The translations under genes were made by a program, and so were the position numbers. 64,000 nt of DNA, taken from positions 372,705-436,704 of the forward strand of contig NZ_LMHW01000001.1 in the NCBI RefSeq assembly GCF_001428525.1, written 5' to 3'. Positions within the stretch are counted from its first letter, which is position 1. Each line of letters opens with the position of its first letter. The notes under the pieces are model-generated. The model was not told where the DNA came from. It made no database searches and was given only the letters and a program-made list of their open reading frames with translations. This DNA is from Flavobacterium sp. Root186 (GTDB taxonomy: Bacteria > Bacteroidota > Bacteroidia > Flavobacteriales > Flavobacteriaceae). Shown piece after piece: positions 1 to 64,000 of this stretch.

Positions 1-1132
1 AGTAATTGCCCGACCAGCCGTCGAAACCATCGCTTGTTGGGTAGATATAATATTTTTTTGTTTTGTTGGAGTACAGAATTTCAGGATCGGCATAATAACC
101 TTCTAAAACCGGGTTATTATTTACTTTTGGATATTTTTCGGGCATTCCCCATTTGTCTGTAATTCTCTTTAATTCAGAGCGTGTTATGGGTAAAATTGTA
201 CCATGACGCGGATTAAAATCCATCGAAATATCATTATCGATTACCGTAAAGTTCTCCAAATCTTTGGTTTTAGTAAACTGATATCTCCCTTTTGTATAGA
301 CATCGTACATCAGAATATATTCATCTGAGTTGTTTAGTTTAAAAACGCTGGAACCTTCAACACCATCTTTTGTCTGCTGCAGGTAATTATCATTTTCTGT
401 CCATTTTCCCGAAGTCAAATCATTAGTTGTGGCAACTTTTATTCCTGCTGTTTCCGTTTCAGTTTTATAGAAAAGATGATAAACACCATCTTTTTCAATT
501 ATATCGCCATCAATGCAGGCTCTTTCTGATTTTGGCACAAATAATAATTTTGGAGCACTTTCCAGAGCTGTGAAATCTTTATTCGCATAAGCGTAATAAA
601 TTTTATCCGGGCCTCCTGCATATTGCAGACTAAAATAAATTAAATATTTTCCTGCTTTTGCATCATAAATAGTCTGCGGTGCCCAAACACGCTTTAGGTT
701 TTCGTTTCCTGAAAAAGTTGTTTGAATATTTACCACGCTGCTTTTCCAGTTTACCAAATCGGTGCTTTTTAGCAAAACCATGGCACGATTGCTGTCCCAG
801 CCTTTTGAGGAAGTCATGTCGGTTAAAACCATATAAAACGTTTTTCCGTCGTCTCCTCTTAAAATATGCGGATCGCGAACGCCTCCGGTTGAACTGATTA
901 TTTTGCTGTCTAAAACGGGTTTATTATCATTGAGATGATAATAATGATAACCATCGGCACTTACGGCAAAACGAACGGCTTCTTCCTCGACAGAATTTCC
1001 GGTAAAGTATACAAACAAATAGGCTGTTAAATCTTTTTCTGCAATTACGGGCGGAATTCCTTTTGTATTCTGGGCTTGTAAAAAATTAAAAAATATCAAA
1101 AATAATACAAGACTAAAAGGTGTTTTCTTCAT
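1..1132 (-). CDS. GH43-family glycosidase, two-module, C-terminus cut off by window start
   Basis: The 377 visible codons begin with a clear signal peptide (residues 1-21, ending LQAQ) and continue into a five-bladed GH43-type fold. GGVRDPHIL near residue 87 carries the expected catalytic-base Asp, later blades include VWAPQTIYD and DGDIIEKDGVYHLFYK, and EGSSVFK is a candidate acid site. At about residue 347 a second blade-like start appears (GYYADPEILYSN), so the protein probably has a second GH43 module beyond the window. GH43 enzymes are mostly alpha-L-arabinofuranosidases, beta-xylosidases or exo-beta-1,3-galactanases; which one this is cannot be told here. The start codon overlaps the stop of the upstream GH27 gene by one base (TAATG), so the two are translationally coupled. 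It is the last visible gene of PUL1. Confidence 0.8.
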   Translation of the reverse strand, partial: MKKTPFSLVLFLIFFNFLQAQNTKGIPPVIAEKDLTAYLFVYFTGNSVEEEAVRFAVSADGYHYYHLNDNKPVLDSKIISSTGGVRDPHILRGDDGKTFYMVLTDMTSSKGWDSNRAMVLLKSTDLVNWKSSVVNIQTTFSGNENLKRVWAPQTIYDAKAGKYLIYFSLQYAGGPDKIYYAYANKDFTALESAPKLLFVPKSERACIDGDIIEKDGVYHLFYKTETETAGIKVATTNDLTSGKWTENDNYLQQTKDGVEGSSVFKLNNSDEYILMYDVYTKGRYQFTKTKDLENFTVIDNDISMDFNPRHGTILPITRSELKRITDKWGMPEKYPKVNNNPVLEGYYADPEILYSNKTKKYYIYPTSDGFDGWSGNY

Positions 1133-2499
1133 TATTTTTTACTTTTTAATTGATATAAAACAGAACTGTGCGGTTTTAAATCGGCTGCAAAAATGGCTGC
1201 TGTAACTTTAGATTTTTCGTTTGTCCACATATTCAAAACATCAGCTTCTCCCGAAATGCCAAGATCAGAAAGATTTACCGAAACATTTTGTGAAGCAATA
1301 TCAGAAATATTAAATAATGCCAGATAAATACTTCCGTCTTTTGGATTTTTTGAAGTCACGGCAATTTTGCCCTCTTTCTGAAAAAGCTGTTTTACACCTG
1401 TACTTTCATTATGCATTTTCACCACATTTTTGTTGGTTAATAATGATAAAGTAAAAGCGTCGTTACTCGGTAAATCCCCACCAAAAAACAATGGTGATTT
1501 GAAGATATTGAAAAACGTGATCAGCGTATATTGTTCGTCTTTTGTTAAACGAGTCATTCTGTCTTCGCCGCGTTCTCCTCTTACTGAAATACGACCAAGC
1601 GGAATCATATCGCAATCCGGCCATGTCCCCGGTGCAATATAGGGATACCATTTTTGCTCAACATCCATTAAATGAGTGATGTGCGGCCAAGTGTCCCAAA
1701 CATCATCTACCATACGCCACATATTGGCATGCGAGGTTACGTGTGGGGCGGCTTCGATTGGAGTTTCTCCAGGCGAAGTACTTAAAACAATTTTGCGTCC
1801 GCATTGGTCAATTGCATTTCTAATTAAGTTGATTTCGCCTTCGTGGTATGGTCTTGATAAATCGTCAATTTTAATAAAATCAACACCCCATTGCGCATAC
1901 AATTCAAAAATAGAATTGTAGTATTCCTGTGCTCCCGGTTTATCTGCAATAATTGTATAATTGTCTTTTAACCATTCGCATTGCAAAGCTGTGGTATAAA
2001 TTTGGTCAGCTGTAACTCCATTTGTGCCTTTTATTGGGAGTTTATCTTCAACAGCCTTTTTAGGGATTCCGCGCATGATATGGATTCCGAATTTCAATCC
2101 TTTTTTATGAATATAATCTGCTAAAGGTTTGAATCCCTGTCCGTATTTTGCTGACGGAAAACGATTTACGGCTGGTAAATATCTTCCATACTGATCAATT
2201 ACATAACGCGGATCTGTTTGGTTGTAACCACCAGCTTTGTCGTTTTCTACAAACCATCGAATATCTACAACGACATATTCCCAGCCAAATTTCTTTAGGT
2301 TTTTTGCCATATAATCGGCATTGGCTTTTACTTCATGTTCTTCAACGGTTGGTCCATAGCAATCCCAGCTGTTCCAGCCCATTGGCGGGGTTTGTGCCCA
2401 TTGTTTGAATTCGTCTTTTTTGAAGGTTTTGTTTTGTGAATTGGCTGAAATTATTACCAAAAACAATCCTAAAACCAATATTGTATTTTTTATTTTCAT
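1132..2499 (-). CDS. GH27 alpha-galactosidase / beta-L-arabinopyranosidase-like
   Basis: A 455-residue secreted enzyme with signal peptide at residues 1-21. The N-terminal TPPMGWNSWDCYG is the hallmark of family GH27 (alpha-galactosidases and related beta-L-arabinopyranosidases). DFIKIDD places the likely nucleophile at Asp212, and WRMVDDVWDTW matches the family acid/base motif (Asp266). Length is normal for a catalytic barrel plus a C-terminal beta-sandwich. In PUL1 it probably trims terminal alpha-galactose or arabinopyranose from side chains. It is downstream of GH2 and coupled to the GH43 gene. Family assignment is firm; the exact sugar is open. Confidence 0.88.
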   Translation of the reverse strand: MKIKNTILVLGLFLVIISANSQNKTFKKDEFKQWAQTPPMGWNSWDCYGPTVEEHEVKANADYMAKNLKKFGWEYVVVDIRWFVENDKAGGYNQTDPRYVIDQYGRYLPAVNRFPSAKYGQGFKPLADYIHKKGLKFGIHIMRGIPKKAVEDKLPIKGTNGVTADQIYTTALQCEWLKDNYTIIADKPGAQEYYNSIFELYAQWGVDFIKIDDLSRPYHEGEINLIRNAIDQCGRKIVLSTSPGETPIEAAPHVTSHANMWRMVDDVWDTWPHITHLMDVEQKWYPYIAPGTWPDCDMIPLGRISVRGERGEDRMTRLTKDEQYTLITFFNIFKSPLFFGGDLPSNDAFTLSLLTNKNVVKMHNESTGVKQLFQKEGKIAVTSKNPKDGSIYLALFNISDIASQNVSVNLSDLGISGEADVLNMWTNEKSKVTAAIFAADLKPHSSVLYQLKSKK

Positions 2500-2583
2500 A
2501 TCAAATAAATGTAAATTTCACATTTTAAATGTAATAATTTATTTCGGGTTACCAATCATATATCCAAATACAGCGTCGATCAG

Positions 2584-2650
2584 ATGTCCCGATGGGACAT
2601 AAAAATTCATGATCCCTAAAATAGCTACCGATGAATTGTTCCTAAGGAAC
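2584..2650. repeat. REP-like palindromic repeat block
   Basis: The GH2-GH27 gap contains small palindromes: ATGTCCC-gat-GGGACAT (2584-2600) and GTTCC-taa-GGAAC (2638-2650), with AATTCAT/ATGAATT arms (2604-2610 and 2630-2636) between them. The phrase CTACCGATGAATTG followed by TCCTAAGGA resembles CTACCGATATGAAAC followed by TCCTAACGGA at 20786-20815, so both belong to one dispersed family. Confidence 0.55.
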
Positions 2651-2793
2651 ATTTTTACATTGATAACTATTTTACATTAATGTAACCTCAACTGATTTCA
2701 ACCGTTAGCTGTCGACCTATAGTTTCTACGGAACATTTTTACCAATACCTATTTTACATTAATGGTAACCTCAATTGGTTTTAACCATTGGCT
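2646..2793 (-). repeat. Imperfect tandem duplication of the GH2 gene 3' end
   Basis: Positions 2646-2710 repeat 2730-2793 with point differences. The right copy holds the last codons and TAG stop of the GH2 gene. The left copy, just downstream of the stop, still reads as a degenerate version of the same C-terminus but has lost one base. Both copies are preceded by GGAACATTTTTAC. This looks like a recombination or slippage scar next to the REP-like block. Confidence 0.7.
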
Positions 2794-5169
2794 TGTAAAG
2801 GTTACTTTAATTGGCTGCGTTTCTCCTGTCGTCTGAATATAAGCTGCAATATGACCGTGAAATACTCGCTGTACATTATCTGTATAATCTGTCATGTCGC
2901 TGTTGTTTCCTGCTTCAAGTCCTAATAAAGTTCCCGGGCCGCTTATCGTGCAAGTCACTTCGTTATCTGAAAGCATTACAGGTAAACCGTTTTGATCTTT
3001 TACCTGAACCATTATTTTAGCAACGCCTTTGTCTTTAGAAATCGTGATATTTTTATCGGCAATTGTTAATTCAACTGGCTGCTGCGTTGTTGTAATCGAA
3101 TATCTGCTTACTTCTTTATCGTCTTTGCTTAAACCAATTACTTCTAATTTTCCTGAAGCAAAAGGAATATCCCAATACATAATTCCGGTTTTTTCGTCGT
3201 ATGGTTTTGTTTCACCAACTACTTTTCCGTTTAGTTCCAAACGTGCTTTTGCAGCGTTGGTATAACAAACTACACGAATCTTTTCTCCATCTTTATAATT
3301 CCAGATTGCCCACGCATCTTTAGAAATATCTTTTTCATTTTTTAGCGGATAAGTTCCAATATAAGCCATTGGTTTATCTGACCATAATGACTGACGGAAA
3401 TATCCTCTTGGTTTAATAACGCCTGCAAAATCAATCAAACCGGAGTAAAATCCTCTAGAAGGCCATCTTCCTGATTCCCCTAAATAATCAATTCCTGTCC
3501 ATAAAAACTGTCCGAAAATATGTTTGTTGTTTTTTACGGCAAGCCAAGGATCCATATCGTGTACGTTTTCACTTCCGAAAATGACTCTGTTTGGATATTT
3601 TTCGTGATCTGATTGGTATTTACTTTCTGTATAATTATATCCTGTAATGTCTAAAGCTCCCGGATATTCTGTTTCGTTAGACATTGCAACTCCTGCTAAT
3701 CCCGCAGTTGTCGGACGTGATTTATCGTATTTTTTTACTGCTGCTACCAAACGTTTTGCAATGGCTCCGAGACGCATAGCATCTGGCGCATCTTTTTTGT
3801 AACCTCCATAAGCTGCCTGCCCGAAACCTTCTTTTCCTTTATCTAAAACCGGATGCGAATAAGGATCGTTTGGATAATCTACTTCATTACCAATGCTCCA
3901 TCCAAAAACCGATAAATGGTTTCTGTCTCGACGAACAAAATCTTCTAAATCTTTTTCTCCGTATTCTGCAAAAATATCAAACGAACCTTCAAATCCGGGA
4001 GTTCCGTAATTCCAGCCTTCCAGCCATTTACGTTTTGGGAATTCCCATTCGTCATAAGCTTCATTTAAAACTAAAATTCCTAATTGATCACAAAGTTCAT
4101 AGAAAACCGGAGCTTGCGGATTATGACTTGTACGGATTGCATTTACGCCAATTTCCTTAAGTGTTTTCAATCTTGTTTCCCAAACTTCGCGCGGTACTGC
4201 CGAACCTAAAACTCCGGCATCGTGATGCAGACAAACGCCTTTCATTTTCATCCATTTTCCGTTTAAGGCAAAACCATTATTCGGGTCGAAAGTAAAAGTT
4301 CTAAAACCTGTTTTTGTTACGGTTTGATCGATTTGTTTACCATCTTTTAAAACGGTTGTTTTAAGCTGATATAAATTCGGGTTTTCTAAATCCCAAATTT
4401 GAGGATTTTTTATACTTAATTTAGTTGAAATTTTTCCACTTTGATTGGCTGCAACTTCAACTTTAGAAGAAGATTTTGCAACAGATTTTCCATCTTTTGA
4501 AATCAATTCGTTTACAATAGTAAGGCTTGATTTTGTTTTTAAACCGTTTTCTACATCAACCTCAACATTTAAAGTTCCTGTTCCGTTTTTTACTTCCGGA
4601 TAAGCGTAAACTCCCCATTGCCCAATATGAACAGGATTTGCATATACCAACCAAACATCTCTGTAAATCCCTGAACCGGTATACCATCTTGAATCGGCAC
4701 TTTGGCTGTGATCAACACGAACAGAGATTGTGTTTTCTCCTCCAAATTTCACGTATGCAGTCGCATCATAAGCAAAAGAAATATAGCCGTTTGGACGTTT
4801 TCCTAACGAATGTCCGTTGATAAAAACTTCACTTCTGTTGTAAACGCCTTCAAAGTATAAATAGACTTTTTCTCCGCTTTTACTCTGCGGAATAGTTACT
4901 GATTTTCTGTACCAGGCAATTCCGCCCGGAAGATATCCTGTACAGCTTGCAAGCGTTGGGCTCAATTGTCCTTTTACGCTCCAGTCGTGCGGTACATTTA
5001 CCTGCTGCCATTTGCTGTCGTCAAAGATTGTATTTTTTGCATCTGGAGTTTCCTGAAGATTGAATTTCCAGTTGTCATTTATTTTTTGTGAATCTCCAAA
5101 CGATACTTGACTGCTCGCAGACAGACACGAAAAGAGTAAAACGGGGATTAAAATTTTCTTAGTTAACAC
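2749..5169 (-). CDS. GH2 beta-galactosidase-like enzyme
   Basis: An 806-residue secreted GH2 glycosidase. After the signal peptide (about residues 1-20) come a sugar-binding jelly roll, an Ig-like domain, the TIM barrel and C-terminal beta domains of the DUF4982/Big type. Catalytic residues are visible: acid/base Glu429 in IGNEVDYP and nucleophile Glu534 in FGSENV. The start is GTG at 5169: an in-frame stop lies just upstream, and no ATG would preserve the signal peptide. With its GH30 neighbours it probably removes beta-linked galactose from oligosaccharides in the periplasm; other GH2 activities (glucuronidase, mannosidase) are less likely but not excluded. The 3' end has been partly duplicated downstream. 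Confidence 0.88.
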   Translation of the reverse strand: MLTKKILIPVLLFSCLSASSQVSFGDSQKINDNWKFNLQETPDAKNTIFDDSKWQQVNVPHDWSVKGQLSPTLASCTGYLPGGIAWYRKSVTIPQSKSGEKVYLYFEGVYNRSEVFINGHSLGKRPNGYISFAYDATAYVKFGGENTISVRVDHSQSADSRWYTGSGIYRDVWLVYANPVHIGQWGVYAYPEVKNGTGTLNVEVDVENGLKTKSSLTIVNELISKDGKSVAKSSSKVEVAANQSGKISTKLSIKNPQIWDLENPNLYQLKTTVLKDGKQIDQTVTKTGFRTFTFDPNNGFALNGKWMKMKGVCLHHDAGVLGSAVPREVWETRLKTLKEIGVNAIRTSHNPQAPVFYELCDQLGILVLNEAYDEWEFPKRKWLEGWNYGTPGFEGSFDIFAEYGEKDLEDFVRRDRNHLSVFGWSIGNEVDYPNDPYSHPVLDKGKEGFGQAAYGGYKKDAPDAMRLGAIAKRLVAAVKKYDKSRPTTAGLAGVAMSNETEYPGALDITGYNYTESKYQSDHEKYPNRVIFGSENVHDMDPWLAVKNNKHIFGQFLWTGIDYLGESGRWPSRGFYSGLIDFAGVIKPRGYFRQSLWSDKPMAYIGTYPLKNEKDISKDAWAIWNYKDGEKIRVVCYTNAAKARLELNGKVVGETKPYDEKTGIMYWDIPFASGKLEVIGLSKDDKEVSRYSITTTQQPVELTIADKNITISKDKGVAKIMVQVKDQNGLPVMLSDNEVTCTISGPGTLLGLEAGNNSDMTDYTDNVQRVFHGHIAAYIQTTGETQPIKVTFTSQWLKPIEVTINVK

Positions 5170-5212
5170 TATATTTTATTTTTAGTTAATTTCTTGTTTC
5201 AAGTTTTAGGTT

Positions 5213-5294
5213 AGTATTCAGTGGTCAGTTTTTTAGTGTTCAGTTTTCAAACCAAACCAAAGACTGAACACTAAAAAACTGAACACTGATCACT
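5213..5294. repeat. Long intercistronic inverted repeat (GH30-GH2 gap)
   Basis: Two 32-base arms (5213-5244 and 5263-5294) pair with only three mismatches around an 18-base loop. The arms are built from the repeated word AGTGTTCAGT. The right arm includes the TGA stop of the upstream GH30 gene, so the hairpin forms at the stop codon in the mRNA. It lacks a strong U-tract, so it may be an RNA-processing or stabilising hairpin more than a simple terminator. Confidence 0.8.
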
Positions 5295-6873
5295 GCATCT
5301 CCCCCACAAATGTCACTACAGACCTTGCGGGTATTTCTAAATCATTAATTTTTTGAGTTGCTGTTCTTTTTAAGTTTGAATTTTCAGATGTTATATAAGG
5401 CGTTAATTCGCTGTTTTTTACGGTTCCTTTTGATAAATCAAACTTGTATTTTTGGGGAGATTTTCCGCAGTTAACCGCTACTATAATCAGTTTTTTATTG
5501 GCTGTGTCTTTATAAGCAGTCAGCATTACGTCGTTTGCTGCGTCTAATTCGTTTTGGTTTGGAACATCAATTCTCAACATTCCCGGACGAACGAAAAGAG
5601 AATAATTTCCTAAAGCCCAAAGCAATTTTGAATCGTGGAATTCTCCGTCGTTTCTAACATAATTAGGTTCGGTTCCTCCGTTGCTTTTTCCGTCGTCGAG
5701 GTAAATCAAGCCGTCTTTATAATCAACTCTCGTAAGAGAGGTCCACCATTGCCATGAAGCAGCGTTGGCAACAGCAATATCATTGTGAATTAACCGTGCT
5801 ACGAACAAAGCAGTCTGCATTCCTAAATCTCTTCCTCCGCCTGAACCTCCTGGAATTTCTGCTTCTCCCGGGTTTTCTAAAATACAGTATTCAGACTGCC
5901 AATATTTTAATCCCGGATTTTGTTTAATACTTGCTGCGATTAGCTTTCGGCTTAAAACCTGTTTATCAACCGGCCAGGTTGTAAAATAACTGTGGCCAAG
6001 AATGACATTTTTTACATTTGGAAGTTTTGAAATATTAGTCTTGGTTTTCCCAAAGAAATAATCGATTTGATTATCTCTGTTTTCTGCATTAACATTTTCA
6101 TACAAATAATTGACTTGGGCGGCTTCGGCAACAACAATTTCTGTACTCATTTTATTGGCTTTGAGTTTATCAGAAAGTGATTTTGTTAAAGCATAAATTT
6201 CTTCGTTTGCGGCCGGAGTTCCTTCCTGACTGTTTTTATCTCCGTTATTAGGCATCCATTCCCATTGTGGTTCGTTTATTGGGCTTATGTAATCGAATTT
6301 GATTCCTTCTTTTTTCTCCAATCCCTGAATACTTTGAACTAAGAAATCGGCAAATTTTGGAATTGCACCATCTTTTAGATTCAGTTTATTCTTTTGGGAT
6401 GCAAAAGATAATCCGTTGTTTGTCATAGAAACGGGCGGACTATTTGTAAAAATCAGGAATTTATCGACACCCCTTTTTTTGGCTGCCTGCAAAAACCATC
6501 TCTGCCCTTCTTGTTTTGTAAAATCGTAAGTTCCGTCGGCATTTAAGAAACATTCGCTTCTTCTCCATTCGTCAGAAACTTTGCTGTTTTCTCCTTGCTC
6601 TGTACTTCCCGCTCCAAGATTAAATCTCCAGATGGAAAGCCCTATTCCTTTTGGATTTCCTTCTGCATCAATTTCTTTGCTAAAAAGTAAATCGGCAATA
6701 GCGTTCTTTTTCTGCTCCGGCCAATTTTTCCCCACAAACTGAGTTCTCCAGGCATCAGAACCTCCAAAACCGTCCATGGTTTGTACAACATTATCTGTGC
6801 TGATGATAGCAGTTCGCTGTGCAAATGACAGCGAACTTGTTATCAATAAAAGCGAGATATATATTTTTCTCAT
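5290..6873 (-). CDS. GH30 endo-glycosidase (first of two, nearest GH2)
   Basis: A 527-residue secreted enzyme with signal peptide at residues 1-18. It has the GH30 catalytic barrel with acid/base Glu201 in SPINEPQWEW and nucleophile Glu328 in YWQSEYCIL, plus the C-terminal beta-domain seen in GH30 (ends ARSVVTFVG). It is a clear paralog of the next gene upstream; both share the GGxDxGRDLGMxxAL-type stretch and SWQWWT. GH30 members with this layout include endo-beta-1,6-galactanases, beta-1,6-glucanases and xylanases. The GH2/GH27/GH43 context favours beta-1,6-galactan, which is inferred. The protein lacks a lipobox, so it is probably periplasmic or released. Confidence 0.85.
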   Translation of the reverse strand: MRKIYISLLLITSSLSFAQRTAIISTDNVVQTMDGFGGSDAWRTQFVGKNWPEQKKNAIADLLFSKEIDAEGNPKGIGLSIWRFNLGAGSTEQGENSKVSDEWRRSECFLNADGTYDFTKQEGQRWFLQAAKKRGVDKFLIFTNSPPVSMTNNGLSFASQKNKLNLKDGAIPKFADFLVQSIQGLEKKEGIKFDYISPINEPQWEWMPNNGDKNSQEGTPAANEEIYALTKSLSDKLKANKMSTEIVVAEAAQVNYLYENVNAENRDNQIDYFFGKTKTNISKLPNVKNVILGHSYFTTWPVDKQVLSRKLIAASIKQNPGLKYWQSEYCILENPGEAEIPGGSGGGRDLGMQTALFVARLIHNDIAVANAASWQWWTSLTRVDYKDGLIYLDDGKSNGGTEPNYVRNDGEFHDSKLLWALGNYSLFVRPGMLRIDVPNQNELDAANDVMLTAYKDTANKKLIIVAVNCGKSPQKYKFDLSKGTVKNSELTPYITSENSNLKRTATQKINDLEIPARSVVTFVGEMQ

Positions 6874-6888
6874 TTATTTTTTTGTTTT

Positions 6889-6983
6889 TTTAACCGCAAA
6901 GACGCTAAGTTTTCGCAAGGTTCGCTAAGTTTGCTGTCAGCTTTGCGAACTTTGCGATTTTTCTTTGTGTCGTTTGCGGTTAA
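6889..6983. repeat. Long intercistronic inverted repeat, CGCAAAG word family
   Basis: The gap between the two GH30 genes is almost filled by an imperfect inverted repeat. The left arm begins TTAACCGCAAAGACGCTAAG and the right arm ends TTTGCGGTTAA, with internal CGCAAGGTTCGC and TTTGCGAACTTTGCG words. The same word family recurs at 22950-23048 between lutA and lutB. Confidence 0.75.
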
Positions 6984-6994
6984 TTTTTTTATTC

Positions 6995-8632
6995 TTACTT
7001 ATAACTCCCAACAAAAGTCACAACAGCCCTCGCAGGAATTTCAAAACCCGCTGCATCAACTGCAGTTCCTTTTTTCAGGCTTAAAGTTTCAGAAGTTGTA
7101 TAAGGCGTTAATTTGTTATCAACCAAAGCTCCTCCTGCAAGATTTAATTTATAGGCTTTCGCCGATTTGCTGATATTAACGGCAACAACAACCAGCTTTT
7201 TATTCGCTGCATCTTTGTATGCGGTTACCATTACATCATTCACGGAAGTGGCATTATCTACATTCAGAATCTGTACTCTTACCATTCCCGGTTTTACAAA
7301 GAATGAAAAGTTCCCTAATGCCCAAAGTGTTTTTGAATCTCTGATATAACCATCGGTTTTACAATAATCTGAGTTTCCGGCACCGTTGCTTGCGCCATCA
7401 TCTACGTGAATTAAACCGTCTTTGTAATCGCCTCGGCTAATGGCTGTCCACCACTGCCATGAAGTAACTCCGCCAACTGAAACATCTGTATTGATGATAC
7501 GCGCTGTCCAAAGTGCTAAAGACATTCCTAAATCTCTTCCTGATCCTGCACCGCCCGGTAATTCTGAAGTTCCAGGGCTTTCCAGAACACAGTATTCAGA
7601 CGACCAAAGACTGATATTTCCGGCTCCCTGAATTCTTGAAGCTGCTAATTGTCTGGACGAAACCATTTCGTTTAAAGGCCATGCCTGCCAGTAACTGTGT
7701 GCTGAAATGGTCTTTTTTACGTTACTTAATCCGCTGATTTTTTTAGATGAATTGGCTCCAAAGAAATAATCAACCTGGTTGGATCTGCTTTCTTTTCCTG
7801 AAACTGTTTTATACAAAGGTTCATACGCTCCAGCTTCGCCAACAACGATTTGTGCTTCAACTCCTTTTGATTGTAATTTTGGAGATAAAATATTTACGAA
7901 GTTGTAAATGTTAGCATTTGTAGCCGGAGAACCTTCCTGATTTGTTCCGTCCCACTCATATTGCGGTTCATTAAACGGGCTTACATAATCGATTGTTAAA
8001 CCTTGTTCTGTTTTTAATTTATCTAAAGAGTTTGCCCAGAAATCAGCCAAATCTGGCATTTTTCCATCTTTTAAATTGTAAAATTCTTTGATCGTAGCGT
8101 GTGCTTTTCCATTTTGGGTTAAGTAAACAGGTGCGCTATTGGCAAAGGCCAATAATTTTTCGACACCGCGTTCTCTGGCTGCTTTCATAAACCAAACCTG
8201 TCCTGCTTGTTTGTTCATATTGTAACTTACACCATCTGTTGTAAAACATTCAGTACGTCTCCATTCATCTGTAATATCACTGGCATCTCCTTGCTCTGAA
8301 CTTCCTGCTCCGAGATTAAAACGCCATAATGATAATCCAATTCCTTTTGGGTTTCCATTGGCATCAAAATCTTTGCTGAACAATAAATCGGCAATTTTGT
8401 TTCTTTTGTCTGAAGGCCAGTTTTTCCCGATAAAGTTACACTGCCACGCATCAGAAGCTCCAAAGCTTTCCATTGTCTGCAAAGGCATATCCAGATTTAC
8501 ATCTAATTCTGCCGTTCCGGATTCTGAATTTGAATCTCCGTTGTTTTCAGAATCGCAGCTTACTAATAAAGTGCTGACGAAAAGCAAGCCTGCACACAGC
8601 AGACTTACTTTATTGTTATTTAAAAACTTCAT
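6995..8632 (-). CDS. GH30 endo-glycosidase, surface lipoprotein form
   Basis: A 545-residue GH30 paralog of the adjacent gene. It has a lipoprotein signal (LLVSC, lipid Cys about residue 26) followed by an acidic Asp/Ser/Glu/Asn-rich linker, which in Bacteroidota favours surface display. Catalytic Glu222 lies in SPFNEPQYEW and Glu346 in WSSEYCVLE. Starting the attack at the cell surface before SusCD import is the probable role. Its start follows the susD stop by one base, so the two are translationally linked. The likely target is a beta-1,6-linked galactan; other GH30 specificities remain possible. Confidence 0.86.
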   Translation of the reverse strand: MKFLNNNKVSLLCAGLLFVSTLLVSCDSENNGDSNSESGTAELDVNLDMPLQTMESFGASDAWQCNFIGKNWPSDKRNKIADLLFSKDFDANGNPKGIGLSLWRFNLGAGSSEQGDASDITDEWRRTECFTTDGVSYNMNKQAGQVWFMKAARERGVEKLLAFANSAPVYLTQNGKAHATIKEFYNLKDGKMPDLADFWANSLDKLKTEQGLTIDYVSPFNEPQYEWDGTNQEGSPATNANIYNFVNILSPKLQSKGVEAQIVVGEAGAYEPLYKTVSGKESRSNQVDYFFGANSSKKISGLSNVKKTISAHSYWQAWPLNEMVSSRQLAASRIQGAGNISLWSSEYCVLESPGTSELPGGAGSGRDLGMSLALWTARIINTDVSVGGVTSWQWWTAISRGDYKDGLIHVDDGASNGAGNSDYCKTDGYIRDSKTLWALGNFSFFVKPGMVRVQILNVDNATSVNDVMVTAYKDAANKKLVVVAVNISKSAKAYKLNLAGGALVDNKLTPYTTSETLSLKKGTAVDAAGFEIPARAVVTFVGSYK

Positions 8633-8633
8633 T

Positions 8634-10235
8634 TTAGTAACCAGGGTTTTGAGTGATTAATCCGCCGCTTAAGTCAATTTCTAACTGTGGAATTGGCCAC
8701 AATAAGTTTTTAGCCGGATTAAAATTGATTCCTTTGTCTTGTGATTCTCTGGTATTTGTAGTTTCATACGGATCTGTAGAATTCAGGTTGTATTGTACAA
8801 AAGTTCCGTTTGGTCCCATCAAAGATTCGATTACCGGTCTTCCTGTTGTTGGGTCTTTTTCACGACGAATATCAAATAAACGTAATCCTTCAAAAGCTAA
8901 CTCTAAACGACGCTCTTTGTAGATTTGTTTTAAAAGCGTTGGACCGGAAATTCCTGTTTTTGGTGTTAACTGGACACGCGATCTGATGATATTAATATCT
9001 GCCAATGCATCGCCGCCTGTATGGTAATTTGCTTCTGCTCTTGTTAAATACATTTCTGCCAGACGAATCAACGGAATGTTTAATGGTAAGTGTCCGTCTT
9101 TTTTATCTAATGCACGACGCGCCGCAATTGGAATATAATATTTACGGCAGATACGTCCTGATTTATTATCGTTTAAACTGAATTTATGTGTTGGGTTTAA
9201 AGTCTCATCTCCATAAGCAGGTTCTCCCCATTTTGTAATGGTGCTTTTACGACGGATTTCATCATTTTCAGATAAATAAGCGTTTTCTAAATCGCTGGTT
9301 GGCATACACCATCCCCAGCCGTCTAAAACATCCTGAGCATCATTACTTGGGAAATTTTTCTTGTCCTCACCTCTTGCTCCGGCTAAAGTTGGTAAAGCGG
9401 CTCCTAAACTTTTGTCTTGTACAGATGATGACTGTGCTTCTAAAATTGATTCTACTCCGTTATGATTGTTTACATTCCAGATATTTAAGAAGTCAGCTTC
9501 CAATTGAAAAGGCCCTTCTGTAATTACTTTATTTGAATACAATTTGGCATCAGCCCATTTTTCCTGAAATAAGGTTACACGAGCCAATAATGCATACGCA
9601 GCCCATTTGTTAATTCTTCCGTCTCTCTTTACGGGAGCACTTTCTAACCTTGCTGCAGCTTCTTTAAGATCAGCTTCAATTTGAGCGTAAACATCTGCTG
9701 CAGAACTACGTTGTAAAGTTAAATCGCCTGTTCCTAACGATTTTGTGTACAAAGGAACTCCGCCAAAAAGGTTTACCAATTCGTAGTAGCAATACGCACG
9801 AACGAATAGTGATTCTCCCATATATTGATTTCTCTGTGCGTCTGAAATTGGCGAGTTTGCCATTTTCTCTAAACCAATATTAGCTGACTGAATGGTGTAA
9901 TAATGAGCGGTATAAATACTGTTCATATCTCCCATATTATCTGGTGTAATAATGTATTGGGAACAAGGTCTGTGCGCACCGCTGTCCTGTCCTGTGTTTC
10001 CCATCCAGGCATCATCAGTAGACATTTCGTTGGTAACTCTTGGTGCAGTTAATGTCCACCAGTCTTTTGCTAATAACAAACGCTGTGTTAATTCATTAGC
10101 ATAATTTTCGCATTCCTGCGCAGTTTGAAAATAGTTTTCTAAAGTCTGCGTTCCTCTTTCTTCTTTTTCGATAAAATCGTCACAAGAAACTGTAAATGCA
10201 GCTAAAGCTATTATGGATACTAGTATTTTTTTCAT
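8634..10235 (-). CDS. SusD/RagB family glycan-binding lipoprotein (PUL1)
   Basis: A 533-residue SusD-like protein. The lipobox is VSCDD, with acidic residues straight after the cysteine and a nearby KEE, fitting surface export. The N-terminal RagB/SusD TPR-like half is visible (LENYF..., FVRAYCYYELVNLFGGVPLYTKS), and the C-terminal half has the usual RLAEMYLTRAEA, ERRLELAFEGLRLFDIRR and NPGY ending. It binds the glycan at the cell surface and acts as the lid of the SusC pore encoded immediately upstream (12-base gap). The NPGY end and the length of about 530 are typical. Confidence 0.96.
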   Translation of the reverse strand: MKKILVSIIALAAFTVSCDDFIEKEERGTQTLENYFQTAQECENYANELTQRLLLAKDWWTLTAPRVTNEMSTDDAWMGNTGQDSGAHRPCSQYIITPDNMGDMNSIYTAHYYTIQSANIGLEKMANSPISDAQRNQYMGESLFVRAYCYYELVNLFGGVPLYTKSLGTGDLTLQRSSAADVYAQIEADLKEAAARLESAPVKRDGRINKWAAYALLARVTLFQEKWADAKLYSNKVITEGPFQLEADFLNIWNVNNHNGVESILEAQSSSVQDKSLGAALPTLAGARGEDKKNFPSNDAQDVLDGWGWCMPTSDLENAYLSENDEIRRKSTITKWGEPAYGDETLNPTHKFSLNDNKSGRICRKYYIPIAARRALDKKDGHLPLNIPLIRLAEMYLTRAEANYHTGGDALADINIIRSRVQLTPKTGISGPTLLKQIYKERRLELAFEGLRLFDIRREKDPTTGRPVIESLMGPNGTFVQYNLNSTDPYETTNTRESQDKGINFNPAKNLLWPIPQLEIDLSGGLITQNPGY

Positions 10236-10247
10236 GATCGTTTTTTA

Positions 10248-13200
10248 TTAAAATGCAACATTAAGACCCATCAGGATTGTTGGCTGTACGGGATAATTCC
10301 ATCCGCCAAAACCTGATCCTTTTACTCTGTCTCCTGTATCAGGATTTCCGCCGGCTACTTCAGGATCAACTCCTGTGTAGTTTGTCCATGTCCATAAATT
10401 TTGTCCAGATAATGAAATTCTAAGTTTATCTAAACCAAATTTGTTGTAGAATGAATAACCTAACTGTAGGTTTTTCATGCGTACGAAAGAACCATCTTCA
10501 ACATACAGAGAGGAGAATTTTGTATAGTTCTCATTATTGTCGTCTTTTGATAAACGCGGAATATAGTTTGAAGTTCCTTCTCCATGCCAAGCCATTTGAT
10601 CTAATCCGTTTACTTTGTTTGTTAAACTTGCTCCGTTGTATAAATCTGAAATGTTTTGGTTTACGATGTCATTTCCAATGCTTGAATAGAAATTAGCTAT
10701 TAAATCAAAGTTCTTATATCCAAAACTCAAATTCAAACCTACATTGTAATCTGCCCAAGGAGAACCAATTTTTGTTCTGTCTTTGTCGTCCAGTTTTCCG
10801 TCGCCGTTCACATCTTTAAAACGAATATCTCCTAATTGCGCATACGGCTGTAATTTTGTTCCGTGTTCGTCTGTATGAGAATTTAATTCAGTCTGGTTTT
10901 GGAATAAGCCATCAGCAACATATCCGTAGAAATACCCAGGTTCTTCCCCTTTTACAGTTAAGGTTCTGTTGCTTGCGCCGTATAATTTTTCCCCTTCAGA
11001 TGACAGAGAAAGCATTTCGACATTTACGGTTGTAAAAGTTAAATCTACACCATAAGAGAAATCGCCTTTTTTATCTTTATAAGAAATCAATAAATCGATA
11101 CCGCTTGACTGCATGGAACCGACGTTTGTCCACATGGTAGAAAATCCTGGAAATCCACTGTATGTTGGAAATTGTTTCAGGAATAACATATCGTGCGTTT
11201 TCTTTTGGTAATATTCTAATGATCCTGAAAGTTTGTTTTTCCATAATCCAAAGTCAATTCCAAAACTTACATCTTCTACGGTTTCCCATTTAATATCTTT
11301 ATTAGCCATTGATGAAGGATAAGAAGTATCGACAACCTGTCCGTCAATTACATAAAATCCCTGTCCAATGTTTGACTGATAAACAGCACTTGGTAAATTT
11401 TGATTTCCTACTTTACCCCATCCTGCTCTAAATCTTAAATCGCTTAAAACGTCTTTTGTAGATTCCATAAATCCTTCATTTAAAATTCTCCATGAAACAG
11501 AAGCTGACGGGAAATTTGCCCATTTGTTATTGGTCATGAATTTTGAAGAACCATCTCGTCTAAATGTTCCTGTAAAATAATATTTTCCATCGTAGTTATA
11601 CGAAAAACGAGAAATATAAGACATTAAAGAACTTGACCAGCTGTTTCCGCCGCTGTTACGGTTTTTAGTTGCTGCATTTAATTCTCTCATCGAGTCTGAG
11701 TTATTTGGCACGCCTTCTCCGTAACCCCAAACATCATTTCCGTTATATTCTTCCATTGTATTACCAATCATTAAAGAAGCGTTGTGTTTTTCTGCAAATG
11801 TTTTGGAGTATGTTGCAGTATTCTGCCACGTCCAGTCTACATTGTTTGTTGCTCTTCTTTCGATGGTATTTATTTCCGCTTTTTCGTGTGCGGCGTCGAT
11901 TACGAAATCCGGAGTAAATTTGCTCCAAATTTTATCTCCAACCTCAACAGAAGCCTGCGTACGAATTACTAACCCTTTTATGGGTTCGTATTGTAAATAT
12001 CCGTTTGTATTTAAGTTGTACTGATCTGTATAATCATCGTAACGGTTTACGGCCGCAACCGGATTCCATATATACGATGGAGAACGTGCATAAATACTGT
12101 ATTCATTTTCTAATCCTGTTAACTGATCTGCAGGTTTGTAAATTGGTGTAATTGGATCAATTTTATCAAAATCTGACCAGTTTCCCGGAGATCCCCAAGT
12201 TTCGTAACGAGGGTTTAAAGTGATTCCGGCTGAGAATTTATCAGAGAATTTAAAATCATTTGCAATTCTCATCGTCACTCTTTCCCATCCGCCTATTCCG
12301 TACATAGACTCTGAGTTGTAATAGTTCAGGCTTACTGCAAAAGTATGTTTGTCTGAACCACCGCTTACTCCAAAAGAGGCATTTGTTACAGGAGTTCCGG
12401 TTTTAATTCCGGCTCTCCACCAGTCTGTTGTTTTTCCTTTGTATTGAGAAGGATTTGGCAGATAATCTGAATAGCCTGAATTATTGTATGCTGTATTCAT
12501 TATTGCTGCATATCCTTCGGCGTCAGCCATATCATATGGATTCTTCATAATCTGCATACCAGAACTCAAATCAAAATTGAATCTTGTTTTACCTGCTTTT
12601 CCTTTTTTTGTAGTAATCAGAATAACTCCGTTAGACGCACGAGAACCGTAAATGGCACTTGCAGAAGCATCTTTTAAAACTTCCATCGATTCAATTTCAT
12701 TACTGCTTAAGAAATTGATGCTGGTTCCCATTGGGATTCCGTCTACCACATAAAGCGGATCTGTACTTAAGTTTACTGTAGAAATTCCTCGAATTAAAAC
12801 TCTTGGCTGTGCGCCCGGTCCGCCCTGTCCTGTAACCTGAACTCCGGAAACTTTTCCTTGTAATGATTCTGTAACGTTACCTACCGTCATGGTTTGTAAT
12901 TCTTTTCCTTTTATAGAAGAAATAGAACTTGTTACGGTGCTCTTTTTTACAGCAGCATAACCTACAACTACAATTTCGTCTAATGCCTGACTTGATTCCT
13001 GAAGAATGATATTGATCTCCGTTTTATCGCCAACAGCTACTAACTGAGTTGTAAAACCTACAAATGAAAACTCAATTTGCGCATTTTTGTTTGGGACATT
13101 GATAGTATAGTTTCCGTCAAAATCAGTTGCTGCAGATGTCGAAGCTCCTTTTACATTTACGTTAACTCCCGGAATTGGTACATTTGCTTTGTCCTTAACA

Positions 13201-13280
13201 GTTCCTTTTATTTTTATTTGTCCAAATGATACAGCAGTACACAAAAGGGCAATAAAAAACCATATATATTTAAATTTCAT
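10248..13280 (-). CDS. SusC/RagA TonB-dependent outer-membrane transporter (PUL1)
   Basis: A 1010-residue SusC-like importer. Order: signal peptide (1-20), carboxypeptidase-D-like beta-sandwich (about 24-105, IKIKGTVKDK...), TonB-box/plug region (DEIVVVGYA, GNVTESLQGKVSGVQ, PLYVVDGIP, ASAIYGSRASNGVILITTK) and a 22-strand barrel ending in a terminal aromatic (GLNVAF). It imports oligosaccharides made by the surface GH30 and captured by SusD. It is the first of the SusCD pair after the putative glycan-binding lipoprotein gene. Confidence 0.97.
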   Translation of the reverse strand: MKFKYIWFFIALLCTAVSFGQIKIKGTVKDKANVPIPGVNVNVKGASTSAATDFDGNYTINVPNKNAQIEFSFVGFTTQLVAVGDKTEINIILQESSQALDEIVVVGYAAVKKSTVTSSISSIKGKELQTMTVGNVTESLQGKVSGVQVTGQGGPGAQPRVLIRGISTVNLSTDPLYVVDGIPMGTSINFLSSNEIESMEVLKDASASAIYGSRASNGVILITTKKGKAGKTRFNFDLSSGMQIMKNPYDMADAEGYAAIMNTAYNNSGYSDYLPNPSQYKGKTTDWWRAGIKTGTPVTNASFGVSGGSDKHTFAVSLNYYNSESMYGIGGWERVTMRIANDFKFSDKFSAGITLNPRYETWGSPGNWSDFDKIDPITPIYKPADQLTGLENEYSIYARSPSYIWNPVAAVNRYDDYTDQYNLNTNGYLQYEPIKGLVIRTQASVEVGDKIWSKFTPDFVIDAAHEKAEINTIERRATNNVDWTWQNTATYSKTFAEKHNASLMIGNTMEEYNGNDVWGYGEGVPNNSDSMRELNAATKNRNSGGNSWSSSLMSYISRFSYNYDGKYYFTGTFRRDGSSKFMTNNKWANFPSASVSWRILNEGFMESTKDVLSDLRFRAGWGKVGNQNLPSAVYQSNIGQGFYVIDGQVVDTSYPSSMANKDIKWETVEDVSFGIDFGLWKNKLSGSLEYYQKKTHDMLFLKQFPTYSGFPGFSTMWTNVGSMQSSGIDLLISYKDKKGDFSYGVDLTFTTVNVEMLSLSSEGEKLYGASNRTLTVKGEEPGYFYGYVADGLFQNQTELNSHTDEHGTKLQPYAQLGDIRFKDVNGDGKLDDKDRTKIGSPWADYNVGLNLSFGYKNFDLIANFYSSIGNDIVNQNISDLYNGASLTNKVNGLDQMAWHGEGTSNYIPRLSKDDNNENYTKFSSLYVEDGSFVRMKNLQLGYSFYNKFGLDKLRISLSGQNLWTWTNYTGVDPEVAGGNPDTGDRVKGSGFGGWNYPVQPTILMGLNVAF

Positions 13281-13325
13281 ATTTAGATGTTTTATTTATT
13301 AATGTTATAAAAGTCTATTAACAAA

Positions 13326-14723
13326 TTATTTCTTTGTTATAAAAACTCTCTCTAACTCTGTATCAAGAACTACTTTGTAAACTCCGGCCGCTGCTGGGTA
13401 TTTAGCATTTCCGTTTTCTCCCGGTGACATGGTACAAATACCATTTTTAATTAACCTCCATGAAGGACTCCACCATTGACCTGTAAAGGTTGCTTCCATA
13501 GTTCCGGTTAAGGTATATTCTCCCACTAATTGATAAGGGTTATTTGGATTATTTGACAAATGCAGTCCTGTTTGAACCCAAGCAGTCCATGTATCCCAAT
13601 CTGCACCCTGAATTCCGCCGCCGCAAACACTCACAAATGGTTTTCTTAAAGCTTCATCATCATGCCATAATCCGTTGGCGATATCTGCCCAGACTTTACT
13701 TGAAGGAGTATATTTTGTAGCTGTATATTTTAAAGTATTTGGATTTATTTTTATAATATAATATCCTTTTGTTGGCAGAATAACTGCTGTTGAAGCAACA
13801 TCGTCTACTAATTCTCCAGAAGGATTTAAACCAAAACAATGTGGGGCAAAACCTGATTCCTGACCTAAGAAGTAAATTTCTTTGTTATCTGTATCTGCAT
13901 AATATTTGAATTCAAAATCCTGTCCGCTTTTTTCGTGGAAATACATCGGAACTCCAACTGCATCAGTGGTTAGGTTTGTACCTTTTGGCTGGTCGCATAA
14001 ATAAATTGCCGGATACTCGTTTGTAGCCACAATATTTACGCTTAACGTTCCCGTATTCGGAATCGCAAATTTGTCTTTTGCTGTAATTGTCAATACATAA
14101 TCTGCAGCAGTTACCGGCAGTGTATAGGTTTTATTGAAAGTGTATGATTGAGGAGAACCTGTTAACGTAACAGTTTCATCAATACCAAGTGCTTCACATT
14201 TCACCTGAACATAATCAATTCCAGAATCGTCATTTACGACAAAATTTACCGGCATTTCGTTACTTGTAGATAACAAGATAACGGCACCTTCTTTTGGTGT
14301 AACCATTGTTATGGAAGGAGCTGCAAATTCACCGTCTAAACGCAGATTCGCTTCTTCGTTTACAACATTTCCGGAAACGTCTGTAATAATTAATTTTATT
14401 TTGAATGCTTCAGAAGTTCCTCTGTTTGCCGGAACTTCGAAAAAATAGCTTAAATCGTATGATTTTAAAAGAGGATCTGCTGCAAATGAGATTACTTTAT
14501 CAAGAGATAACTCAGGAATTTGAATCTCTACGCTTTTTAATCCTAAATCATCAGCCAGAGCGGCTTTGATTTCAAATTTTCTGTTTGGTGCACCATAAAT
14601 TTCTTTTGTTGATACAACTACCGTAGGATCATCAGAACTTGGAAATTCTGATTCGTTATTTTGGCATCCGGTAAAAATGATGGCAAAAAGGGTAAGAAAA
14701 AATAAAAATACATTTTTTTTCAT
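13326..14723 (-). CDS. Putative surface glycan-binding lipoprotein (SusE/F-like position)
   Basis: A 465-residue lipoprotein (lipobox FTGC, then QNNESE acidic stretch) of no firmly recognised enzyme family. Residues about 30-230 look like two tandem Ig/cadherin-like beta domains (KFEIKAALADDLGLKSVEIQ..., MPVNFVVNDDSGIDYVQVK...). The rest (about 240-465) is rich in aromatics, with WADIANGLWHDD and WWSPSWR, and repeats a motif describing substrate-like binding as in SusE/SusF outer-membrane proteins. It precedes susC by 45 bases and is the first gene of the PUL1 structural operon. Surface glycan binding is inferred from position, lipidation and aromatic content. No catalytic motif was found. 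Confidence 0.6.
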   Translation of the reverse strand: MKKNVFLFFLTLFAIIFTGCQNNESEFPSSDDPTVVVSTKEIYGAPNRKFEIKAALADDLGLKSVEIQIPELSLDKVISFAADPLLKSYDLSYFFEVPANRGTSEAFKIKLIITDVSGNVVNEEANLRLDGEFAAPSITMVTPKEGAVILLSTSNEMPVNFVVNDDSGIDYVQVKCEALGIDETVTLTGSPQSYTFNKTYTLPVTAADYVLTITAKDKFAIPNTGTLSVNIVATNEYPAIYLCDQPKGTNLTTDAVGVPMYFHEKSGQDFEFKYYADTDNKEIYFLGQESGFAPHCFGLNPSGELVDDVASTAVILPTKGYYIIKINPNTLKYTATKYTPSSKVWADIANGLWHDDEALRKPFVSVCGGGIQGADWDTWTAWVQTGLHLSNNPNNPYQLVGEYTLTGTMEATFTGQWWSPSWRLIKNGICTMSPGENGNAKYPAAAGVYKVVLDTELERVFITKK

Positions 14724-15357
14724 TTCTTAATTTTTAAAGTTAGGTTTAGTTAGTTTGTCTTTTTCTAAAAACGTAAGTTGGTTTAAACTTGTAGGTCATT
14801 TTTAAGTTTGGTTTATCTGTTATGAGGCAAAAACAGACTGCAAATGATTATCTGGTTATTTTCATATTGGTGAGTTTGGTTAAATGTTAGTATATTTTTT
14901 TCCTTTTTTTCTTTCTTCTTTTAAGTCTTGCTGTTTGTTATTTTACCCGCAGTTTTTAAGAGCTGCGGGTATGATAAGTTATATTGTAAAACCAACTCTT
15001 ACTTAATGTTTAAAGAAGGCTCAATTCTTTAAACTGATAAAAACTTATCGAAACAAACACTTATTATTTTAGCATAGTAATGTGACTAACTTCATTACTA
15101 TTACTGCAAAGAAATGTTTAATTCAAACTCTCCAGCAGGGGTAAAATGGAAAAAAAAGGAGGTCAAAATCGCAATTAACCATTATTTTTAGCTAAAAATT
15201 ACGAACTATAAAAAAATACACACATATTTTTAAACATTACACAATTATCATTTTCAATCACTTTTATCACTTAAACGTTTAAATTTATACAATGAAAAGA
15301 CTGTATCTATTACAAAAGAGTAAAGACAACGGATAGGAACAGGCATTTTTAGCTTAA
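14724..15357. promoter_or_regulatory. 634-bp leader/control region upstream of PUL1 operon
   Basis: No plausible gene on either strand. The stretch lies between the hybrid-sensor gene and the first PUL1 structural gene, so it should hold the promoter and sensor-binding site on the minus strand. I could not find a good TAnnTTTG match. A stem-loop ACCCGCAG/CTGCGGGT (14945-14970, 8-bp stem, 10-base loop) lies about 220 bases before the start codon and could be a leader element or the end of the upstream transcript. Confidence 0.5.
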
Positions 15358-18300
15358 TTATTTGATAATATTGAGATCTGAGTTAAAGGAACTCTTGTAT
15401 TTTTTAATGTATTCTGATGGCGTCATTCCAAAGAGTTTTACAAACTGCTGTCTGAAATATTTTGGGTCTTCAAAGCCAACTTCAGCACTTGCCTGTGTAA
15501 TATTCATATCTTCGGTGAGCATTAACATGGCCGCTCTTCGAATACGAACAGAACGTATAAAAGCATTTAAAGTCTGCCCCGAAATGATTTTAATTTTGGT
15601 GTAAAGCGTTCTGTGGCTCATTCCCATTTCGAGCGCAAAGTTTTTAATAGTAAAATCTCTTTTATGAATATTGGCTTCTACAATATCAATACATTTTTTT
15701 AGCATTTCCTGATATTCTACCGGAACTTTCTGGGTATTTTCTTTAAGTGTAATACTGTCTAAGAAATAAGTTCGCAGGTTACTTCTATTTCGAAGTAAAG
15801 ATTCTACACGCGCTTTGAGTATATCATCATCAAATGGTTTTGTGATATAATCATCGGCACCATCATTTATTCCCTGTAAATGAGTTTCAGGATTTTTTGA
15901 TGCCGTCAGCAGAATTACGGGAATATGAGACAAGTCATTGCTTTCTTTTATTTTTCGGCACAATTCCAAACCATCCATTTCTTCCATTGTAATATCGCTG
16001 ATTACCAGATCCGGCATGTGTTTTTTGGTTAATTTTAAACCTTCTTCTCCATTTTCAGCGCTGTAAACGACATAGTTTTCCGAGAATAATTTTATCAGAT
16101 ACCCTCTGATTTCAGCATTATCATCAATAATTAAAACCGTTCGTTTTTCGGTAAGCATGATTTTTTGGAAATCACTTTCTGAAACTATACTATTTGAAGC
16201 TGTATTGTTTTCTTCGGCATCGTCAATTATTAATTCATCAAACAACTGGCTTCTTTGTGGGGCGTCATTTGTAATTTCGACATTTTCAAAATGGCTGTTT
16301 CCTTTCAGGAAGGTTAGTTTAAAAATACTTCCTTTTCCAATTTCACTTTCACAGCTTACTTTACCTTTGTGTTTGTCTACAAAATATTTGACAATAAAAA
16401 GTCCGATTCCGAAACCGGTTCCTATTGAAACTTTTGAATTGATTTGTTTGAATTTTTCAAAAATTACCTCAATATCTTTTTTCTCGATTCCGTCACCATT
16501 ATCAGCAATTTCAAGAAAAACCTCCTCATCACTTTCTGTTACTATAAGATTAATTTCTCCGCCAATTGGTGTGTACTTAAAAGCATTTGACATTAAGTTG
16601 AATAACGAAATCTCAATTTTTTCATAATCGCCAATAATTATAATTTCATGATCGGGAATCGTGAAATTATAATCGATGTTTTTATCTTTTGCCTGATTTA
16701 CAAAACATTGATACACTTCATTACAAAGGTTATTTACGTTTATTGGTGATAAACGCAATGAATCGGCATCATTTTCTGCTTTTCTAAAAAGTAAAAGCTG
16801 ATCTACAAGACTTAAAAGTCTTCTGGCATTTCGGTGCGCAATGGCCAAATCGCTTCCCGAAGAACCATTTTGAACATTTTCTTTCTGAACTGCTTTTTTC
16901 AACGGATTTATTATCAGCGAAAGCGGCGTTCTAAATTCATGCGAAATATAAGTAAACATCGAAGATTGTTTTTCGGCAATTTCCTTTTCTTTCTTGCTTT
17001 CCAGTTCGGCAATTTTTACTTTATATTTTAATTTTTCTTTGTTTTTATGGTAATCCAGATAAACGAAAAGAAGACCTGCAATACTCAAAATATACAATAA
17101 ATAAGCCCACCAGGTTCTGTACCAAGGCGGCAGAACTTGTATGGAGACAAGGCTGACTTCTTTGTTCCAACCTCCTTTAAAATTGGTTGTTTTTACTTTA
17201 AAAATATATTTTCCTTCGGGAAGTCTGGAGTAATTTGCTTTTCGGGCCTGACCCACATAATTCCATTGTTCGTCCCAGTTCTCTAAAAAATAAGCATAAT
17301 TTATTTTGTCGGCATTATTATAATCCAGGGCAACAAATTCTAATGACAAAGTGGTTTGATCGTAGGCCAGTTCAACTTCTTTTACTTTTTCAGAATCGGT
17401 TGTAATGGCTGCTTTGCTTTCTTCTATTGGCTGATTGTTTACATAAAAATCAGTAAGTAAAACATTGTTCTTTTGATTGAATCCTTTTATGGCTTCGGGA
17501 AAAAAGATATTAAAACCATTTATTCCGCCAAAAAGAAATTCTCCTGTCGATAATTGAAGTCCGGCATTAAAACTAAATTGATTGCTTTGAAGTCCGTCGT
17601 TTACAGAGAAATTGCGAAAGGTTTTTCTTTTTTTATCAAATCTGCAAATGCCATTATATGTACTCATCCAAAGATTACCTTCTTTATCTTCAAATAATCT
17701 TAAAATGGTGTTGGATGGAAGTCCGTCATCAGATGTAAATCTTTTAAACTTATTTGTTTTTCTGTCAAATAAAAGTAAACCGCCTTCCTGCGTTCCTAAC
17801 CAAAGATTTTTGTCTTTGTCTTCGTGAATGCATCGAACAGGATTTCCAATTGTGGTTTCGGTAATCTTTTTGGTGTTTTTTGCTATGGAAAATAAGGAAG
17901 TATAATTTCCTCCCCAAAGCTTTCCATCGCTTGTTTCTGTAATAGACTGCAGATTAGTAATGTTTTTATCGAAAGGAACAAAATTATTTTGGGTTCGGTC
18001 AAAAAGATACAAAACTCCTTCGTTTGTGGCGCTTGCCCAAATATTATCTTTTGAATCTTTGTAGACAAACCAAATATTTTTCTCTACTTGTTTTGTATAA
18101 GGATTGTAACAAGGGAATTTCGTTACAGTATTGTTTTGCTTATTGATTCTGTATACACCTCCTGCCCAAGTAGAAAGCCAGATATCATTATTGTTATCAC
18201 GGACTATTCCTGTAATAAAACTGCTTGAAAGTGCATTGCTGTAATTTATGTAAGTATTGTTTTTTCGATCCCAGTATTTTAAGCCTGCACCGTCTGTCCC

Positions 18301-19398
18301 AACCCATATATTCTTTTTCTCATCTTCGCAAAAAGACAAAATAAAGTTTTCGGCTGGATCTTTTCCATTGTATCTGATGCTTTTAAAATATTTTGGCGTG
18401 TCGCTCAGCATACTGATTCCGCCGCGAAGAGAACCAAACCATTTATTACCTGATTTATCTTCGTATAAACTCCAAACCGAATTGCTTTTTGCCAGTTGAT
18501 TATTTTTAAGAGAATTATAAGGCACCGCTTTTTTATTGTTTCCAATAACCTGAAAAATTCCACAACCGTCTGTTGTAACCCAGATTTCTCCTTTTTTATC
18601 CGCCAGAATATCAGTAACACTGCATTTGCTTGAGAAATAATTGTCCGAAAGTGTTCCGGTTTTGGTCCCAAATAAAAAAAGTCCTTCGTCTGTTCCAAAC
18701 CAAAGATTTCCATCTAAAGATAATTTCATTGCTTTCACGCCAATCGAAAGCGGAAAAACAACTTGTAATTTTTTTGATTTATAACTGTAATTGCAAAGCC
18801 CAACATTTCGAATATAAACCCAGCTGCCAGATTTGTTCTTATTTTCCTGAATCGCTATGGCATCATAGTTATTTACGTTGATTTGGTTTCCTAAAACTGT
18901 AAGCGGAATTGATTTCCCAACAAATGAACCATTTTCAAAAGTAACTAATCCTAAATTTTGAGAAGCAATTAAAAAAAGTTTATCCGATACAGAACGCATC
19001 TGGTGCACAATATCTTTTAAGATTTTTGTTTTTTTATTTGAAGAAGTATATTCGACCGATTGAAATGTAGCCGAAGTTTTATTGTAAATACAGACGCCAT
19101 TGTTTCCTCCTACCCAAATATTATTTTTAGAATCGCCTTCGATATTGTAAATCGCATTAAACAATAATGATTTTGGGTCGTTGATTCGGTTTCTAAAAAC
19201 TTTGAAATTGTAGCCGTCGTATCGGTTTAGGCCATCATAAGTTCCAAACCACATAAAACCTTCGTTGTCCTGAAATATCGTTGTTACGGAATTATTTGAT
19301 AATCCGTCAGATATATCCAAAAACTTAACAGGATAATCTTGCGAATATCCTGAAAATGAAAAGACTGTTAATAGAAGATATAGAACAAAATGCTTCAA
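15358..19398 (-). CDS. Hybrid two-component system sensor/regulator (HTCS) for PUL1
   Basis: A 1346-residue one-protein signalling system. Order: signal peptide (about 1-19), two seven-bladed periplasmic propellers of repeated WFGTxDGLxRY-type Reg_prop motifs (to about 660), Y_Y_Y Ig-like domain (to about 755), one membrane helix (about 765-785), HisKA with phospho-His in YISHEFRTPLS (about 823), HATPase, receiver domain (VLIIDDN near 1088, phospho-Asp in LVISDITMEE about 1132, Lys in YITKPF), and C-terminal AraC-type helix-turn-helix (about 1260-1340). Such proteins sense an oligosaccharide in the periplasm and activate the adjacent PUL. It is read in the same direction as PUL1 and separated from it by 634 bases. 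Confidence 0.96.
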   Translation of the reverse strand: MKHFVLYLLLTVFSFSGYSQDYPVKFLDISDGLSNNSVTTIFQDNEGFMWFGTYDGLNRYDGYNFKVFRNRINDPKSLLFNAIYNIEGDSKNNIWVGGNNGVCIYNKTSATFQSVEYTSSNKKTKILKDIVHQMRSVSDKLFLIASQNLGLVTFENGSFVGKSIPLTVLGNQINVNNYDAIAIQENKNKSGSWVYIRNVGLCNYSYKSKKLQVVFPLSIGVKAMKLSLDGNLWFGTDEGLFLFGTKTGTLSDNYFSSKCSVTDILADKKGEIWVTTDGCGIFQVIGNNKKAVPYNSLKNNQLAKSNSVWSLYEDKSGNKWFGSLRGGISMLSDTPKYFKSIRYNGKDPAENFILSFCEDEKKNIWVGTDGAGLKYWDRKNNTYINYSNALSSSFITGIVRDNNNDIWLSTWAGGVYRINKQNNTVTKFPCYNPYTKQVEKNIWFVYKDSKDNIWASATNEGVLYLFDRTQNNFVPFDKNITNLQSITETSDGKLWGGNYTSLFSIAKNTKKITETTIGNPVRCIHEDKDKNLWLGTQEGGLLLFDRKTNKFKRFTSDDGLPSNTILRLFEDKEGNLWMSTYNGICRFDKKRKTFRNFSVNDGLQSNQFSFNAGLQLSTGEFLFGGINGFNIFFPEAIKGFNQKNNVLLTDFYVNNQPIEESKAAITTDSEKVKEVELAYDQTTLSLEFVALDYNNADKINYAYFLENWDEQWNYVGQARKANYSRLPEGKYIFKVKTTNFKGGWNKEVSLVSIQVLPPWYRTWWAYLLYILSIAGLLFVYLDYHKNKEKLKYKVKIAELESKKEKEIAEKQSSMFTYISHEFRTPLSLIINPLKKAVQKENVQNGSSGSDLAIAHRNARRLLSLVDQLLLFRKAENDADSLRLSPINVNNLCNEVYQCFVNQAKDKNIDYNFTIPDHEIIIIGDYEKIEISLFNLMSNAFKYTPIGGEINLIVTESDEEVFLEIADNGDGIEKKDIEVIFEKFKQINSKVSIGTGFGIGLFIVKYFVDKHKGKVSCESEIGKGSIFKLTFLKGNSHFENVEITNDAPQRSQLFDELIIDDAEENNTASNSIVSESDFQKIMLTEKRTVLIIDDNAEIRGYLIKLFSENYVVYSAENGEEGLKLTKKHMPDLVISDITMEEMDGLELCRKIKESNDLSHIPVILLTASKNPETHLQGINDGADDYITKPFDDDILKARVESLLRNRSNLRTYFLDSITLKENTQKVPVEYQEMLKKCIDIVEANIHKRDFTIKNFALEMGMSHRTLYTKIKIISGQTLNAFIRSVRIRRAAMLMLTEDMNITQASAEVGFEDPKYFRQQFVKLFGMTPSEYIKKYKSSFNSDLNIIK

Positions 19399-19581
19399 AG
19401 TGTAATTTTTAAAATACTTGTAAAAAGTACAATTATAAGCTAATTTGGCAGTATTTTACAAAAATTACTATATAAAAATTATATTTTGCCTTTTGCTTAT
19501 AGGATTTTTATAGCTGTTCATTCTTTTTAATAAAGTTATACCTATGTTTTTTTTGATGTGACTATCCCTTTTTCTCATTTT

Positions 19582-19685
19582 TTGTCATTCCGAGGAACGA
19601 GGAATCTTCGCGAGTAACTCCGCACTGAAAATCTCCAATCTTTTTTTAGTTTCTTGCCAAGATTCCTCGTTCCTCGGAATGACAA
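19582..19685. repeat. Perfect 27-bp inverted repeat in the sugar kinase-HTCS gap
   Basis: Arms at 19582-19608 and 19659-19685 are perfect reverse complements over 27 bases (core ATTCCGAGGAACGAGGAATC) around a 50-base spacer. Within each arm GAGGAACGAGGAA is itself reiterated. The rest of the 322-bp gap (19399-19720) is AT-rich and shows no gene. It is probably a dispersed repeat element or mRNA hairpin between the kinase and the sensor gene. Confidence 0.8.
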
Positions 19686-19720
19686 ACCTTGAAGATAAAC
19701 AATCTAAAAGTGAGATTACT

Positions 19721-20620
19721 CTATTTATCTTTCATTAAATTCTCAATCTCAAATAAAGAAATTTTCGGATTTGCGCCCGGCGATGCTGCAACTAAAGCCC
19801 CAATTGCACAGGCAAAATCTAAAGCTTTCTGAGGATTTTTATTAGTAAGCAAGGATGTTATTAACGCAGCTAAAAAGGAATCTCCGGCACCAACGGTATC
19901 AGCAACCACGATTGGATAACCGTAATTTTCATAAAAAGTGCCTTCCCATAATAGTAAAGCTCCCTGTTTTCCTCTTGTAACGCAAATTCCTTTTACGTCG
20001 GCCAAAGAAGAAATGAAAATCATATTCTCTTTTAAATCTGTATGTGGAAAGTTTAAAGCTGAAGCTATTTCTATTATTTCCTCATCATTGAACTTAACAA
20101 AATTGGCTGATTTCATTAACTGTTCGAGGATATCATAGGTATAATGAGGCTTTCTTAAATTGACATCGAATACTTTATAGGTATTTATTTGTAAAAGCTC
20201 TTCTAATGATTTTCTGGAAACCTTATCTCTGCACACCAAACTTCCGTAAATTAAAACATCGGCTTCATTGGTTAGTTTTCTGGCTTCGTCGTTTAAGATG
20301 ATTTTATCCCAAGCCGATGGGTATTTTATTTCATAAGTTGCAGATCCGGTTTTATCTAAAGTTACGTTTACTAATCCGGTTGGGAAATCTTCTGAAGTAA
20401 TTATGGAAGCGGTTTCGAGTCCTAAGTCTTTTACCGTATCCAGAATGGCTTTTCCGTCTTCGTCATTTCCAACGCAGCTAATCATGGCAACATCGCAGCC
20501 TAATGATTTCATTCTTAAAGCTACATTCAACGGTGCTCCGCCTATCTTTTTTTCATTTATAAAAACATCCCACAGTACTTCTCCGTAAGCAATAGCTTTA
20601 AGTTTCTTTTCATTACTCAT
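19721..20620 (-). CDS. PfkB-family carbohydrate kinase (fructokinase-like)
   Basis: A 299-residue cytoplasmic ribokinase-fold sugar kinase. It has GEVLWDVF near the N-terminus, the sugar-binding KIGGAPLNVALRMKSLG, and the ATP/catalytic signature DTVGAGDSFLAALI (catalytic Asp in GAGD). The pattern is closest to fructokinases, which make fructose-6-P from fructose; the substrate is not proven. It is read alone between a bidirectional terminator (20703-20733) and a 27-bp inverted repeat, so it is likely a separate transcript. Its link to PUL1 or the rhamnose genes is not evident. Confidence 0.85.
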   Translation of the reverse strand: MSNEKKLKAIAYGEVLWDVFINEKKIGGAPLNVALRMKSLGCDVAMISCVGNDEDGKAILDTVKDLGLETASIITSEDFPTGLVNVTLDKTGSATYEIKYPSAWDKIILNDEARKLTNEADVLIYGSLVCRDKVSRKSLEELLQINTYKVFDVNLRKPHYTYDILEQLMKSANFVKFNDEEIIEIASALNFPHTDLKENMIFISSLADVKGICVTRGKQGALLLWEGTFYENYGYPIVVADTVGAGDSFLAALITSLLTNKNPQKALDFACAIGALVAASPGANPKISLFEIENLMKDK

Positions 20621-20702
20621 TCCTAAATTTATTTTTGTTAATCCTGAAATATAAAGTTAAACTTTTAATTAAAACAGATCTGGAAATTGATTATTGTATA
20701 AT

Positions 20703-20733
20703 AAAAAAGAGGATTTAAAAATCCTCTTTTTTT
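20703..20733. terminator. Bidirectional rho-independent terminator
   Basis: AAAAAAGAGGAT, a short TTAAAA loop, then ATCCTCTTTTTTT form a strong stem flanked by A- and T-runs. It ends the lutABC transcript arriving from the right and isolates the PfkB kinase promoter. Confidence 0.85.
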
Positions 20734-20739
20734 ATTTCA

Positions 20740-20918
20740 TTAACTTCATAACGGAGTATTCCTATCATTCATTTATTGTTTTTTCTACCGATATGAAACT
20801 CCTAACGGAGTTAATCTGTGATACATTATCGCTTCTCATAGAATATCTCGGAGAGATTAAATATCGGCAGCATTCCAAATTACACCTCGAAAACTTGTTC
20901 CGTAGGGACTACACGTAT
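20740..20918. repeat. REP-like repeat block downstream of lutC
   Basis: Several small palindromes lie in series: ACTCCTAACGGAGTT (about 20798-20812), ATATCTCGGAGAGAT (about 20842-20856), and the imperfect pair TTGTTCCGTAGGGAC near 20895. The phrase CTACCGATATGAA links it to the block at 2584-2650. No gene is credible here. The spacing suggests a mosaic of repeat units of one family. Confidence 0.6.
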
Positions 20919-21506
20919 TTAATCCAATAAAAACACAATCAATCCCCTCGCACCATGCGCACCTAAAACCAAGGATTGCTCAATATCAGCAGTTTTTGAA
21001 GGTCCGGCAATAAAAGTTCCGAAACCATATTCCTGATTTCCGATTCTTTCATACGCTTGCTGCATCGTTCGTACAATATCATTTTTATGAACAATTATCG
21101 CTAAATACTGCGCAATAAAAGGTGCTATTCGCTGTCCTAAAATATCATCGGTTACCCAAAGCGCACTATTCTCTGCAACTCCAAAATGCGCTTTTACAAC
21201 CGTTAATTCAACATCCTGAAGCGAATGCGGATCAACATTGTTCCAATCTAATGAAGCAATTTCCGAAAGCTCCGGAAGCGTTGTAATTAACCTTTTTTGA
21301 AGATTGTAATTTGATTTTATATAATTGATGATTTCACTATAATTGGAAACCTCAACAGGATCTCCGCCAATACCTTTTAAAACTGTTTTATAAGTTTCCA
21401 GTATATCAAAATCTTCTGAACCTAAAACACTTAAATCCGGCAGATTGGTAACTAAATCGGGTTGGTTTAGTTTTATTCTATTTAAAATTTCGGCTTTACT
21501 GCTCAT
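20919..21506 (-). CDS. lutC: Lactate utilization protein C (LUD domain)
   Basis: A 195-residue LUD-domain protein, the third subunit of the LutABC L-lactate dehydrogenase system. It has SSKAEILNRI at the start and ALWVTDDILGQRIAPFIAQ and GPSKTADIEQSLVLGAHGARG near the end, as in the YkgG/LutC family. I chose ATG 21506 because it matches the family N-terminus. A longer reading to 21572 would lie inside lutB. It overlaps the lutB stop by 11 bases, so the two are coupled. Cytoplasmic. Confidence 0.9.
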   Translation of the reverse strand: MSSKAEILNRIKLNQPDLVTNLPDLSVLGSEDFDILETYKTVLKGIGGDPVEVSNYSEIINYIKSNYNLQKRLITTLPELSEIASLDWNNVDPHSLQDVELTVVKAHFGVAENSALWVTDDILGQRIAPFIAQYLAIIVHKNDIVRTMQQAYERIGNQEYGFGTFIAGPSKTADIEQSLVLGAHGARGLIVFLLD

Positions 21507-22899
21507 TGTCTTTTGCTTTAGATTCTCTCGAATTTTTCTTGTACCATTCTCTAAAAGATTCCTGAGGAACATCTGGCATTTCGCGCTGGTCGTACCATTT
21601 ATTCATTTTATTGTTGACCATTCCCGGAACATTTTTCATCACAAATCTTCCTGATTTTCCTGCAATGTTAAAAATCGTTGGATTGGCTAATACTGTTGCC
21701 ATCGTTTTCATTGCAATGGTTTTTACTTTTGGTGTATAGCCGTCTTTTACCAAAACCTGACGCCATTTGTACAATTGATCGTGAATATCGATTTTAACCG
21801 GACATACGTTTGTGCATGATCCGCAAAGCGTACTGGCAAAAGGTAAATCGGCATTTTTGCTCATATCTAAATTTGGAGCCAAAATAGAACCAATTGGCCC
21901 CGCTACAGCATTGTGATAACTATGCCCGCCGCTTCGTCTGTAAACCGGACAAGTATTCATACAAGCACCACAGCGAATACATTTTAGAGAGTTTCTAAAA
22001 TCTTCTCTTCCTAATTGTTTGCTTCTGCCGTTGTCGACAATTACGATATGAAGTTCTTTTCCATCTCTTGGTTTCTTGAAGTGGCTTGAAAAAGTCGTTA
22101 TGGGCTGTCCTGTTGCGCTTCTTGCCAATAATCTCAGAAAAACGCCTAAATGTTTGCGCTGCGGAATCAGTTTTTCAAATCCCATACAGGCGATATGAAC
22201 ATCGGCTAAATGTGCGCCCATATCAGCATTTCCCTCGTTAGTGCAGACTACAAATTCTCCTGTTTCTGCAATGGCAAAATTAACTCCTGTTAAAGCCACT
22301 TTTCGGGTTAAGAATGTGTTTCTTAAACTATGACGTGCCGATTCGGTTAAATACTGCGGGTCAAAATTTCCTTTTTCAGTTCCAAGATGTTCGTGGAAAG
22401 TTTCGCTTACATCTTCTTTTTTAAGGTGAATGGCGGGTAAAACAATATGACTTGGCGGTTCTTTACGAAGTTGTACAATATATTCTCCTAAATCTGAGTC
22501 GATAACTTCTATACCTTTTTCGGCTAAATAATCATTTAAATGGCATTCTTCCGTAAGCATTGATTTTGATTTCACCATTTGCTTTACATCATGTTTTGCC
22601 ATAATCGAATGCACTATTTCGTTGTGCTCTTTTGCATCTGCAGCCCAGTGTACGATGATTCCGTTTTTTTGGGCATTCGCTTCAAATTCAACTAAATAAT
22701 CATGAATATTAGAAAGTACATTGGTTTTTATTTTGGATGCCGTTTCACGCAATAATTCCCAATCCTTAATTTGATTTGCCGATTTATCACGCTTCGCACG
22801 AACAAACCAAAGTGTTTCATCATGCCAGTTGACACGCTCTACATCTTTGTTGAATTTTGCCGCGGCTTCGCTGTGCTGTATTATTTTTTCTGATGACAT
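21496..22899 (-). CDS. lutB: Lactate utilization iron-sulfur protein LutB
   Basis: A 467-residue iron-sulfur protein of the LutABC complex that oxidises L-lactate to pyruvate. N-terminal LUD-type domain (about 60-300, with GVNFAIAETGEFVVCTNEGN), then two 4Fe-4S ligand clusters: CIRCGACMNTCPVYRR (about 308) and CGSCTNVCPVKIDIHDQ (about 360). A C-terminal membrane-associated-type tail follows. It lies between lutA and lutC and downstream of the rhamnose enzymes, which produce lactaldehyde and hence lactate. Length and motifs are standard for the family. Confidence 0.94.
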   Translation of the reverse strand: MSSEKIIQHSEAAAKFNKDVERVNWHDETLWFVRAKRDKSANQIKDWELLRETASKIKTNVLSNIHDYLVEFEANAQKNGIIVHWAADAKEHNEIVHSIMAKHDVKQMVKSKSMLTEECHLNDYLAEKGIEVIDSDLGEYIVQLRKEPPSHIVLPAIHLKKEDVSETFHEHLGTEKGNFDPQYLTESARHSLRNTFLTRKVALTGVNFAIAETGEFVVCTNEGNADMGAHLADVHIACMGFEKLIPQRKHLGVFLRLLARSATGQPITTFSSHFKKPRDGKELHIVIVDNGRSKQLGREDFRNSLKCIRCGACMNTCPVYRRSGGHSYHNAVAGPIGSILAPNLDMSKNADLPFASTLCGSCTNVCPVKIDIHDQLYKWRQVLVKDGYTPKVKTIAMKTMATVLANPTIFNIAGKSGRFVMKNVPGMVNNKMNKWYDQREMPDVPQESFREWYKKNSRESKAKDNEQ

Positions 22900-22949
22900 T
22901 TTTTATTATTTAAAAGTCAATTTTGAAATCTTTATTATTGGTGTGCTTA

Positions 22950-23048
22950 TTTAACCGCAAAGTGCGCGAAGAAAAAAACGCAAGGTGCGCAAGGATTAAA
23001 ATTAACTTTGCGAACCTTGCGTAAAACTTTGCGAACTTTGCGGTTAAA
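22950..23048. repeat. Long intercistronic inverted repeat, CGCAAAG word family (lutA-lutB)
   Basis: Arms of about 45 bases start TTTAACCGCAAAGTGCGCGA on the left and end TTTGCGGTTAAA on the right, with few mismatches and a small indel. Internal ACGCAAGGT.CGCAA words are shared with the repeat at 6889-6983. It sits between stop of lutA (23069) and start of lutB (22899). Confidence 0.8.
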
Positions 23049-23068
23049 TTTTATACTCAACATCTATT

Positions 23069-23809
23069 TTAATTTTCGAGTGAATTTAATATTTCAGCAA
23101 TATGAATTGTTTTTATCCGGCTTTTTTGTCTTTTCAAAATTCCGTCTAAATGCATTAAACAAGACATATCGCCTCCTGTAATATAATCTACATTATGGCT
23201 TTCGTGATCTTTAATTCGGTCTTGTCCCATTTTTACAGAAATGGCTTCTTCGGTCACACAAAATGTTCCTCCAAAACCGCAGCATTCATCTTTTCTCGTT
23301 AAAGCAACCAAATCAAGTCCTTTTATGTTGTGCAGTAATTGTTCTGGTTTTGAGAAAAACGGTGCGTTTAGTTCTGACATTTGAGAAAGATGTAATCCGC
23401 GTTGTCCGTGACAGCTTACATGCATTCCCACTTTAAAAGGAAAACTTCCGTCTATATGGTCAATTTTTAAAATATCAGTAATAAACTCTGTTAATTCAAA
23501 AACGCTGTTTCTAATTTTTGTCGCAGCTTCTTCATTTTTTTCGTCATGCAAATGATCTTTTACATGCAGTACACAACTTCCTGAAGGGCATACAATATAA
23601 TCGAATCCGGTAAAATTGGCTATAAAATTCGTATCACAGCCTTTTGTTAAATGTGCGTAACCGCTGTTTGCCATTGGCTGGCCGCAGCAGGTTTGTCCCA
23701 TCGGAAAATGAACTTCACAGCCTAATTTCTGTAAAAGCTCGTATGTCGCTATACCCACTTTTGGGTAAAACTGATCGACATAACACGGTATAAATAGTCC
23801 GATTTTCAT
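23069..23809 (-). CDS. lutA: Lactate utilization protein LutA (CCG-domain)
   Basis: A 246-residue cysteine-rich (CCG) protein. The two halves carry CGQPMANSG and CxxSCxxH-like HVSCHGQRG, and DECCGFGGTFCV near 190-200 supplies metal-cluster ligands. It forms the LutABC L-lactate oxidation system with LutB and LutC, feeding electrons to the respiratory chain. It follows the FGGY kinase and an inverted repeat. Presence inside the rhamnose cluster suggests it finishes lactaldehyde-derived lactate. Confidence 0.93.
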   Translation of the reverse strand: MKIGLFIPCYVDQFYPKVGIATYELLQKLGCEVHFPMGQTCCGQPMANSGYAHLTKGCDTNFIANFTGFDYIVCPSGSCVLHVKDHLHDEKNEEAATKIRNSVFELTEFITDILKIDHIDGSFPFKVGMHVSCHGQRGLHLSQMSELNAPFFSKPEQLLHNIKGLDLVALTRKDECCGFGGTFCVTEEAISVKMGQDRIKDHESHNVDYITGGDMSCLMHLDGILKRQKSRIKTIHIAEILNSLEN

Positions 23810-23861
23810 TTTTTATTATTTTTATTTTTAACTCGTAAAATAAATTCTACATGTTATATTT

Positions 23862-23948
23862 TTTCGCGCAGATTTTAAAAAGATTTAAGCAGATGCACGC
23901 AGATTTTCTAAAATTAAATCTGCTATAATCTGCTAAATCTGCGTGAAA
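23862..23948. repeat. Intercistronic inverted repeat (CGCAGATT word family)
   Basis: Left arm TTTCGCGCAGATTTTAAAAA and right arm ending TAAATCTGCGTGAAA pair imperfectly, with GCAGAT words reiterated inside (AAGCAGATGCACGCAGATT). It lies between the FGGY kinase stop and lutA start. Confidence 0.7.
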
Positions 23949-23988
23949 CAAAAATCTATTTAATTTTTTTAATCTGTGGCATATTTTT

Positions 23989-25350
23989 CTAATGTTTGTA
24001 AAATTTCAAATCAATCAAATCATTCTGAATCGGCTTAGGGTTCCAGTTTTGGTGAATTGCCAATGCTGCACCTAAAGCACTCGCCTGCGCCATCGATGCG
24101 GCATAAACTTCTACATCTGGAAAAGCCTCGGCTAATAAATTCATGAAAATTGAATTTTTGCTGAAACCTCCATCTACAAATATTTTCTTTACAGGACTGT
24201 TATGAATGACTAAATTAGTTGAAAAAACCTGTTGTTCTATCAAATCTAACATTAATTGATGATAGGCAGTTTCATAATTTTTAAAAGTTGAAAGGTCTCT
24301 TTTTTGAAAAGGACACTCTTTCAGAATATCAAAACTATACTTTTTAGGGTAAATAATTTGAAAATTTAAGGCTCTTAAATTTGAAACGACATTTTTATCA
24401 AAATAAACATCTTTGTACGTATCAACCGGAACGTTAAAATATTCTGCTAAACGTTTGGTCTGCACTTCATGTTCATTTCCGGCAAAAAGTCTTGCGGCTT
24501 TTACAGGCTTTTCTGTGTATTGTAAATAACACAAACAATCGTGCTGTAACTCTTCAAAAGTCAACGGTTTATTATTGAACGGATTTAAGGAAATACTCCA
24601 GGTTCCTGTTGATAATAAAACGAAAGGTTCGGTAAAGTTTATCGTATACGGAATTATCGCCGATGAACTATCGTGAAGCCCCGCGCCTACCGCTAAACCT
24701 TCTTTATTTTTTATGATATCTTTTCCGTAATGAAATGGTGGGATTTTATCTGAAATGCCTTCATTTTTTAACCATTTGTGGTATTTCATTTTTTTGAAAT
24801 TCCAAAGATTGGTATGACAGCCCACACTTGTAATATCGGCGTACGCTTCATTTGTTAAAAGGAAACTCAAAAACTGCGGCAGGTGCAAACAATATTGTAC
24901 CTTTTTAAACAAATCCGGTTTTTCTTCTTTTAAACGGTAAATCTGCATTCCGGAATTTAGACTTCCTAAAACGGGAGAAGCTGTTTTTACTGCAAATGCT
25001 TCTTTTCCTTTGTATTTTTTATAGAAATCATTTTTTAAATCCTCCGGATAATCTTTTAAATAATTATACAGAGGAGTTAAAACTTTTCCTTCTTTATCAA
25101 TGTAGACAAAACTAGCACCATAAGTACTGAAATTGATGGCTTTTAAAACATAATCGGTTAAAGCTTTTATTTCTGATAAGCGCTCAAAAATCCAGTTTTT
25201 AAGCACTTCTATATCTTCGCAGGGAAAACCGTCTTCGTCGACAGTTTCGTCTAGATTGACTGATTTCTCCCAAACTATTCTATAATTTTCATCAAATAAG
25301 AATACCTTTTTGTTTGTTTTACCAATATCAAAAATTGCAACTACATTCAT
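23989..25350 (-). CDS. rhaB: FGGY-family sugar kinase, probable L-rhamnulokinase
   Basis: A 453-residue FGGY carbohydrate kinase: N-terminal ATP-binding DIGKTNKKVFLFD and the C-terminal FVDGGFSKNSIFMNLLAEAF, in the usual two-domain arrangement. It phosphorylates L-rhamnulose, converting the RhaI product into the substrate of the adjacent aldolase. Substrate is inferred from its position between rhaI and the lut genes, not from the sequence alone. The gap to rhaI is filled by an inverted repeat starting at the rhaI stop. Length is slightly below the typical 480-500. Confidence 0.82.
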   Translation of the reverse strand: MNVVAIFDIGKTNKKVFLFDENYRIVWEKSVNLDETVDEDGFPCEDIEVLKNWIFERLSEIKALTDYVLKAINFSTYGASFVYIDKEGKVLTPLYNYLKDYPEDLKNDFYKKYKGKEAFAVKTASPVLGSLNSGMQIYRLKEEKPDLFKKVQYCLHLPQFLSFLLTNEAYADITSVGCHTNLWNFKKMKYHKWLKNEGISDKIPPFHYGKDIIKNKEGLAVGAGLHDSSSAIIPYTINFTEPFVLLSTGTWSISLNPFNNKPLTFEELQHDCLCYLQYTEKPVKAARLFAGNEHEVQTKRLAEYFNVPVDTYKDVYFDKNVVSNLRALNFQIIYPKKYSFDILKECPFQKRDLSTFKNYETAYHQLMLDLIEQQVFSTNLVIHNSPVKKIFVDGGFSKNSIFMNLLAEAFPDVEVYAASMAQASALGAALAIHQNWNPKPIQNDLIDLKFYKH

Positions 25351-25363
25351 TTTTTTAATTGTA

Positions 25364-25438
25364 AATTGTGAGTTGTGAATTGTGAATTGTGATTTTTGTT
25401 CAGTCTTTTTATTAACTCATAATTCACAACTCACAATT
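25364..25438. repeat. Intercistronic inverted repeat (ATTGTGAATT word family)
   Basis: Perfect 18-base arms AATTGTGAGTTGTGAATT (25364-25381) and its complement (25421-25438), extended by further ATTGTGAATT words. The structure runs almost from the rhaI stop (25444) to the kinase start (25350). A related word appears at 44364-44463. Confidence 0.8.
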
Positions 25439-25443
25439 CATAA

Positions 25444-26718
25444 TTATAATCCTGTTGCCAATGTTTTTAGTCCTCTTTCTCCAATAAGATTTTTTCTGAC
25501 AGAAAGGTTTCTGTATAATTCTACAGGATTTAAAGCTGCCCCTGAACGTAAACGAGCCTCAGCAACTAATGCGCGAACATCTGTACGGAAAGCATTTTGA
25601 AGAATTTCCTGTGCTTTTACTACGTCATTTTCTTGTTGTGCTTGTTCTAATGCTTTTCTGTCCACAGAAAGTGCTTGTGCATAAGCAATCATAATGGCTT
25701 CTACAGATTGTAATAAATCCTCTAACGGATCTTTGATGTTATGCGAGGCGTCTATCATCCAGCCTAAATCTTTGGCGTGGTTCATTCCTCTTGCATCCAT
25801 TCCTTCAACCAATTCATTGAAAATCAAGAACAATTGGTATGGTTTTAATGCTCCGGCTGTTAAATCATCATCACCGTATTTTGAATCATTGAAGTGGAAT
25901 CCGCCCAGTTTGTTTTCCATTAATAATAATGAAACGATCTGCTCGATATTGGCATTCGGTAAATGATGGCCTAAATCGACTAAAGTCTGTGCTTTATCGC
26001 CTAATTTTTTTACGTAAGAATAGGATTGTCCCCAATCTGCAACTGTTGTTGAATAAAAGTTAGGTTCGGCACATTTGTATTCTAAAAATAATTTCCAGTT
26101 TGAAGGTAATGCATCGTAGATTTCTTCTAAACTTTCTAAGGTATTTTGATACGCTTTACGAAAATTTAATTGCCCCGGAAAGTTAGATCCATCAGCAAGC
26201 CAAACTGTTAATGACTTTGATCCTAATTCGATTCCGTGTTTGATAACTTCTATATTGTGTGCGATTGCCTGTTTACGAACGGCTTTATTTACATTTTGTA
26301 ATGAACCGTATTTGTATGTATGTTCTGCATCAGCCTGATCCTGAAATGTATTCGAGTTCATGGCATCAAACTTTAAATTGTGCTGTGCTGCAAGGGTTTT
26401 GATTGCTTTATAATCTTGTGGAATATCCCACGGAATATGAAGTGAAATGGCTCCTGAAGCATTGTTTAATTTATGAAGTAAACCAACATCTTCTATTTTT
26501 TCTTCGATTGAACGTGGTTCTCCGCCTCCTGCAAAACGTCCGAATCTTGTTCCTCCTGTTCCTAAAGCCCAAGATGGAATTGCGATTTGAAAATCGATTA
26601 GTTTTTGGATAATCGCCTCTGCATTATCAATTTCTGATGCTGTAAAAACAAGTTTGTTTTGGTGTTTTTTTAATAATCCCTCGTTATGAGATTCAATATT
26701 ATTTGATCCGATTATCAT
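25444..26718 (-). CDS. rhaI: L-rhamnose isomerase, RhaI type
   Basis: A 424-residue TIM-barrel sugar isomerase of the RhaI class, a non-orthologous alternative to RhaA. It interconverts L-rhamnose and L-rhamnulose. Metal/substrate residues are likely in TLVDLGHHLPNANIEQIV (about 250), GGFHFNDSKYGDDDL (about 275) and the earlier LFLEYKCAEPNF. WALGTGGTRFGRFAGGGEPRS is a family-typical N-terminal stretch. Upstream is the aldolase/dehydrogenase and a terminator; downstream the kinase. Good family match. Confidence 0.88.
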   Translation of the reverse strand: MIIGSNNIESHNEGLLKKHQNKLVFTASEIDNAEAIIQKLIDFQIAIPSWALGTGGTRFGRFAGGGEPRSIEEKIEDVGLLHKLNNASGAISLHIPWDIPQDYKAIKTLAAQHNLKFDAMNSNTFQDQADAEHTYKYGSLQNVNKAVRKQAIAHNIEVIKHGIELGSKSLTVWLADGSNFPGQLNFRKAYQNTLESLEEIYDALPSNWKLFLEYKCAEPNFYSTTVADWGQSYSYVKKLGDKAQTLVDLGHHLPNANIEQIVSLLLMENKLGGFHFNDSKYGDDDLTAGALKPYQLFLIFNELVEGMDARGMNHAKDLGWMIDASHNIKDPLEDLLQSVEAIMIAYAQALSVDRKALEQAQQENDVVKAQEILQNAFRTDVRALVAEARLRSGAALNPVELYRNLSVRKNLIGERGLKTLATGL

Positions 26719-26828
26719 ATTACTTTATATTTTAATAGAGTTACAAGATATGTAAATTATATAAAATGGACTCTGGTTTAACTTTACTATTTTATGGTAA
26801 TTGGTCTGCTTATAAAAATGGGATGTCT

Positions 26829-26864
26829 AAAAAAAATCTAACGCTCGAAAAATCGAACGTTAGA
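26829..26864 (-). terminator. Rho-independent terminator after the aldolase gene
   Basis: On the minus strand TCTAACGTTCGA pairs with TCGAGCGTTAGA (one mismatch, loop TTTT) and is followed directly by an eight-T run. It lies about 50 bases beyond the aldolase stop and 110 bases before rhaI, so rhaI-rhaB-lutABC may need readthrough or its own promoter. Confidence 0.85.
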
Positions 26865-26917
26865 CCACAAAAAACCACTTTTGCTTAAACAAACTTATAA
26901 AAAAACTTAAATAACTT

Positions 26918-29059
26918 TTATCTATAAAAGCCCATTGCAACGCCGCCGTCTACGTTTAAAGCATTTCCTGTTGATTTGTTCAGGAAACCTCCAACAAACG
27001 CAAAACAAGCATTTGCAATATCATCCGGCAATATGATTTCATTCAATAGCGTGCGTTTTGCATAGTATGCCGGTAATTCTTCTACCGTAATTCCGTATGC
27101 TTTTGCACGACCTTCTGCCCATCCGCCAGACCAAATGTTTGAATCTGAAATTACAGCATCAGGATTTACTGTGTTTACACGAATTTTATCGGCTCCCAAT
27201 TCGGCAGCCATTAAGCGTGTTAAATGCGCCTGAGCGGCTTTTGCAGAACCGTATCCGGGATTATTTGGACCCGCTACCACTGCATTCTTAGAAACGATAT
27301 TTACAATATCACCGCCAAAACCCTGTTTACGCATTACTTCAATTCCGGCTTTAGAAACAATAAATTGTCCTTTTACCAAAATATTGTATAATCTGTCCCA
27401 CTCTTCAAGAGTGTGTTCTGCAATAGATTTAGAAATACTAATTCCTGCATTGTTAACAATAATATCTGCACCGCCAAAAGCTAAACAAGCTTGGTCTAAT
27501 GCTAATTCTGTACTAGTCTCGTCAGTTACATTTAATAAAGTACTGGCAACAGCATCTTTTCCAAAAGCTTTTATAAATTCAGCTGTTGCTGTTTCTAAAC
27601 GCTCTTCGTTAATATCGTTGATTACTACACAAGCACCTTCCTGAGCAAATTTCTTTGCGATAGCTTTACCAATTCCGCCCGCAGAACCTGTAATTACAGC
27701 TACTCTTCCCGACAATGCTTTTGGTTTTGGCATACGCTGTAATTTTGCTTCTTCTAATAACCAGTATTCAATATCGAATGCTTCCTGGTGCGGCAGCGAA
27801 GTATATTCTGAAACGGCTTCTGCGCCTTTCATTACATTTACAGCATTGATATAATATTCTGATGCCAAACGCGCCATCGTTTTATCTTTTGCAAAAGTGA
27901 ACATTCCAACTCCCGGATATAAAATCACAACCGGATTTGGGTCACGCATTGCAGGAGAATTCGATTTCTTGCAGGCATTATAATAATCTTTGTACATGGC
28001 ACGGTAAGCCTCAAAAGCCGGAGCTAATTTTGCTTTAACGGCATTTACATCTGATAGATCTTCGTTTGGATCTAATGCTAAAACCAGCGGACTGATTTTT
28101 GTTCTTAAAAAGTGATCTGGGCAAGAAGTGCCTAACGGCGCTAATTTTGAAAGATCATTAGAATTGATAAATTCCAGTACTCTTGCATCATCGGTATAGT
28201 GACCAATCATCTGACGTTCTGAAGAACAGAAACCTCTTAAAATAGGCGCTACTTTTGCTGCTTTTAATTTACGGTCTGCTTCTGGAAGGCTTTCGATTTT
28301 TTGGCCTCCAAAAACCGGACGTTTTTTACCGTAGTTATTTTCTAAATATTCTGCGCATTTTTCGATTACTTCCAGCGTATTAATATAACTTTCATACGCA
28401 GTATCTCCCCAGGTAAAAAGACCGTGAGAACCTAACATGATGCCGCGTAGTTTTTTTCCTTTTTTTGCAGCTTCTTCTAAACAGCTTCTTAACTGAAGTC
28501 CTAAGTCAAAGCCCGGACGCTGCCAGCCTACCCAGCCAATTTCTCCGTCAAATAATTCTTCGGTGATTTTTGCTCCGTCTTTTGCAGCAGCGATTGCAAT
28601 AGCTGCATCCGGATGAAGGTGATCAATATGTTTGAATGGTAAAAAACCATGTAAAGGCGTATCAATAGATGGCGCTTTTGAAGCCAAATCGAAAATACAA
28701 TGATTGAATAATTCTACCATTTCATCTTCAAACTCGATTCCTCTGTAAACATTTTCAAGATTACGTAATCTGTCTAAATACAATGCAGCACAGCCAGATT
28801 TTGTCAATGTACCAATATCTCCTCCAGAACCTTTAATCCACATAACTTCTGAACTTGCTCCTGTTAACGGATCTTTGTCTGTAATTTTTACAGAAGTATT
28901 TCCTCCTCCATAGTTAGTCAATCTTAAATCGGCTCCTAAAAGGTTCGAACGATAAATGAAAAGCGCTACTTCATCTCCTGCTAATGCTGCTGCTTTAGCT
29001 TCATCCCAAAGATAGCTCACATGCTTAAAATTCATATTTTTTGTATTTGTATTTGACAT
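26918..29059 (-). CDS. rhaD: Bifunctional rhamnulose-1-phosphate aldolase / lactaldehyde dehydrogenase
   Basis: A 713-residue fusion. The N-terminal half (about 15-380) is a class II aldolase with zinc-type histidines in GFLPFKHIDHLHPDAA and GSHGLFTWG. The C-terminal half (about 445-713) is a short-chain dehydrogenase with GSAGGIGKAIAKKF (NAD site) and YGSAKAAQAHL (YxxxK catalytic motif). Known relatives (RhaEW) split L-rhamnulose-1-P into DHAP and L-lactaldehyde and oxidise the aldehyde to lactate. I chose ATG 29059; the reading frame could also start at 29068 or 29035, and a longer form to 29101 would overlap rhaT. The fused dehydrogenase explains the neighbouring lactate genes. Confidence 0.9.
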   Translation of the reverse strand: MSNTNTKNMNFKHVSYLWDEAKAAALAGDEVALFIYRSNLLGADLRLTNYGGGNTSVKITDKDPLTGASSEVMWIKGSGGDIGTLTKSGCAALYLDRLRNLENVYRGIEFEDEMVELFNHCIFDLASKAPSIDTPLHGFLPFKHIDHLHPDAAIAIAAAKDGAKITEELFDGEIGWVGWQRPGFDLGLQLRSCLEEAAKKGKKLRGIMLGSHGLFTWGDTAYESYINTLEVIEKCAEYLENNYGKKRPVFGGQKIESLPEADRKLKAAKVAPILRGFCSSERQMIGHYTDDARVLEFINSNDLSKLAPLGTSCPDHFLRTKISPLVLALDPNEDLSDVNAVKAKLAPAFEAYRAMYKDYYNACKKSNSPAMRDPNPVVILYPGVGMFTFAKDKTMARLASEYYINAVNVMKGAEAVSEYTSLPHQEAFDIEYWLLEEAKLQRMPKPKALSGRVAVITGSAGGIGKAIAKKFAQEGACVVINDINEERLETATAEFIKAFGKDAVASTLLNVTDETSTELALDQACLAFGGADIIVNNAGISISKSIAEHTLEEWDRLYNILVKGQFIVSKAGIEVMRKQGFGGDIVNIVSKNAVVAGPNNPGYGSAKAAQAHLTRLMAAELGADKIRVNTVNPDAVISDSNIWSGGWAEGRAKAYGITVEELPAYYAKRTLLNEIILPDDIANACFAFVGGFLNKSTGNALNVDGGVAMGFYR

Positions 29060-29084
29060 TGTTATCATATATTTTTTCAAGTAT

Positions 29085-30134
29085 TTACAAAGAATTCCCA
29101 ATTCCGACTAAAACGATCGAAAGCATTATCAATCCGATTCCCCAAATAAAAGTTCTGAATGTTTTTTTAGAAACACCTTTCCACTCTTTCAAATAGAATC
29201 CCCAAAAATTTGCTGTTAAAATAATGGTTGCCATATGCAGAATCCATGAACTGGCACCATTTCCTAATTTGCTTTCGCCCATTCCGTAGAAGAAAAACTG
29301 CAAAAACCACATTGTTCCGGCTAGTGCAGAAAACAAAACATTTTTAGTAATTGGTGTGGCTTTATTGGTATAATCGCCAATTGATTTGTTTTTGAAATTA
29401 AGGTAGATACACCAAATAAAATTGGTTGTTAAACCTCCCCAAAGCAAAACAATATAAGTTACGTTATTTTGAAATAATGGATTACAGCCAAACTCAACTG
29501 CTTTTTCTGCCATTGGTTTTCCGGCTTCGATTCCGTAATTAAAAAAGGAACTTAAAATTCCTGAAATAACAGCTACAGTTAAACCTTTTGCTAAACTGAA
29601 ATCTTTGTCTTTATCTTCATGACCTGTAGTAAAATCTTTTTCTTTTAGCATACCTGCTTTTCCAGAAATAGCAATTCCTAAAAGACAAACTGCAACTCCA
29701 AGCAAAACCATTTGTCCGCCAGGATTAGAAAGCATATGAGAAAAGGAAATTTTACCTTCTGCCGGATTAAAATCGTAATATATTGAAGGAACTAAAGCTC
29801 CAAAAGCAGAACAAAATCCAAGGGTAATTGAATTTCCTAAAGACATTCCTAAGTATCGAACTCCCAAACCGTATGTTAATCCGCCAATTCCCCAAATTAA
29901 CCCCATCGAAAAAGTAAAGGTTTTGATGGCTGGTGAAGCAGAAATAATAATATCTGTAAAATGCGGAATCGTTAAATAGGCTGCAATTGGCGGTACAATT
30001 AACCAGGAAAAGAAACCGCCTACAAGCCAGTAGCTTTCCCAAGCCCAATCTTTAACTTTTTTAAAAGGCATATAAAAACTACCCGAAGAAAATCCTCCGA
30101 TAGAATGAAAAATGATTCCTAATAATGACTCCAT
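29085..30134 (-). CDS. rhaT: L-rhamnose/proton symporter RhaT
   Basis: A 349-residue inner-membrane protein with about ten hydrophobic helices and the family features MESLLGIIFHSIGGFSSGSF, ANFWGFYLKEWKGVSKKTF and GLIMLSIVLVGIGNSL, matching the RhaT drug/metabolite-type symporter family. It brings L-rhamnose into the cell. It is the first gene of the rhamnose operon, transcribed leftward from the divergent region with the GntR regulator, and its stop is 25 bases from the chosen start of the aldolase gene. Confidence 0.93.
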   Translation of the reverse strand: MESLLGIIFHSIGGFSSGSFYMPFKKVKDWAWESYWLVGGFFSWLIVPPIAAYLTIPHFTDIIISASPAIKTFTFSMGLIWGIGGLTYGLGVRYLGMSLGNSITLGFCSAFGALVPSIYYDFNPAEGKISFSHMLSNPGGQMVLLGVAVCLLGIAISGKAGMLKEKDFTTGHEDKDKDFSLAKGLTVAVISGILSSFFNYGIEAGKPMAEKAVEFGCNPLFQNNVTYIVLLWGGLTTNFIWCIYLNFKNKSIGDYTNKATPITKNVLFSALAGTMWFLQFFFYGMGESKLGNGASSWILHMATIILTANFWGFYLKEWKGVSKKTFRTFIWGIGLIMLSIVLVGIGNSL

Positions 30135-30501
30135 TTAATAATTTTGTTTGTGGTTAATTGCGATAGTTAATTTCGTTTTGTAAAATAATATAATGTAAAA
30201 AAGAAAACTGTCCTGTACTATCCTTTATGATTCGTGTATTTTTTGTTAAAAGTGCGCATTAATTGCAAAGATCAATACAATTGTATTGGAAAAATAAATT
30301 TAAAAACGCTACTTTAGCAATCGATTTCGTAATTATTATATCCTCAATGTAATATAACTGCCTGAAAATAAAGAGTACTTTTATTTTATTGTTGTTGTTT
30401 GTAAGGAAAGTAATAAAATCAGTATGTAAAGCAGTTTTTACAAATGCTTTTTATAAAATTATAATTTAAAAAATTTGTTTCATATCCCTAATCTGAAACA
30501 G
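30135..30501. promoter_or_regulatory. Divergent control region of rhamnose genes with candidate operator
   Basis: No gene fits in these 367 bases. A perfect 16-base palindrome CAATACAATTGTATTG lies at 30273-30288, about 140 bases before rhaT and about 210 before the regulator start. This is a good candidate site for the GntR-type regulator. A weak minus-strand -7-like GATCTTTG (30266-30273) adjoins it. A matching -33 was not found. Confidence 0.6.
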
Positions 30502-31557
30502 ATGCAAAATACCAGCATGATTAAATTAATTAAAATAGACGAAGATTCGAGGGTTCCCAAATACAAACAAATTGTTGACTCGATTTTGCAGAATATTGCT
30601 AATGGAAATTTAAAAATCAATCAGAAAATCCCTTCTATCAACAGTTTCAGTGAAGAGTTTTATATGTCGCGCGATACGGTTGAAAAAGCATATAATATTT
30701 TAAAGGAAAGAAAAATCATTTCTTCTATTAGAGGAAAAGGATATTATATTACCCGAACAAAATTGGAGTCGAAAGTAAATATTTTATTCTTGTTTAATAA
30801 ACTGAGCGCTTATAAAATGAAAACCTACAGCTCGTTTATTGATACTCTTGGTGCCAATGCACATACTGATCTACACATTTACCATTGCGACGAAACACTG
30901 TTTTTGAATTTACTGGATAAATTTGAAGGAGCTTACGATTATTATGTTATTACGACGCATTTTAAAACCGATGAATTAAAACATTTGAGTTTTACTGATG
31001 AAGTTGCAAAAGCGATTCAGAAAATTCCTCAAGAGAAATTGGTTTTAATGGATAATATAAAACTTTCGCATGAAGGTGAAATCATTAAAATTTATCAGGA
31101 TTTTGAAAATGATATTTACAATGCACTGAAAGAAGGTTTAACGAAAATTACCAAATACAAAAGATTAATTTTAGTTTATCCTGATAAAGCGGTTTATCCG
31201 TATCCGAGAAGAATTCTGCACGGTTTTAGAAAATTTTGTGTTGAACACGAAATCAACTTTGAGATTCTTAGTGAAGTTTATGACGATATGATTCTTAAAA
31301 AAGGTGATTTATTTATCACTATTGAAGAATCGGATCTGGTAAATTTAATGAAACAAATTCGCGATGAGGAATATGTTTTAGGGAAAGATATTGGCGTTAT
31401 TTCTTATAATGATACACCGCTAAAAGAATTACTCGGTATAACCGTAATGTCTACCGATTTTAATATTATGGGAGAAACCGCTGCCAGAATGATTTTGAAT
31501 AAAGAAAAAGGGCAGTTTAAGGTTCCTTTTAATTTTATTGATAGAAATTCGATTTAA
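30502..31557 (+). CDS. GntR-family regulator with LacI-like effector domain, probable rhamnose regulator
   Basis: A 351-residue regulator. The N-terminal winged helix (YKQIVDSILQNIANGNLKINQKIPS..., SRDTVEKAYNILKERKIISSIRGKGYY) is GntR type, and the C-terminal half resembles the periplasmic-binding-like effector domain of LacI proteins (GDLFITIEESD, VLGKDIGVISYNDTPLKELLGI). Divergent placement next to rhaT suggests it senses rhamnose or rhamnulose and controls the cluster, including itself. I chose ATG 30502; ATG 30517 is also possible, while an in-frame TTG at 30475 is less likely. Confidence 0.82.
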   Translation: MQNTSMIKLIKIDEDSRVPKYKQIVDSILQNIANGNLKINQKIPSINSFSEEFYMSRDTVEKAYNILKERKIISSIRGKGYYITRTKLESKVNILFLFNKLSAYKMKTYSSFIDTLGANAHTDLHIYHCDETLFLNLLDKFEGAYDYYVITTHFKTDELKHLSFTDEVAKAIQKIPQEKLVLMDNIKLSHEGEIIKIYQDFENDIYNALKEGLTKITKYKRLILVYPDKAVYPYPRRILHGFRKFCVEHEINFEILSEVYDDMILKKGDLFITIEESDLVNLMKQIRDEEYVLGKDIGVISYNDTPLKELLGITVMSTDFNIMGETAARMILNKEKGQFKVPFNFIDRNSI

Positions 31558-31599
31558 GGTGCTAGGGTTCTAAGTTTTTCTTCAGAGGCTTAAAAAAAC

Positions 31600-31632
31600 C
31601 TGCAATAAGTTTTTTTATTTCTCATTGCAGAT
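31600..31632. terminator. Weak stem-loop in convergent gap
   Basis: CTGCAAT and ATTGCAG pair (7-bp stem) across a T-rich loop between the stop codons of the GntR regulator and the alcohol dehydrogenase. It may act as a weak terminator for either gene. The long loop keeps confidence low. Confidence 0.35.
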
Positions 31633-31656
31633 TGATAGGTACTTTATTTAATGGCT

Positions 31657-32715
31657 TTATAAAGTTGCCATATCGATTACGAATCGGTATTTTACATCAT
31701 TTTTTAGCATTCTTTCATAGGCTGTCGTGATGTCTTTGATGTCGATTAATTCAATATCGGAAACAATATTATGCTCGGCACAAAAATTCAGCATTTCCTG
31801 AGTTTCGGCTATTCCTCCACAGGCAGATCCAACAATACTTTTACGTCCGCCTAACAATGAAAAAGCGCCTAATGCTCCATCCAGATGAATTCCCTCTACA
31901 GGAACACCTACGCAAATATGAATTCCATCAATATTAAGTAAAGACAGATAAAAATTAAAATCGTGGTCTGCAGCTACTGTATCTACAATAAAATCGAAAG
32001 AGCCTTTTACTTTTTCAACTTGTGCCGCATCCTTCGTCACCACAAAGTGATGAGCGCCAAGTCTTTTTGCATCTACCTCTTTTTGTGGAGAAGTGCTTAA
32101 AATAGTAACTTCAGCTCCCAGCGCAACTGCAAATTTCACAGCCATGTGCCCAAGTCCTCCCAAACCAAGAACGGCAACTTTATGTTCTTTGCCTATTTTC
32201 CAGTGTTTTAATGGCGAGTAGGTTGTGATTCCTGCACATAACAAAGGTGCAGCTGCTGCTAAGTCCAGTTTTTCAGGAATGTGTACGGTAAAGTTTTCAT
32301 GGGTTACAATGGTGTTCGAATAACCTCCATATGTTGGTTTGCCGTCTCCAAATTTGTCTAGACCGTTGTAGGTTGGCACAACACCTTCGCTGCAATACTG
32401 CTCCAATCCGTCCTGGCAATGGCCGCATTCTCCGCATGAATTGACCATTGTACCAACTCCGGCAAGATCACCTATCTTGAATCCTTTAACGTGATCGCCC
32501 ACTTTTACGATACGTCCTACTATTTCGTGGCCGGGAACCATTGGGAAAACACCCGGAAACCATTCATTGTTGATTTGTGCAAGATCTGAATGACAGACTC
32601 CACAATATAAAATTTCAATTTGTACGTCATGTGCTCCAACTTCCCTTCTTTCGAAATTCCATGGAGCCAGCGTTTCATTTGCACTTTGTGCCGCATATCC
32701 TTTTACTGCAATCAT
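31657..32715 (-). CDS. Zinc-dependent alcohol dehydrogenase, cinnamyl-alcohol dehydrogenase class
   Basis: A 352-residue cytoplasmic NAD(P)-dependent dehydrogenase. Catalytic zinc ligands lie in CGVCHSDLAQINNEW and GHEIVGRI; structural-zinc cysteines in CGECGHCQDGLEQYC; NAD(P) fold AVLGLGGLGHMAVKFA. This matches the YahK/CAD branch, usually NADPH-dependent aldehyde reductases. The start ATG 32715 (MIAVKGYAAQS) fits family length; a longer frame to 32808 adds a hydrophobic N-terminus without family support. Divergent to an AraC regulator that probably controls it. No clear link to pectin breakdown. Confidence 0.9.
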   Translation of the reverse strand: MIAVKGYAAQSANETLAPWNFERREVGAHDVQIEILYCGVCHSDLAQINNEWFPGVFPMVPGHEIVGRIVKVGDHVKGFKIGDLAGVGTMVNSCGECGHCQDGLEQYCSEGVVPTYNGLDKFGDGKPTYGGYSNTIVTHENFTVHIPEKLDLAAAAPLLCAGITTYSPLKHWKIGKEHKVAVLGLGGLGHMAVKFAVALGAEVTILSTSPQKEVDAKRLGAHHFVVTKDAAQVEKVKGSFDFIVDTVAADHDFNFYLSLLNIDGIHICVGVPVEGIHLDGALGAFSLLGGRKSIVGSACGGIAETQEMLNFCAEHNIVSDIELIDIKDITTAYERMLKNDVKYRFVIDMATL

Positions 32716-32886
32716 TGTTAATAGGTTTAGTGTTATAATGAATGCAAAGTTACCGGCAACATCTATCATCAAAGATGTGCATATCAAATGAAAAGCTGAA
32801 AAAATCAAATATGATAAATATGAACCGTTTCTTTGATTTTTACAGTTTTCTATTTGATATTAGCAGTTTACTTCTATTCGATTTTA

Positions 32887-32894
32887 TACCTTTG
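32887..32894 (+). promoter_or_regulatory. Candidate -7 box for AraC gene
   Basis: TACCTTTG matches the Bacteroidota TAnnTTTG element, 77 bases before the chosen start. A GTTTA lies 17 bases upstream as a weak -33. The element is in the 255-bp divergent gap shared with the dehydrogenase. Confidence 0.5.
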
Positions 32895-32970
32895 TTCTAT
32901 ATTTACATAAAGTAATTTCGGTTTACAACTATCTGTAAAAAAAGTGATTAGACTGCTAATTTCAGCAACG

Positions 32971-33876
32971 ATGAAGGAAATTGATTTACATAAGGATCTC
33001 AAAAATGACAGCAGGGTTTTTATGCCCGGATTGTTTGATAAAGACATCAAAAATTTTAATGTGCTATATATTAAGCACAATAGGGAAGATAAATTTAATT
33101 GCAAGCCTTTCAACAGGAAATCACTCTACAAAATAAGTTTATTAAAAGGCAAAACCAGACTATATTATGCCGACAAAACAATGGAGTCTGATTGTGCTTT
33201 ACTATTCACCAATCCAAATATTCCATATTCCTGGGAGCATATAGATTCTGAGCAGACTTCTTATTTTTGCATTTTTACCGATGATTTTTTTGAACAGTTT
33301 GTAAATATCAAGGATTATCCCGTTTATAAACCAGGGAATGTTCCGCTTTTTCATTTGAATGAGGAGCAATATGTCCAGTTTGAAAATATCTTCAGGCAGA
33401 TGCTGAACGAAATTACTCTGGAATTCAGTTATAAATATGATTCGCTTCGTGCCATGTTACTTCAGCTTATTCTTACGGCGCTAAAACTGGAACCGGCCGC
33501 CTACCAGCGATATAACGACTCAAATGGTTCCCAAAGGATAAGTTCTATTTTTATAGAATTGTTAGAAAGACAGTTTCCTATCGAGTCTCACATGCAGCGA
33601 ATGGAATTGCGCTATCCAACTGAATTTGCGCATCAATTATCAATACATGTCAATCACCTCAATCATGCTTTGAAGCAGGTGACAGGAAAAACTACTACAC
33701 AGCTAATAGCCGAAAGAATTATGCAGGAAGCGAGAAGCCTTCTTCAGCATACAGATTGGAATATCTCTGAGATTGCTTGGTGTCTGGGTTTTGATGATCT
33801 TCCCCATTTTATCAATTTCTTTAAAAGAAGCCAGCAATTAACTCCAAAAATCTATCGCAGGGAAAGTAATATTTGA
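32971..33876 (+). CDS. AraC-family transcriptional regulator
   Basis: A 301-residue regulator with an N-terminal cupin-like sensor half and a C-terminal double helix-turn-helix (about 195-300) including WNISEIAWCLGFDDLPHFINFFKRSQQLTPKIYRR-type sequence, the AraC signature. It lies divergent from the alcohol dehydrogenase, so it is the likely activator of that gene. I chose ATG 32971; an in-frame GTG at 32944 is possible. The effector is unknown. Confidence 0.88.
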   Translation: MKEIDLHKDLKNDSRVFMPGLFDKDIKNFNVLYIKHNREDKFNCKPFNRKSLYKISLLKGKTRLYYADKTMESDCALLFTNPNIPYSWEHIDSEQTSYFCIFTDDFFEQFVNIKDYPVYKPGNVPLFHLNEEQYVQFENIFRQMLNEITLEFSYKYDSLRAMLLQLILTALKLEPAAYQRYNDSNGSQRISSIFIELLERQFPIESHMQRMELRYPTEFAHQLSIHVNHLNHALKQVTGKTTTQLIAERIMQEARSLLQHTDWNISEIAWCLGFDDLPHFINFFKRSQQLTPKIYRRESNI

Positions 33877-34115
33877 TTTTTTCAGTTTAAACCACATTTC
33901 TTTTTAATAGTTTTGATGAATTAAAAATCAGATTTCCATATCTTATTTTACATTCAAAACAAAAACTCCTATTTCATCATCTATGATACAAAACTATCTT
34001 GATAAAAGCCGATTGAAAGAACTGACTATTTTTTTACGAAGTATAACCGAATAAAAAAACGTATCAATCCCAACCTTTTTACAATTTATTATATCATTAT
34101 AATAAAAGTAAACCT

Positions 34116-35435
34116 ATGAAAAATATACTTTATGTATTGCTTGTTCTGTCTTGTATCCTTTTTAATTCCTGCAAAGCAAAATTAAAATATGATCCATATT
34201 CTGATACTCCCTATACTAGATTTATAGAAGGTACTAACAGCGGCGTAATGGTTACAGAAACCAAACAAATTCTTATTCCGGCTAAGTATGGCTGGATAGA
34301 TCGATATTTGGCAGGTGAAAGTTATCCACCAACATCAAAGCATATATTTTATATTGGATCTTACAGGGAAGATAGTATTTCCATGTATGTTAAAAGCTTT
34401 TTGTTTAATGTAAATGGTAAACTGCTATATACATTTGATAAAGGCGAAGATATAAAATCACTTTTTTACCAAAATAAACAGCTTTATCTTATCACTAAAA
34501 AACAACTTTGGGGTGAGGAAACAATACCAGATCGAATCAATCTCATAAATTATGATGACAAATTATTTCGCTTAGATGCAAATAAAGATAATGCAGCTGA
34601 ACTTTGTATTTATCCTTCAATAACACATCTTGATAAAAATATGATTTATCTTAATAGCGACAATCAATTTGGATATTTCGATCTCAATACAGATAAAAAG
34701 ATTCTATTAAAATTGTATAAAGATTTTCAAAGCTATTTATATGTAAAAAAGAAAAATGAAATTTGGGCGCAGAAAAGCAATTCAGAAACCGGAAAACCAA
34801 ATCCATATTATGATACCGCTATTGACAGTACATTAAACGTCAAACCTAATACTGCCAAAAATGCTCTAATGGCTTATGAAAAATATTATTTTTCGCAAAC
34901 TGAAAAAGGAATTCAAATTGTTGATTTTGATGGAACAGTTTCTCCTTTTGCTTATCCTTTTCTTGAACCTGTAAAACATAGAGTAGCTCATTTTGCTAAT
35001 ATTCATCCAGATCATGACATCATTGTAGATCAACTTTTTGCTTTTTCACCTGATAAAAAAGGAGATATAATGGGTATTATAGATCAAAGCGGGAAAATTA
35101 TTCTGCCTGCCGAATTTAATTTAATAGGGATGCAGAAAATAAACTTTTATAGTCAGCCAAGTGAAGAGTTTCTGGATTTTTTTAAGGATAATAAACTATT
35201 AAACTTTTACTATTTTACGGTTAAAAACGAAGATAACAATGATGTATATGCTCTATACAATCAAGAAGGTCAAGAAATTATAAAGTTAAAAGAAGACAAA
35301 AACGATCGTTGGACTTATCAGTTTGATTTAATGGAAAAAAAACGATTGCAAATTAAGTTTCAATGTAGTAATAAAACTAAAATATATGATTTAAAAACTA
35401 AAGAATTAATCGCTGTTGGACCAAGACAATATTAA
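34116..35435 (+). CDS. Lipoprotein of unknown function with WG-like repeat
   Basis: A 439-residue lipoprotein (lipobox NSCKA, no acidic run after the cysteine, so probably periplasm-facing). I recognise no enzyme family. The repeated beta-type units include QILIPAKYGWID near residue 50 and GIIDQSGKIILPAEFNLIG near 325, resembling WG repeats. It is followed two bases later by the next gene's first possible start, so the pair is likely co-transcribed. Function unknown; an adhesive or structural envelope role is possible. Confidence 0.5.
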   Translation: MKNILYVLLVLSCILFNSCKAKLKYDPYSDTPYTRFIEGTNSGVMVTETKQILIPAKYGWIDRYLAGESYPPTSKHIFYIGSYREDSISMYVKSFLFNVNGKLLYTFDKGEDIKSLFYQNKQLYLITKKQLWGEETIPDRINLINYDDKLFRLDANKDNAAELCIYPSITHLDKNMIYLNSDNQFGYFDLNTDKKILLKLYKDFQSYLYVKKKNEIWAQKSNSETGKPNPYYDTAIDSTLNVKPNTAKNALMAYEKYYFSQTEKGIQIVDFDGTVSPFAYPFLEPVKHRVAHFANIHPDHDIIVDQLFAFSPDKKGDIMGIIDQSGKIILPAEFNLIGMQKINFYSQPSEEFLDFFKDNKLLNFYYFTVKNEDNNDVYALYNQEGQEIIKLKEDKNDRWTYQFDLMEKKRLQIKFQCSNKTKIYDLKTKELIAVGPRQY

Positions 35436-35476
35436 AAATGTTTTTACAAATGAAATTCTTTAAACAAATACTAAAA

Positions 35477-36340
35477 ATGAAATATCAAAAAGTAATTTTG
35501 TTCTTCTGTTTCGCCATCTTCTCTGTTAATAATTTATTAGCACAGGAAATAAAAATAAATTTTGATCGACAAACATGCCAGCTTAATGAAAATATCAATC
35601 TTAGATTCGAAATTCCGGTTAAGCTTGAGTATAAGCGTGATTCTATTCAGAAATTAGATTTAAATCAATTTGACAAAATAGGCGGTCCTGCAGAATCTTA
35701 CAGTGCAACAACACGAGATAAAAAAGTTATTTCTTATCAAACTACTTTTAGTTATTTATTTAAAGCAATTACGCTGGGTAAACAGAAACTGCCTCAGTTA
35801 TCCATTTTATATCAAGGTAAAATTATCAAAACACCAGAGTCTTATATAACTGTTGTTAACGATCCGTTAGTCAATGTGCAAGCAAAATTTAAGGATTATA
35901 GAGGCGGACATTTATTTAATATAAGTCTCCCAACTTACATGGACAAAACCAGCGGCATAAATACGTATTCGGCAATAGAATATAAAAATATCGAAAACAA
36001 TCTCTTTGGAACTGTAATGTATGAAACTAAAGAGAATTTAGCTTTATCCGGAGAAACTTACTCTTCGATAAATGATTTTTGCAAAACGCTGATAGATGAT
36101 TTTTTTGAGAAAGAAGAAAAAGAAGCTTCACAGCCTGTTTATTTTAATAAAGAGTCTGTAAATTTTATGGAAGCTGATGTTTCTTATTACGATAAAGAAA
36201 GAAAACAACAGTTTTACTATTTCATTGGTGTAGCAGAAACAAAATCTACTTTCTACACTTTTATATCCTGGGTGCCAATAGAACGAAAAAATACATTTAA
36301 ACCTGATTTTCAGCAAATACTTTACAGCATTAAAGATTAA
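35477..36340 (+). CDS. Exported protein with BatD-like N-terminal domain
   Basis: A 287-residue exported protein with a clean signal peptide (MKYQKVILFF...LLAQ). The mature N-terminus (QTCQLNENINLRFEIP..., GGPAESYSATTRDKKVISYQ, FKAITLGKQKLPQLSILYQGK) resembles the beta domain of BatD/aerotolerance proteins. The rest, with ISWVPIERKN near the end, is not recognised. I preferred ATG 35477 because it starts the signal peptide; ATG 35438 just after the previous stop is an alternative. Function unknown. Confidence 0.5.
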   Translation: MKYQKVILFFCFAIFSVNNLLAQEIKINFDRQTCQLNENINLRFEIPVKLEYKRDSIQKLDLNQFDKIGGPAESYSATTRDKKVISYQTTFSYLFKAITLGKQKLPQLSILYQGKIIKTPESYITVVNDPLVNVQAKFKDYRGGHLFNISLPTYMDKTSGINTYSAIEYKNIENNLFGTVMYETKENLALSGETYSSINDFCKTLIDDFFEKEEKEASQPVYFNKESVNFMEADVSYYDKERKQQFYYFIGVAETKSTFYTFISWVPIERKNTFKPDFQQILYSIKD

Positions 36341-36403
36341 TGCTTAAATCATTATTTACAGAAGGAATAGATTGATCCTTTTCTACTGAATATTATCTAA
36401 AAA

Positions 36404-36429
36404 AAAACCTCGTCGATTGACGAGGTTTT
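36404..36429. terminator. Bidirectional rho-independent terminator
   Basis: AAAACCTCGTC and GACGAGGTTTT are perfect 11-base complements around GATT, with an A-run before and T-rich sequence after. It separates the BatD-like gene from the histone-like gene. Confidence 0.9.
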
Positions 36430-36436
36430 AGTTGTA

Positions 36437-36613
36437 TTATTTTTTTGATTCTTCGATAGAAACTTTTCTGAACTCTTTTAAAAGTTTTTCGATTTCTAAA
36501 GTAGCTTTACGTGCTCTTGGTCCTGCAGCTTTGATACCTTTTTCAGTTAAAGATTCAGCTTCTGCTTTGAATGTGTCAATTTCGGCGTTGATTTTTACTA
36601 ATAGATCTTTCAT
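36437..36613 (-). CDS. Histone H1-like protein (Hc1 family)
   Basis: A 58-residue lysine-rich basic/acidic protein beginning MKDLLVKINAEIDTFKAEAE and ending in KK, typical of the small Hc1-like histone proteins of Bacteroidota. It may help DNA compaction. I chose ATG 36613 because the longer frame to 36640 adds a hydrophobic stretch without family support. A strong promoter sits just upstream and a terminator follows the stop, so it is a single-gene unit. Confidence 0.75.
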   Translation of the reverse strand: MKDLLVKINAEIDTFKAEAESLTEKGIKAAGPRARKATLEIEKLLKEFRKVSIEESKK

Positions 36614-37006
36614 GCTTATAATTATTAAATTAAGGCGCAAAAATAGAAGTTTGATTGATAGTTACAACATATTTGCTGTTAAAATTATCATTGTTTTTTC
36701 TACTTTAAATTAACCTAAAATTTACGAATCGCTTTTTGCTAAATCATCTTTTCGCAATAAACTATTAATCAGACAATTATTATCAAAATAAAATTTCAGA
36801 ACTTATTTAGACACGTTTTAAAATAGGTTTATAAAAAATTAAAACGGTTTTAAAGTATAAGATTTTCGCTTAAATTTTTATTTTCCCATTGAGAATGTGC
36901 GGAAATTTTCCCCAATTGATTGTCTATTTACGTGCAGAACTTCAAAATACAGGTTAAATATTAAGATTTTGTTATTATCTGTATTAAATGAAGATTAATA
37001 TTAAAC
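36614..37006. other. Gene-free gap between Hc1-like gene and PUL2
   Basis: These 393 bases hold the Hc1-like gene promoter (36638-36667) and no credible gene. CGTTTTAA and TTAAAACG (36814-36821 and 36839-36846) could form a weak hairpin downstream of the PUL2 last gene. Otherwise it is AT-rich sequence with no further signal I can support. Confidence 0.6.
36638..36667 (-). promoter_or_regulatory. Promoter of the Hc1-like gene
   Basis: On the minus strand TATTTTTG (36645-36638) matches TAnnTTTG and is preceded, with a 19-base spacer, by TTG (36667-36665). This is the best match to the Bacteroidota housekeeping promoter in the window. It is 25 bases from the start codon. Confidence 0.8.
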
Positions 37007-38302
37007 TCATTTTATGCTTATCTTAATTTTAGCTGAAAGCTGTTTTGCCAAATTGGTCACATAATTACTAAAATAGGCTGAATCCTTAAAGTTTTTATCT
37101 GCACTCAATTCCCATCCCGCTATCGGATAATAACTTATTTCCTCCTTGTTTTTTGTTTTCAGTTTTATGAGATAAGAATCTGTGAGCTGTCCTGTTTTTG
37201 GTGCTTCAATATATCCTTTATAAACATTTTTCGGAACAATAACTGCTGTTCCTAAAATCCATTGACGTTCGTAAGTCAATTTATCATGCTGAATAAAACA
37301 AACAAAATCACCTGCTTCAATTACCTGCAGCGGGTTTTGATTGTTTAGATTAGAAAGTGTTATCAGCAGCATTTCGTTTCCTTTTAAACCATTCAGCGAA
37401 ACTGTATTTTTATAGCCATACATTCCCGGCCAGATTGAAGTTGTTTCCTGCGCCTGGTATTTATTTCCTGAAACTTCCCAATTTTGATAAGTATAACTCA
37501 AAACGGAATTAACCGGACCTTCGCTGATAATCTTAAAAGTTGTTTTTTCAATAGTATTTAAAGTGTCGGCAGCAAGTATTCCGAGTCTGTTGATTTTATT
37601 GTCATTCGTTAATAAAGCAAAGCCGCCTAAACCAGCCGAATTTCCAACAGGAAAAATATCTCTTCCCCAGTCGTACATTACATGATAATTGTCTTCAACT
37701 GCACCTTTACTGTTAATTCCAACATCTTCGGGTGTTATGCCCGGCAATTTTTTTCCAAAGACATCTTTTGAGTTTCTTCCATCCAAATAATGCCTGAAAC
37801 CTACTTTATCATTCTCCCAGGTTGGCCCATCTGTTTGGTATTTTTGATAGCCTAATTTTTTATGTACTTGGTCTGCCATTAAAACTTCCTGCGTATCAGA
37901 ATGAACAGGAAGGTTCTTCCCTTCTCTTTTTCCAAATCGCACACTTGTTTTTATTGGGAATTTAGGATCTTTCTGCGACCAATTCAGCACTATTGTTTTT
38001 TCTTCATTTGGAGAAAAATCGGTTACAAAAAAAAATTCATCCCATTTTCCGTCACCATTTAAGTCATTAACCTGCGTCGGAATTGTATCATTCTTAAAAA
38101 GTAAAACCGGATAAGTTCCTGAATCTTTATTTATGGTAAGCTGATTTCTTTTTACCGCAATCGCTTTTTGAAATAATTCGATATTAGAAGTGTTTTTTAA
38201 AACAATCGTATTTTCTTTAGATTTTTTTTGCTGCGCCTGGCAAGACGCAAAAATTAGTATCGAAAATGCAGTTGATGTGTAAAGTTTAATGGTACTTTTC
38301 AT
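37007..38302 (-). CDS. DUF4861-domain protein (long form), last gene of PUL2
   Basis: A 431-residue lipoprotein (lipobox ASCQA, no acidic run after the cysteine). It belongs to the DUF4861 family, recognised by WENDKVGFRHYLDGRNSKDVFGK and the VMYDWGRDIFPVGNSAGLGGFAL region. The N-terminal about 130 residues (NTSNIELFQKAIAVKRNQLT... and NDLNGDGKWDEFFFVTDF) are extra relative to the short paralog at 48145-49110. No catalytic motif is certain. Presence with pectinases suggests an uronide-linked activity or binding role; this is inferred. Confidence 0.75.
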   Translation of the reverse strand: MKSTIKLYTSTAFSILIFASCQAQQKKSKENTIVLKNTSNIELFQKAIAVKRNQLTINKDSGTYPVLLFKNDTIPTQVNDLNGDGKWDEFFFVTDFSPNEEKTIVLNWSQKDPKFPIKTSVRFGKREGKNLPVHSDTQEVLMADQVHKKLGYQKYQTDGPTWENDKVGFRHYLDGRNSKDVFGKKLPGITPEDVGINSKGAVEDNYHVMYDWGRDIFPVGNSAGLGGFALLTNDNKINRLGILAADTLNTIEKTTFKIISEGPVNSVLSYTYQNWEVSGNKYQAQETTSIWPGMYGYKNTVSLNGLKGNEMLLITLSNLNNQNPLQVIEAGDFVCFIQHDKLTYERQWILGTAVIVPKNVYKGYIEAPKTGQLTDSYLIKLKTKNKEEISYYPIAGWELSADKNFKDSAYFSNYVTNLAKQLSAKIKISIK

Positions 38303-38346
38303 TCTTTTTATTTTTAAACCAATTTAGGCATTGGAAATTATTTTAT

Positions 38347-39090
38347 TTATCTGATTCCTTTTTGGAGTTTTTCTAAAGATTTATCATCTAAAGCTTTAAT
38401 TTGATTTACTACTATTTGGGCAATTGTTTTGGCTCCTAATAACGAAAGATGCGTGTCATCTGCCTTGTCTTTATCATAATAAGCATTTTCGCCTGCTTTG
38501 AAGTGCAGATGCAGCTGTTTTGATTTTTCAGGACCGTAAGATTGTTCTAATACTTCGGTATAATATTCTAAATCGATAAAAGGTACCTTATATTCCTGTG
38601 CTGCTAAACGGGTTTCTAAAGGATAATCGCCATGCGTGGGAACTAATACTCCTTTTTCATTAAAGTTACGTCTGGCAATTGAAGTGAACAAAACTGGTAT
38701 TGCTCCTTTTTCTCTGCTTTCTTTTACAAAACGAATTAAGTTATATTTATAGGAAGTATGCGGGTTTGTATAACGGGTAGAATCTTCTATTTTTTCATCG
38801 TTATGTCCGAATTGTATAAAAACATAATCTCCTTTTTTTAGTTTTTTATAAATGGAATCCCAGCGTTTTTCGTTGATGAAACTTTTTGTGCTTCGTCCAT
38901 TTACAGCTTTATTGAGCACTACTATATCGTCTTTAAAAAATGGCTGTAATACCTGCGCCCATCCATGTTCCGGATTTCGCTCGGGATCTTTTTTGTTTGC
39001 CATTGTGGAATCACCTATAGTATATAGAGTCGTTTTTTGTGCAAAACAAGCTGAGGAGATTAATAATAAGATTAAGATATATCTTTTCAT
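38347..39090 (-). CDS. Rhamnogalacturonan acetylesterase (SGNH, CE12)
   Basis: A 247-residue secreted SGNH hydrolase: signal peptide (1-17), nucleophile Ser28 in YTIGDSTMA, GRSTKSF and GHND (oxyanion residues), and catalytic Asp/His in KADDTHLSLLGA. The CE12 family removes acetyl groups from galacturonate residues of rhamnogalacturonan I, opening the backbone to lyases and GH105. It follows the GH28 gene in PUL2 and precedes the long DUF4861 protein. Confidence 0.9.
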   Translation of the reverse strand: MKRYILILLLISSACFAQKTTLYTIGDSTMANKKDPERNPEHGWAQVLQPFFKDDIVVLNKAVNGRSTKSFINEKRWDSIYKKLKKGDYVFIQFGHNDEKIEDSTRYTNPHTSYKYNLIRFVKESREKGAIPVLFTSIARRNFNEKGVLVPTHGDYPLETRLAAQEYKVPFIDLEYYTEVLEQSYGPEKSKQLHLHFKAGENAYYDKDKADDTHLSLLGAKTIAQIVVNQIKALDDKSLEKLQKGIR

Positions 39091-39145
39091 TTTTCTTTTA
39101 TTTTTATTACAATTATTAGTCTGAGTTGAAGGATACTATTTGCGT

Positions 39146-39209
39146 AGACGCACTGCAGTGCGTCTCTACAGAAACCTCTGTCCCTCTGTTCCTTTGAACC
39201 TTTGAACCT
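39146..39209. repeat. Dispersed palindromic repeat, copy A
   Basis: The palindrome GACGCACTGCAGTGCGTC sits beside an iterated tail (CTCTGTTCCTTTGAACCTTTG). A diverged copy lies at 57883-57955. Both start within about 10 bases after the stop codon of a minus-strand gene (GH28 here). Confidence 0.75.
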
Positions 39210-39218
39210 AAAAAAAAC

Positions 39219-40568
39219 TTACGGTTTCGAGACCGCTGTAGGCACCGTCGCTCTTTGTCCTATAAAAACATCCGTCATCAAAACGTTTTCGGCATTTTCA
39301 TTGGAGAGCGCATTTTTAGCTTCTTTGATTTCTATATTTTTTAATGATATGTTTTTGATTTTTTTATCGGGAAACCCCTGAATTACAATTCCGGATTCTG
39401 ATGCTTTATTACAAGTAATATTCGAGAATGAAACATTAGATATATCCGATTGAAATCCTTTCCCTTCGCCATGATAATTGGCCGTAATATAAATACAATC
39501 TTCAACTTGATCTAATTGAAGGTTTCGAACAAATATATTTTTGATAAAACCGCCTCTATCTGCATTCGTTTTTAGATAAACTCCTCTTTTTAAGTATCCG
39601 ATGGTTTTACAGTTCTCTACAAAAACATTTTGCACTCCTGCCGACATTTCGCTGCCAATAACTACGCCATGAAGTCCTTTAAAATTGCAGTTTCTAATTA
39701 TTATATTTTCGCTTGGTGTTGCTGTATTGGCTCTTCCTTCATGATCTCTGCCTGCTTTTATAGCAACGTTATCATCGCCATTATCAAAGGTTACATTTTC
39801 GATTAAAACATCTTTGGCATATTCTGGATCGATTCCGTCATTATTGTGATTTAATGATTTATAGCTGATACCGCGAATGGTAATACTCTGCGATTTTAAA
39901 AGATGTAAACACCAAAACGGTGAATTTTCAATTCTCACATTTTCGACCAAAATGTTTTTACAATTCAAAAACTGAATCATCTGCGGACGCAGAAAATAAC
40001 CTTCACCAAATTTTCTGTCTTTTATCGGAATATTATTGTGGTTCATGTCGCGGCTTAAATTCTTCCCCTGATTTTCTTTTGCTTTAAAACTTTTCCACAC
40101 ATTTCCTCCTTCTCCATCAATCGTTCCTTCGCCTGTTATGGCAATATTGGTACATTCATTAGCATATATAAGTGGACTGTAATTATACAACATAGTTCCT
40201 TCCCAGCTTGTTAAGACCATTGGAAGATAATCCTGCGGATTGTCACTAAATTTAATCTTCGCTCCTTTTTCTATTTTCAAGTTTACATGGCTAACAAAAT
40301 GAATTGGTCCGTTTACTTTATAAATCCCTTTTGGTACAATAATAGTCCCTCCATTATTCTTTTTACATAATGCCATCGCTTTATCAAAAACAGCTTTGTT
40401 GTTTGTAATAGAATCTCCTTTTGCCCCTAATTTTAAGATATTTACCTGATAAGCAGGAAAAACCGGAAGTTGAATTCTATTCACTATCGAATCGACTTTT
40501 GCTGTTGGAAAATCATTATTCTGAGCAAAAGAGCTGCAACAAATTAATAAAAGTATAAGATATTTCAT
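39219..40568 (-). CDS. GH28 polygalacturonase-type enzyme (PUL2, distal)
   Basis: A 449-residue secreted parallel beta-helix enzyme with signal peptide (1-15). GH28 catalytic motifs are seen as NNDGIDP and GDDNVAI (three acid residues), LHGVVIGSE in the place of the classic GHG and GVYLKTN in place of RIK. GH28 cleaves galacturonan or removes terminal galacturonate. It is one of two GH28 in PUL2, and the motif variants suggest an exo- or rhamnogalacturonan-type activity more than classic endo-polygalacturonase. It precedes CE12 and follows the PL10-CE8 gene. Confidence 0.9.
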   Translation of the reverse strand: MKYLILLLICCSSFAQNNDFPTAKVDSIVNRIQLPVFPAYQVNILKLGAKGDSITNNKAVFDKAMALCKKNNGGTIIVPKGIYKVNGPIHFVSHVNLKIEKGAKIKFSDNPQDYLPMVLTSWEGTMLYNYSPLIYANECTNIAITGEGTIDGEGGNVWKSFKAKENQGKNLSRDMNHNNIPIKDRKFGEGYFLRPQMIQFLNCKNILVENVRIENSPFWCLHLLKSQSITIRGISYKSLNHNNDGIDPEYAKDVLIENVTFDNGDDNVAIKAGRDHEGRANTATPSENIIIRNCNFKGLHGVVIGSEMSAGVQNVFVENCKTIGYLKRGVYLKTNADRGGFIKNIFVRNLQLDQVEDCIYITANYHGEGKGFQSDISNVSFSNITCNKASESGIVIQGFPDKKIKNISLKNIEIKEAKNALSNENAENVLMTDVFIGQRATVPTAVSKP

Positions 40569-40577
40569 TTTTTTTTT

Positions 40578-40683
40578 AGGTTCTGAGGTTCTGAGATGCT
40601 AAGGTTCTGAGATTCTAAGATGCTAAGATTCTAAGTTTTGTTTGAATTCTTAGCATCTTAGAATCTCAGCAACTTAGTAACTT
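40578..40683. repeat. Intercistronic inverted repeat of CTAAG words (PL10-CE8 to GH28 gap)
   Basis: Perfect 21-base arms (40607-40627 and 40649-40669; each contains AGATTCTAAGATGCTAAG or its complement) with extra repeats of TTCTGAG and TTCTAAG outside. The right side runs into the PL10-CE8 stop (40674), so the hairpin starts at the stop codon. Confidence 0.85.
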
Positions 40684-42683
40684 CTGTACCAATTTGGTAC
40701 AGAATCTTTTAGAATATTTTCTATCGAATATTGATCTGCTTCTGATTTTGTAAGCTGATGTGACCACGATACTCTTTTGGCTGGTTGAAATCCTTCTCCG
40801 CTGTTATTGTATTCGGCATAAAAGGCGTTTTTCTCTGCATCTGGTTTTGACCAGTTTTCCCAGCCTTCGGCTTTTATATGTTTTCCTAATTCACAGTTTA
40901 TATAAACGGTTTTGGCATAAATACGCCACGGTCTTCCTAAATAAACCGCATTAGCAGATGGTTCAGCCGTTAGTTTACAATCCTTAAAAACAAAGCCGTA
41001 TTCTGTTCCTTCAGGAGTTGAAGCGGCTGTTACATACGAACTTTTAATGCTGTGAATGACACAATTTTCGAATAATGTAGTTGCGCCTCCAAAAATAAAA
41101 TCAGTTGTTCCTTCAATGTAACAGTCTTTAAAATATTGTTTTGCATTTTTTCCTGATAAATAAAGTGTGTCCTGATTTCCTAAAATAATGCAGTTTGAAA
41201 TTTTAGCACGATTGCTTACTACTGATAACGCAATCGCCTGACCTTTATCTCCGGAAGCATTTTGAATGGTTAAATTTGATGCCGAAAAATCATCTCCTTC
41301 AACTAAAAGGGTTGAAGTATAAAAGGTACTATTGCGCCCTAGATTGATCTTCGAAAAATTGTCATCAAAAGTAATGATGGTGTTTTCTTTACTTTCACCC
41401 AATAAAATCAAATTAGTATTCCATTCCGGGATTCTAAGCTTTTCTTTATACGTTCCGTTTTTTATAAAAATTGTTACTTTTTCATAAGGAAAAGACGGAC
41501 TTGCATAAATGGCATCTTGTATTTTAGTAAAGTCGCCTGAGCCATCCTGTGCAACAGTTAAAAAATTAGTTTTTTTTTTCTCTGAGGGTACTTCCGTAAC
41601 CTTTACTCCGTTTTTAACTGCCCAGGAAGCATATTTCTTCAAAACTTCTTTTGGTTCGTCTGTATACCAGGCATAACCGTTTCTGCGTTCTGAACCTATT
41701 TCATCCAGCGATTTCTTTTTGATTCCGTCACGATCACTAAAGAAAGGCTCGTTGTTGTCCAGTTCCATAAATCTTGCCCAGATTGGTTCAGCATTTTGAA
41801 CCGGAATCATTTTTTTGTCGATAATTTTGCCGGCATCATTTAAAACACGTTTTTCTTCAAGATTGGTAATTTTCGTTTTTTCGAACCAGGCATTAGCACT
41901 TTTTACAGCGGTAATTATTTCCGGAGAAGGTTTTTGAATTGACATTAAAAGCAAAACAATTTTAGCCGATTCTTTTCCGCTAAGCGAAGGAAGCTCATAA
42001 GCTCTGGCTTTAGCCGGAAGTAAAGTAACTTCGTCATGCTGCGCACACCAGGCGGTTAAAACTCCATTTTGTTTGTATTGTGTTTTTATAATGCAGTCGA
42101 TACCTTTATCAAAAGCCATTTTTGTTTTGGCGACAATTTCTTTTGATGGCTTAATGCTGTAAAAATCAGTTTCTTCAGCTACTTCTTTCATCACATTTAA
42201 AATGCGCACCATCGAATCGTCATTGTAAGTAATATGCGTGTAATATCCTTTTTTTAATGGATAAAACTGAGGCCAGCCGCCGTTTGCATATTGCGCTTCT
42301 AACAAATAATTTAAACCTTTTAAGAAAGATTCTTTATAACGTTCGTCTTTTACCTGAGCATACATTTTAGACATAAAAAGCATTTCCTGAGTCGTTGCTC
42401 CATTGTCTGTCGTAGTTTCTTTTGTGGTTTTCTTTATTTCAAGCAACTCTTTTTTCTGCGAAGAAGTCAGCTCATTCTGCATTTGAATGTTCTTTGGCCA
42501 GCCTCCAATATCTCTTTGATAAAGCAAAACATTTTCAGCAATCTTTTTGGCTTCTTCTGTACCAAACCACGACGCATCATTTTTACGAATAATATCCGGC
42601 CAGTTTTTATTTGTATTTTGCGCCTTAACTGCAAAACTAAAACCAACAATAAAAAGCAGTACTATTTTTTTTAGTGGAATCAT
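40674..42683 (-). CDS. Bifunctional PL10 pectate lyase / CE8 pectin methylesterase
   Basis: A 669-residue secreted fusion. The first half (about 25-350) is a PL10 pectate lyase with DIGGWPKNIQ, TTDNGATTQEM and GGWPQFYPL. The second half (about 375-669) is a CE8 beta-helix methylesterase with GNQDTLYLSG, GTTDFIFGG (catalytic Asp) and YLGRPWR (catalytic Arg). The methylesterase removes methyl groups and the lyase then cuts the resulting pectate. Physical coupling of the two steps is plausible. It lies mid-operon in PUL2. Both domains look intact. Confidence 0.93.
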   Translation of the reverse strand: MIPLKKIVLLFIVGFSFAVKAQNTNKNWPDIIRKNDASWFGTEEAKKIAENVLLYQRDIGGWPKNIQMQNELTSSQKKELLEIKKTTKETTTDNGATTQEMLFMSKMYAQVKDERYKESFLKGLNYLLEAQYANGGWPQFYPLKKGYYTHITYNDDSMVRILNVMKEVAEETDFYSIKPSKEIVAKTKMAFDKGIDCIIKTQYKQNGVLTAWCAQHDEVTLLPAKARAYELPSLSGKESAKIVLLLMSIQKPSPEIITAVKSANAWFEKTKITNLEEKRVLNDAGKIIDKKMIPVQNAEPIWARFMELDNNEPFFSDRDGIKKKSLDEIGSERRNGYAWYTDEPKEVLKKYASWAVKNGVKVTEVPSEKKKTNFLTVAQDGSGDFTKIQDAIYASPSFPYEKVTIFIKNGTYKEKLRIPEWNTNLILLGESKENTIITFDDNFSKINLGRNSTFYTSTLLVEGDDFSASNLTIQNASGDKGQAIALSVVSNRAKISNCIILGNQDTLYLSGKNAKQYFKDCYIEGTTDFIFGGATTLFENCVIHSIKSSYVTAASTPEGTEYGFVFKDCKLTAEPSANAVYLGRPWRIYAKTVYINCELGKHIKAEGWENWSKPDAEKNAFYAEYNNSGEGFQPAKRVSWSHQLTKSEADQYSIENILKDSVPNWYRSY

Positions 42684-42709
42684 TTTATTCTTTTAGTTTT
42701 TAATAATTT

Positions 42710-44305
42710 TTATTTCGTAATTCTAAACCAGTCAACAGCTGCATTTCCTGAATCGTTAGTTACTTTTTCGCTTACAGCAAAAAGTCCAATTTTAGCTCCA
42801 ATCCATTTTCCTTCTTTTGAGATAAAATCTGTTCCTATTGCCTGATAATTTTTATCGTCTAAGCTGTAAAAGAAACTGCACACTCCGCCTTTTTTAATTT
42901 TAACTCTTAGGTAAATTGTATTATTTGAAATTAAAAGCGGTTTTGTTTCCGTTTCTGAAACAGTTTTATTGAATGTTCCTGTTTTTTGGTTTAAATATAA
43001 TTTTCCTTCAACATTTTTAAAACATAAATAACTGTAATCCAATCCCATTACAATTAGTCCGGTCGATTCTCCATTTAATCTTGTATTGAAAGTTATTTTG
43101 GCTGTCGCCGAAAATTCTTCGGCAGGAAACTTTTGAAGCAGTAAATTTGGAGCATCAAAAATTTTTATGTCTTTAATTGTTGTTACGCAAAATAAATTTA
43201 GATATCCCATGCTGGTTGGAAAACCCCAATTAATCTGCGAATTGGCCTGCCACTGCCATTGTAAACCTAATTTTGGTTCATTAAATTCATCTGATGCCGC
43301 AGGATTTCCAATTGGATATTTTTTGCCAACATTTGGTTTTTTAAATGTTGTAACCGGCTCTCCTATTCCGTTTTTGTCAAAATCCTGTCCCATAACCGGC
43401 CAGTCATTTTCCCATTTCATAGGCTGTAAATGCACAATTCTTCCGTAAGCACCTTTATCCTGAAAATGAATAAACCAGTCTTCACCAGTTTGTGTCTGAA
43501 CCCACGCGCCCTGATGCGGACCGTTTATTTTAGTTGATCCTTGTTCTAATACTTTTTTCTTTTCATAAGGGCCAAAAACATTTTTAGATCGTAAAATAGT
43601 CTGCCAGCCGTTAGGAACGCCCCCTGCTGGTGCAAAAATGTAATAGTAATTGTTTCGTTTGTAGAATTTTGGACCTTCAATTGTGCCTTCGCTTTCATGT
43701 CCGTCAATAACCATAACTTCGTCATTATTAGCAATTGTTCCTTCTGCGTTCATTGTGCAGACTACCAATAAACTTTTAATCTGCGCACGGCTTCCTGCAA
43801 AGGCATGCGCTAAATAAACTTTTCCGTCATCATCCCAAAGCGGACTTGGATCAATCAGTCCTTTTCCGGCTTTTACTAGAAGAGGTTCTGACCAGGGGCC
43901 TTCGGCTTTTTTAGCTTTTATCATATAAATCCCAAAATCAGGATCTGGATAATAAATATAAAATTCGTTGTTATGATATGTAATACTTGGCGCCCAAACT
44001 CCATTTCCGTGCTGTACTTTATCATAAGTTTCAAAAGGCGGCTGTTTTGGCAGTGCATAACTTAAAATCTTCCAGTTTACCAAATCTTTAGAATGCAGAA
44101 TTGGTAATCCCGGAATACAATTAAAAGACGATGCGGTCATATAAAAATCATCTCCAACCCTAACAGCATCAGGATCTGAATAATCAGCGTGAATGATAGG
44201 ATTTGTATAGTTTCCGTCTCCATTATCCGGTGTCCAGACTTGTGCCGAATTTTTCTCAAAAGAGAAAACGGAAAGGAGAAAGAAAATGATTTTTATATTT
44301 TTCAT
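42710..44305 (-). CDS. GH43 glycosidase with C-terminal beta-sandwich
   Basis: A 531-residue secreted enzyme (signal peptide from MKNIKIIFFLL, ATG 44305; a longer frame to 44401 lies in the intercistronic hairpin and is unlikely). GH43 propeller with catalytic base in ADYSDPDAVRVGDDFY (about 55), pKa Asp in GKGLIDPSPLWDDDGK and acid Glu in HESEGTIEGPKFYK. The C-terminal DUF1349/GH43-C2-like concanavalin sandwich (about 325-531) is typical of beta-xylosidase/arabinofuranosidase members. In PUL2 it probably removes arabinose from rhamnogalacturonan side chains. Confidence 0.88.
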   Translation of the reverse strand: MKNIKIIFFLLSVFSFEKNSAQVWTPDNGDGNYTNPIIHADYSDPDAVRVGDDFYMTASSFNCIPGLPILHSKDLVNWKILSYALPKQPPFETYDKVQHGNGVWAPSITYHNNEFYIYYPDPDFGIYMIKAKKAEGPWSEPLLVKAGKGLIDPSPLWDDDGKVYLAHAFAGSRAQIKSLLVVCTMNAEGTIANNDEVMVIDGHESEGTIEGPKFYKRNNYYYIFAPAGGVPNGWQTILRSKNVFGPYEKKKVLEQGSTKINGPHQGAWVQTQTGEDWFIHFQDKGAYGRIVHLQPMKWENDWPVMGQDFDKNGIGEPVTTFKKPNVGKKYPIGNPAASDEFNEPKLGLQWQWQANSQINWGFPTSMGYLNLFCVTTIKDIKIFDAPNLLLQKFPAEEFSATAKITFNTRLNGESTGLIVMGLDYSYLCFKNVEGKLYLNQKTGTFNKTVSETETKPLLISNNTIYLRVKIKKGGVCSFFYSLDDKNYQAIGTDFISKEGKWIGAKIGLFAVSEKVTNDSGNAAVDWFRITK

Positions 44306-44330
44306 TTTTGTAATGATTAACTTTTTATTT

Positions 44331-44465
44331 AAACCCGACAGGTTTTTAAAACCTGTCGGGTTTAAATTGTGACTTGCAATTGGAGTTTCTAAGCGATGCA
44401 TCGACTTCCTTCAGCAAGACAAAGCGTGCCTTCACCCACAATTCACAATTTACAATTCACAATTG
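44331..44465. repeat. Compound intercistronic inverted repeats (GH105-GH43 gap)
   Basis: The near-perfect palindrome AAACCCGACAGGTTTT plus its complement has 16-base arms (44331-44346, 44348-44363) with one central base. Beyond it ATTGTGA...CACAATT words form a second inverted arrangement up to the GH105 stop (44469). CGATGCATCG lies in between (44393-44402). The gap holds no gene. Confidence 0.75.
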
Positions 44466-44468
44466 CTT

Positions 44469-45689
44469 CTATCTATTCAATTCTAAAGCGGCCAATATAA
44501 AAGGCCCAGTCGCTTTAGGATCGTTGTCTTTTTTTCTTTCGTTTACGTAATATTCATAAGAACCATCACGATATGGTGTACCCCCTAAACCTGCAACCTG
44601 ACAGCAATTTGTTAAGGTAATACCTCCATCTTCGTCAACTTTTTTAATTAAGATTTTAGTCAGTCCGTCAAAAGCTTTGTTTGCCAGTTTTTTATATTTT
44701 GCCGGTAAATATCCTTTGTTTGCTCCTTTTGCAAAAGCATAAGCAAACATTGATGATCCTGAAGCTTCTAAATAATTTCCTTTTTCTCCGCCTTTATCTG
44801 TAACCTGATACCATAAACCTGATTTATCCTGATATTTAGCCAAAGCCACAGAAGCATTATTTAAATATTTAATTAACTCATTCCTTTTTGGATGTTCTTT
44901 TGGCATATAATCCAGAACGTCAACCAAAGCCATTACGTACCAGCCTAAAGCTCTGGACCAAAAGTTTGGAGAATTTCCGGTTTCTTTATTTGCCCAGGGC
45001 ATTTCTTTGCTTTCGTCCCAGCCGTGGTATAATAATCCGGTTTTCGGATCTGTTGCATGAAGCTGAATTAACTCAAATTGTTTTGCGATATCATCAAAGT
45101 TTTTTCCGTTTTCAAAAGTCAAAGTATATTGTGCATAGAAAGGTTCACCCATATACAAACCGTCTAACCACATTTGATTTGGATAAATTTGTTTGTGCCA
45201 GAAACCGCCGCTTGCTGTACGTGGCTGCTCTGCTAATTGCTTACGAACTAACTGCATCGCTTTTAAATATTTATCTTGTTTTGATTCTGCATAAATATCA
45301 AAAAGCAAACGCCCCGGTACCACCAAGTCGATATTGTATTTGTCAAATTCGTAGGTTTTAATGGTTCCATCTTCCTGAACTAGTTCATCAACATAACCTC
45401 TTATATAGGCTTTATATCCAGGATCTGGATTTTTCTTGTACAATTCTTCAATTGAATGCAAAACCAAGGCATGAACATAATCCCATTTTGGCTTTTTAGA
45501 ATCGTCAAGCATATAACTTTCCGGATGACGTTTCATCAAGGTTAAAGCCATTTTATCTGACCATTTCATGTCTTTAGAAATAACAATTTCTTTTTTTGCA
45601 GGTTCTTGCGAAATTACTTTACAGCTTGTAAAAGCAATGGCGCAAACCAATAAAACCGACATAAAACTTTGTTTTCTATTATTTTTCAT
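44469..45689 (-). CDS. GH105 unsaturated rhamnogalacturonyl hydrolase (lipoprotein)
   Basis: A 406-residue GH105 enzyme with a lipobox (AFTSCKV), no acidic run after the cysteine, so periplasm-facing. The alpha/alpha barrel motifs GFWHKQIYPNQMWLDGLYMGEPFYA and YHGWDESKEMPWANKETG are seen; the Asp in MWLDGLYMG is the likely catalytic residue. GH105 hydrolyses the unsaturated galacturonyl end of rhamnogalacturonan or pectin oligosaccharides left by lyases. It is one of three tandem paralogs. Confidence 0.93.
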   Translation of the reverse strand: MKNNRKQSFMSVLLVCAIAFTSCKVISQEPAKKEIVISKDMKWSDKMALTLMKRHPESYMLDDSKKPKWDYVHALVLHSIEELYKKNPDPGYKAYIRGYVDELVQEDGTIKTYEFDKYNIDLVVPGRLLFDIYAESKQDKYLKAMQLVRKQLAEQPRTASGGFWHKQIYPNQMWLDGLYMGEPFYAQYTLTFENGKNFDDIAKQFELIQLHATDPKTGLLYHGWDESKEMPWANKETGNSPNFWSRALGWYVMALVDVLDYMPKEHPKRNELIKYLNNASVALAKYQDKSGLWYQVTDKGGEKGNYLEASGSSMFAYAFAKGANKGYLPAKYKKLANKAFDGLTKILIKKVDEDGGITLTNCCQVAGLGGTPYRDGSYEYYVNERKKDNDPKATGPFILAALELNR

Positions 45690-45711
45690 TTCAAAATATA
45701 TTTAAATTCTA

Positions 45712-46917
45712 CTATTTTTCTACTTCTAAGGCGGCCAGAATAAACGGACCTAAACCGTGTGAGTTATCGGTTTTTATTTTTTCATTAATGTAATATTCAA
45801 AAGAACCATCCCGATACGGGTTTCCGCCTAATCCAGCGCTGGCACAAACCTGTGTAATATGAATTTCACCATCTGGATCAACTATGACAAGCTCTTTTGT
45901 TATGGCATCAAAACCTTTTAATGCCAGTTTTTTATATGCTGCAGGTAAATATCCTTTATTTGCTCCTTTCGCAAAAGCATAAACAAACATTTCAGAACCA
46001 GATGCTTCCAGGTAATTTCCTTGCTTTTTTCCTGCATCTGTTACCTGATACCATAATCCCGATGCATCCTGATATTTAGCAACAGCTTTTGAAATATCAT
46101 TTAAATACTGAATTAGTTCTTTTCTTTTTGGATGGTCTTTTGGCATATAATCTAAAACATCAACCAGCGCCATCATATACCAGCCAATAGAACGCGACCA
46201 GAAATTTGATGAAGTTCCCGTTTCTTTATTCGCCCATGGCATCTGCTTGCTTTCATCCCAAGCATGAAAAAGTAATCCTGTTTTTTTATCAAGCGTATGC
46301 AGATGAATTTGTTCGAATTGTTTGGCAACATCGTTTAAATCTTTTCCGACGTCAAATTCTACAGTGTAACGCGCGTAAAATGGTGTTCCCATATATAAAC
46401 CATCAAGCCACATTTGATACGGATATATTTTTTTATGCCAAAATCCGTCTGAATTGGTTCTTGGGTGTGTTTCTAACTGTTTTCGCAACGTCTGCATTGC
46501 AGTCAGGTAACGATTGTCATTTGTTCTTTTGTACAAATCAAACAAAAATTTTCCCGGATTTACATAATCAATATTATAATCTTCGAGTTTGTAATTCATA
46601 ATTTCTCCCGAAGGATTAATCACTGTTTCGCCATAAACTTTAATATAATCTCCATAAACCGGATTATTTGTCTTTTGATACAGTTTTTCAAAAGAAGTCA
46701 TTAACAAACCCAATTTATAATCCCATTTTGGTTTTTCGTTATTGTCAACCTGCCATGCCTGCGGTGCACGTTTGATAATAGAAAGCGCCATTCTCTGTGA
46801 CCAGCTTAGGTCGTTAGATATAGTTTTTGAAGTTTCCTGAGCCTTCATTTCAGTAAATGAAAAAACAATCATACAACTCAAAATTCCGGCAAAACTAAAA
46901 TGGCTTTTCTTTATCAT
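45712..46917 (-). CDS. GH105 unsaturated rhamnogalacturonyl hydrolase (middle copy)
   Basis: A 401-residue GH105 paralog, secreted by an ordinary signal peptide (ends EMKAQ). It has QMWLDGLYMGTPFYARYT, HAWDESKQMPWANKETGTSSNFWSRSIGW and the shared C-terminal GLGGNPYRDGSFEYYINE. Only 22 bases separate it from the next GH105, so it is co-transcribed. Its ligand pocket differs from its neighbours, so a different uronyl oligosaccharide (e.g. rhamnogalacturonan versus homogalacturonan, or side-chain linked) is plausible. Confidence 0.93.
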   Translation of the reverse strand: MIKKSHFSFAGILSCMIVFSFTEMKAQETSKTISNDLSWSQRMALSIIKRAPQAWQVDNNEKPKWDYKLGLLMTSFEKLYQKTNNPVYGDYIKVYGETVINPSGEIMNYKLEDYNIDYVNPGKFLFDLYKRTNDNRYLTAMQTLRKQLETHPRTNSDGFWHKKIYPYQMWLDGLYMGTPFYARYTVEFDVGKDLNDVAKQFEQIHLHTLDKKTGLLFHAWDESKQMPWANKETGTSSNFWSRSIGWYMMALVDVLDYMPKDHPKRKELIQYLNDISKAVAKYQDASGLWYQVTDAGKKQGNYLEASGSEMFVYAFAKGANKGYLPAAYKKLALKGFDAITKELVIVDPDGEIHITQVCASAGLGGNPYRDGSFEYYINEKIKTDNSHGLGPFILAALEVEK

Positions 46918-46927
46918 ATCAAATCGT

Positions 46928-48118
46928 TTATTTATTCAATTCTACTGCGCTTAATAAAAATGCTGCTAAGGCCGGTGAACTATTATCTTTTGTTTTGCTT
47001 TTTGCATAATATTCATTTGTACCGTCGCGAAATGGTTTTCCTCCCAAACCAACATTCGAAGAAACATTTGAAATCGTAATTTCATTATTTTCATTTGTTT
47101 TGACAAATTCTTTTACAAATGCGTTAAAAGATTTTTGTGCTGTTTTTTTATAAGATGATGCTAAATAGCCTTTATCAGCCGCTTTTGCCAAACTATAAAT
47201 TATCATTGCAGAACCTGACGATTCTAAATAATTTCCAGACAGTTCCGGCTTATCAGCAACCTGAAACCACAATCCTGACGGGCTTTGCACCTGAACGGCA
47301 CTTTTTGCTATTTCATTCAAATATCCCAATAATTCTTTTTGCTTTGGATGATTCTTAGGGAAATAATCCAGCGTTTCAACCAATGCCATCATATACCAGC
47401 CAATTCCTCTGTTCCAAATTGTTGGTGAAGTTCCTGTTTCGGAATTTGCCCAGCCAATTTCTTTACTTTCGTCCCAAGCCTGATATGGCAATCCTGTCTT
47501 TTTATCTAATAAATGATTATGAACCAATTCAAATTGTTTGGCAACATCATCTAAACTTTTACCATTTTCATATTTAACTGTGTATTGTGTATAAAAAGGT
47601 TCAGCCATATACAAACCGTCAATCCACATTTGATTTGGGTAAATTTGTTTGTGCCAAAATCCGCCGCTTGCCGTTCTGGGCTGACTTTCGATTTGTGTTC
47701 TTAATTGTTTTATTACCGTTAAATAACGATTGTCTTTTGTTTCTTCATATAAATTAAACAACAATTTTCCGGGATTTACATAATCGATATTATATTCTTT
47801 GATATCGTATTTGGCAATATTTCCACTGCTGTCAATCAATTCATCTGCGTATTCTTTTATATAATTGAGATATTTTTTGTCTTTTGTTTTTAGATATAAT
47901 TTCTCAAAAGCAGACAAAGTCAAACTCATTTTATAATCCCATTTTGGCTTCTCGGTTCCGTCGATCTGCCAGGCCTTTGGGTATTTATTTATAATGGTCG
48001 CCGCTGTTTTCTCTGACCATTTTGAATTGGCAGAAACTACAATTTTTTCAGTATTTTGACCAATTGCAAAACTGCTGAAAAGAGAGAACAAAACAACAGC
48101 TGTTCTTTTATAACTCAT
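46928..48118 (-). CDS. GH105 unsaturated rhamnogalacturonyl hydrolase (first copy)
   Basis: A 396-residue third GH105 paralog: signal peptide (MSYKRTAVVLFSLF...AIGQ), QMWIDGLYMAEPFYTQYT, QAWDESKEIGWANSETGTSPTIWNRGIGW and FRDGTNEYYAKS. ATG 48118 is preferred for its A-rich context and clean signal peptide; ATG 48142, only two bases after the DUF4861 stop, is possible. A still longer frame to 48241 overlaps that gene. It follows the short DUF4861 protein in PUL2. Confidence 0.92.
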   Translation of the reverse strand: MSYKRTAVVLFSLFSSFAIGQNTEKIVVSANSKWSEKTAATIINKYPKAWQIDGTEKPKWDYKMSLTLSAFEKLYLKTKDKKYLNYIKEYADELIDSSGNIAKYDIKEYNIDYVNPGKLLFNLYEETKDNRYLTVIKQLRTQIESQPRTASGGFWHKQIYPNQMWIDGLYMAEPFYTQYTVKYENGKSLDDVAKQFELVHNHLLDKKTGLPYQAWDESKEIGWANSETGTSPTIWNRGIGWYMMALVETLDYFPKNHPKQKELLGYLNEIAKSAVQVQSPSGLWFQVADKPELSGNYLESSGSAMIIYSLAKAADKGYLASSYKKTAQKSFNAFVKEFVKTNENNEITISNVSSNVGLGGKPFRDGTNEYYAKSKTKDNSSPALAAFLLSAVELNK

Positions 48119-48144
48119 TTTTATTGAAACAAATTTCAACATGA

Positions 48145-49110
48145 TTACATCTTCCCTTTTTTGTTCAATACTTCTAATTGTGCATCTAAATATTTCACGA
48201 AATCTTCCTGAGATTTTATTCCGTTTTGCTCTTGTTCCCAAGCTCCTAAAAGATAAAAATCAGTAGCTTTTGTTGTTGGTTTAAAAACCAATAAATAATC
48301 CAAATCCGTATCAGCGATATTTTCGATGGTGTTAACTTCATAAAAAATAGCCAGTCCTAATTTGTCCGGAACCAAAGATTGTGTACCATATGTAGCTATA
48401 TAAGCCCATTTTTTGCTTTTGCTTTCTTTTTTAAGCAGTTCTGTATTCTTTTGTTTTACAATTCCGGTACAGATTCCTTTAATTTCTTTGGATGCCTGAA
48501 TGGTATGTTTTGTATATAACTGATCTGGCTTTATGGTTAAAGTCGAAGTAAAATCGATTTTATCAGATGCTGTTTTCCATCCGTAATAATTCACTTTTAC
48601 ACCCGATTCGTTGTCTTTATTTACAACTGTTGCAATCGTAGAATCTACTTCGCGGAAATGCAGTTTTTCATTGTTTAAATAACGATCAATAGATCCAATT
48701 CCGATTGCTTTTCCTGCTTTCAGAATATCGGCTCCCCAGTCGCTCATTTCGTGATAGGAATCAAAATTATCCTGTCCGACTTTTGGTAAAATCATGGCAG
48801 AAGTTTTCTTTCCAAAAATATCAATTGCATTTCTCCAGTCTAAGTATAAACGGTAACCAATTCGGTTATTTTCCCAGCCCGGACCTTCGTAACGAATATC
48901 AAAAGAATGATCTGTATGTTCGGGGGCCAGTTTTAGTCGGTCAACATTATTAAAAGTAGTTCCGCCAATATATTTGCGTCCTTCCCATTTTCCGTCTGTT
49001 TTTACCGAAATTTCGGCGTAAGTTTTAGCCGTTTTAATATCATATTTTTGGGCATTAACTGATGTAAAACCAATTAAAAATAATGCTGCGGCTGTAATTT
49101 TTGTTTTCAT
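48145..49110 (-). CDS. DUF4861-domain protein (short form)
   Basis: A 321-residue secreted protein with signal peptide (1-20) and the DUF4861 core (RYEGPGWENNRIGYRLYLDWRNAIDIFGKK, MSDWGADILKAGKAIGIGS). It lacks the N-terminal extension of the long paralog at 37007-38302. Function unknown; family members accompany pectin and uronic-acid enzymes. Here it sits between the esterase and three GH105, so a role in uronyl oligosaccharide processing is inferred. Confidence 0.78.
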   Translation of the reverse strand: MKTKITAAALFLIGFTSVNAQKYDIKTAKTYAEISVKTDGKWEGRKYIGGTTFNNVDRLKLAPEHTDHSFDIRYEGPGWENNRIGYRLYLDWRNAIDIFGKKTSAMILPKVGQDNFDSYHEMSDWGADILKAGKAIGIGSIDRYLNNEKLHFREVDSTIATVVNKDNESGVKVNYYGWKTASDKIDFTSTLTIKPDQLYTKHTIQASKEIKGICTGIVKQKNTELLKKESKSKKWAYIATYGTQSLVPDKLGLAIFYEVNTIENIADTDLDYLLVFKPTTKATDFYLLGAWEQEQNGIKSQEDFVKYLDAQLEVLNKKGKM

Positions 49111-49121
49111 TGTATGGTAAA

Positions 49122-50057
49122 TTATTTGAATATCTTATTTAGAAATTTGATTGTAAAATTGACTGTTTTATAAAACCAAGGTTCAAAAAACCAAAAGGAA
49201 TGCGGTGAGTTTTCGATTGTTTCAACTTCATTGTAGATTTTATATTGATTTAAAATCTTTATCATATCATCTCTCCCTGCATGAAACCTGTCAATACTGC
49301 TGTTTATAAACAATGTTGGCGGCGTATTTTTGTCGGTATGGCTTAAAGCCGATGCATTTTTCCAATTCTCTGTTTTTTCTTCATAAGAACCTCCAAGCCA
49401 AAACGATGCCATTTCTCCTTCTGAAGATTCGGGATGCCTGAATGCCAAAACGCCATCTATATCAATAATTGCATTTACTTTTGATGATGACTTACTTTGA
49501 TTTGAAGCATCTTCAAAAGCTGGATTTTGATTTGTTGTACCAATCAAAGCTGCCATCTGCCCTCCCGAAGAACAGCCTAAAACAGCAATTTTGTCTGGAT
49601 TTACTTTGAATTTTACTGCATTATCTTTTATAAATTTAATCGCATTTTTTACATCATAAACTCCATACGGATATTTTGCTTCGAGTGATAACCTGTATTC
49701 TATTGTAAAACACGAATAACCGTAGGAAGCAATTTCCTTTGCCAAAGCGTTCATCTGAGTTTTATTTCCAGATCTCCAGCCTCCGCCATGAATCATGATG
49801 ACTGCGGGATTTTGCTTTTTTGTGTTGTATACAAAAGCATCTAAATGCAATTCTCTTCCACTTTCTTTAAAGTAAATTACATCTTTAATTTGATAAAGCC
49901 CCTTGTGTTTCTCTATAAGCGGAATTGTAATGAACGGATATTTTTTTATCAATTTAGTATAAGTGCTTTTTACCGTGTACGACGTGTCGACAGGGTAAGT
50001 CTGCTGGGCGTTTATTGCACAAGACAGCATGAATAAAATCAATATTATTTTTCGCAT
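49122..50057 (-). CDS. Secreted alpha/beta-hydrolase esterase
   Basis: A 311-residue secreted esterase (signal peptide 1-17). Oxyanion MIHGGGWRSGN, nucleophile Ser in VLGCSSGGQMAAL, and His in SPHSFWFFEPW form the alpha/beta-hydrolase triad; the Asp in SIDRFHAGRDD is likely. It resembles carbohydrate esterase/feruloyl- or acetyl-esterase types. In PUL2 it may remove acetyl or feruloyl groups from pectin side chains. A hairpin separates it from susD, so its expression may be lower. Confidence 0.85.
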   Translation of the reverse strand: MRKIILILFMLSCAINAQQTYPVDTSYTVKSTYTKLIKKYPFITIPLIEKHKGLYQIKDVIYFKESGRELHLDAFVYNTKKQNPAVIMIHGGGWRSGNKTQMNALAKEIASYGYSCFTIEYRLSLEAKYPYGVYDVKNAIKFIKDNAVKFKVNPDKIAVLGCSSGGQMAALIGTTNQNPAFEDASNQSKSSSKVNAIIDIDGVLAFRHPESSEGEMASFWLGGSYEEKTENWKNASALSHTDKNTPPTLFINSSIDRFHAGRDDMIKILNQYKIYNEVETIENSPHSFWFFEPWFYKTVNFTIKFLNKIFK

Positions 50058-50084
50058 TACAATCTTTTTATTTTTTAGTCAGAA

Positions 50085-50112
50085 AGGAGTTCGACACTTT
50101 GGTCAAACTCCT
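50085..50112. terminator. Stem-loop between susD and the esterase gene (PUL2)
   Basis: AGGAGTTCGAC and GTCAAACTCCT form an 11-bp stem with one mismatch. It lies about 50 bases past the susD stop in the leftward mRNA. No long U-tract follows, so it may attenuate or process the transcript to favour susCD. Confidence 0.6.
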
Positions 50113-50160
50113 CTTTAACTTCTTCAAAAAAACAAATAGTCTCAAAAAACTAACAAATTA

Positions 50161-51834
50161 CTAATAACCAGGATTTTGAGGAAAATCTTTATTTTGGTTT
50201 AAATCCAATGCCACTTGCGGAATTGGCCTTAAAATTTTAAGCTGTCCGCCAACACCAACAAAATTAGCTGCCTTAATTTTATAATTATGAGCCGATGCTC
50301 TTGCAACTAATGTTCCGGTACGTTTTAAATCAAACCAGCGTTTATATTCTCCTAACAATTCTCTTCCTCTTTCATCTAAAATATAATCGATGTTGAATTC
50401 TGCTGCTGTCGCATTTGCAACGCCTGCTCTTCTTCTCACTTCATTTAAACGATCTAAACCAGTCCCTGGCTGTCCGGCTTTTAAATAAGCTTCGGCAGCA
50501 ATTAAATAGGTTTCTCCAAGTCTTGAAACAATAATATCTCTTGTACTTACAGGACCTGTGCTCGAAGGCGTTGTAGGATCCGGATCGTCAAATTTCTTAA
50601 CCGGAATGGTATAGCAGTCTAAGTTTTTAATCAAAGTATGCGCTGCAGAATATTCCCCCCAAGGATGATACACAAACGTCGCCGATTTTCTTGAAGCGTT
50701 TGCTGTTTCCCAAGCAATTCTGTCTGCTGGCGTAAACCATTTTGGCTCATAAAAATGTCTCACTTTTAATGAAGCTGGATTTGTGCTTCTGTAATACGGA
50801 TAATACAACACGTTTTTTGTAACGCCGTTTGTAGTTTCAGGACCCTCCAGAATTTCTGTCATAAAAGTACCTTCCCATCTTTTATCTCCTTTTTCATAAA
50901 GACCTAAAGCGTAATCTGTTGGGCATAAATTATAACTTCTTAAAGGTGCACCTGTTTCGGCACCTCCTAAATACGAACTGAAATAGTAAAACTGGTTGTT
51001 TCCAAGTTTTGTAGGGTCTGTACTTGTTGAAGCTTTATCATACTGAACAGAGAAAATAGTTTCGGCATTTAAATCGTTTCCGGGTTTAAATAACTGATCA
51101 AAGGCAAGTGCAAGTGTTTGCCCGCCAATTGCTGCATCAGCGTAAGCGGCTGCTTTTGCGAAATCATCAGCTTTGCCAAAAGTTTCATATCCTCTGGTTA
51201 AATACACTTTTGCCAGTAAATCGTTTACGGCTCTTTTGTTGACTTTTCCTGTTGTGCTGTAAGAGTTTGTTCCAACACTTGCCAAAGCTGCATCTAAATC
51301 TGAAATAATCTGAGTATACACTTCTTCAGCAGTATTTCTGTGGAAAGATAAAACCGGTGTTGTTATATTTTCATTTACAATTGGAACTCCGCCATAAGTC
51401 TGAACCAATAAAAAATACGCTTGTGCTCTCAAAAATCTGGCTTCGCCCACCTGCGTGTTCAAATTAGCTGTTTGTTCTGTTATAGCTGAATAATAAACGG
51501 ATTTATTTACAGATTGAATTAATTGATAACAAGGCGTATACAAATCCGCAACATTATCCGAAGAAGGTATTAAAAGTGTATACTGGCTTAAACCTGCCGG
51601 TTCTGGAGTTCTTCCTTCGGCATACATATCAGTTCCTGATTCAAATAACCAAGGATTTCCTCCATAAATGCTCTTAAGCCATGCATAATTTGTATTGATC
51701 AATAACTGGTATCCTGATGCTGTTTTATAAGTGGCATCGGCAGGAACATTTGACAAGCTTTCTTCTTCTATATAATTGCTGCATGAATTTAAAACCATGG
51801 CAGCAATTCCTAATATTATTATTATTTTTTTCAT
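50161..51834 (-). CDS. SusD/RagB family glycan-binding lipoprotein (PUL2)
   Basis: A 557-residue SusD-like lipoprotein: lipobox LNSCSNY followed by IEEE, a surface-export type signal. N-terminal TPR-like part with ARFLRAQAYFLLVQTYGGVPIVNEN and C-terminal RLGETYLIAAEAYLKAGQ, DYILDERGRELLGEYKRWFDLKR and NPGY end. It captures pectin-derived oligosaccharides for the SusC encoded 12 bases upstream. Confidence 0.96.
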   Translation of the reverse strand: MKKIIIILGIAAMVLNSCSNYIEEESLSNVPADATYKTASGYQLLINTNYAWLKSIYGGNPWLFESGTDMYAEGRTPEPAGLSQYTLLIPSSDNVADLYTPCYQLIQSVNKSVYYSAITEQTANLNTQVGEARFLRAQAYFLLVQTYGGVPIVNENITTPVLSFHRNTAEEVYTQIISDLDAALASVGTNSYSTTGKVNKRAVNDLLAKVYLTRGYETFGKADDFAKAAAYADAAIGGQTLALAFDQLFKPGNDLNAETIFSVQYDKASTSTDPTKLGNNQFYYFSSYLGGAETGAPLRSYNLCPTDYALGLYEKGDKRWEGTFMTEILEGPETTNGVTKNVLYYPYYRSTNPASLKVRHFYEPKWFTPADRIAWETANASRKSATFVYHPWGEYSAAHTLIKNLDCYTIPVKKFDDPDPTTPSSTGPVSTRDIIVSRLGETYLIAAEAYLKAGQPGTGLDRLNEVRRRAGVANATAAEFNIDYILDERGRELLGEYKRWFDLKRTGTLVARASAHNYKIKAANFVGVGGQLKILRPIPQVALDLNQNKDFPQNPGY

Positions 51835-51846
51835 TTGATATCTTTA

Positions 51847-54800
51847 TTAAAATTTAACACTTAATCCCAATTGCGTTGTTACAGATGCCGGACGGTTTAC
51901 CCCAAAAGGAGAAGCGGCCCACTCTGGATCATATCCATCAAAATCTGTAAATACAAATGGATCTAAAACATTCACATAAATCCTCAAATTACTAATTTTA
52001 AGTTTTTTCAATAATTCTGAATTCAATGTGTATCCTAAAGATATATTTTTGATTTTTACGTAAGAAACATCACGATAGTAACCAAATAAAGAAGTCCAAT
52101 AGGCACCCGCACCCGTTGCAACCGGTCCCGGTCTTGGGTTTGTGTTATTGGCATTGGCTTCGATACCTGTACCATTTGTTGGAATAAAATAATCCATTGC
52201 CAATTTTTGACGGCCTCTGTCGCTTACGTCTGCAAAGTTTTGGTGAAAAGTACTCAAAACTGTCTGCCCCTGACTTGTCAATACAGAAAAATTGAAATCG
52301 AAATTCCCAACAGTCAGTTTAGAATATAAACTTCCCTGCCAATCCGGATTTGCATTTCCTATTACCGTTCTGTCATCCTGGTTAAATTTTCCATCGCCAT
52401 TTAAATCTTTTGGTCTCGCCTGCCCCGGAGCTTGCCCGTAAGTTGCTGCACGTGCTGCTTCGCTTTCCTGCCAAACGCCATCATAAACGTAGTTGTAATT
52501 AGGGTTTAACTCTGAACCCAGAATTAATTTATTTCCAATATCACTAACCTTGTCCTGATTGTAAATTGACTCTAATTTGTTTACGTTTTTAGTAAAGGTA
52601 AAAGTCGTTTCCCAGTTTACGTTTTCGCTTTTGATGTTTTTTGTCGTTAATAAAACTTCGACACCTTTATTGCTTACAGAACCCACGTTTGCAAAAGTGT
52701 TTTTCCAGCCGCTTTCTGCAGGTAATTGCTGCTTGTAGATTAATTTATCTGATAATCTGTCGTAAACATCAACACTTCCTGAGATTCTGTTTTTCAAGAA
52801 ACCGAAATCAAGACCAAGGTTTAATTCTCGTGTTTTTTCCCATGTTAAATCCTGATTCGCCAGATTTTCTGACTGCCAGCCCGAAACTACATTGGCTCCG
52901 TTTGCATAAAAAGTCTGCTGATTTAATAACGCCTGAGAAGTATAAGGCGCTACGTTATCGTTTCCTGTATAACCTAAACTCGCACGAAGTTTTAAGTCTG
53001 AAATTACATTACTGTTTGCTAAGAAAGATTCTTTGCTGATTTTCCAACCTAATGCTACAGAAGGGAAACTCTGCCATTTATTACCTTCAGATAAAACAGA
53101 TGAACCATCCCATCTTGTAGAAGCAGTTAATAAATATTTGTCTTTAAAAGTATAGTTTAAACGAACGGCATAAGAGCTTAACGTATTCTTTAAATAACCT
53201 GAACTGATGTTGTAACTAGTCTGAACTCCAGATCCCATATTATTTGACCCAGTATCAAAAGGCTGATTGTTAGAATATAAATACGAAGTTTCATCAACAT
53301 TTGAATACAAACTCTGCAATAATAAAACACTAAAATCATGCACTTCAGCAAAAGTATGTTTCAAATCAATTTGGTTGTCCCAAGTATAATTGAAGTTATT
53401 GAAGTTTTTTATTGAGGCTGAATTTTTTCCGTTTAATGTAACTCCGGCATTTGTCTGTGCACCATAAGCTGCACTTGTAACTGTATTTTCTATACCGGCA
53501 GAAAAAGTGGTTTTAAATGAAAGCCATTTTAATGCTTGGTATTGAAAGAAAACATTTCCAACGGTCTGCCATGTTTTTTCTGTCTGCGAAGAATTGGCAA
53601 TTTCCATTAATGGGTTTACCGCACTGGTTTTATTAATTGCCCAGGAACCATCAGGATAAGTTAATTTCCCCGGAAGGAAAAATAAAGTTCCTACTCTTTC
53701 ATTTCCATCGGCATCAACTGCCCAAGGTGACATTAAAGGGCTAAGTCTGAAAGCATCCTGCATGGCTAAATCACTTCCTAACTGCGTGTCAACACGAGCA
53801 ATTGTAACATTGGCACCTGTTGTAAATTTGTCGTTTATTTTATGATTTAATCCTAATTTAAAAGAGTATTTATCAGTTCCGTCATTATCGATAAGTCCTT
53901 CATCGCTTTGAATTCCGAATCCTAAATTGTAGCTCAAACCAGAATCTGAACGGCCTGTAACATTTAAGTAATTGTTTTGGGTCATTCCGGGTTTTAGAAC
54001 AGCATCAGCCCAGTCAAAATTGTAGCCATTGTTTGCTCTTGTAACTAATAAAGGGCTTTGATTTCCTGCCAAAGCAGCAAGCTGCGCAGGAGTCTGAGTT
54101 GCCGGCGTTGCGCTCATATAGGCAACTTGGTGAAATTTCCACCATTCTTCGCCATTCATCATTTTTGGTAATCTTGCCGCCGTTTTTGTTCCGTAAGAAG
54201 AATCAAAAGTTACATTGATTCCTGATTTTACATTAGCACCGCTTTTAGTTGTAACAATAATAACACCGCTGGCTCCTCTTGAACCGTAGATTGCTGCTGA
54301 CGAAGCATCTTTTAAAACGTCCATTCTCGCAATATCCTGTGGATTTAGAAAGTCAATATTATCAACCGGAACGCCATCTACAACATATAATGGAGACGAT
54401 CCTACTAATGAATTATTTCCTCTAATAACCACTTTAAATCCGTCGCCGGAACGCCCTGAAGTTGACGAAATCGTAACTCCGGGTGTGCTTCCCTGAATTG
54501 CTTCCAATGCACTTGTAGTATTTCTTTCTGTAATGGTTGCCGCACTAATAGTACTTACAGAACCTGTAAGATCTGTTTTCTTTACAGAACCGTATCCTAC
54601 AACCACAACTTCGTTTAATGAATTTGACTGTTCTGCAAGGCTTACGTTAATTTTTGTTTTTCCGGCAACGCTTACTTCCTGCGTTTGAAAACCTAAATAG
54701 CTTATTATTAAAACAGCTTTATTATTGGTTACATTTATTTTAAAACTTCCTTCAAAATCCGTCGAAGTTCCGTTTTTAGTTCCTTTTTCCTGGATATTAA

Positions 54801-54951
54801 CGCCCGGCAGCGATAATCCTGTCGCATCTGTAATTTTCCCTTCTATTGTTGTAGACTGTGCATTTATAGTATTGCACAGGAGGAAATTCAGGAAAAATAA
54901 AAATACAAGGTTGTATTTTATTTTTTTCTTTAATGGTTGTTTAATTTTCAT
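51847..54951 (-). CDS. SusC/RagA TonB-dependent outer-membrane transporter (PUL2)
   Basis: A 1034-residue SusC homolog: hydrophobic signal peptide (to about 32), N-terminal CarboxypepD-like domain (TTIEGKITDATGLSLPGVNI), TonB box and plug (LNEVVVVGYG, NTTSALEAIQGSTPGV, PLYVVDGVPVDN, SAAIYGSRGASGVIIVTTK), and a C-terminal barrel ending in GLSVKF. It imports pectic or rhamnogalacturonan oligosaccharides. It is preceded by GH28 (40-base gap) and followed by SusD. Confidence 0.97.
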   Translation of the reverse strand: MKIKQPLKKKIKYNLVFLFFLNFLLCNTINAQSTTIEGKITDATGLSLPGVNIQEKGTKNGTSTDFEGSFKINVTNNKAVLIISYLGFQTQEVSVAGKTKINVSLAEQSNSLNEVVVVGYGSVKKTDLTGSVSTISAATITERNTTSALEAIQGSTPGVTISSTSGRSGDGFKVVIRGNNSLVGSSPLYVVDGVPVDNIDFLNPQDIARMDVLKDASSAAIYGSRGASGVIIVTTKSGANVKSGINVTFDSSYGTKTAARLPKMMNGEEWWKFHQVAYMSATPATQTPAQLAALAGNQSPLLVTRANNGYNFDWADAVLKPGMTQNNYLNVTGRSDSGLSYNLGFGIQSDEGLIDNDGTDKYSFKLGLNHKINDKFTTGANVTIARVDTQLGSDLAMQDAFRLSPLMSPWAVDADGNERVGTLFFLPGKLTYPDGSWAINKTSAVNPLMEIANSSQTEKTWQTVGNVFFQYQALKWLSFKTTFSAGIENTVTSAAYGAQTNAGVTLNGKNSASIKNFNNFNYTWDNQIDLKHTFAEVHDFSVLLLQSLYSNVDETSYLYSNNQPFDTGSNNMGSGVQTSYNISSGYLKNTLSSYAVRLNYTFKDKYLLTASTRWDGSSVLSEGNKWQSFPSVALGWKISKESFLANSNVISDLKLRASLGYTGNDNVAPYTSQALLNQQTFYANGANVVSGWQSENLANQDLTWEKTRELNLGLDFGFLKNRISGSVDVYDRLSDKLIYKQQLPAESGWKNTFANVGSVSNKGVEVLLTTKNIKSENVNWETTFTFTKNVNKLESIYNQDKVSDIGNKLILGSELNPNYNYVYDGVWQESEAARAATYGQAPGQARPKDLNGDGKFNQDDRTVIGNANPDWQGSLYSKLTVGNFDFNFSVLTSQGQTVLSTFHQNFADVSDRGRQKLAMDYFIPTNGTGIEANANNTNPRPGPVATGAGAYWTSLFGYYRDVSYVKIKNISLGYTLNSELLKKLKISNLRIYVNVLDPFVFTDFDGYDPEWAASPFGVNRPASVTTQLGLSVKF

Positions 54952-54991
54952 AAGTGGTTTCGTGGTTTGGTTAAATTATAGTTACTCGTTT

Positions 54992-56422
54992 TTATTTGTT
55001 TACTTTTTTTCCATTGATATATGTATTTATAAAATTGGTATTCTTTACGTTTTTTAATAAATAGACTGAGTCTACTTTTTCTATTTTCACATTTTTAAGC
55101 GTAATGTTTTCTACTGGGGATTCTGCATAGCCTTCTGCCCAAACGCCATATTTTCCACCATTTTTTACCTTAACATTTTCGAGATTTATATTTCTTACTG
55201 TTGGTATAAAATTTCCTGTTTGCGAGCCATAGACGTTATAAAACATGGTAACCAGCAAAACGCATTCTTTTACGGTTCCTACTTCAAGGTTTCTAACAAA
55301 AATATTTTCAATTACTCCTCCTCTTTTAGAATTGGTTTTGATACGAATGGCACGATCTAAATTTGGACTATCCATTACACAATTCTCGACAAACACATTA
55401 TTAACTCCGGCAGAAATCTCACTTCCTATCACAACTCCGCCATGACCGTCGATCATTTTACAGTTTTGAACAATTATATTTTTACTAGGAATCGCTACTC
55501 TTCTTCCATCGGCATCGCGGCCGGCTTTAATAGCAATGCAATCGTCTCCCGTATTGAAAGTGCAGTTTTTGATTATTACATTTTGAGAATATTCAGGATC
55601 ACAGCCATCATTGTTTGGTCCGTGGCTGTTTACGGTTACACCGTCAATAATGATGTTGTTGGTTTTTATGGGATGCAGAATCCAAAAAGGAGAATTGATA
55701 ACTGTTATATCTTTTACCAAAACGGTATTACATTCAAAAAACTCAATAAAATTTGGGCGAAGATATCTTCCTTCTCCAAATACTCTTTCTGCAACCGGAA
55801 TCCCTTTTTCAGCCATATCAACCAAAACTTCTCTATTTGTTGGATCATTTTGGGACGGAATTCCTTTTTTCCAGCCATAACCTTTTCCTCCAGACCAAAT
55901 CCACCAATTTGTACTGTCTGCCTGACCGTTTAAAGTCCCTTTTCCTGTAATGGCAACATTGGTTTTGTTTTTAGCATATATAAGAGGAGAGTAATTCATC
56001 ACTTCTGTTCCTTCCCACGAAGTATGAACGATTGGATAGTCTTTTGGATTTAAACTGAAAAGAATTTCTGCATGATCTTCTAAATGCAGGTTTACATTGC
56101 TTTCTAAATGAATGGCTCCGGTTAAGTATTTTCCATTTGGAACCAGCACTTTTCCGCCGCCATTTTCTGTACAGGTTTTAATTGCTTTTTCGAAGGCTAA
56201 AGTGTTTAAAGTTTTACCATCAGAAACAGCTCCAAAATCATTTATATTATAGGTTTTATCCTGAAATTTTGTTTGAGGAAGACTTTTTATGGTCAGTTCT
56301 ATGTTTTTCCATGGGTCAGATTCAGAGAAAGCGACAACTTTTTTAGCGCAGGATATAGTCAAAACAACCATAATACTGGCAAAAACAATTGATTTATACG
56401 CTATAATCCTGTTTATAATCAT
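54992..56422 (-). CDS. GH28 polygalacturonase-type lipoprotein (PUL2, first gene)
   Basis: A 476-residue GH28 with a lipoprotein signal (TISCAKK, no acidic run, so periplasm-facing). Catalytic motifs are more classical than in the distal copy: NNDGCDP, GDDCIAIKAGRD and RAIRIKTNSKRGG. GH28 removes galacturonate from pectic chains. Being the first gene of the operon, immediately next to the LacI-linked operator, it may also be read strongest. Forty bases separate it from susC. Confidence 0.92.
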   Translation of the reverse strand: MIINRIIAYKSIVFASIMVVLTISCAKKVVAFSESDPWKNIELTIKSLPQTKFQDKTYNINDFGAVSDGKTLNTLAFEKAIKTCTENGGGKVLVPNGKYLTGAIHLESNVNLHLEDHAEILFSLNPKDYPIVHTSWEGTEVMNYSPLIYAKNKTNVAITGKGTLNGQADSTNWWIWSGGKGYGWKKGIPSQNDPTNREVLVDMAEKGIPVAERVFGEGRYLRPNFIEFFECNTVLVKDITVINSPFWILHPIKTNNIIIDGVTVNSHGPNNDGCDPEYSQNVIIKNCTFNTGDDCIAIKAGRDADGRRVAIPSKNIIVQNCKMIDGHGGVVIGSEISAGVNNVFVENCVMDSPNLDRAIRIKTNSKRGGVIENIFVRNLEVGTVKECVLLVTMFYNVYGSQTGNFIPTVRNINLENVKVKNGGKYGVWAEGYAESPVENITLKNVKIEKVDSVYLLKNVKNTNFINTYINGKKVNK

Positions 56423-56467
56423 TTTTGTGGAATATCAAGTAAACGATGTTGAAAATATCAATAACTA

Positions 56468-56512
56468 TGTAATCGATTACACGAAAGTAGAAAATATGTT
56501 CCACTCAACCAA
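56468..56512 (-). promoter_or_regulatory. PUL2 promoter with overlapping LacI-type operator
   Basis: The perfect 14-base palindrome TGTAATCGATTACA (56468-56481) is a typical LacI-family site with a central CG. Immediately upstream in the minus direction is a near-consensus -7 TACTTTCG (56489-56482) and, 20 bases further, a TTG (56512-56510). The operator would cover the start site of transcription, and the GH28 start codon is 46 bases away. Confidence 0.75.
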
Positions 56513-56632
56513 ATTTATTTAGAAATTTATTGTATTTTTAATTTTTATTAAGAATTATAATTACATTTAATGCAAAAATTATTATAATTTATTATCATTG
56601 TAAAATAAAAAACGTTGTAGTAATTCATTATG

Positions 56633-56644
56633 GTAATCGATAAC
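56633..56644 (+). promoter_or_regulatory. Second LacI-type operator near the regulator promoter
   Basis: GTAATCGATAAC shares the TAATCGAT core with the operator at 56468-56481, with one mismatched pair. It lies about 70 bases before the LacI start and upstream of its -7 box, so autoregulation is likely. Confidence 0.6.
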
Positions 56645-56673
56645 ATTAAATATTACGTTATCTAAAAAAAATG

Positions 56674-56681
56674 TATTTTTG
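56674..56681 (+). promoter_or_regulatory. -7 box of the LacI gene
   Basis: TATTTTTG matches TAnnTTTG, 32 bases before the start codon. The -33 element is weak (TTA with an 18-base spacer). Confidence 0.65.
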
Positions 56682-56713
56682 TCTAAGAATTTAACTTGTA
56701 AAAACCCTTTTTA

Positions 56714-57742
56714 ATGAGCGAAAAAGTAACCATTTATGATATTGCCGAAAAATTAAATATCACTGCAGCTACTGTTTCCAGAGCGTTGAATAACAACCCG
56801 AAAATAAAAGAAAGCACTCGTGAGTTGGTTATTAAAACCGCTGCCTCAATGAACTATAAGCAAAACAAACTTGCTTTAGCATTAAAAAGCGGCCGAAGTA
56901 ATAATATTGGCGTAATTGTACCGCGTATAGACAGTAACTTTTTTGCCTCTGTGATCAGAGGAATTGAAGAAGAACTGCATCCTCATGGTTATCAGGTAAT
57001 TATTTGCCAGACACATGAAAGCAAAAAAAGAGAAAACGAAAATTTATATACTTTAATAGATGCTCAGGTTGACGGAATTTTAATGTCTGTAACTGATGTA
57101 ACTGACGAAAATGACGGTGCATTTCAATATGTTCTTCAAAAGAATGTTCCGCTGATTTTTTTCGATAGAAGCAAACATATTGAAGGTGTAAGTTCTGTTA
57201 CGATAAACGACTTTAGAGGCGGTTATTTAACGACAAAGCATTTAATTAATGAAGGCTGCAGGCATATTGCACATTTCTCTGGAGATCAATCGCTGGAAAT
57301 CTTTAAAAACAGGTTTTTAGGCTACAAACAAGCTTTGCTGGATCACGGAATTGATTTTAAGGAAGAATATGTTATTTATACGAAAAGTGCTGTCGAAGCA
57401 GGAAAAGAAGCGGTTGATAAACTGCTGCAATTAGAAACACCGCCGGATGCTATATTTTCTGCGAGTGATTTTGCGGCATTAGGCGCGATACAAGAATTAA
57501 AAGAAAGAAACATTAGTATTCCGAAAGAGTTTTGTGTGGCTGGTTTCAGTAACGAGCCTTTTACTAAATTCATGGAATTATCTATAACTTCTGTAGATCA
57601 GTCGCCGCTCGAAATGGGAAAAATGGCAGCACGCGTTTTCTTAGAACAGGTTGATAAAACAGAAACAATTAAAATCGAAAAAAAGGTAGTTCTCGCACCA
57701 GAATTACACATCCGTAAATCTTCATCAAGAAGCACCTTTTAG
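56714..57742 (+). CDS. LacI-family transcriptional regulator of PUL2
   Basis: A 342-residue LacI/GalR regulator: N-terminal helix-turn-helix (VTIYDIAEKLNITAATVSRALN, residues 5-27) and hinge, then a sugar-binding periplasmic-type domain (NIGVIVPRIDSNFFASVIRGI..., SVTINDFRGGYLTTKHLI, VAGFSNEPFTKFMELSITSVDQSPLEMG). Its divergent position and two shared-core palindromes in the intervening gap make it the probable controller of PUL2, and perhaps of the convergent galacturonate genes. Galacturonate or a derived keto-sugar is a plausible effector, not shown. Confidence 0.9.
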   Translation: MSEKVTIYDIAEKLNITAATVSRALNNNPKIKESTRELVIKTAASMNYKQNKLALALKSGRSNNIGVIVPRIDSNFFASVIRGIEEELHPHGYQVIICQTHESKKRENENLYTLIDAQVDGILMSVTDVTDENDGAFQYVLQKNVPLIFFDRSKHIEGVSSVTINDFRGGYLTTKHLINEGCRHIAHFSGDQSLEIFKNRFLGYKQALLDHGIDFKEEYVIYTKSAVEAGKEAVDKLLQLETPPDAIFSASDFAALGAIQELKERNISIPKEFCVAGFSNEPFTKFMELSITSVDQSPLEMGKMAARVFLEQVDKTETIKIEKKVVLAPELHIRKSSSRSTF

Positions 57743-57751
57743 TTTTTTAAA

Positions 57752-57874
57752 CCATATAAGTGATATAAGTAAATTTAAGTTTGCTTTTGAATTAATAAAA
57801 AAGGCAACTCTCAATGAGTTGCCTTTTTGTTGATGTAAGTATAAATCTAAAATGAACTTATATCACTTATATGG
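57752..57874. repeat. Nested inverted repeat enclosing a terminator
   Basis: Perfect 19-base arms CCATATAAGTGATATAAGT (57752-57770) and its complement (57856-57874) enclose a second, terminator hairpin at 57797-57828. It fills the convergent gap between the LacI regulator and uxaA. Confidence 0.85.
57797..57828. terminator. Bidirectional rho-independent terminator (lacI/uxaA)
   Basis: AAAAAAGGCAACTC and GAGTTGCCTTTTT pair around TCAAT, with A- and T-runs at both ends, so it can stop both converging transcripts. Confidence 0.92.
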
Positions 57875-57882
57875 CTAAAAAA

Positions 57883-57955
57883 AGACGCACTGCTGTGCGT
57901 CTCTATATATAAACCTTTGTCAATTTGTATCTCTGTACCTTTGCACCTTTGTAAC
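57883..57955. repeat. Dispersed palindromic repeat, copy B
   Basis: GACGCACTGCTGTGCGTC (7-bp stem, 4-base loop) with the tail CTCTGTACCTTTGCACCTTTG, homologous to copy A at 39146-39209. It begins right next to the uxaA stop codon. Confidence 0.75.
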
Positions 57956-57961
57956 TAAAAG

Positions 57962-59584
57962 CTAAAGCGATACTCCTCTTTTCCAAGGAATGAAATCGTT
58001 TTGGTTTAATATTGCTGCTTTGGTTTTGATTGTTCCGCTGGCAACATCTATAATAAACTCTAACATTTCATCTGCCATTTCATCAATTGATTTTTCTCCG
58101 GTGATGATTCCCCCCGTGTCAATATCAATGATATCAGACATTTTATTTGCTAACTGTGTGTTTGAAGAGATTTTTACAACCGGTGCAATTGGGTTTCCTG
58201 TCGGAGTTCCTAAACCTGTTGTAAACAATACCATGTTTGCTCCGGAACCAACCATTGCTGTTGTACATTCAACGTCATTTCCTGGCGTACAAAGTAAAGT
58301 TAAACCTGGTTTAGAGATGTATTCACCGTAATCGAATACTCCTGTAATAGGCGAAGTTCCTCCTTTTTTAGCAGCTCCTGCAGACTTCATTGCATCTGTA
58401 ATTAGACCGTCTTTGATGTTACCCGGAGACGGATTCATATCAAATCCTGAACCAGCATCTACAACCGTTTTTTCGTACCATTGCATTAGATCCAAGAAAC
58501 GTTTTCCGCCTTCGTCTTCAACACATCTGTTTACTAATTCCTGCTCAACACCACATAATTCAGGGAATTCAGAAAGAATTGTAGTTCCGCCTAAAGCAGC
58601 CAATAAATCTGAAGTAACTCCTAAAGTCGGGTTTGCAGAAATTCCAGAGAATCCGTCAGATCCACCACACTCTAAACCAATTTTTAATTTAGATAATGGA
58701 GCTGGTTCTCTCTTTATTTCGTTTGCTTTTTTAATCGCTTCGAAAGTATCTTTTACAACACTGCTTAACATCGTTTCGATTGTTCCGATAGCTTGCTGAT
58801 CGTAAATTAAAACCGGTTTTTTACTGTCTGGATTAATTGCATCTAAAGCATCTTTGAAAATCTGAATTTGAAGATTCTGACATCCCAAACTTAAAACAGT
58901 TGCTCCGGCAACGTTTGGATTATTTACATAACCTGCCAATAATTTAGCCAGACTATGAGAATCCTGACGAATTCCGCCGCAGCCGCCTTGGTGCGTGATG
59001 AATTTTACTTCAATATTGTTGAATAAATTAGCATCGTTTGAAGCCGCTTCATTACCAGCACCGCCAGTTTCTGATTTTACTAAAGAACGTAATAATAATT
59101 GATAATCATTTTCTTTAGGCTTCATCAATTCTTTCTCAAAAATATCCTTTAAGATTTCGATATTTCTGTTTTCACAAAATACTAACGGAAAAAACAACCA
59201 AACATTTTCAGTTCCAACTTGTCCGTCTTCTCTATGATAGCCTTGCCAAGTTCTGTCTTTCCATTTGTCGATGTTTGGAGCAGTCCAGCCAATTGTTTCT
59301 GTTTTACCAGTAACTTTATCGCTTTCGTGTTTTACATTTTCAGTAGAAAGCAATCCTCCTCTTTCGATTCTTGCACTAGCTTTCCCTACTAAAACTCCGT
59401 ACATAATGATTCTGTCCCCTACATTAAAAGGAACCATTGCGATCTTATGTTTCATCTTTACATCTGTCTCAATCGCAACTGATTCTCCTTCGAAATCAAT
59501 TACTTCGCCAGCTGTAAGATTCACCAAAGCAACCGCTACATTATCGGTTGGGTGAACTTTTATTAATTTTTTCTGCACTGCCAT
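57962..59584 (-). CDS. uxaA: Altronate dehydratase
   Basis: A 540-residue full-length UxaA that converts D-altronate to 2-keto-3-deoxygluconate, in the galacturonate pathway. The N-terminal SAF-like domain (KVHPTDNVAVALVNL..., RIIMYGVLVGKA) and the C-terminal domain (HQGGCGGIRQDS, ECGGSDGFSGISANPTLG, NPSPGNIKDG, GCTTAM-like VECTTAMVGSGANMVLFTTG) are both present; iron-binding cysteines are likely in the CGG motifs. It follows uxaB by about 40 bases. Typical length. Confidence 0.96.
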   Translation of the reverse strand: MAVQKKLIKVHPTDNVAVALVNLTAGEVIDFEGESVAIETDVKMKHKIAMVPFNVGDRIIMYGVLVGKASARIERGGLLSTENVKHESDKVTGKTETIGWTAPNIDKWKDRTWQGYHREDGQVGTENVWLFFPLVFCENRNIEILKDIFEKELMKPKENDYQLLLRSLVKSETGGAGNEAASNDANLFNNIEVKFITHQGGCGGIRQDSHSLAKLLAGYVNNPNVAGATVLSLGCQNLQIQIFKDALDAINPDSKKPVLIYDQQAIGTIETMLSSVVKDTFEAIKKANEIKREPAPLSKLKIGLECGGSDGFSGISANPTLGVTSDLLAALGGTTILSEFPELCGVEQELVNRCVEDEGGKRFLDLMQWYEKTVVDAGSGFDMNPSPGNIKDGLITDAMKSAGAAKKGGTSPITGVFDYGEYISKPGLTLLCTPGNDVECTTAMVGSGANMVLFTTGLGTPTGNPIAPVVKISSNTQLANKMSDIIDIDTGGIITGEKSIDEMADEMLEFIIDVASGTIKTKAAILNQNDFIPWKRGVSL

Positions 59585-59623
59585 AATCCTTATTCTTTTT
59601 GCTTTTTGTTTTTTTTGCTTTTT

Positions 59624-61072
59624 TTATTTTATTCTTTCCTGAAACTTGGCAAAACCAGCTTCAATTCCATTTGCATCTATTTCTTCTAAACCAATTGTAA
59701 TCGCTTTTGTTAATCCAGGAATTTCAGTTAAATCTTCATCCCAAAAACTTTTATTTTGCAAAGTAAGTCTCGCTATTTTTTCATAATCATCTGATTTCCA
59801 TAAACCATCAAAAAACGAAACGATATCTTCACTGTCATTAACCGGTAAGCTTTGCCCATTCCATGTTCCTTTGTAGAAACGTATTAAAGCAGCAAATGCA
59901 AAAGTCAAATGTAGTGGCAATTTTCCATGAATATCAACATATCCTGTTAAACTTGGCAAAACACGAACTTTAAATTTCGAAATTGAATTTAAAGCAATTG
60001 ATGACAATAAATGCTTAATAAACGGATTTCTGAAACGATCTAAAATTTCTTCAGAGAAACTTGCCAATTCTTGTTTATCCATGTTTAAGGTTTCATTGAT
60101 TTCCTCAAAAACAGCTTTATTAATAAATTCTCCTGTAAAAGCATTATCAACAGTTTCTTTTACAGTTTCATTTCCGTAAAGTAACGAAAATGGCACCATA
60201 GCAGTATGCGCTCCATTTAAAATTCTAACCTTACGTGTTCTGTAAGGCTGCATATCTTCTACAATTTTTACATCAAGATCTGTTTTTTCAAACGGAAGTT
60301 TTGCTTTTAATTCGTCATCTCCTTCGATAACCCATAAAAAGAATGATTCTGCACTCACAATCAAATCATCTTTATAATCCAACTGACTGTTATATTCTTC
60401 GATTTGATCTTTCGGATAACCCGGAACGATTCTGTCAACTAATGTATTATGGAAACTACAGTTGTTTAAAATCCAGGAAATAAATTCCTGACCTAGTTTC
60501 CAGTCTGTACAATATTTTAAAATAACTTCTTTTAAAGTATCTGAATTATAATTAATTAACTCACAAGGAATAATTGTTAATCCTTTATCAGCGGCACCAT
60601 TAAAATGTTTAAATCTTTCATGCAAAAGTACGGTTAATTTTGCAGGGAAAGATACAGGAGGCTGCATTGTAGGCAAGTCTGAAGCAATATATTCAATTCC
60701 GGCTTCAGTTGTATTTGATATAATAAAAGCCAGTTCTTCTTCTTTTGCTAAAGCTATATACTCTTTAAATGAAGCGTAAGGATCAACTGCTTTTACAATA
60801 TTAGTTATTAATTCTTTTTCCTGAATTTCTTCTCCTTTTTTTACACCTTTCATAAACAAAGTGTATAAACCATCCTGTGCATTGATCATATTCACCAAAC
60901 CTTTATCAATAGGCTGAACAACAGCGATTCCGGCATTAAAATCTGCTTTTTGGTTTAACTTCTGAATTGCATATTCTACAAAAGCTCTTAAGAAATTACC
61001 TTCTCCAAATTGAACTATTTTAATAGGAAGCCTGTTTGAAAACTCTGAATTTGATCTGTTAATTTTTTCCAT
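59624..61072 (-). CDS. uxaB: Tagaturonate reductase
   Basis: A 482-residue long-chain (mannitol-type) dehydrogenase. N-terminal NAD-binding IKIVQFGEGNFLRAFVEY and later EYIAKEDAG-independent motifs such as IVPGYPKDQIEEY, KVRILNGAHTAMVPFSLLYGNETV and LRFYKGTW-type ends place it in UxaB. It reduces tagaturonate to altronate. It is preceded by a terminator after eda, so it may have its own promoter along with uxaA. Confidence 0.94.
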   Translation of the reverse strand: MEKINRSNSEFSNRLPIKIVQFGEGNFLRAFVEYAIQKLNQKADFNAGIAVVQPIDKGLVNMINAQDGLYTLFMKGVKKGEEIQEKELITNIVKAVDPYASFKEYIALAKEEELAFIISNTTEAGIEYIASDLPTMQPPVSFPAKLTVLLHERFKHFNGAADKGLTIIPCELINYNSDTLKEVILKYCTDWKLGQEFISWILNNCSFHNTLVDRIVPGYPKDQIEEYNSQLDYKDDLIVSAESFFLWVIEGDDELKAKLPFEKTDLDVKIVEDMQPYRTRKVRILNGAHTAMVPFSLLYGNETVKETVDNAFTGEFINKAVFEEINETLNMDKQELASFSEEILDRFRNPFIKHLLSSIALNSISKFKVRVLPSLTGYVDIHGKLPLHLTFAFAALIRFYKGTWNGQSLPVNDSEDIVSFFDGLWKSDDYEKIARLTLQNKSFWDEDLTEIPGLTKAITIGLEEIDANGIEAGFAKFQERIK

Positions 61073-61247
61073 TTTAATTTTAACTTTAAAGTGTTATAAA
61101 TAACCACTTAATACCTTATTGACATTTTAATACATTGTAAATGAAACATTACACTCGTAATTAAAACAGATCTTGCTGTGAGGAATGACAAGATTTATTT
61201 TTCAAGCGTAATGCTCAATTACAATCTCTAAAATCTAAAAAAAACGC

Positions 61248-61282
61248 ATAAATAAGGATTGGCATGATTACTCCTTATTTAT
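61248..61282 (-). terminator. Terminator overlapping the eda stop codon
   Basis: On the minus strand ATAAATAAGGA and TCCTTATTTAT form a perfect 11-bp stem with a 13-base loop, followed by GCGTTTTTTTT. The stem includes the eda stop codon (61279-61281), so transcription from uxaC-kdgK-eda likely stops here unless readthrough occurs. Confidence 0.88.
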
Positions 61283-61947
61283 TTTCTAATATTTTTTATA
61301 ATGTCAAGAACCTGTTTAACCTTAACCGTTAAACCATCGAAATCTTTATTATCTAATATATCTTTTGAAATCAATTGTGATCCTAAACCAACACAGGTTG
61401 CCCCTGCGTTAAGCCAGGAACTCAAGCTTTCAACTGTAGGATAAACACCTCCTGTAGGCATAATGTTTGTCCACGGACAAGGTCCTTTTATCGCTTTTAT
61501 AAATTCTGGTCCGTAAATATCTGCAGGAAATAATTTTACAATTTCACAACCTAATTCTTCTGCTCTTGCAATTTCCGTAAGCGTTCCGCAGCCTGGTGAC
61601 CATAATACTTTTCTACGATTACAAGCAATTGCTATATCTTCTCTAAATACCGGAGTTACAATAAAATTAGCTCCTAAACTCATATATAAGGAAGCCGAAG
61701 CCGCATCTGTAATAGAACCAACACCCAAGATCATTCCCGGTAATTCTGCTAAAGCATATTTATTTAAAGCTCCAAAAACTTCATGTGCAAAGTCACCTCT
61801 GCTGGTAAATTCCATTAATCTGGAACCTCCGTCATAACAAGCCTTCAAAACTTTTTTACTTAATTCAATATCAGAATGAAAAAACAACGGCACCATTCCG
61901 TTATCTTTCATTGTCTGTGCAACCTCTATTCTTGAATATTTTGCCAT
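61279..61947 (-). CDS. eda: KDPG aldolase
   Basis: A 222-residue class I aldolase that splits 2-keto-3-deoxy-6-phosphogluconate to pyruvate and glyceraldehyde-3-P (or 4-hydroxy-2-oxoglutarate). The Schiff-base Lys is in EIVKLFPADIYGPEFIKAI, and LMEFTSRG holds the catalytic Glu/Arg. MPTGGVYPTVESLSSWLNAGATCVGLGSQL closes the barrel. It overlaps nothing and lies 12 bases downstream of kdgK. Confidence 0.95.
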   Translation of the reverse strand: MAKYSRIEVAQTMKDNGMVPLFFHSDIELSKKVLKACYDGGSRLMEFTSRGDFAHEVFGALNKYALAELPGMILGVGSITDAASASLYMSLGANFIVTPVFREDIAIACNRRKVLWSPGCGTLTEIARAEELGCEIVKLFPADIYGPEFIKAIKGPCPWTNIMPTGGVYPTVESLSSWLNAGATCVGLGSQLISKDILDNKDFDGLTVKVKQVLDIIKNIRK

Positions 61948-61959
61948 ATCTCTAATTAA

Positions 61960-62982
61960 TTATCTTGATACTAATGCAGAACCATCACCATCAATCATAT
62001 TTTCAACTTCTTTTAAAGTAACCAGATTATAATCTCCTGCAATTGTATGTTTTAAACAGCAGGCTGCTACTGCAAAATCTAATGCTCTCTGGTTATTATT
62101 TTGATATTCTAACAATCCGTAAATCAATCCGCCCATAAAAGCGTCACCGCTTCCTACTCTGTCTACAACTGGCGTAACTTCTTTTACAGCAGCCTGATAA
62201 ATTGTTTTTCCGTCAAATAAAACACCGCCAATTCTTTGGTGCGATGCACTTACAGAATAACGAAGCGTTGTTGCTGCGATTTTTAAATTCGGAATTAATT
62301 CAAACAACTTTGAGTATAAGACCGGAAGTGATTCCTGATCCTGATAATTAGGGTTTTCTTTTGGAATTCCTAACATAAAATAAGCAGTATCAATATCGCC
62401 TAAAATAACATTGCTGTATTGCAGCATTTCCGGCATTACTTCGCTTGGCGTTTTGCCATACTGCCAAAGTTTTGATCTGTAATTTAAGTCGCAGGAAATT
62501 TTAATTCCCAATTTATGAGCTGCTTTAATAGCTTCTAAACACGCTTCCGCAGCGGTTTGAGAAATCGCTGGCGTAATACCGCTCCAATGGAACCACTCTG
62601 CTCCTTCTAAAACTTTTTCCCAGTCTATCTGACCTTTTTCAATAGTTGCCATTGCACTATGCGCACGATCGTAAACTACATTACTGCCGCGTGTTCCGGC
62701 TCCGGTTTCCAGAAAATAGATTCCTAAACGATCTCCTCCATAAACAATGTTTTTGGTCTCGACATTCATTTTTCGCATTTCTTTTAATGCCGATAAACCA
62801 ATTTCGTTTTCAGGTAATCTTGTAACAAATTCGGCATTTACACCATAATTAGCCAAAGAAACACATACATTAAATTCTCCGCCTCCGTACGTAGCACCAA
62901 ATGCTGTAGATTGCGAAAAACGTAAGTGTCTTTCTGTCGATAAACGCAGCATGATTTCTCCAAATGTAACTACTCTACTCAT
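61960..62982 (-). CDS. kdgK: 2-keto-3-deoxygluconate kinase
   Basis: A 340-residue PfkB-family kinase. VVTFGEIMLRLSTERHLRFSQ and GGGEFNVCVSLANYGV fit KDG kinase; GSGDAFMGGLIYGLL holds the catalytic Asp. It phosphorylates KDG for Eda. ATG 62982 (MSRVVTFGEIM) is preferred; a longer frame to 63012 adds a Lys-rich stretch not seen in the family. It lies between uxaC and eda. Confidence 0.93.
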   Translation of the reverse strand: MSRVVTFGEIMLRLSTERHLRFSQSTAFGATYGGGEFNVCVSLANYGVNAEFVTRLPENEIGLSALKEMRKMNVETKNIVYGGDRLGIYFLETGAGTRGSNVVYDRAHSAMATIEKGQIDWEKVLEGAEWFHWSGITPAISQTAAEACLEAIKAAHKLGIKISCDLNYRSKLWQYGKTPSEVMPEMLQYSNVILGDIDTAYFMLGIPKENPNYQDQESLPVLYSKLFELIPNLKIAATTLRYSVSASHQRIGGVLFDGKTIYQAAVKEVTPVVDRVGSGDAFMGGLIYGLLEYQNNNQRALDFAVAACCLKHTIAGDYNLVTLKEVENMIDGDGSALVSR

Positions 62983-63007
62983 TATTTTATATTTTTTTAT
63001 TTTTTTT

Positions 63008-63152
63008 ACCATTAAGGCATTAAGTTAATTAGATGTACTCACTTTTCTCTTGAGTTAAATTAAGCTTATTAAGATCTCACCCTTAATTATCTTTTGAGCA
63101 TTTAACCTTAAATACAAAGGCAAAAACTTAATTATCTTAATCTCTTAATGGT
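63008..63152. repeat. Intercistronic inverted repeat (uxaC-kdgK gap)
   Basis: Arms of 27 bases (63008-63034 and 63126-63152) pair with about five mismatches, with CATTAAG/CTTAATG words reiterated between. It fills the gap from the uxaC stop to the kdgK start region. Confidence 0.7.
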
Positions 63153-63168
63153 TTAAAAAAACTTTTTT

Positions 63169-64000
63169 TTAGAATTTGAAATATTCTTTTGCGTTATTGT
63201 ATGAGATGTCAGAAACTAATTTCCCAATCCATTCCATATCGTTTGGAAGTTCTCCGCGTTTGATTTCATCTCCTAAAAGATTACATAAAATACGTCTGAA
63301 ATACTCGTGTCTTGGGAAGGATAAGAAACTTCTTGAATCTGTAAGCATTCCAACAAAACAGCTGATTAATCCCATATTTGAAAGCGCGTTTAACTGCTTT
63401 GTCATTCCGTCTTTTTGATCTAAAAACCACCATCCAGAACCAAATTGTACTTTTCCGCGAACACTTCCGTCGTTGAAATTTCCAATCATCGTTGCCATAA
63501 CTTCGTTATCAGCCGGATTTAGGTTATAAATAATAGTTTTAGACAATTTATCTTTACTGTCCAATGCATTTAAAAAGCTTGACAGTTTTTGTGCCTGCGG
63601 ATAATCTCCAATAGAATCCCATCCGGTATCCGGGCCTAAAATTCTGTGCATACGAGCATTATTATTACGCAACGCACCTAAGTGAAACTGCTGCACCCAT
63701 CCAAATTCATGATAGGTTTCAGATAAAAATAATAAAACGGCACTTTGGAATTTTAAAGCTTCTTCTGAAGATAAAATTCTATTTTCTCTTTTCTTTTTGA
63801 AGATTGAATTTATTTCAGATTCTGTAAATTCTTCAAAATAAATCTGATCTAAACCGTGGTCACTTAATTTACAGCCATTTGCATTAAAAAATTCAATTCT
63901 GTTTCTTAATGCAGTTTGTAAATCAGCATAAGTATTAATTGCAACTCCGGACACATCCCCTAATGTGTCCAGATATGCATTATAACCATCATTAGCAATT
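63169..64000 (-). CDS. uxaC: Glucuronate/galacturonate isomerase, N-terminus beyond the window
   Basis: About 277 codons of the C-terminal part of UxaC, which interconverts D-galacturonate and D-tagaturonate (or glucuronate and fructuronate). FEEFTESEINSIFKKKREN, LFLSETYHEFGWVQQFHLGALRNNN, GPDTGWDSIGDY, and LTDSRSFLSFPRHEYFRRILCNLLGDEI are family motifs. The frame is open to the window edge, so an internal GTG at 63954 is not the true start. It is the first enzyme of the galacturonate route encoded downstream. Confidence 0.93.
   Translation of the reverse strand, partial: IANDGYNAYLDTLGDVSGVAINTYADLQTALRNRIEFFNANGCKLSDHGLDQIYFEEFTESEINSIFKKKRENRILSSEEALKFQSAVLLFLSETYHEFGWVQQFHLGALRNNNARMHRILGPDTGWDSIGDYPQAQKLSSFLNALDSKDKLSKTIIYNLNPADNEVMATMIGNFNDGSVRGKVQFGSGWWFLDQKDGMTKQLNALSNMGLISCFVGMLTDSRSFLSFPRHEYFRRILCNLLGDEIKRGELPNDMEWIGKLVSDISYNNAKEYFKF

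Follow-up and report, generated by a model that had tools for sequence, protein, structure and literature searches.

The LacI/GalR-family protein encoded next to the pectin locus PUL2 most likely is a local repressor of a pectin/galacturonate regulon that would act by promoter occlusion. This reading draws on features computed across the window, i.e. the whole 64,000-nucleotide stretch of DNA analyzed here, and its relatives: the operator sites, their conservation, their register with the -7 element, the gene context, and the co-occurrence of the sites with the regulator. The regulator gene, lacI, and the first gene of PUL2, encoding a GH28 protein, are divergent, and the 291 bp gap between them contains two copies of the motif, O1 and O2 (Table 1). 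Both palindromes are present where the sequence-only reading had placed them, O1 as an exact copy and O2 with two mismatches. That reading had described the operators as bracketing the PUL2 promoter and the regulator gene, which is a loose description: O1 does lie on one predicted start site, whereas O2 is located upstream of the other promoter and not on its start.

Table 1. Features of the PUL2-lacI region, in window coordinates
Feature	Position	Strand	Basis or remark
Remaining PUL2 genes	37007..54951	-	one strand, gaps of at most 129 nt; operon inferred from spacing
GH28 (polygalacturonase-type) gene, first gene of PUL2	54992..56422	-	profile matches
O1 operator, TGTAATCGATTACA	56468..56481	.	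exact 14-bp palindrome; predicted extent -4 to +10 relative to the PUL2 start
Predicted PUL2 transcription start	56476..56477	-	inside O1; 4-5 nt past the -7 element, by the F. johnsoniae rule (PMC6847099)
-7 element of PUL2, TACTTTCG	56482..56489	-	abuts O1
-33 element of PUL2, TTTG	56510..56513	-	20 bp from the -7 element; conserved column block
O2 operator, GGTAATCGATAACA	56632..56645	.	imperfect, 2 mismatches; lacI promoter positions -54 to -41, approximately
-7 element of lacI, TATTTTTG	56674..56681	+	conserved in most rows of the 30-locus alignment
LacI/GalR-family regulator gene, 342 aa product	56714..57742	+	profile matches
Galacturonate catabolic genes uxaA-like, uxaB, kdgA, kdgK-like and start of uxaC	57962..63999	-	convergent with lacI

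The remaining PUL2 genes include those for SusC, SusD, an esterase, a DUF4861 protein, three GH88-type proteins and an arabinanase-like protein, together with pectate lyase/pectinesterase, GH28-like, PaeY-like and BT3233-like genes. On the other side of lacI, the galacturonate genes belong to a same-strand run, kduI-SDR-uxaC-kdgK-kdgA-uxaB-uxaA, with gaps of 5 to 207 nt, which may be a single operon. The operator of this run lies beyond the end of the window, at about 66250, and the site of an MFS transporter gene is also just past the window. A search for the motif before uxaC had been proposed; the motif does not precede uxaC directly but is found before kduI, at the head of the run that contains uxaC. 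An AraC-family regulator gene (32944-33876, plus strand) is located between PUL1 and PUL2 and encodes a possible extra activator. Elsewhere in the window (26918-29101, minus strand), there is a fusion of a class II aldolase-type domain with a short-chain dehydrogenase domain, which presumably resembles the fusion of rhamnose catabolism.

Enrichment of the motif is not seen over the entire window: at up to three mismatches, seven copies were found versus 5.2 expected, and window-wide enrichment at this level was rejected because 28 of 100 shuffles reach the same count. O1 and O2 are the only matches with at most two mismatches, all others carrying three; assuming independent bases, the chance expectation is 0.0007 exact matches per window and 0.0025 sites with up to two mismatches in the 291-bp gap. 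The contrast drawn by the sequence-only reading between PUL2, repressed by LacI, and PUL1, apparently activated by a hybrid sensor, is a fair one in light of this distribution and of the hybrid two-component gene (15358-19398, minus strand; sensor propellers, kinase, receiver and AraC HTH) that adjoins PUL1, although PUL2 may have an activator in addition to the repressor. Despite the background level of the loose matches, we accept O1 and O2 as real because they are kept across orthologous loci, and an unrelated chance palindrome was rejected on the same grounds.

In an alignment of 30 loci (the window and 29 close orthologs), both sites are retained throughout: 29 loci have an exact O1, the remaining one differs from it by a single change, and the O2 core GTAATCGATAACA does not vary in any of the 30. 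A broader comparison encompassed 198 distinct regions upstream of lacI orthologs, obtained by merging identical regions from 234 loci: 107 from the genus, 47 of 55 non-Flavobacterium places, and 80 named loci, which are the best 80 of at least 536 confirmed, include Galbibacter, Maribacter, Formosa, Lutibacter, Salegentibacter, Fulvivirga and Portibacter, and in many cases repeat genomes from the other sets. The family sample consisted of 397 genomes, 54 with a match and 47 places read; the other samples were 18 diverged orthologs and 398 genus genomes, 130 of them matching, with part of the matches fetched. The gene start of one locus, L219, was shifted by 18 bases by hand. The distal site is present in 173 of the 198 regions, the proximal site in 146, both in 134, and neither in 13. 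The sequence-only reading had pointed to orthologous lacI genes as the place to look for the operators, and there, in the genus and the family, the palindromes are conserved. The asymmetry of O2, ATCGATAACA, is retained in 118 of the 134 paired regions, and this conserved departure from symmetry suggests that O2 is a deliberately weaker operator. Among 20 class-level relatives with less than 50% identity, a site (at most two mismatches, within 600 bp upstream) was found in only two, both TGCAATCGATTGCA, and relative L295, with 61% identity, has no site within two mismatches in the 600 bp upstream.

In Flavobacterium johnsoniae, positions -12 to -5 are taken up by the -7 element, 4-5 nt before the start, and the -33 element is much less evident (PMC6847099). 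The extent of O1 relative to the PUL2 start given in Table 1 follows from the application of this rule, and the claim of a site directly on the probable start stands, as a prediction, with O1 abutting the -7 box; the companion claim, that the second site lies upstream of the lacI -7 box, is correct as well. In the promoter table, 101 rows from the 107 genus loci (six without a usable distal site were left out), a box abuts O1 in 90, as TAnnTTCG in 59 and TAnnTTTG in 31; the remaining 11, inspected by eye, mostly have a similar box overlapping the operator by 1-2 bases, and the TTTG 20 bp upstream of the -7 box is conserved in most rows. An initial candidate for the PUL2 -7 element, TAAATTTG, further upstream, was rejected, given that many orthologs have T in place of its A; it contains the conserved TTTG that is correctly placed as the -33 element of the box beside O1.

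The register is not an artefact of the search pattern: a scan with the operator only, in the best 80 of at least 536 named loci, found 139 exact sites, with the TAnnTTYG box at offset 0 in 124 and at offset -2 in nine, and with no others within -6 to +14. The same arrangement recurs at individual targets: the operator (at most two mismatches) is present upstream of all 69 GH28 genes and all 59 kduI genes tested, with the box (at most one mismatch) abutting it in 67 and 53 cases, respectively, and a site within 260 bp upstream was detected for just three of the 12 MFS transporter genes of the named set. Genes with less than 250 bp upstream, or with a match starting past the first 60 residues, were left out of this test.

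The -7 box and the operator together form a 22-bp composite, TANNTTYGTGYAATCGATTRCA, with six exact copies in the 5.53 Mb genome. These adjoin PUL2, kduI, the MFS transporter gene beside kduI, a second GH28 gene that is divergent from a GH141-type gene, a susC gene, and a pectate lyase gene with CBM77; five of the six are located at pectin/uronate or adjacent genes, and the sixth precedes the susC gene, of unassigned substrate. Looser matches are at background: genome-wide, the 12-base core at two mismatches occurs 301 times versus 325 for the reversed control, and the composite has five matches at three mismatches, with six control matches at up to three. Only exact and near-exact composites carry weight. 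A two-mismatch composite with the exact core GTAATCGATTAC (L004:2464; G000:C13:624962-624983) separates a pectate lyase gene from the divergent gene of a cNMP-binding (Crp-type) protein, with a -7-like box on the Crp side, and the repressor may also control this Crp-type regulator. A near-operator, TGTAATCGATTAAA (L007:2111; G000:C1:281610), flanked by genes for an SDR and an extracellular solute-binding protein, is without an abutting -7 box and perhaps belongs to another LacI.

The regulator contains a LacI-type HTH (PF00356, 45.9 bits versus a cut-off of 27) and a sensor domain matched above cut-off by PF00532 and PF13377. It scores below the cut-off for all 19 NCBIfam families matched, including CcpA (TIGR01481; 186.9 versus the curated 442.35 bits); its best matches among solved structures are CcpA chains. 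All 14 orthologs aligned, which come from many genera, have the identical HTH stretch TAATVSRALN. The protein shows no sign of a C-terminal tetramerization tail: the match to PRK09526 (LacI-type, 358 positions) extends only to position 332, the missing end being what we take to be the tetramerization part. The aligned orthologs stop at about the same C-terminal point, two of them with short odd tails. Because the orthologs end without such a tail, the regulator probably acts as a dimer.

We infer the following mechanism. A dimer would bind the palindrome TGYAATCGATTRCA, which at most targets directly continues the -7 box at its 3' end, and the bound repressor would cover the transcription start and block RNA polymerase; a site over the transcription start is the classic position of a repressor. 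As pectin is broken down, a uronate intermediate, the likely candidates being galacturonate and 2-keto-3-deoxygluconate, would enter the cell and bind the sensor domain, releasing the repressor. This would jointly derepress PUL2, the kduI-uxa-kdg run, the MFS transporter, the second GH28 gene, susC and the pectate lyase gene. O2, which is asymmetric and probably weaker, is positioned just upstream of the lacI promoter, where it would provide for autoregulation. The central proposal of the sequence-only reading, repression of PUL2 by LacI, thus gains support from the ortholog-conserved operators and their start-site position, with repression itself as the probable outcome. Counting against it are the 64 of 198 regions in which one or both sites are missing, 13 of them without either, and the low share of transporter genes with a site.

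The genome encodes eight proteins with a LacI-type HTH, and the palindrome is similar to cre, the site bound by CcpA-type regulators, both compatible with the sites belonging to another regulator, be it one of the other seven LacI-type proteins or an unrelated factor, with the neighboring lacI being incidental. The distribution of the sites makes this very improbable. Of 150 genus genomes, 51 have a match to the regulator at E 1e-60 or better, and 47 of these carry the ortholog (at least 58% identity); the composite with at most one mismatch is present in 46 of these 47 but in none of the 103 genomes without the ortholog, compared to two matches of a backward control pattern across all 150. 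The sole exception, G061, contains an operator variant, and the other four matching genomes (G069, G104, G117 and G141), in which the best LacI match is at most 37% identical, lack the composite. Moreover, at least one site is found upstream of the regulator gene itself in 185 of the 198 regions. Gene content and regulator are not fully separable here, given that all 45 genomes with uxaB also carry lacI; for this reason, we took kduI as the gene-content control, and none of the eight genomes that have kduI without the ortholog contains a composite site. It also appears quite unlikely that the protein activates rather than represses, or that it represses PUL2 from O1 but acts as an activator of lacI at O2. 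O2 does lie just upstream of the expected lacI -33 position, and some LacI-type proteins activate from a position just upstream of the -33 element, but the O1-type sites cover the predicted start at most targets, which fits blocking.

The pairing of O1 with O2 allows a further, tentative suggestion, to which we would give less than an even chance: a single loop would hold the pectin PUL and the repressor gene, with the dimers on O1 and O2 meeting on the same face of the helix and the spacing evolving in helical-turn steps. Spacings were counted only where both sites are present (80 of the 107 genus loci; 134 of the 198 distinct regions). The spacing is 163-165 bp in the close group, and one diverged case among the first 30 loci is 185 bp, differing by 21 bp. 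Across Flavobacteriaceae genera, the modes are 164, 174, 185 and 196 bp, and outside the family the spacing is 197 bp in Fulvivirga; the 49 later spacings outside the 163-165 group cluster about 174, 185 and 196, with R of 0.593 at 10.5 bp and a mean phase of 6.52 versus 6.5 for 164. In the set of 37 diverged spacings, the phase R is 0.55 for O1-O2, compared to 0.20 for O1-to-ATG and 0.23 for O2-to-ATG. After thinning to proteins less than 75 to 95% identical, the Rayleigh p is at most 7e-5 (n 23-81, the 163-165 group included), and by parsimony about 15.4 of 21 spacing changes are in phase (p about 0.04, with the modes binned by eye).

We give a slightly better than even chance to the reading in which O1 and O2 act independently, without a loop, and the pattern of spacings reflects common descent; this is compatible with the repressor reading. 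An independent-pairs test of helical phase on the tree, from which L095 (incomplete protein) was left out, yields p of about 0.34 for 16 pairs, one or both sites are missing from 64 of the 198 upstream regions, and the protein shows no sign of the tetramerization tail; the in-phase clusters and the parsimony count point the other way. A free period scan of the 37 diverged spacings prefers 11.8 bp over 10.5 bp, and out-of-phase spacings occur (148 three times, 180 and 201, with 130 and 208 at the margin). The spacing ladder hints at GalR-like looping; with the kinship-corrected tests in disagreement, it is a lead and not a result. The gal operon of Escherichia coli, a model for looping by two dimers, involves a repressor of the same LacI/GalR family, with GalR dimers on two operators about whole helical turns apart; in the present case, by contrast, there are two divergent genes, the spacing is larger, and the loop is putative (PMC4693257).

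Among the characterized or predicted systems, the closest parallels come from Bacteroides, where KdgR (BT0487) and UxaR (BT0824) are predicted LacI-family uronate regulators (PMC3878776; PMC4052901). The regulator described here shares with them the family, the occurrence in Bacteroidota, and the glucuronate/galacturonate utilization genes as predicted targets (PMC3878776); sites were found upstream of both the MFS transporter gene and the kduI-uxa-kdg run. By described function, as opposed to comparison of protein or motif, the regulator is best read as similar to KdgR and UxaR. Some periplasmic or extracellular proteins likewise belong to the KdgR regulon, but the present system differs in that a SusC/SusD pectin PUL, secreted pectinases and the uronate pathway share one operator, and that study places a pectin regulon under a hybrid two-component system, HTCS_Rgu-1 (PMC3878776). 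The palindrome fits the cre consensus of CcpA of Firmicutes quoted in PMC9598941; unlike those of CcpA, the sites here are mostly at pectin/uronate genes and not global. In the pectin PUL of Gramella flava, ExuR, annotated as a hexuronate repressor by annotation only, is likewise a regulator placed within a flavobacterial pectin PUL (PMC5306329). A literature text search, with most subscription papers and the regulon databases outside its scope, found no account of the regulator, its operator or LacI control of flavobacterial pectin genes, and the regulator is not mentioned in the available parts of PMC12125979, PMC5334617 and PMC9723704. The principle, a repressor on the start site, is ordinary; for the network of this regulator, we found no earlier description.

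The regulation of PULs is mostly discussed in terms of activation by hybrid two-component systems, SusR-like proteins and sigma/anti-sigma pairs. Here, a plain repressor seems to place the cytosolic uronate pathway in one regulon with a SusC/SusD pectin locus and with secreted pectinases encoded at scattered sites. The 22-bp composite makes it easy to test genomes of Flavobacteriaceae for pectin regulons and, with few genetic tools at hand for this group, is a possible inducible promoter part. The loci also comprise a natural data set on selection for helical phase between two operators; if the loop is real, then it and the fusion of operator and -7 box would make up a phylum-specific repression module readable from sequence alone.

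Two variants of the locus organization were observed. In seven genus genomes, lacI is present as a tandem duplicate, with both copies 83-88% identical to the query (G060:C22, G066:C104, G162:C67, G185:C68, G213:C12, G249:C9 and G296:C36). At L089 (G148:C45:43465-43486), the proximal operator also has a -7 box facing GH28, which may give this genome a second promoter for the PUL.
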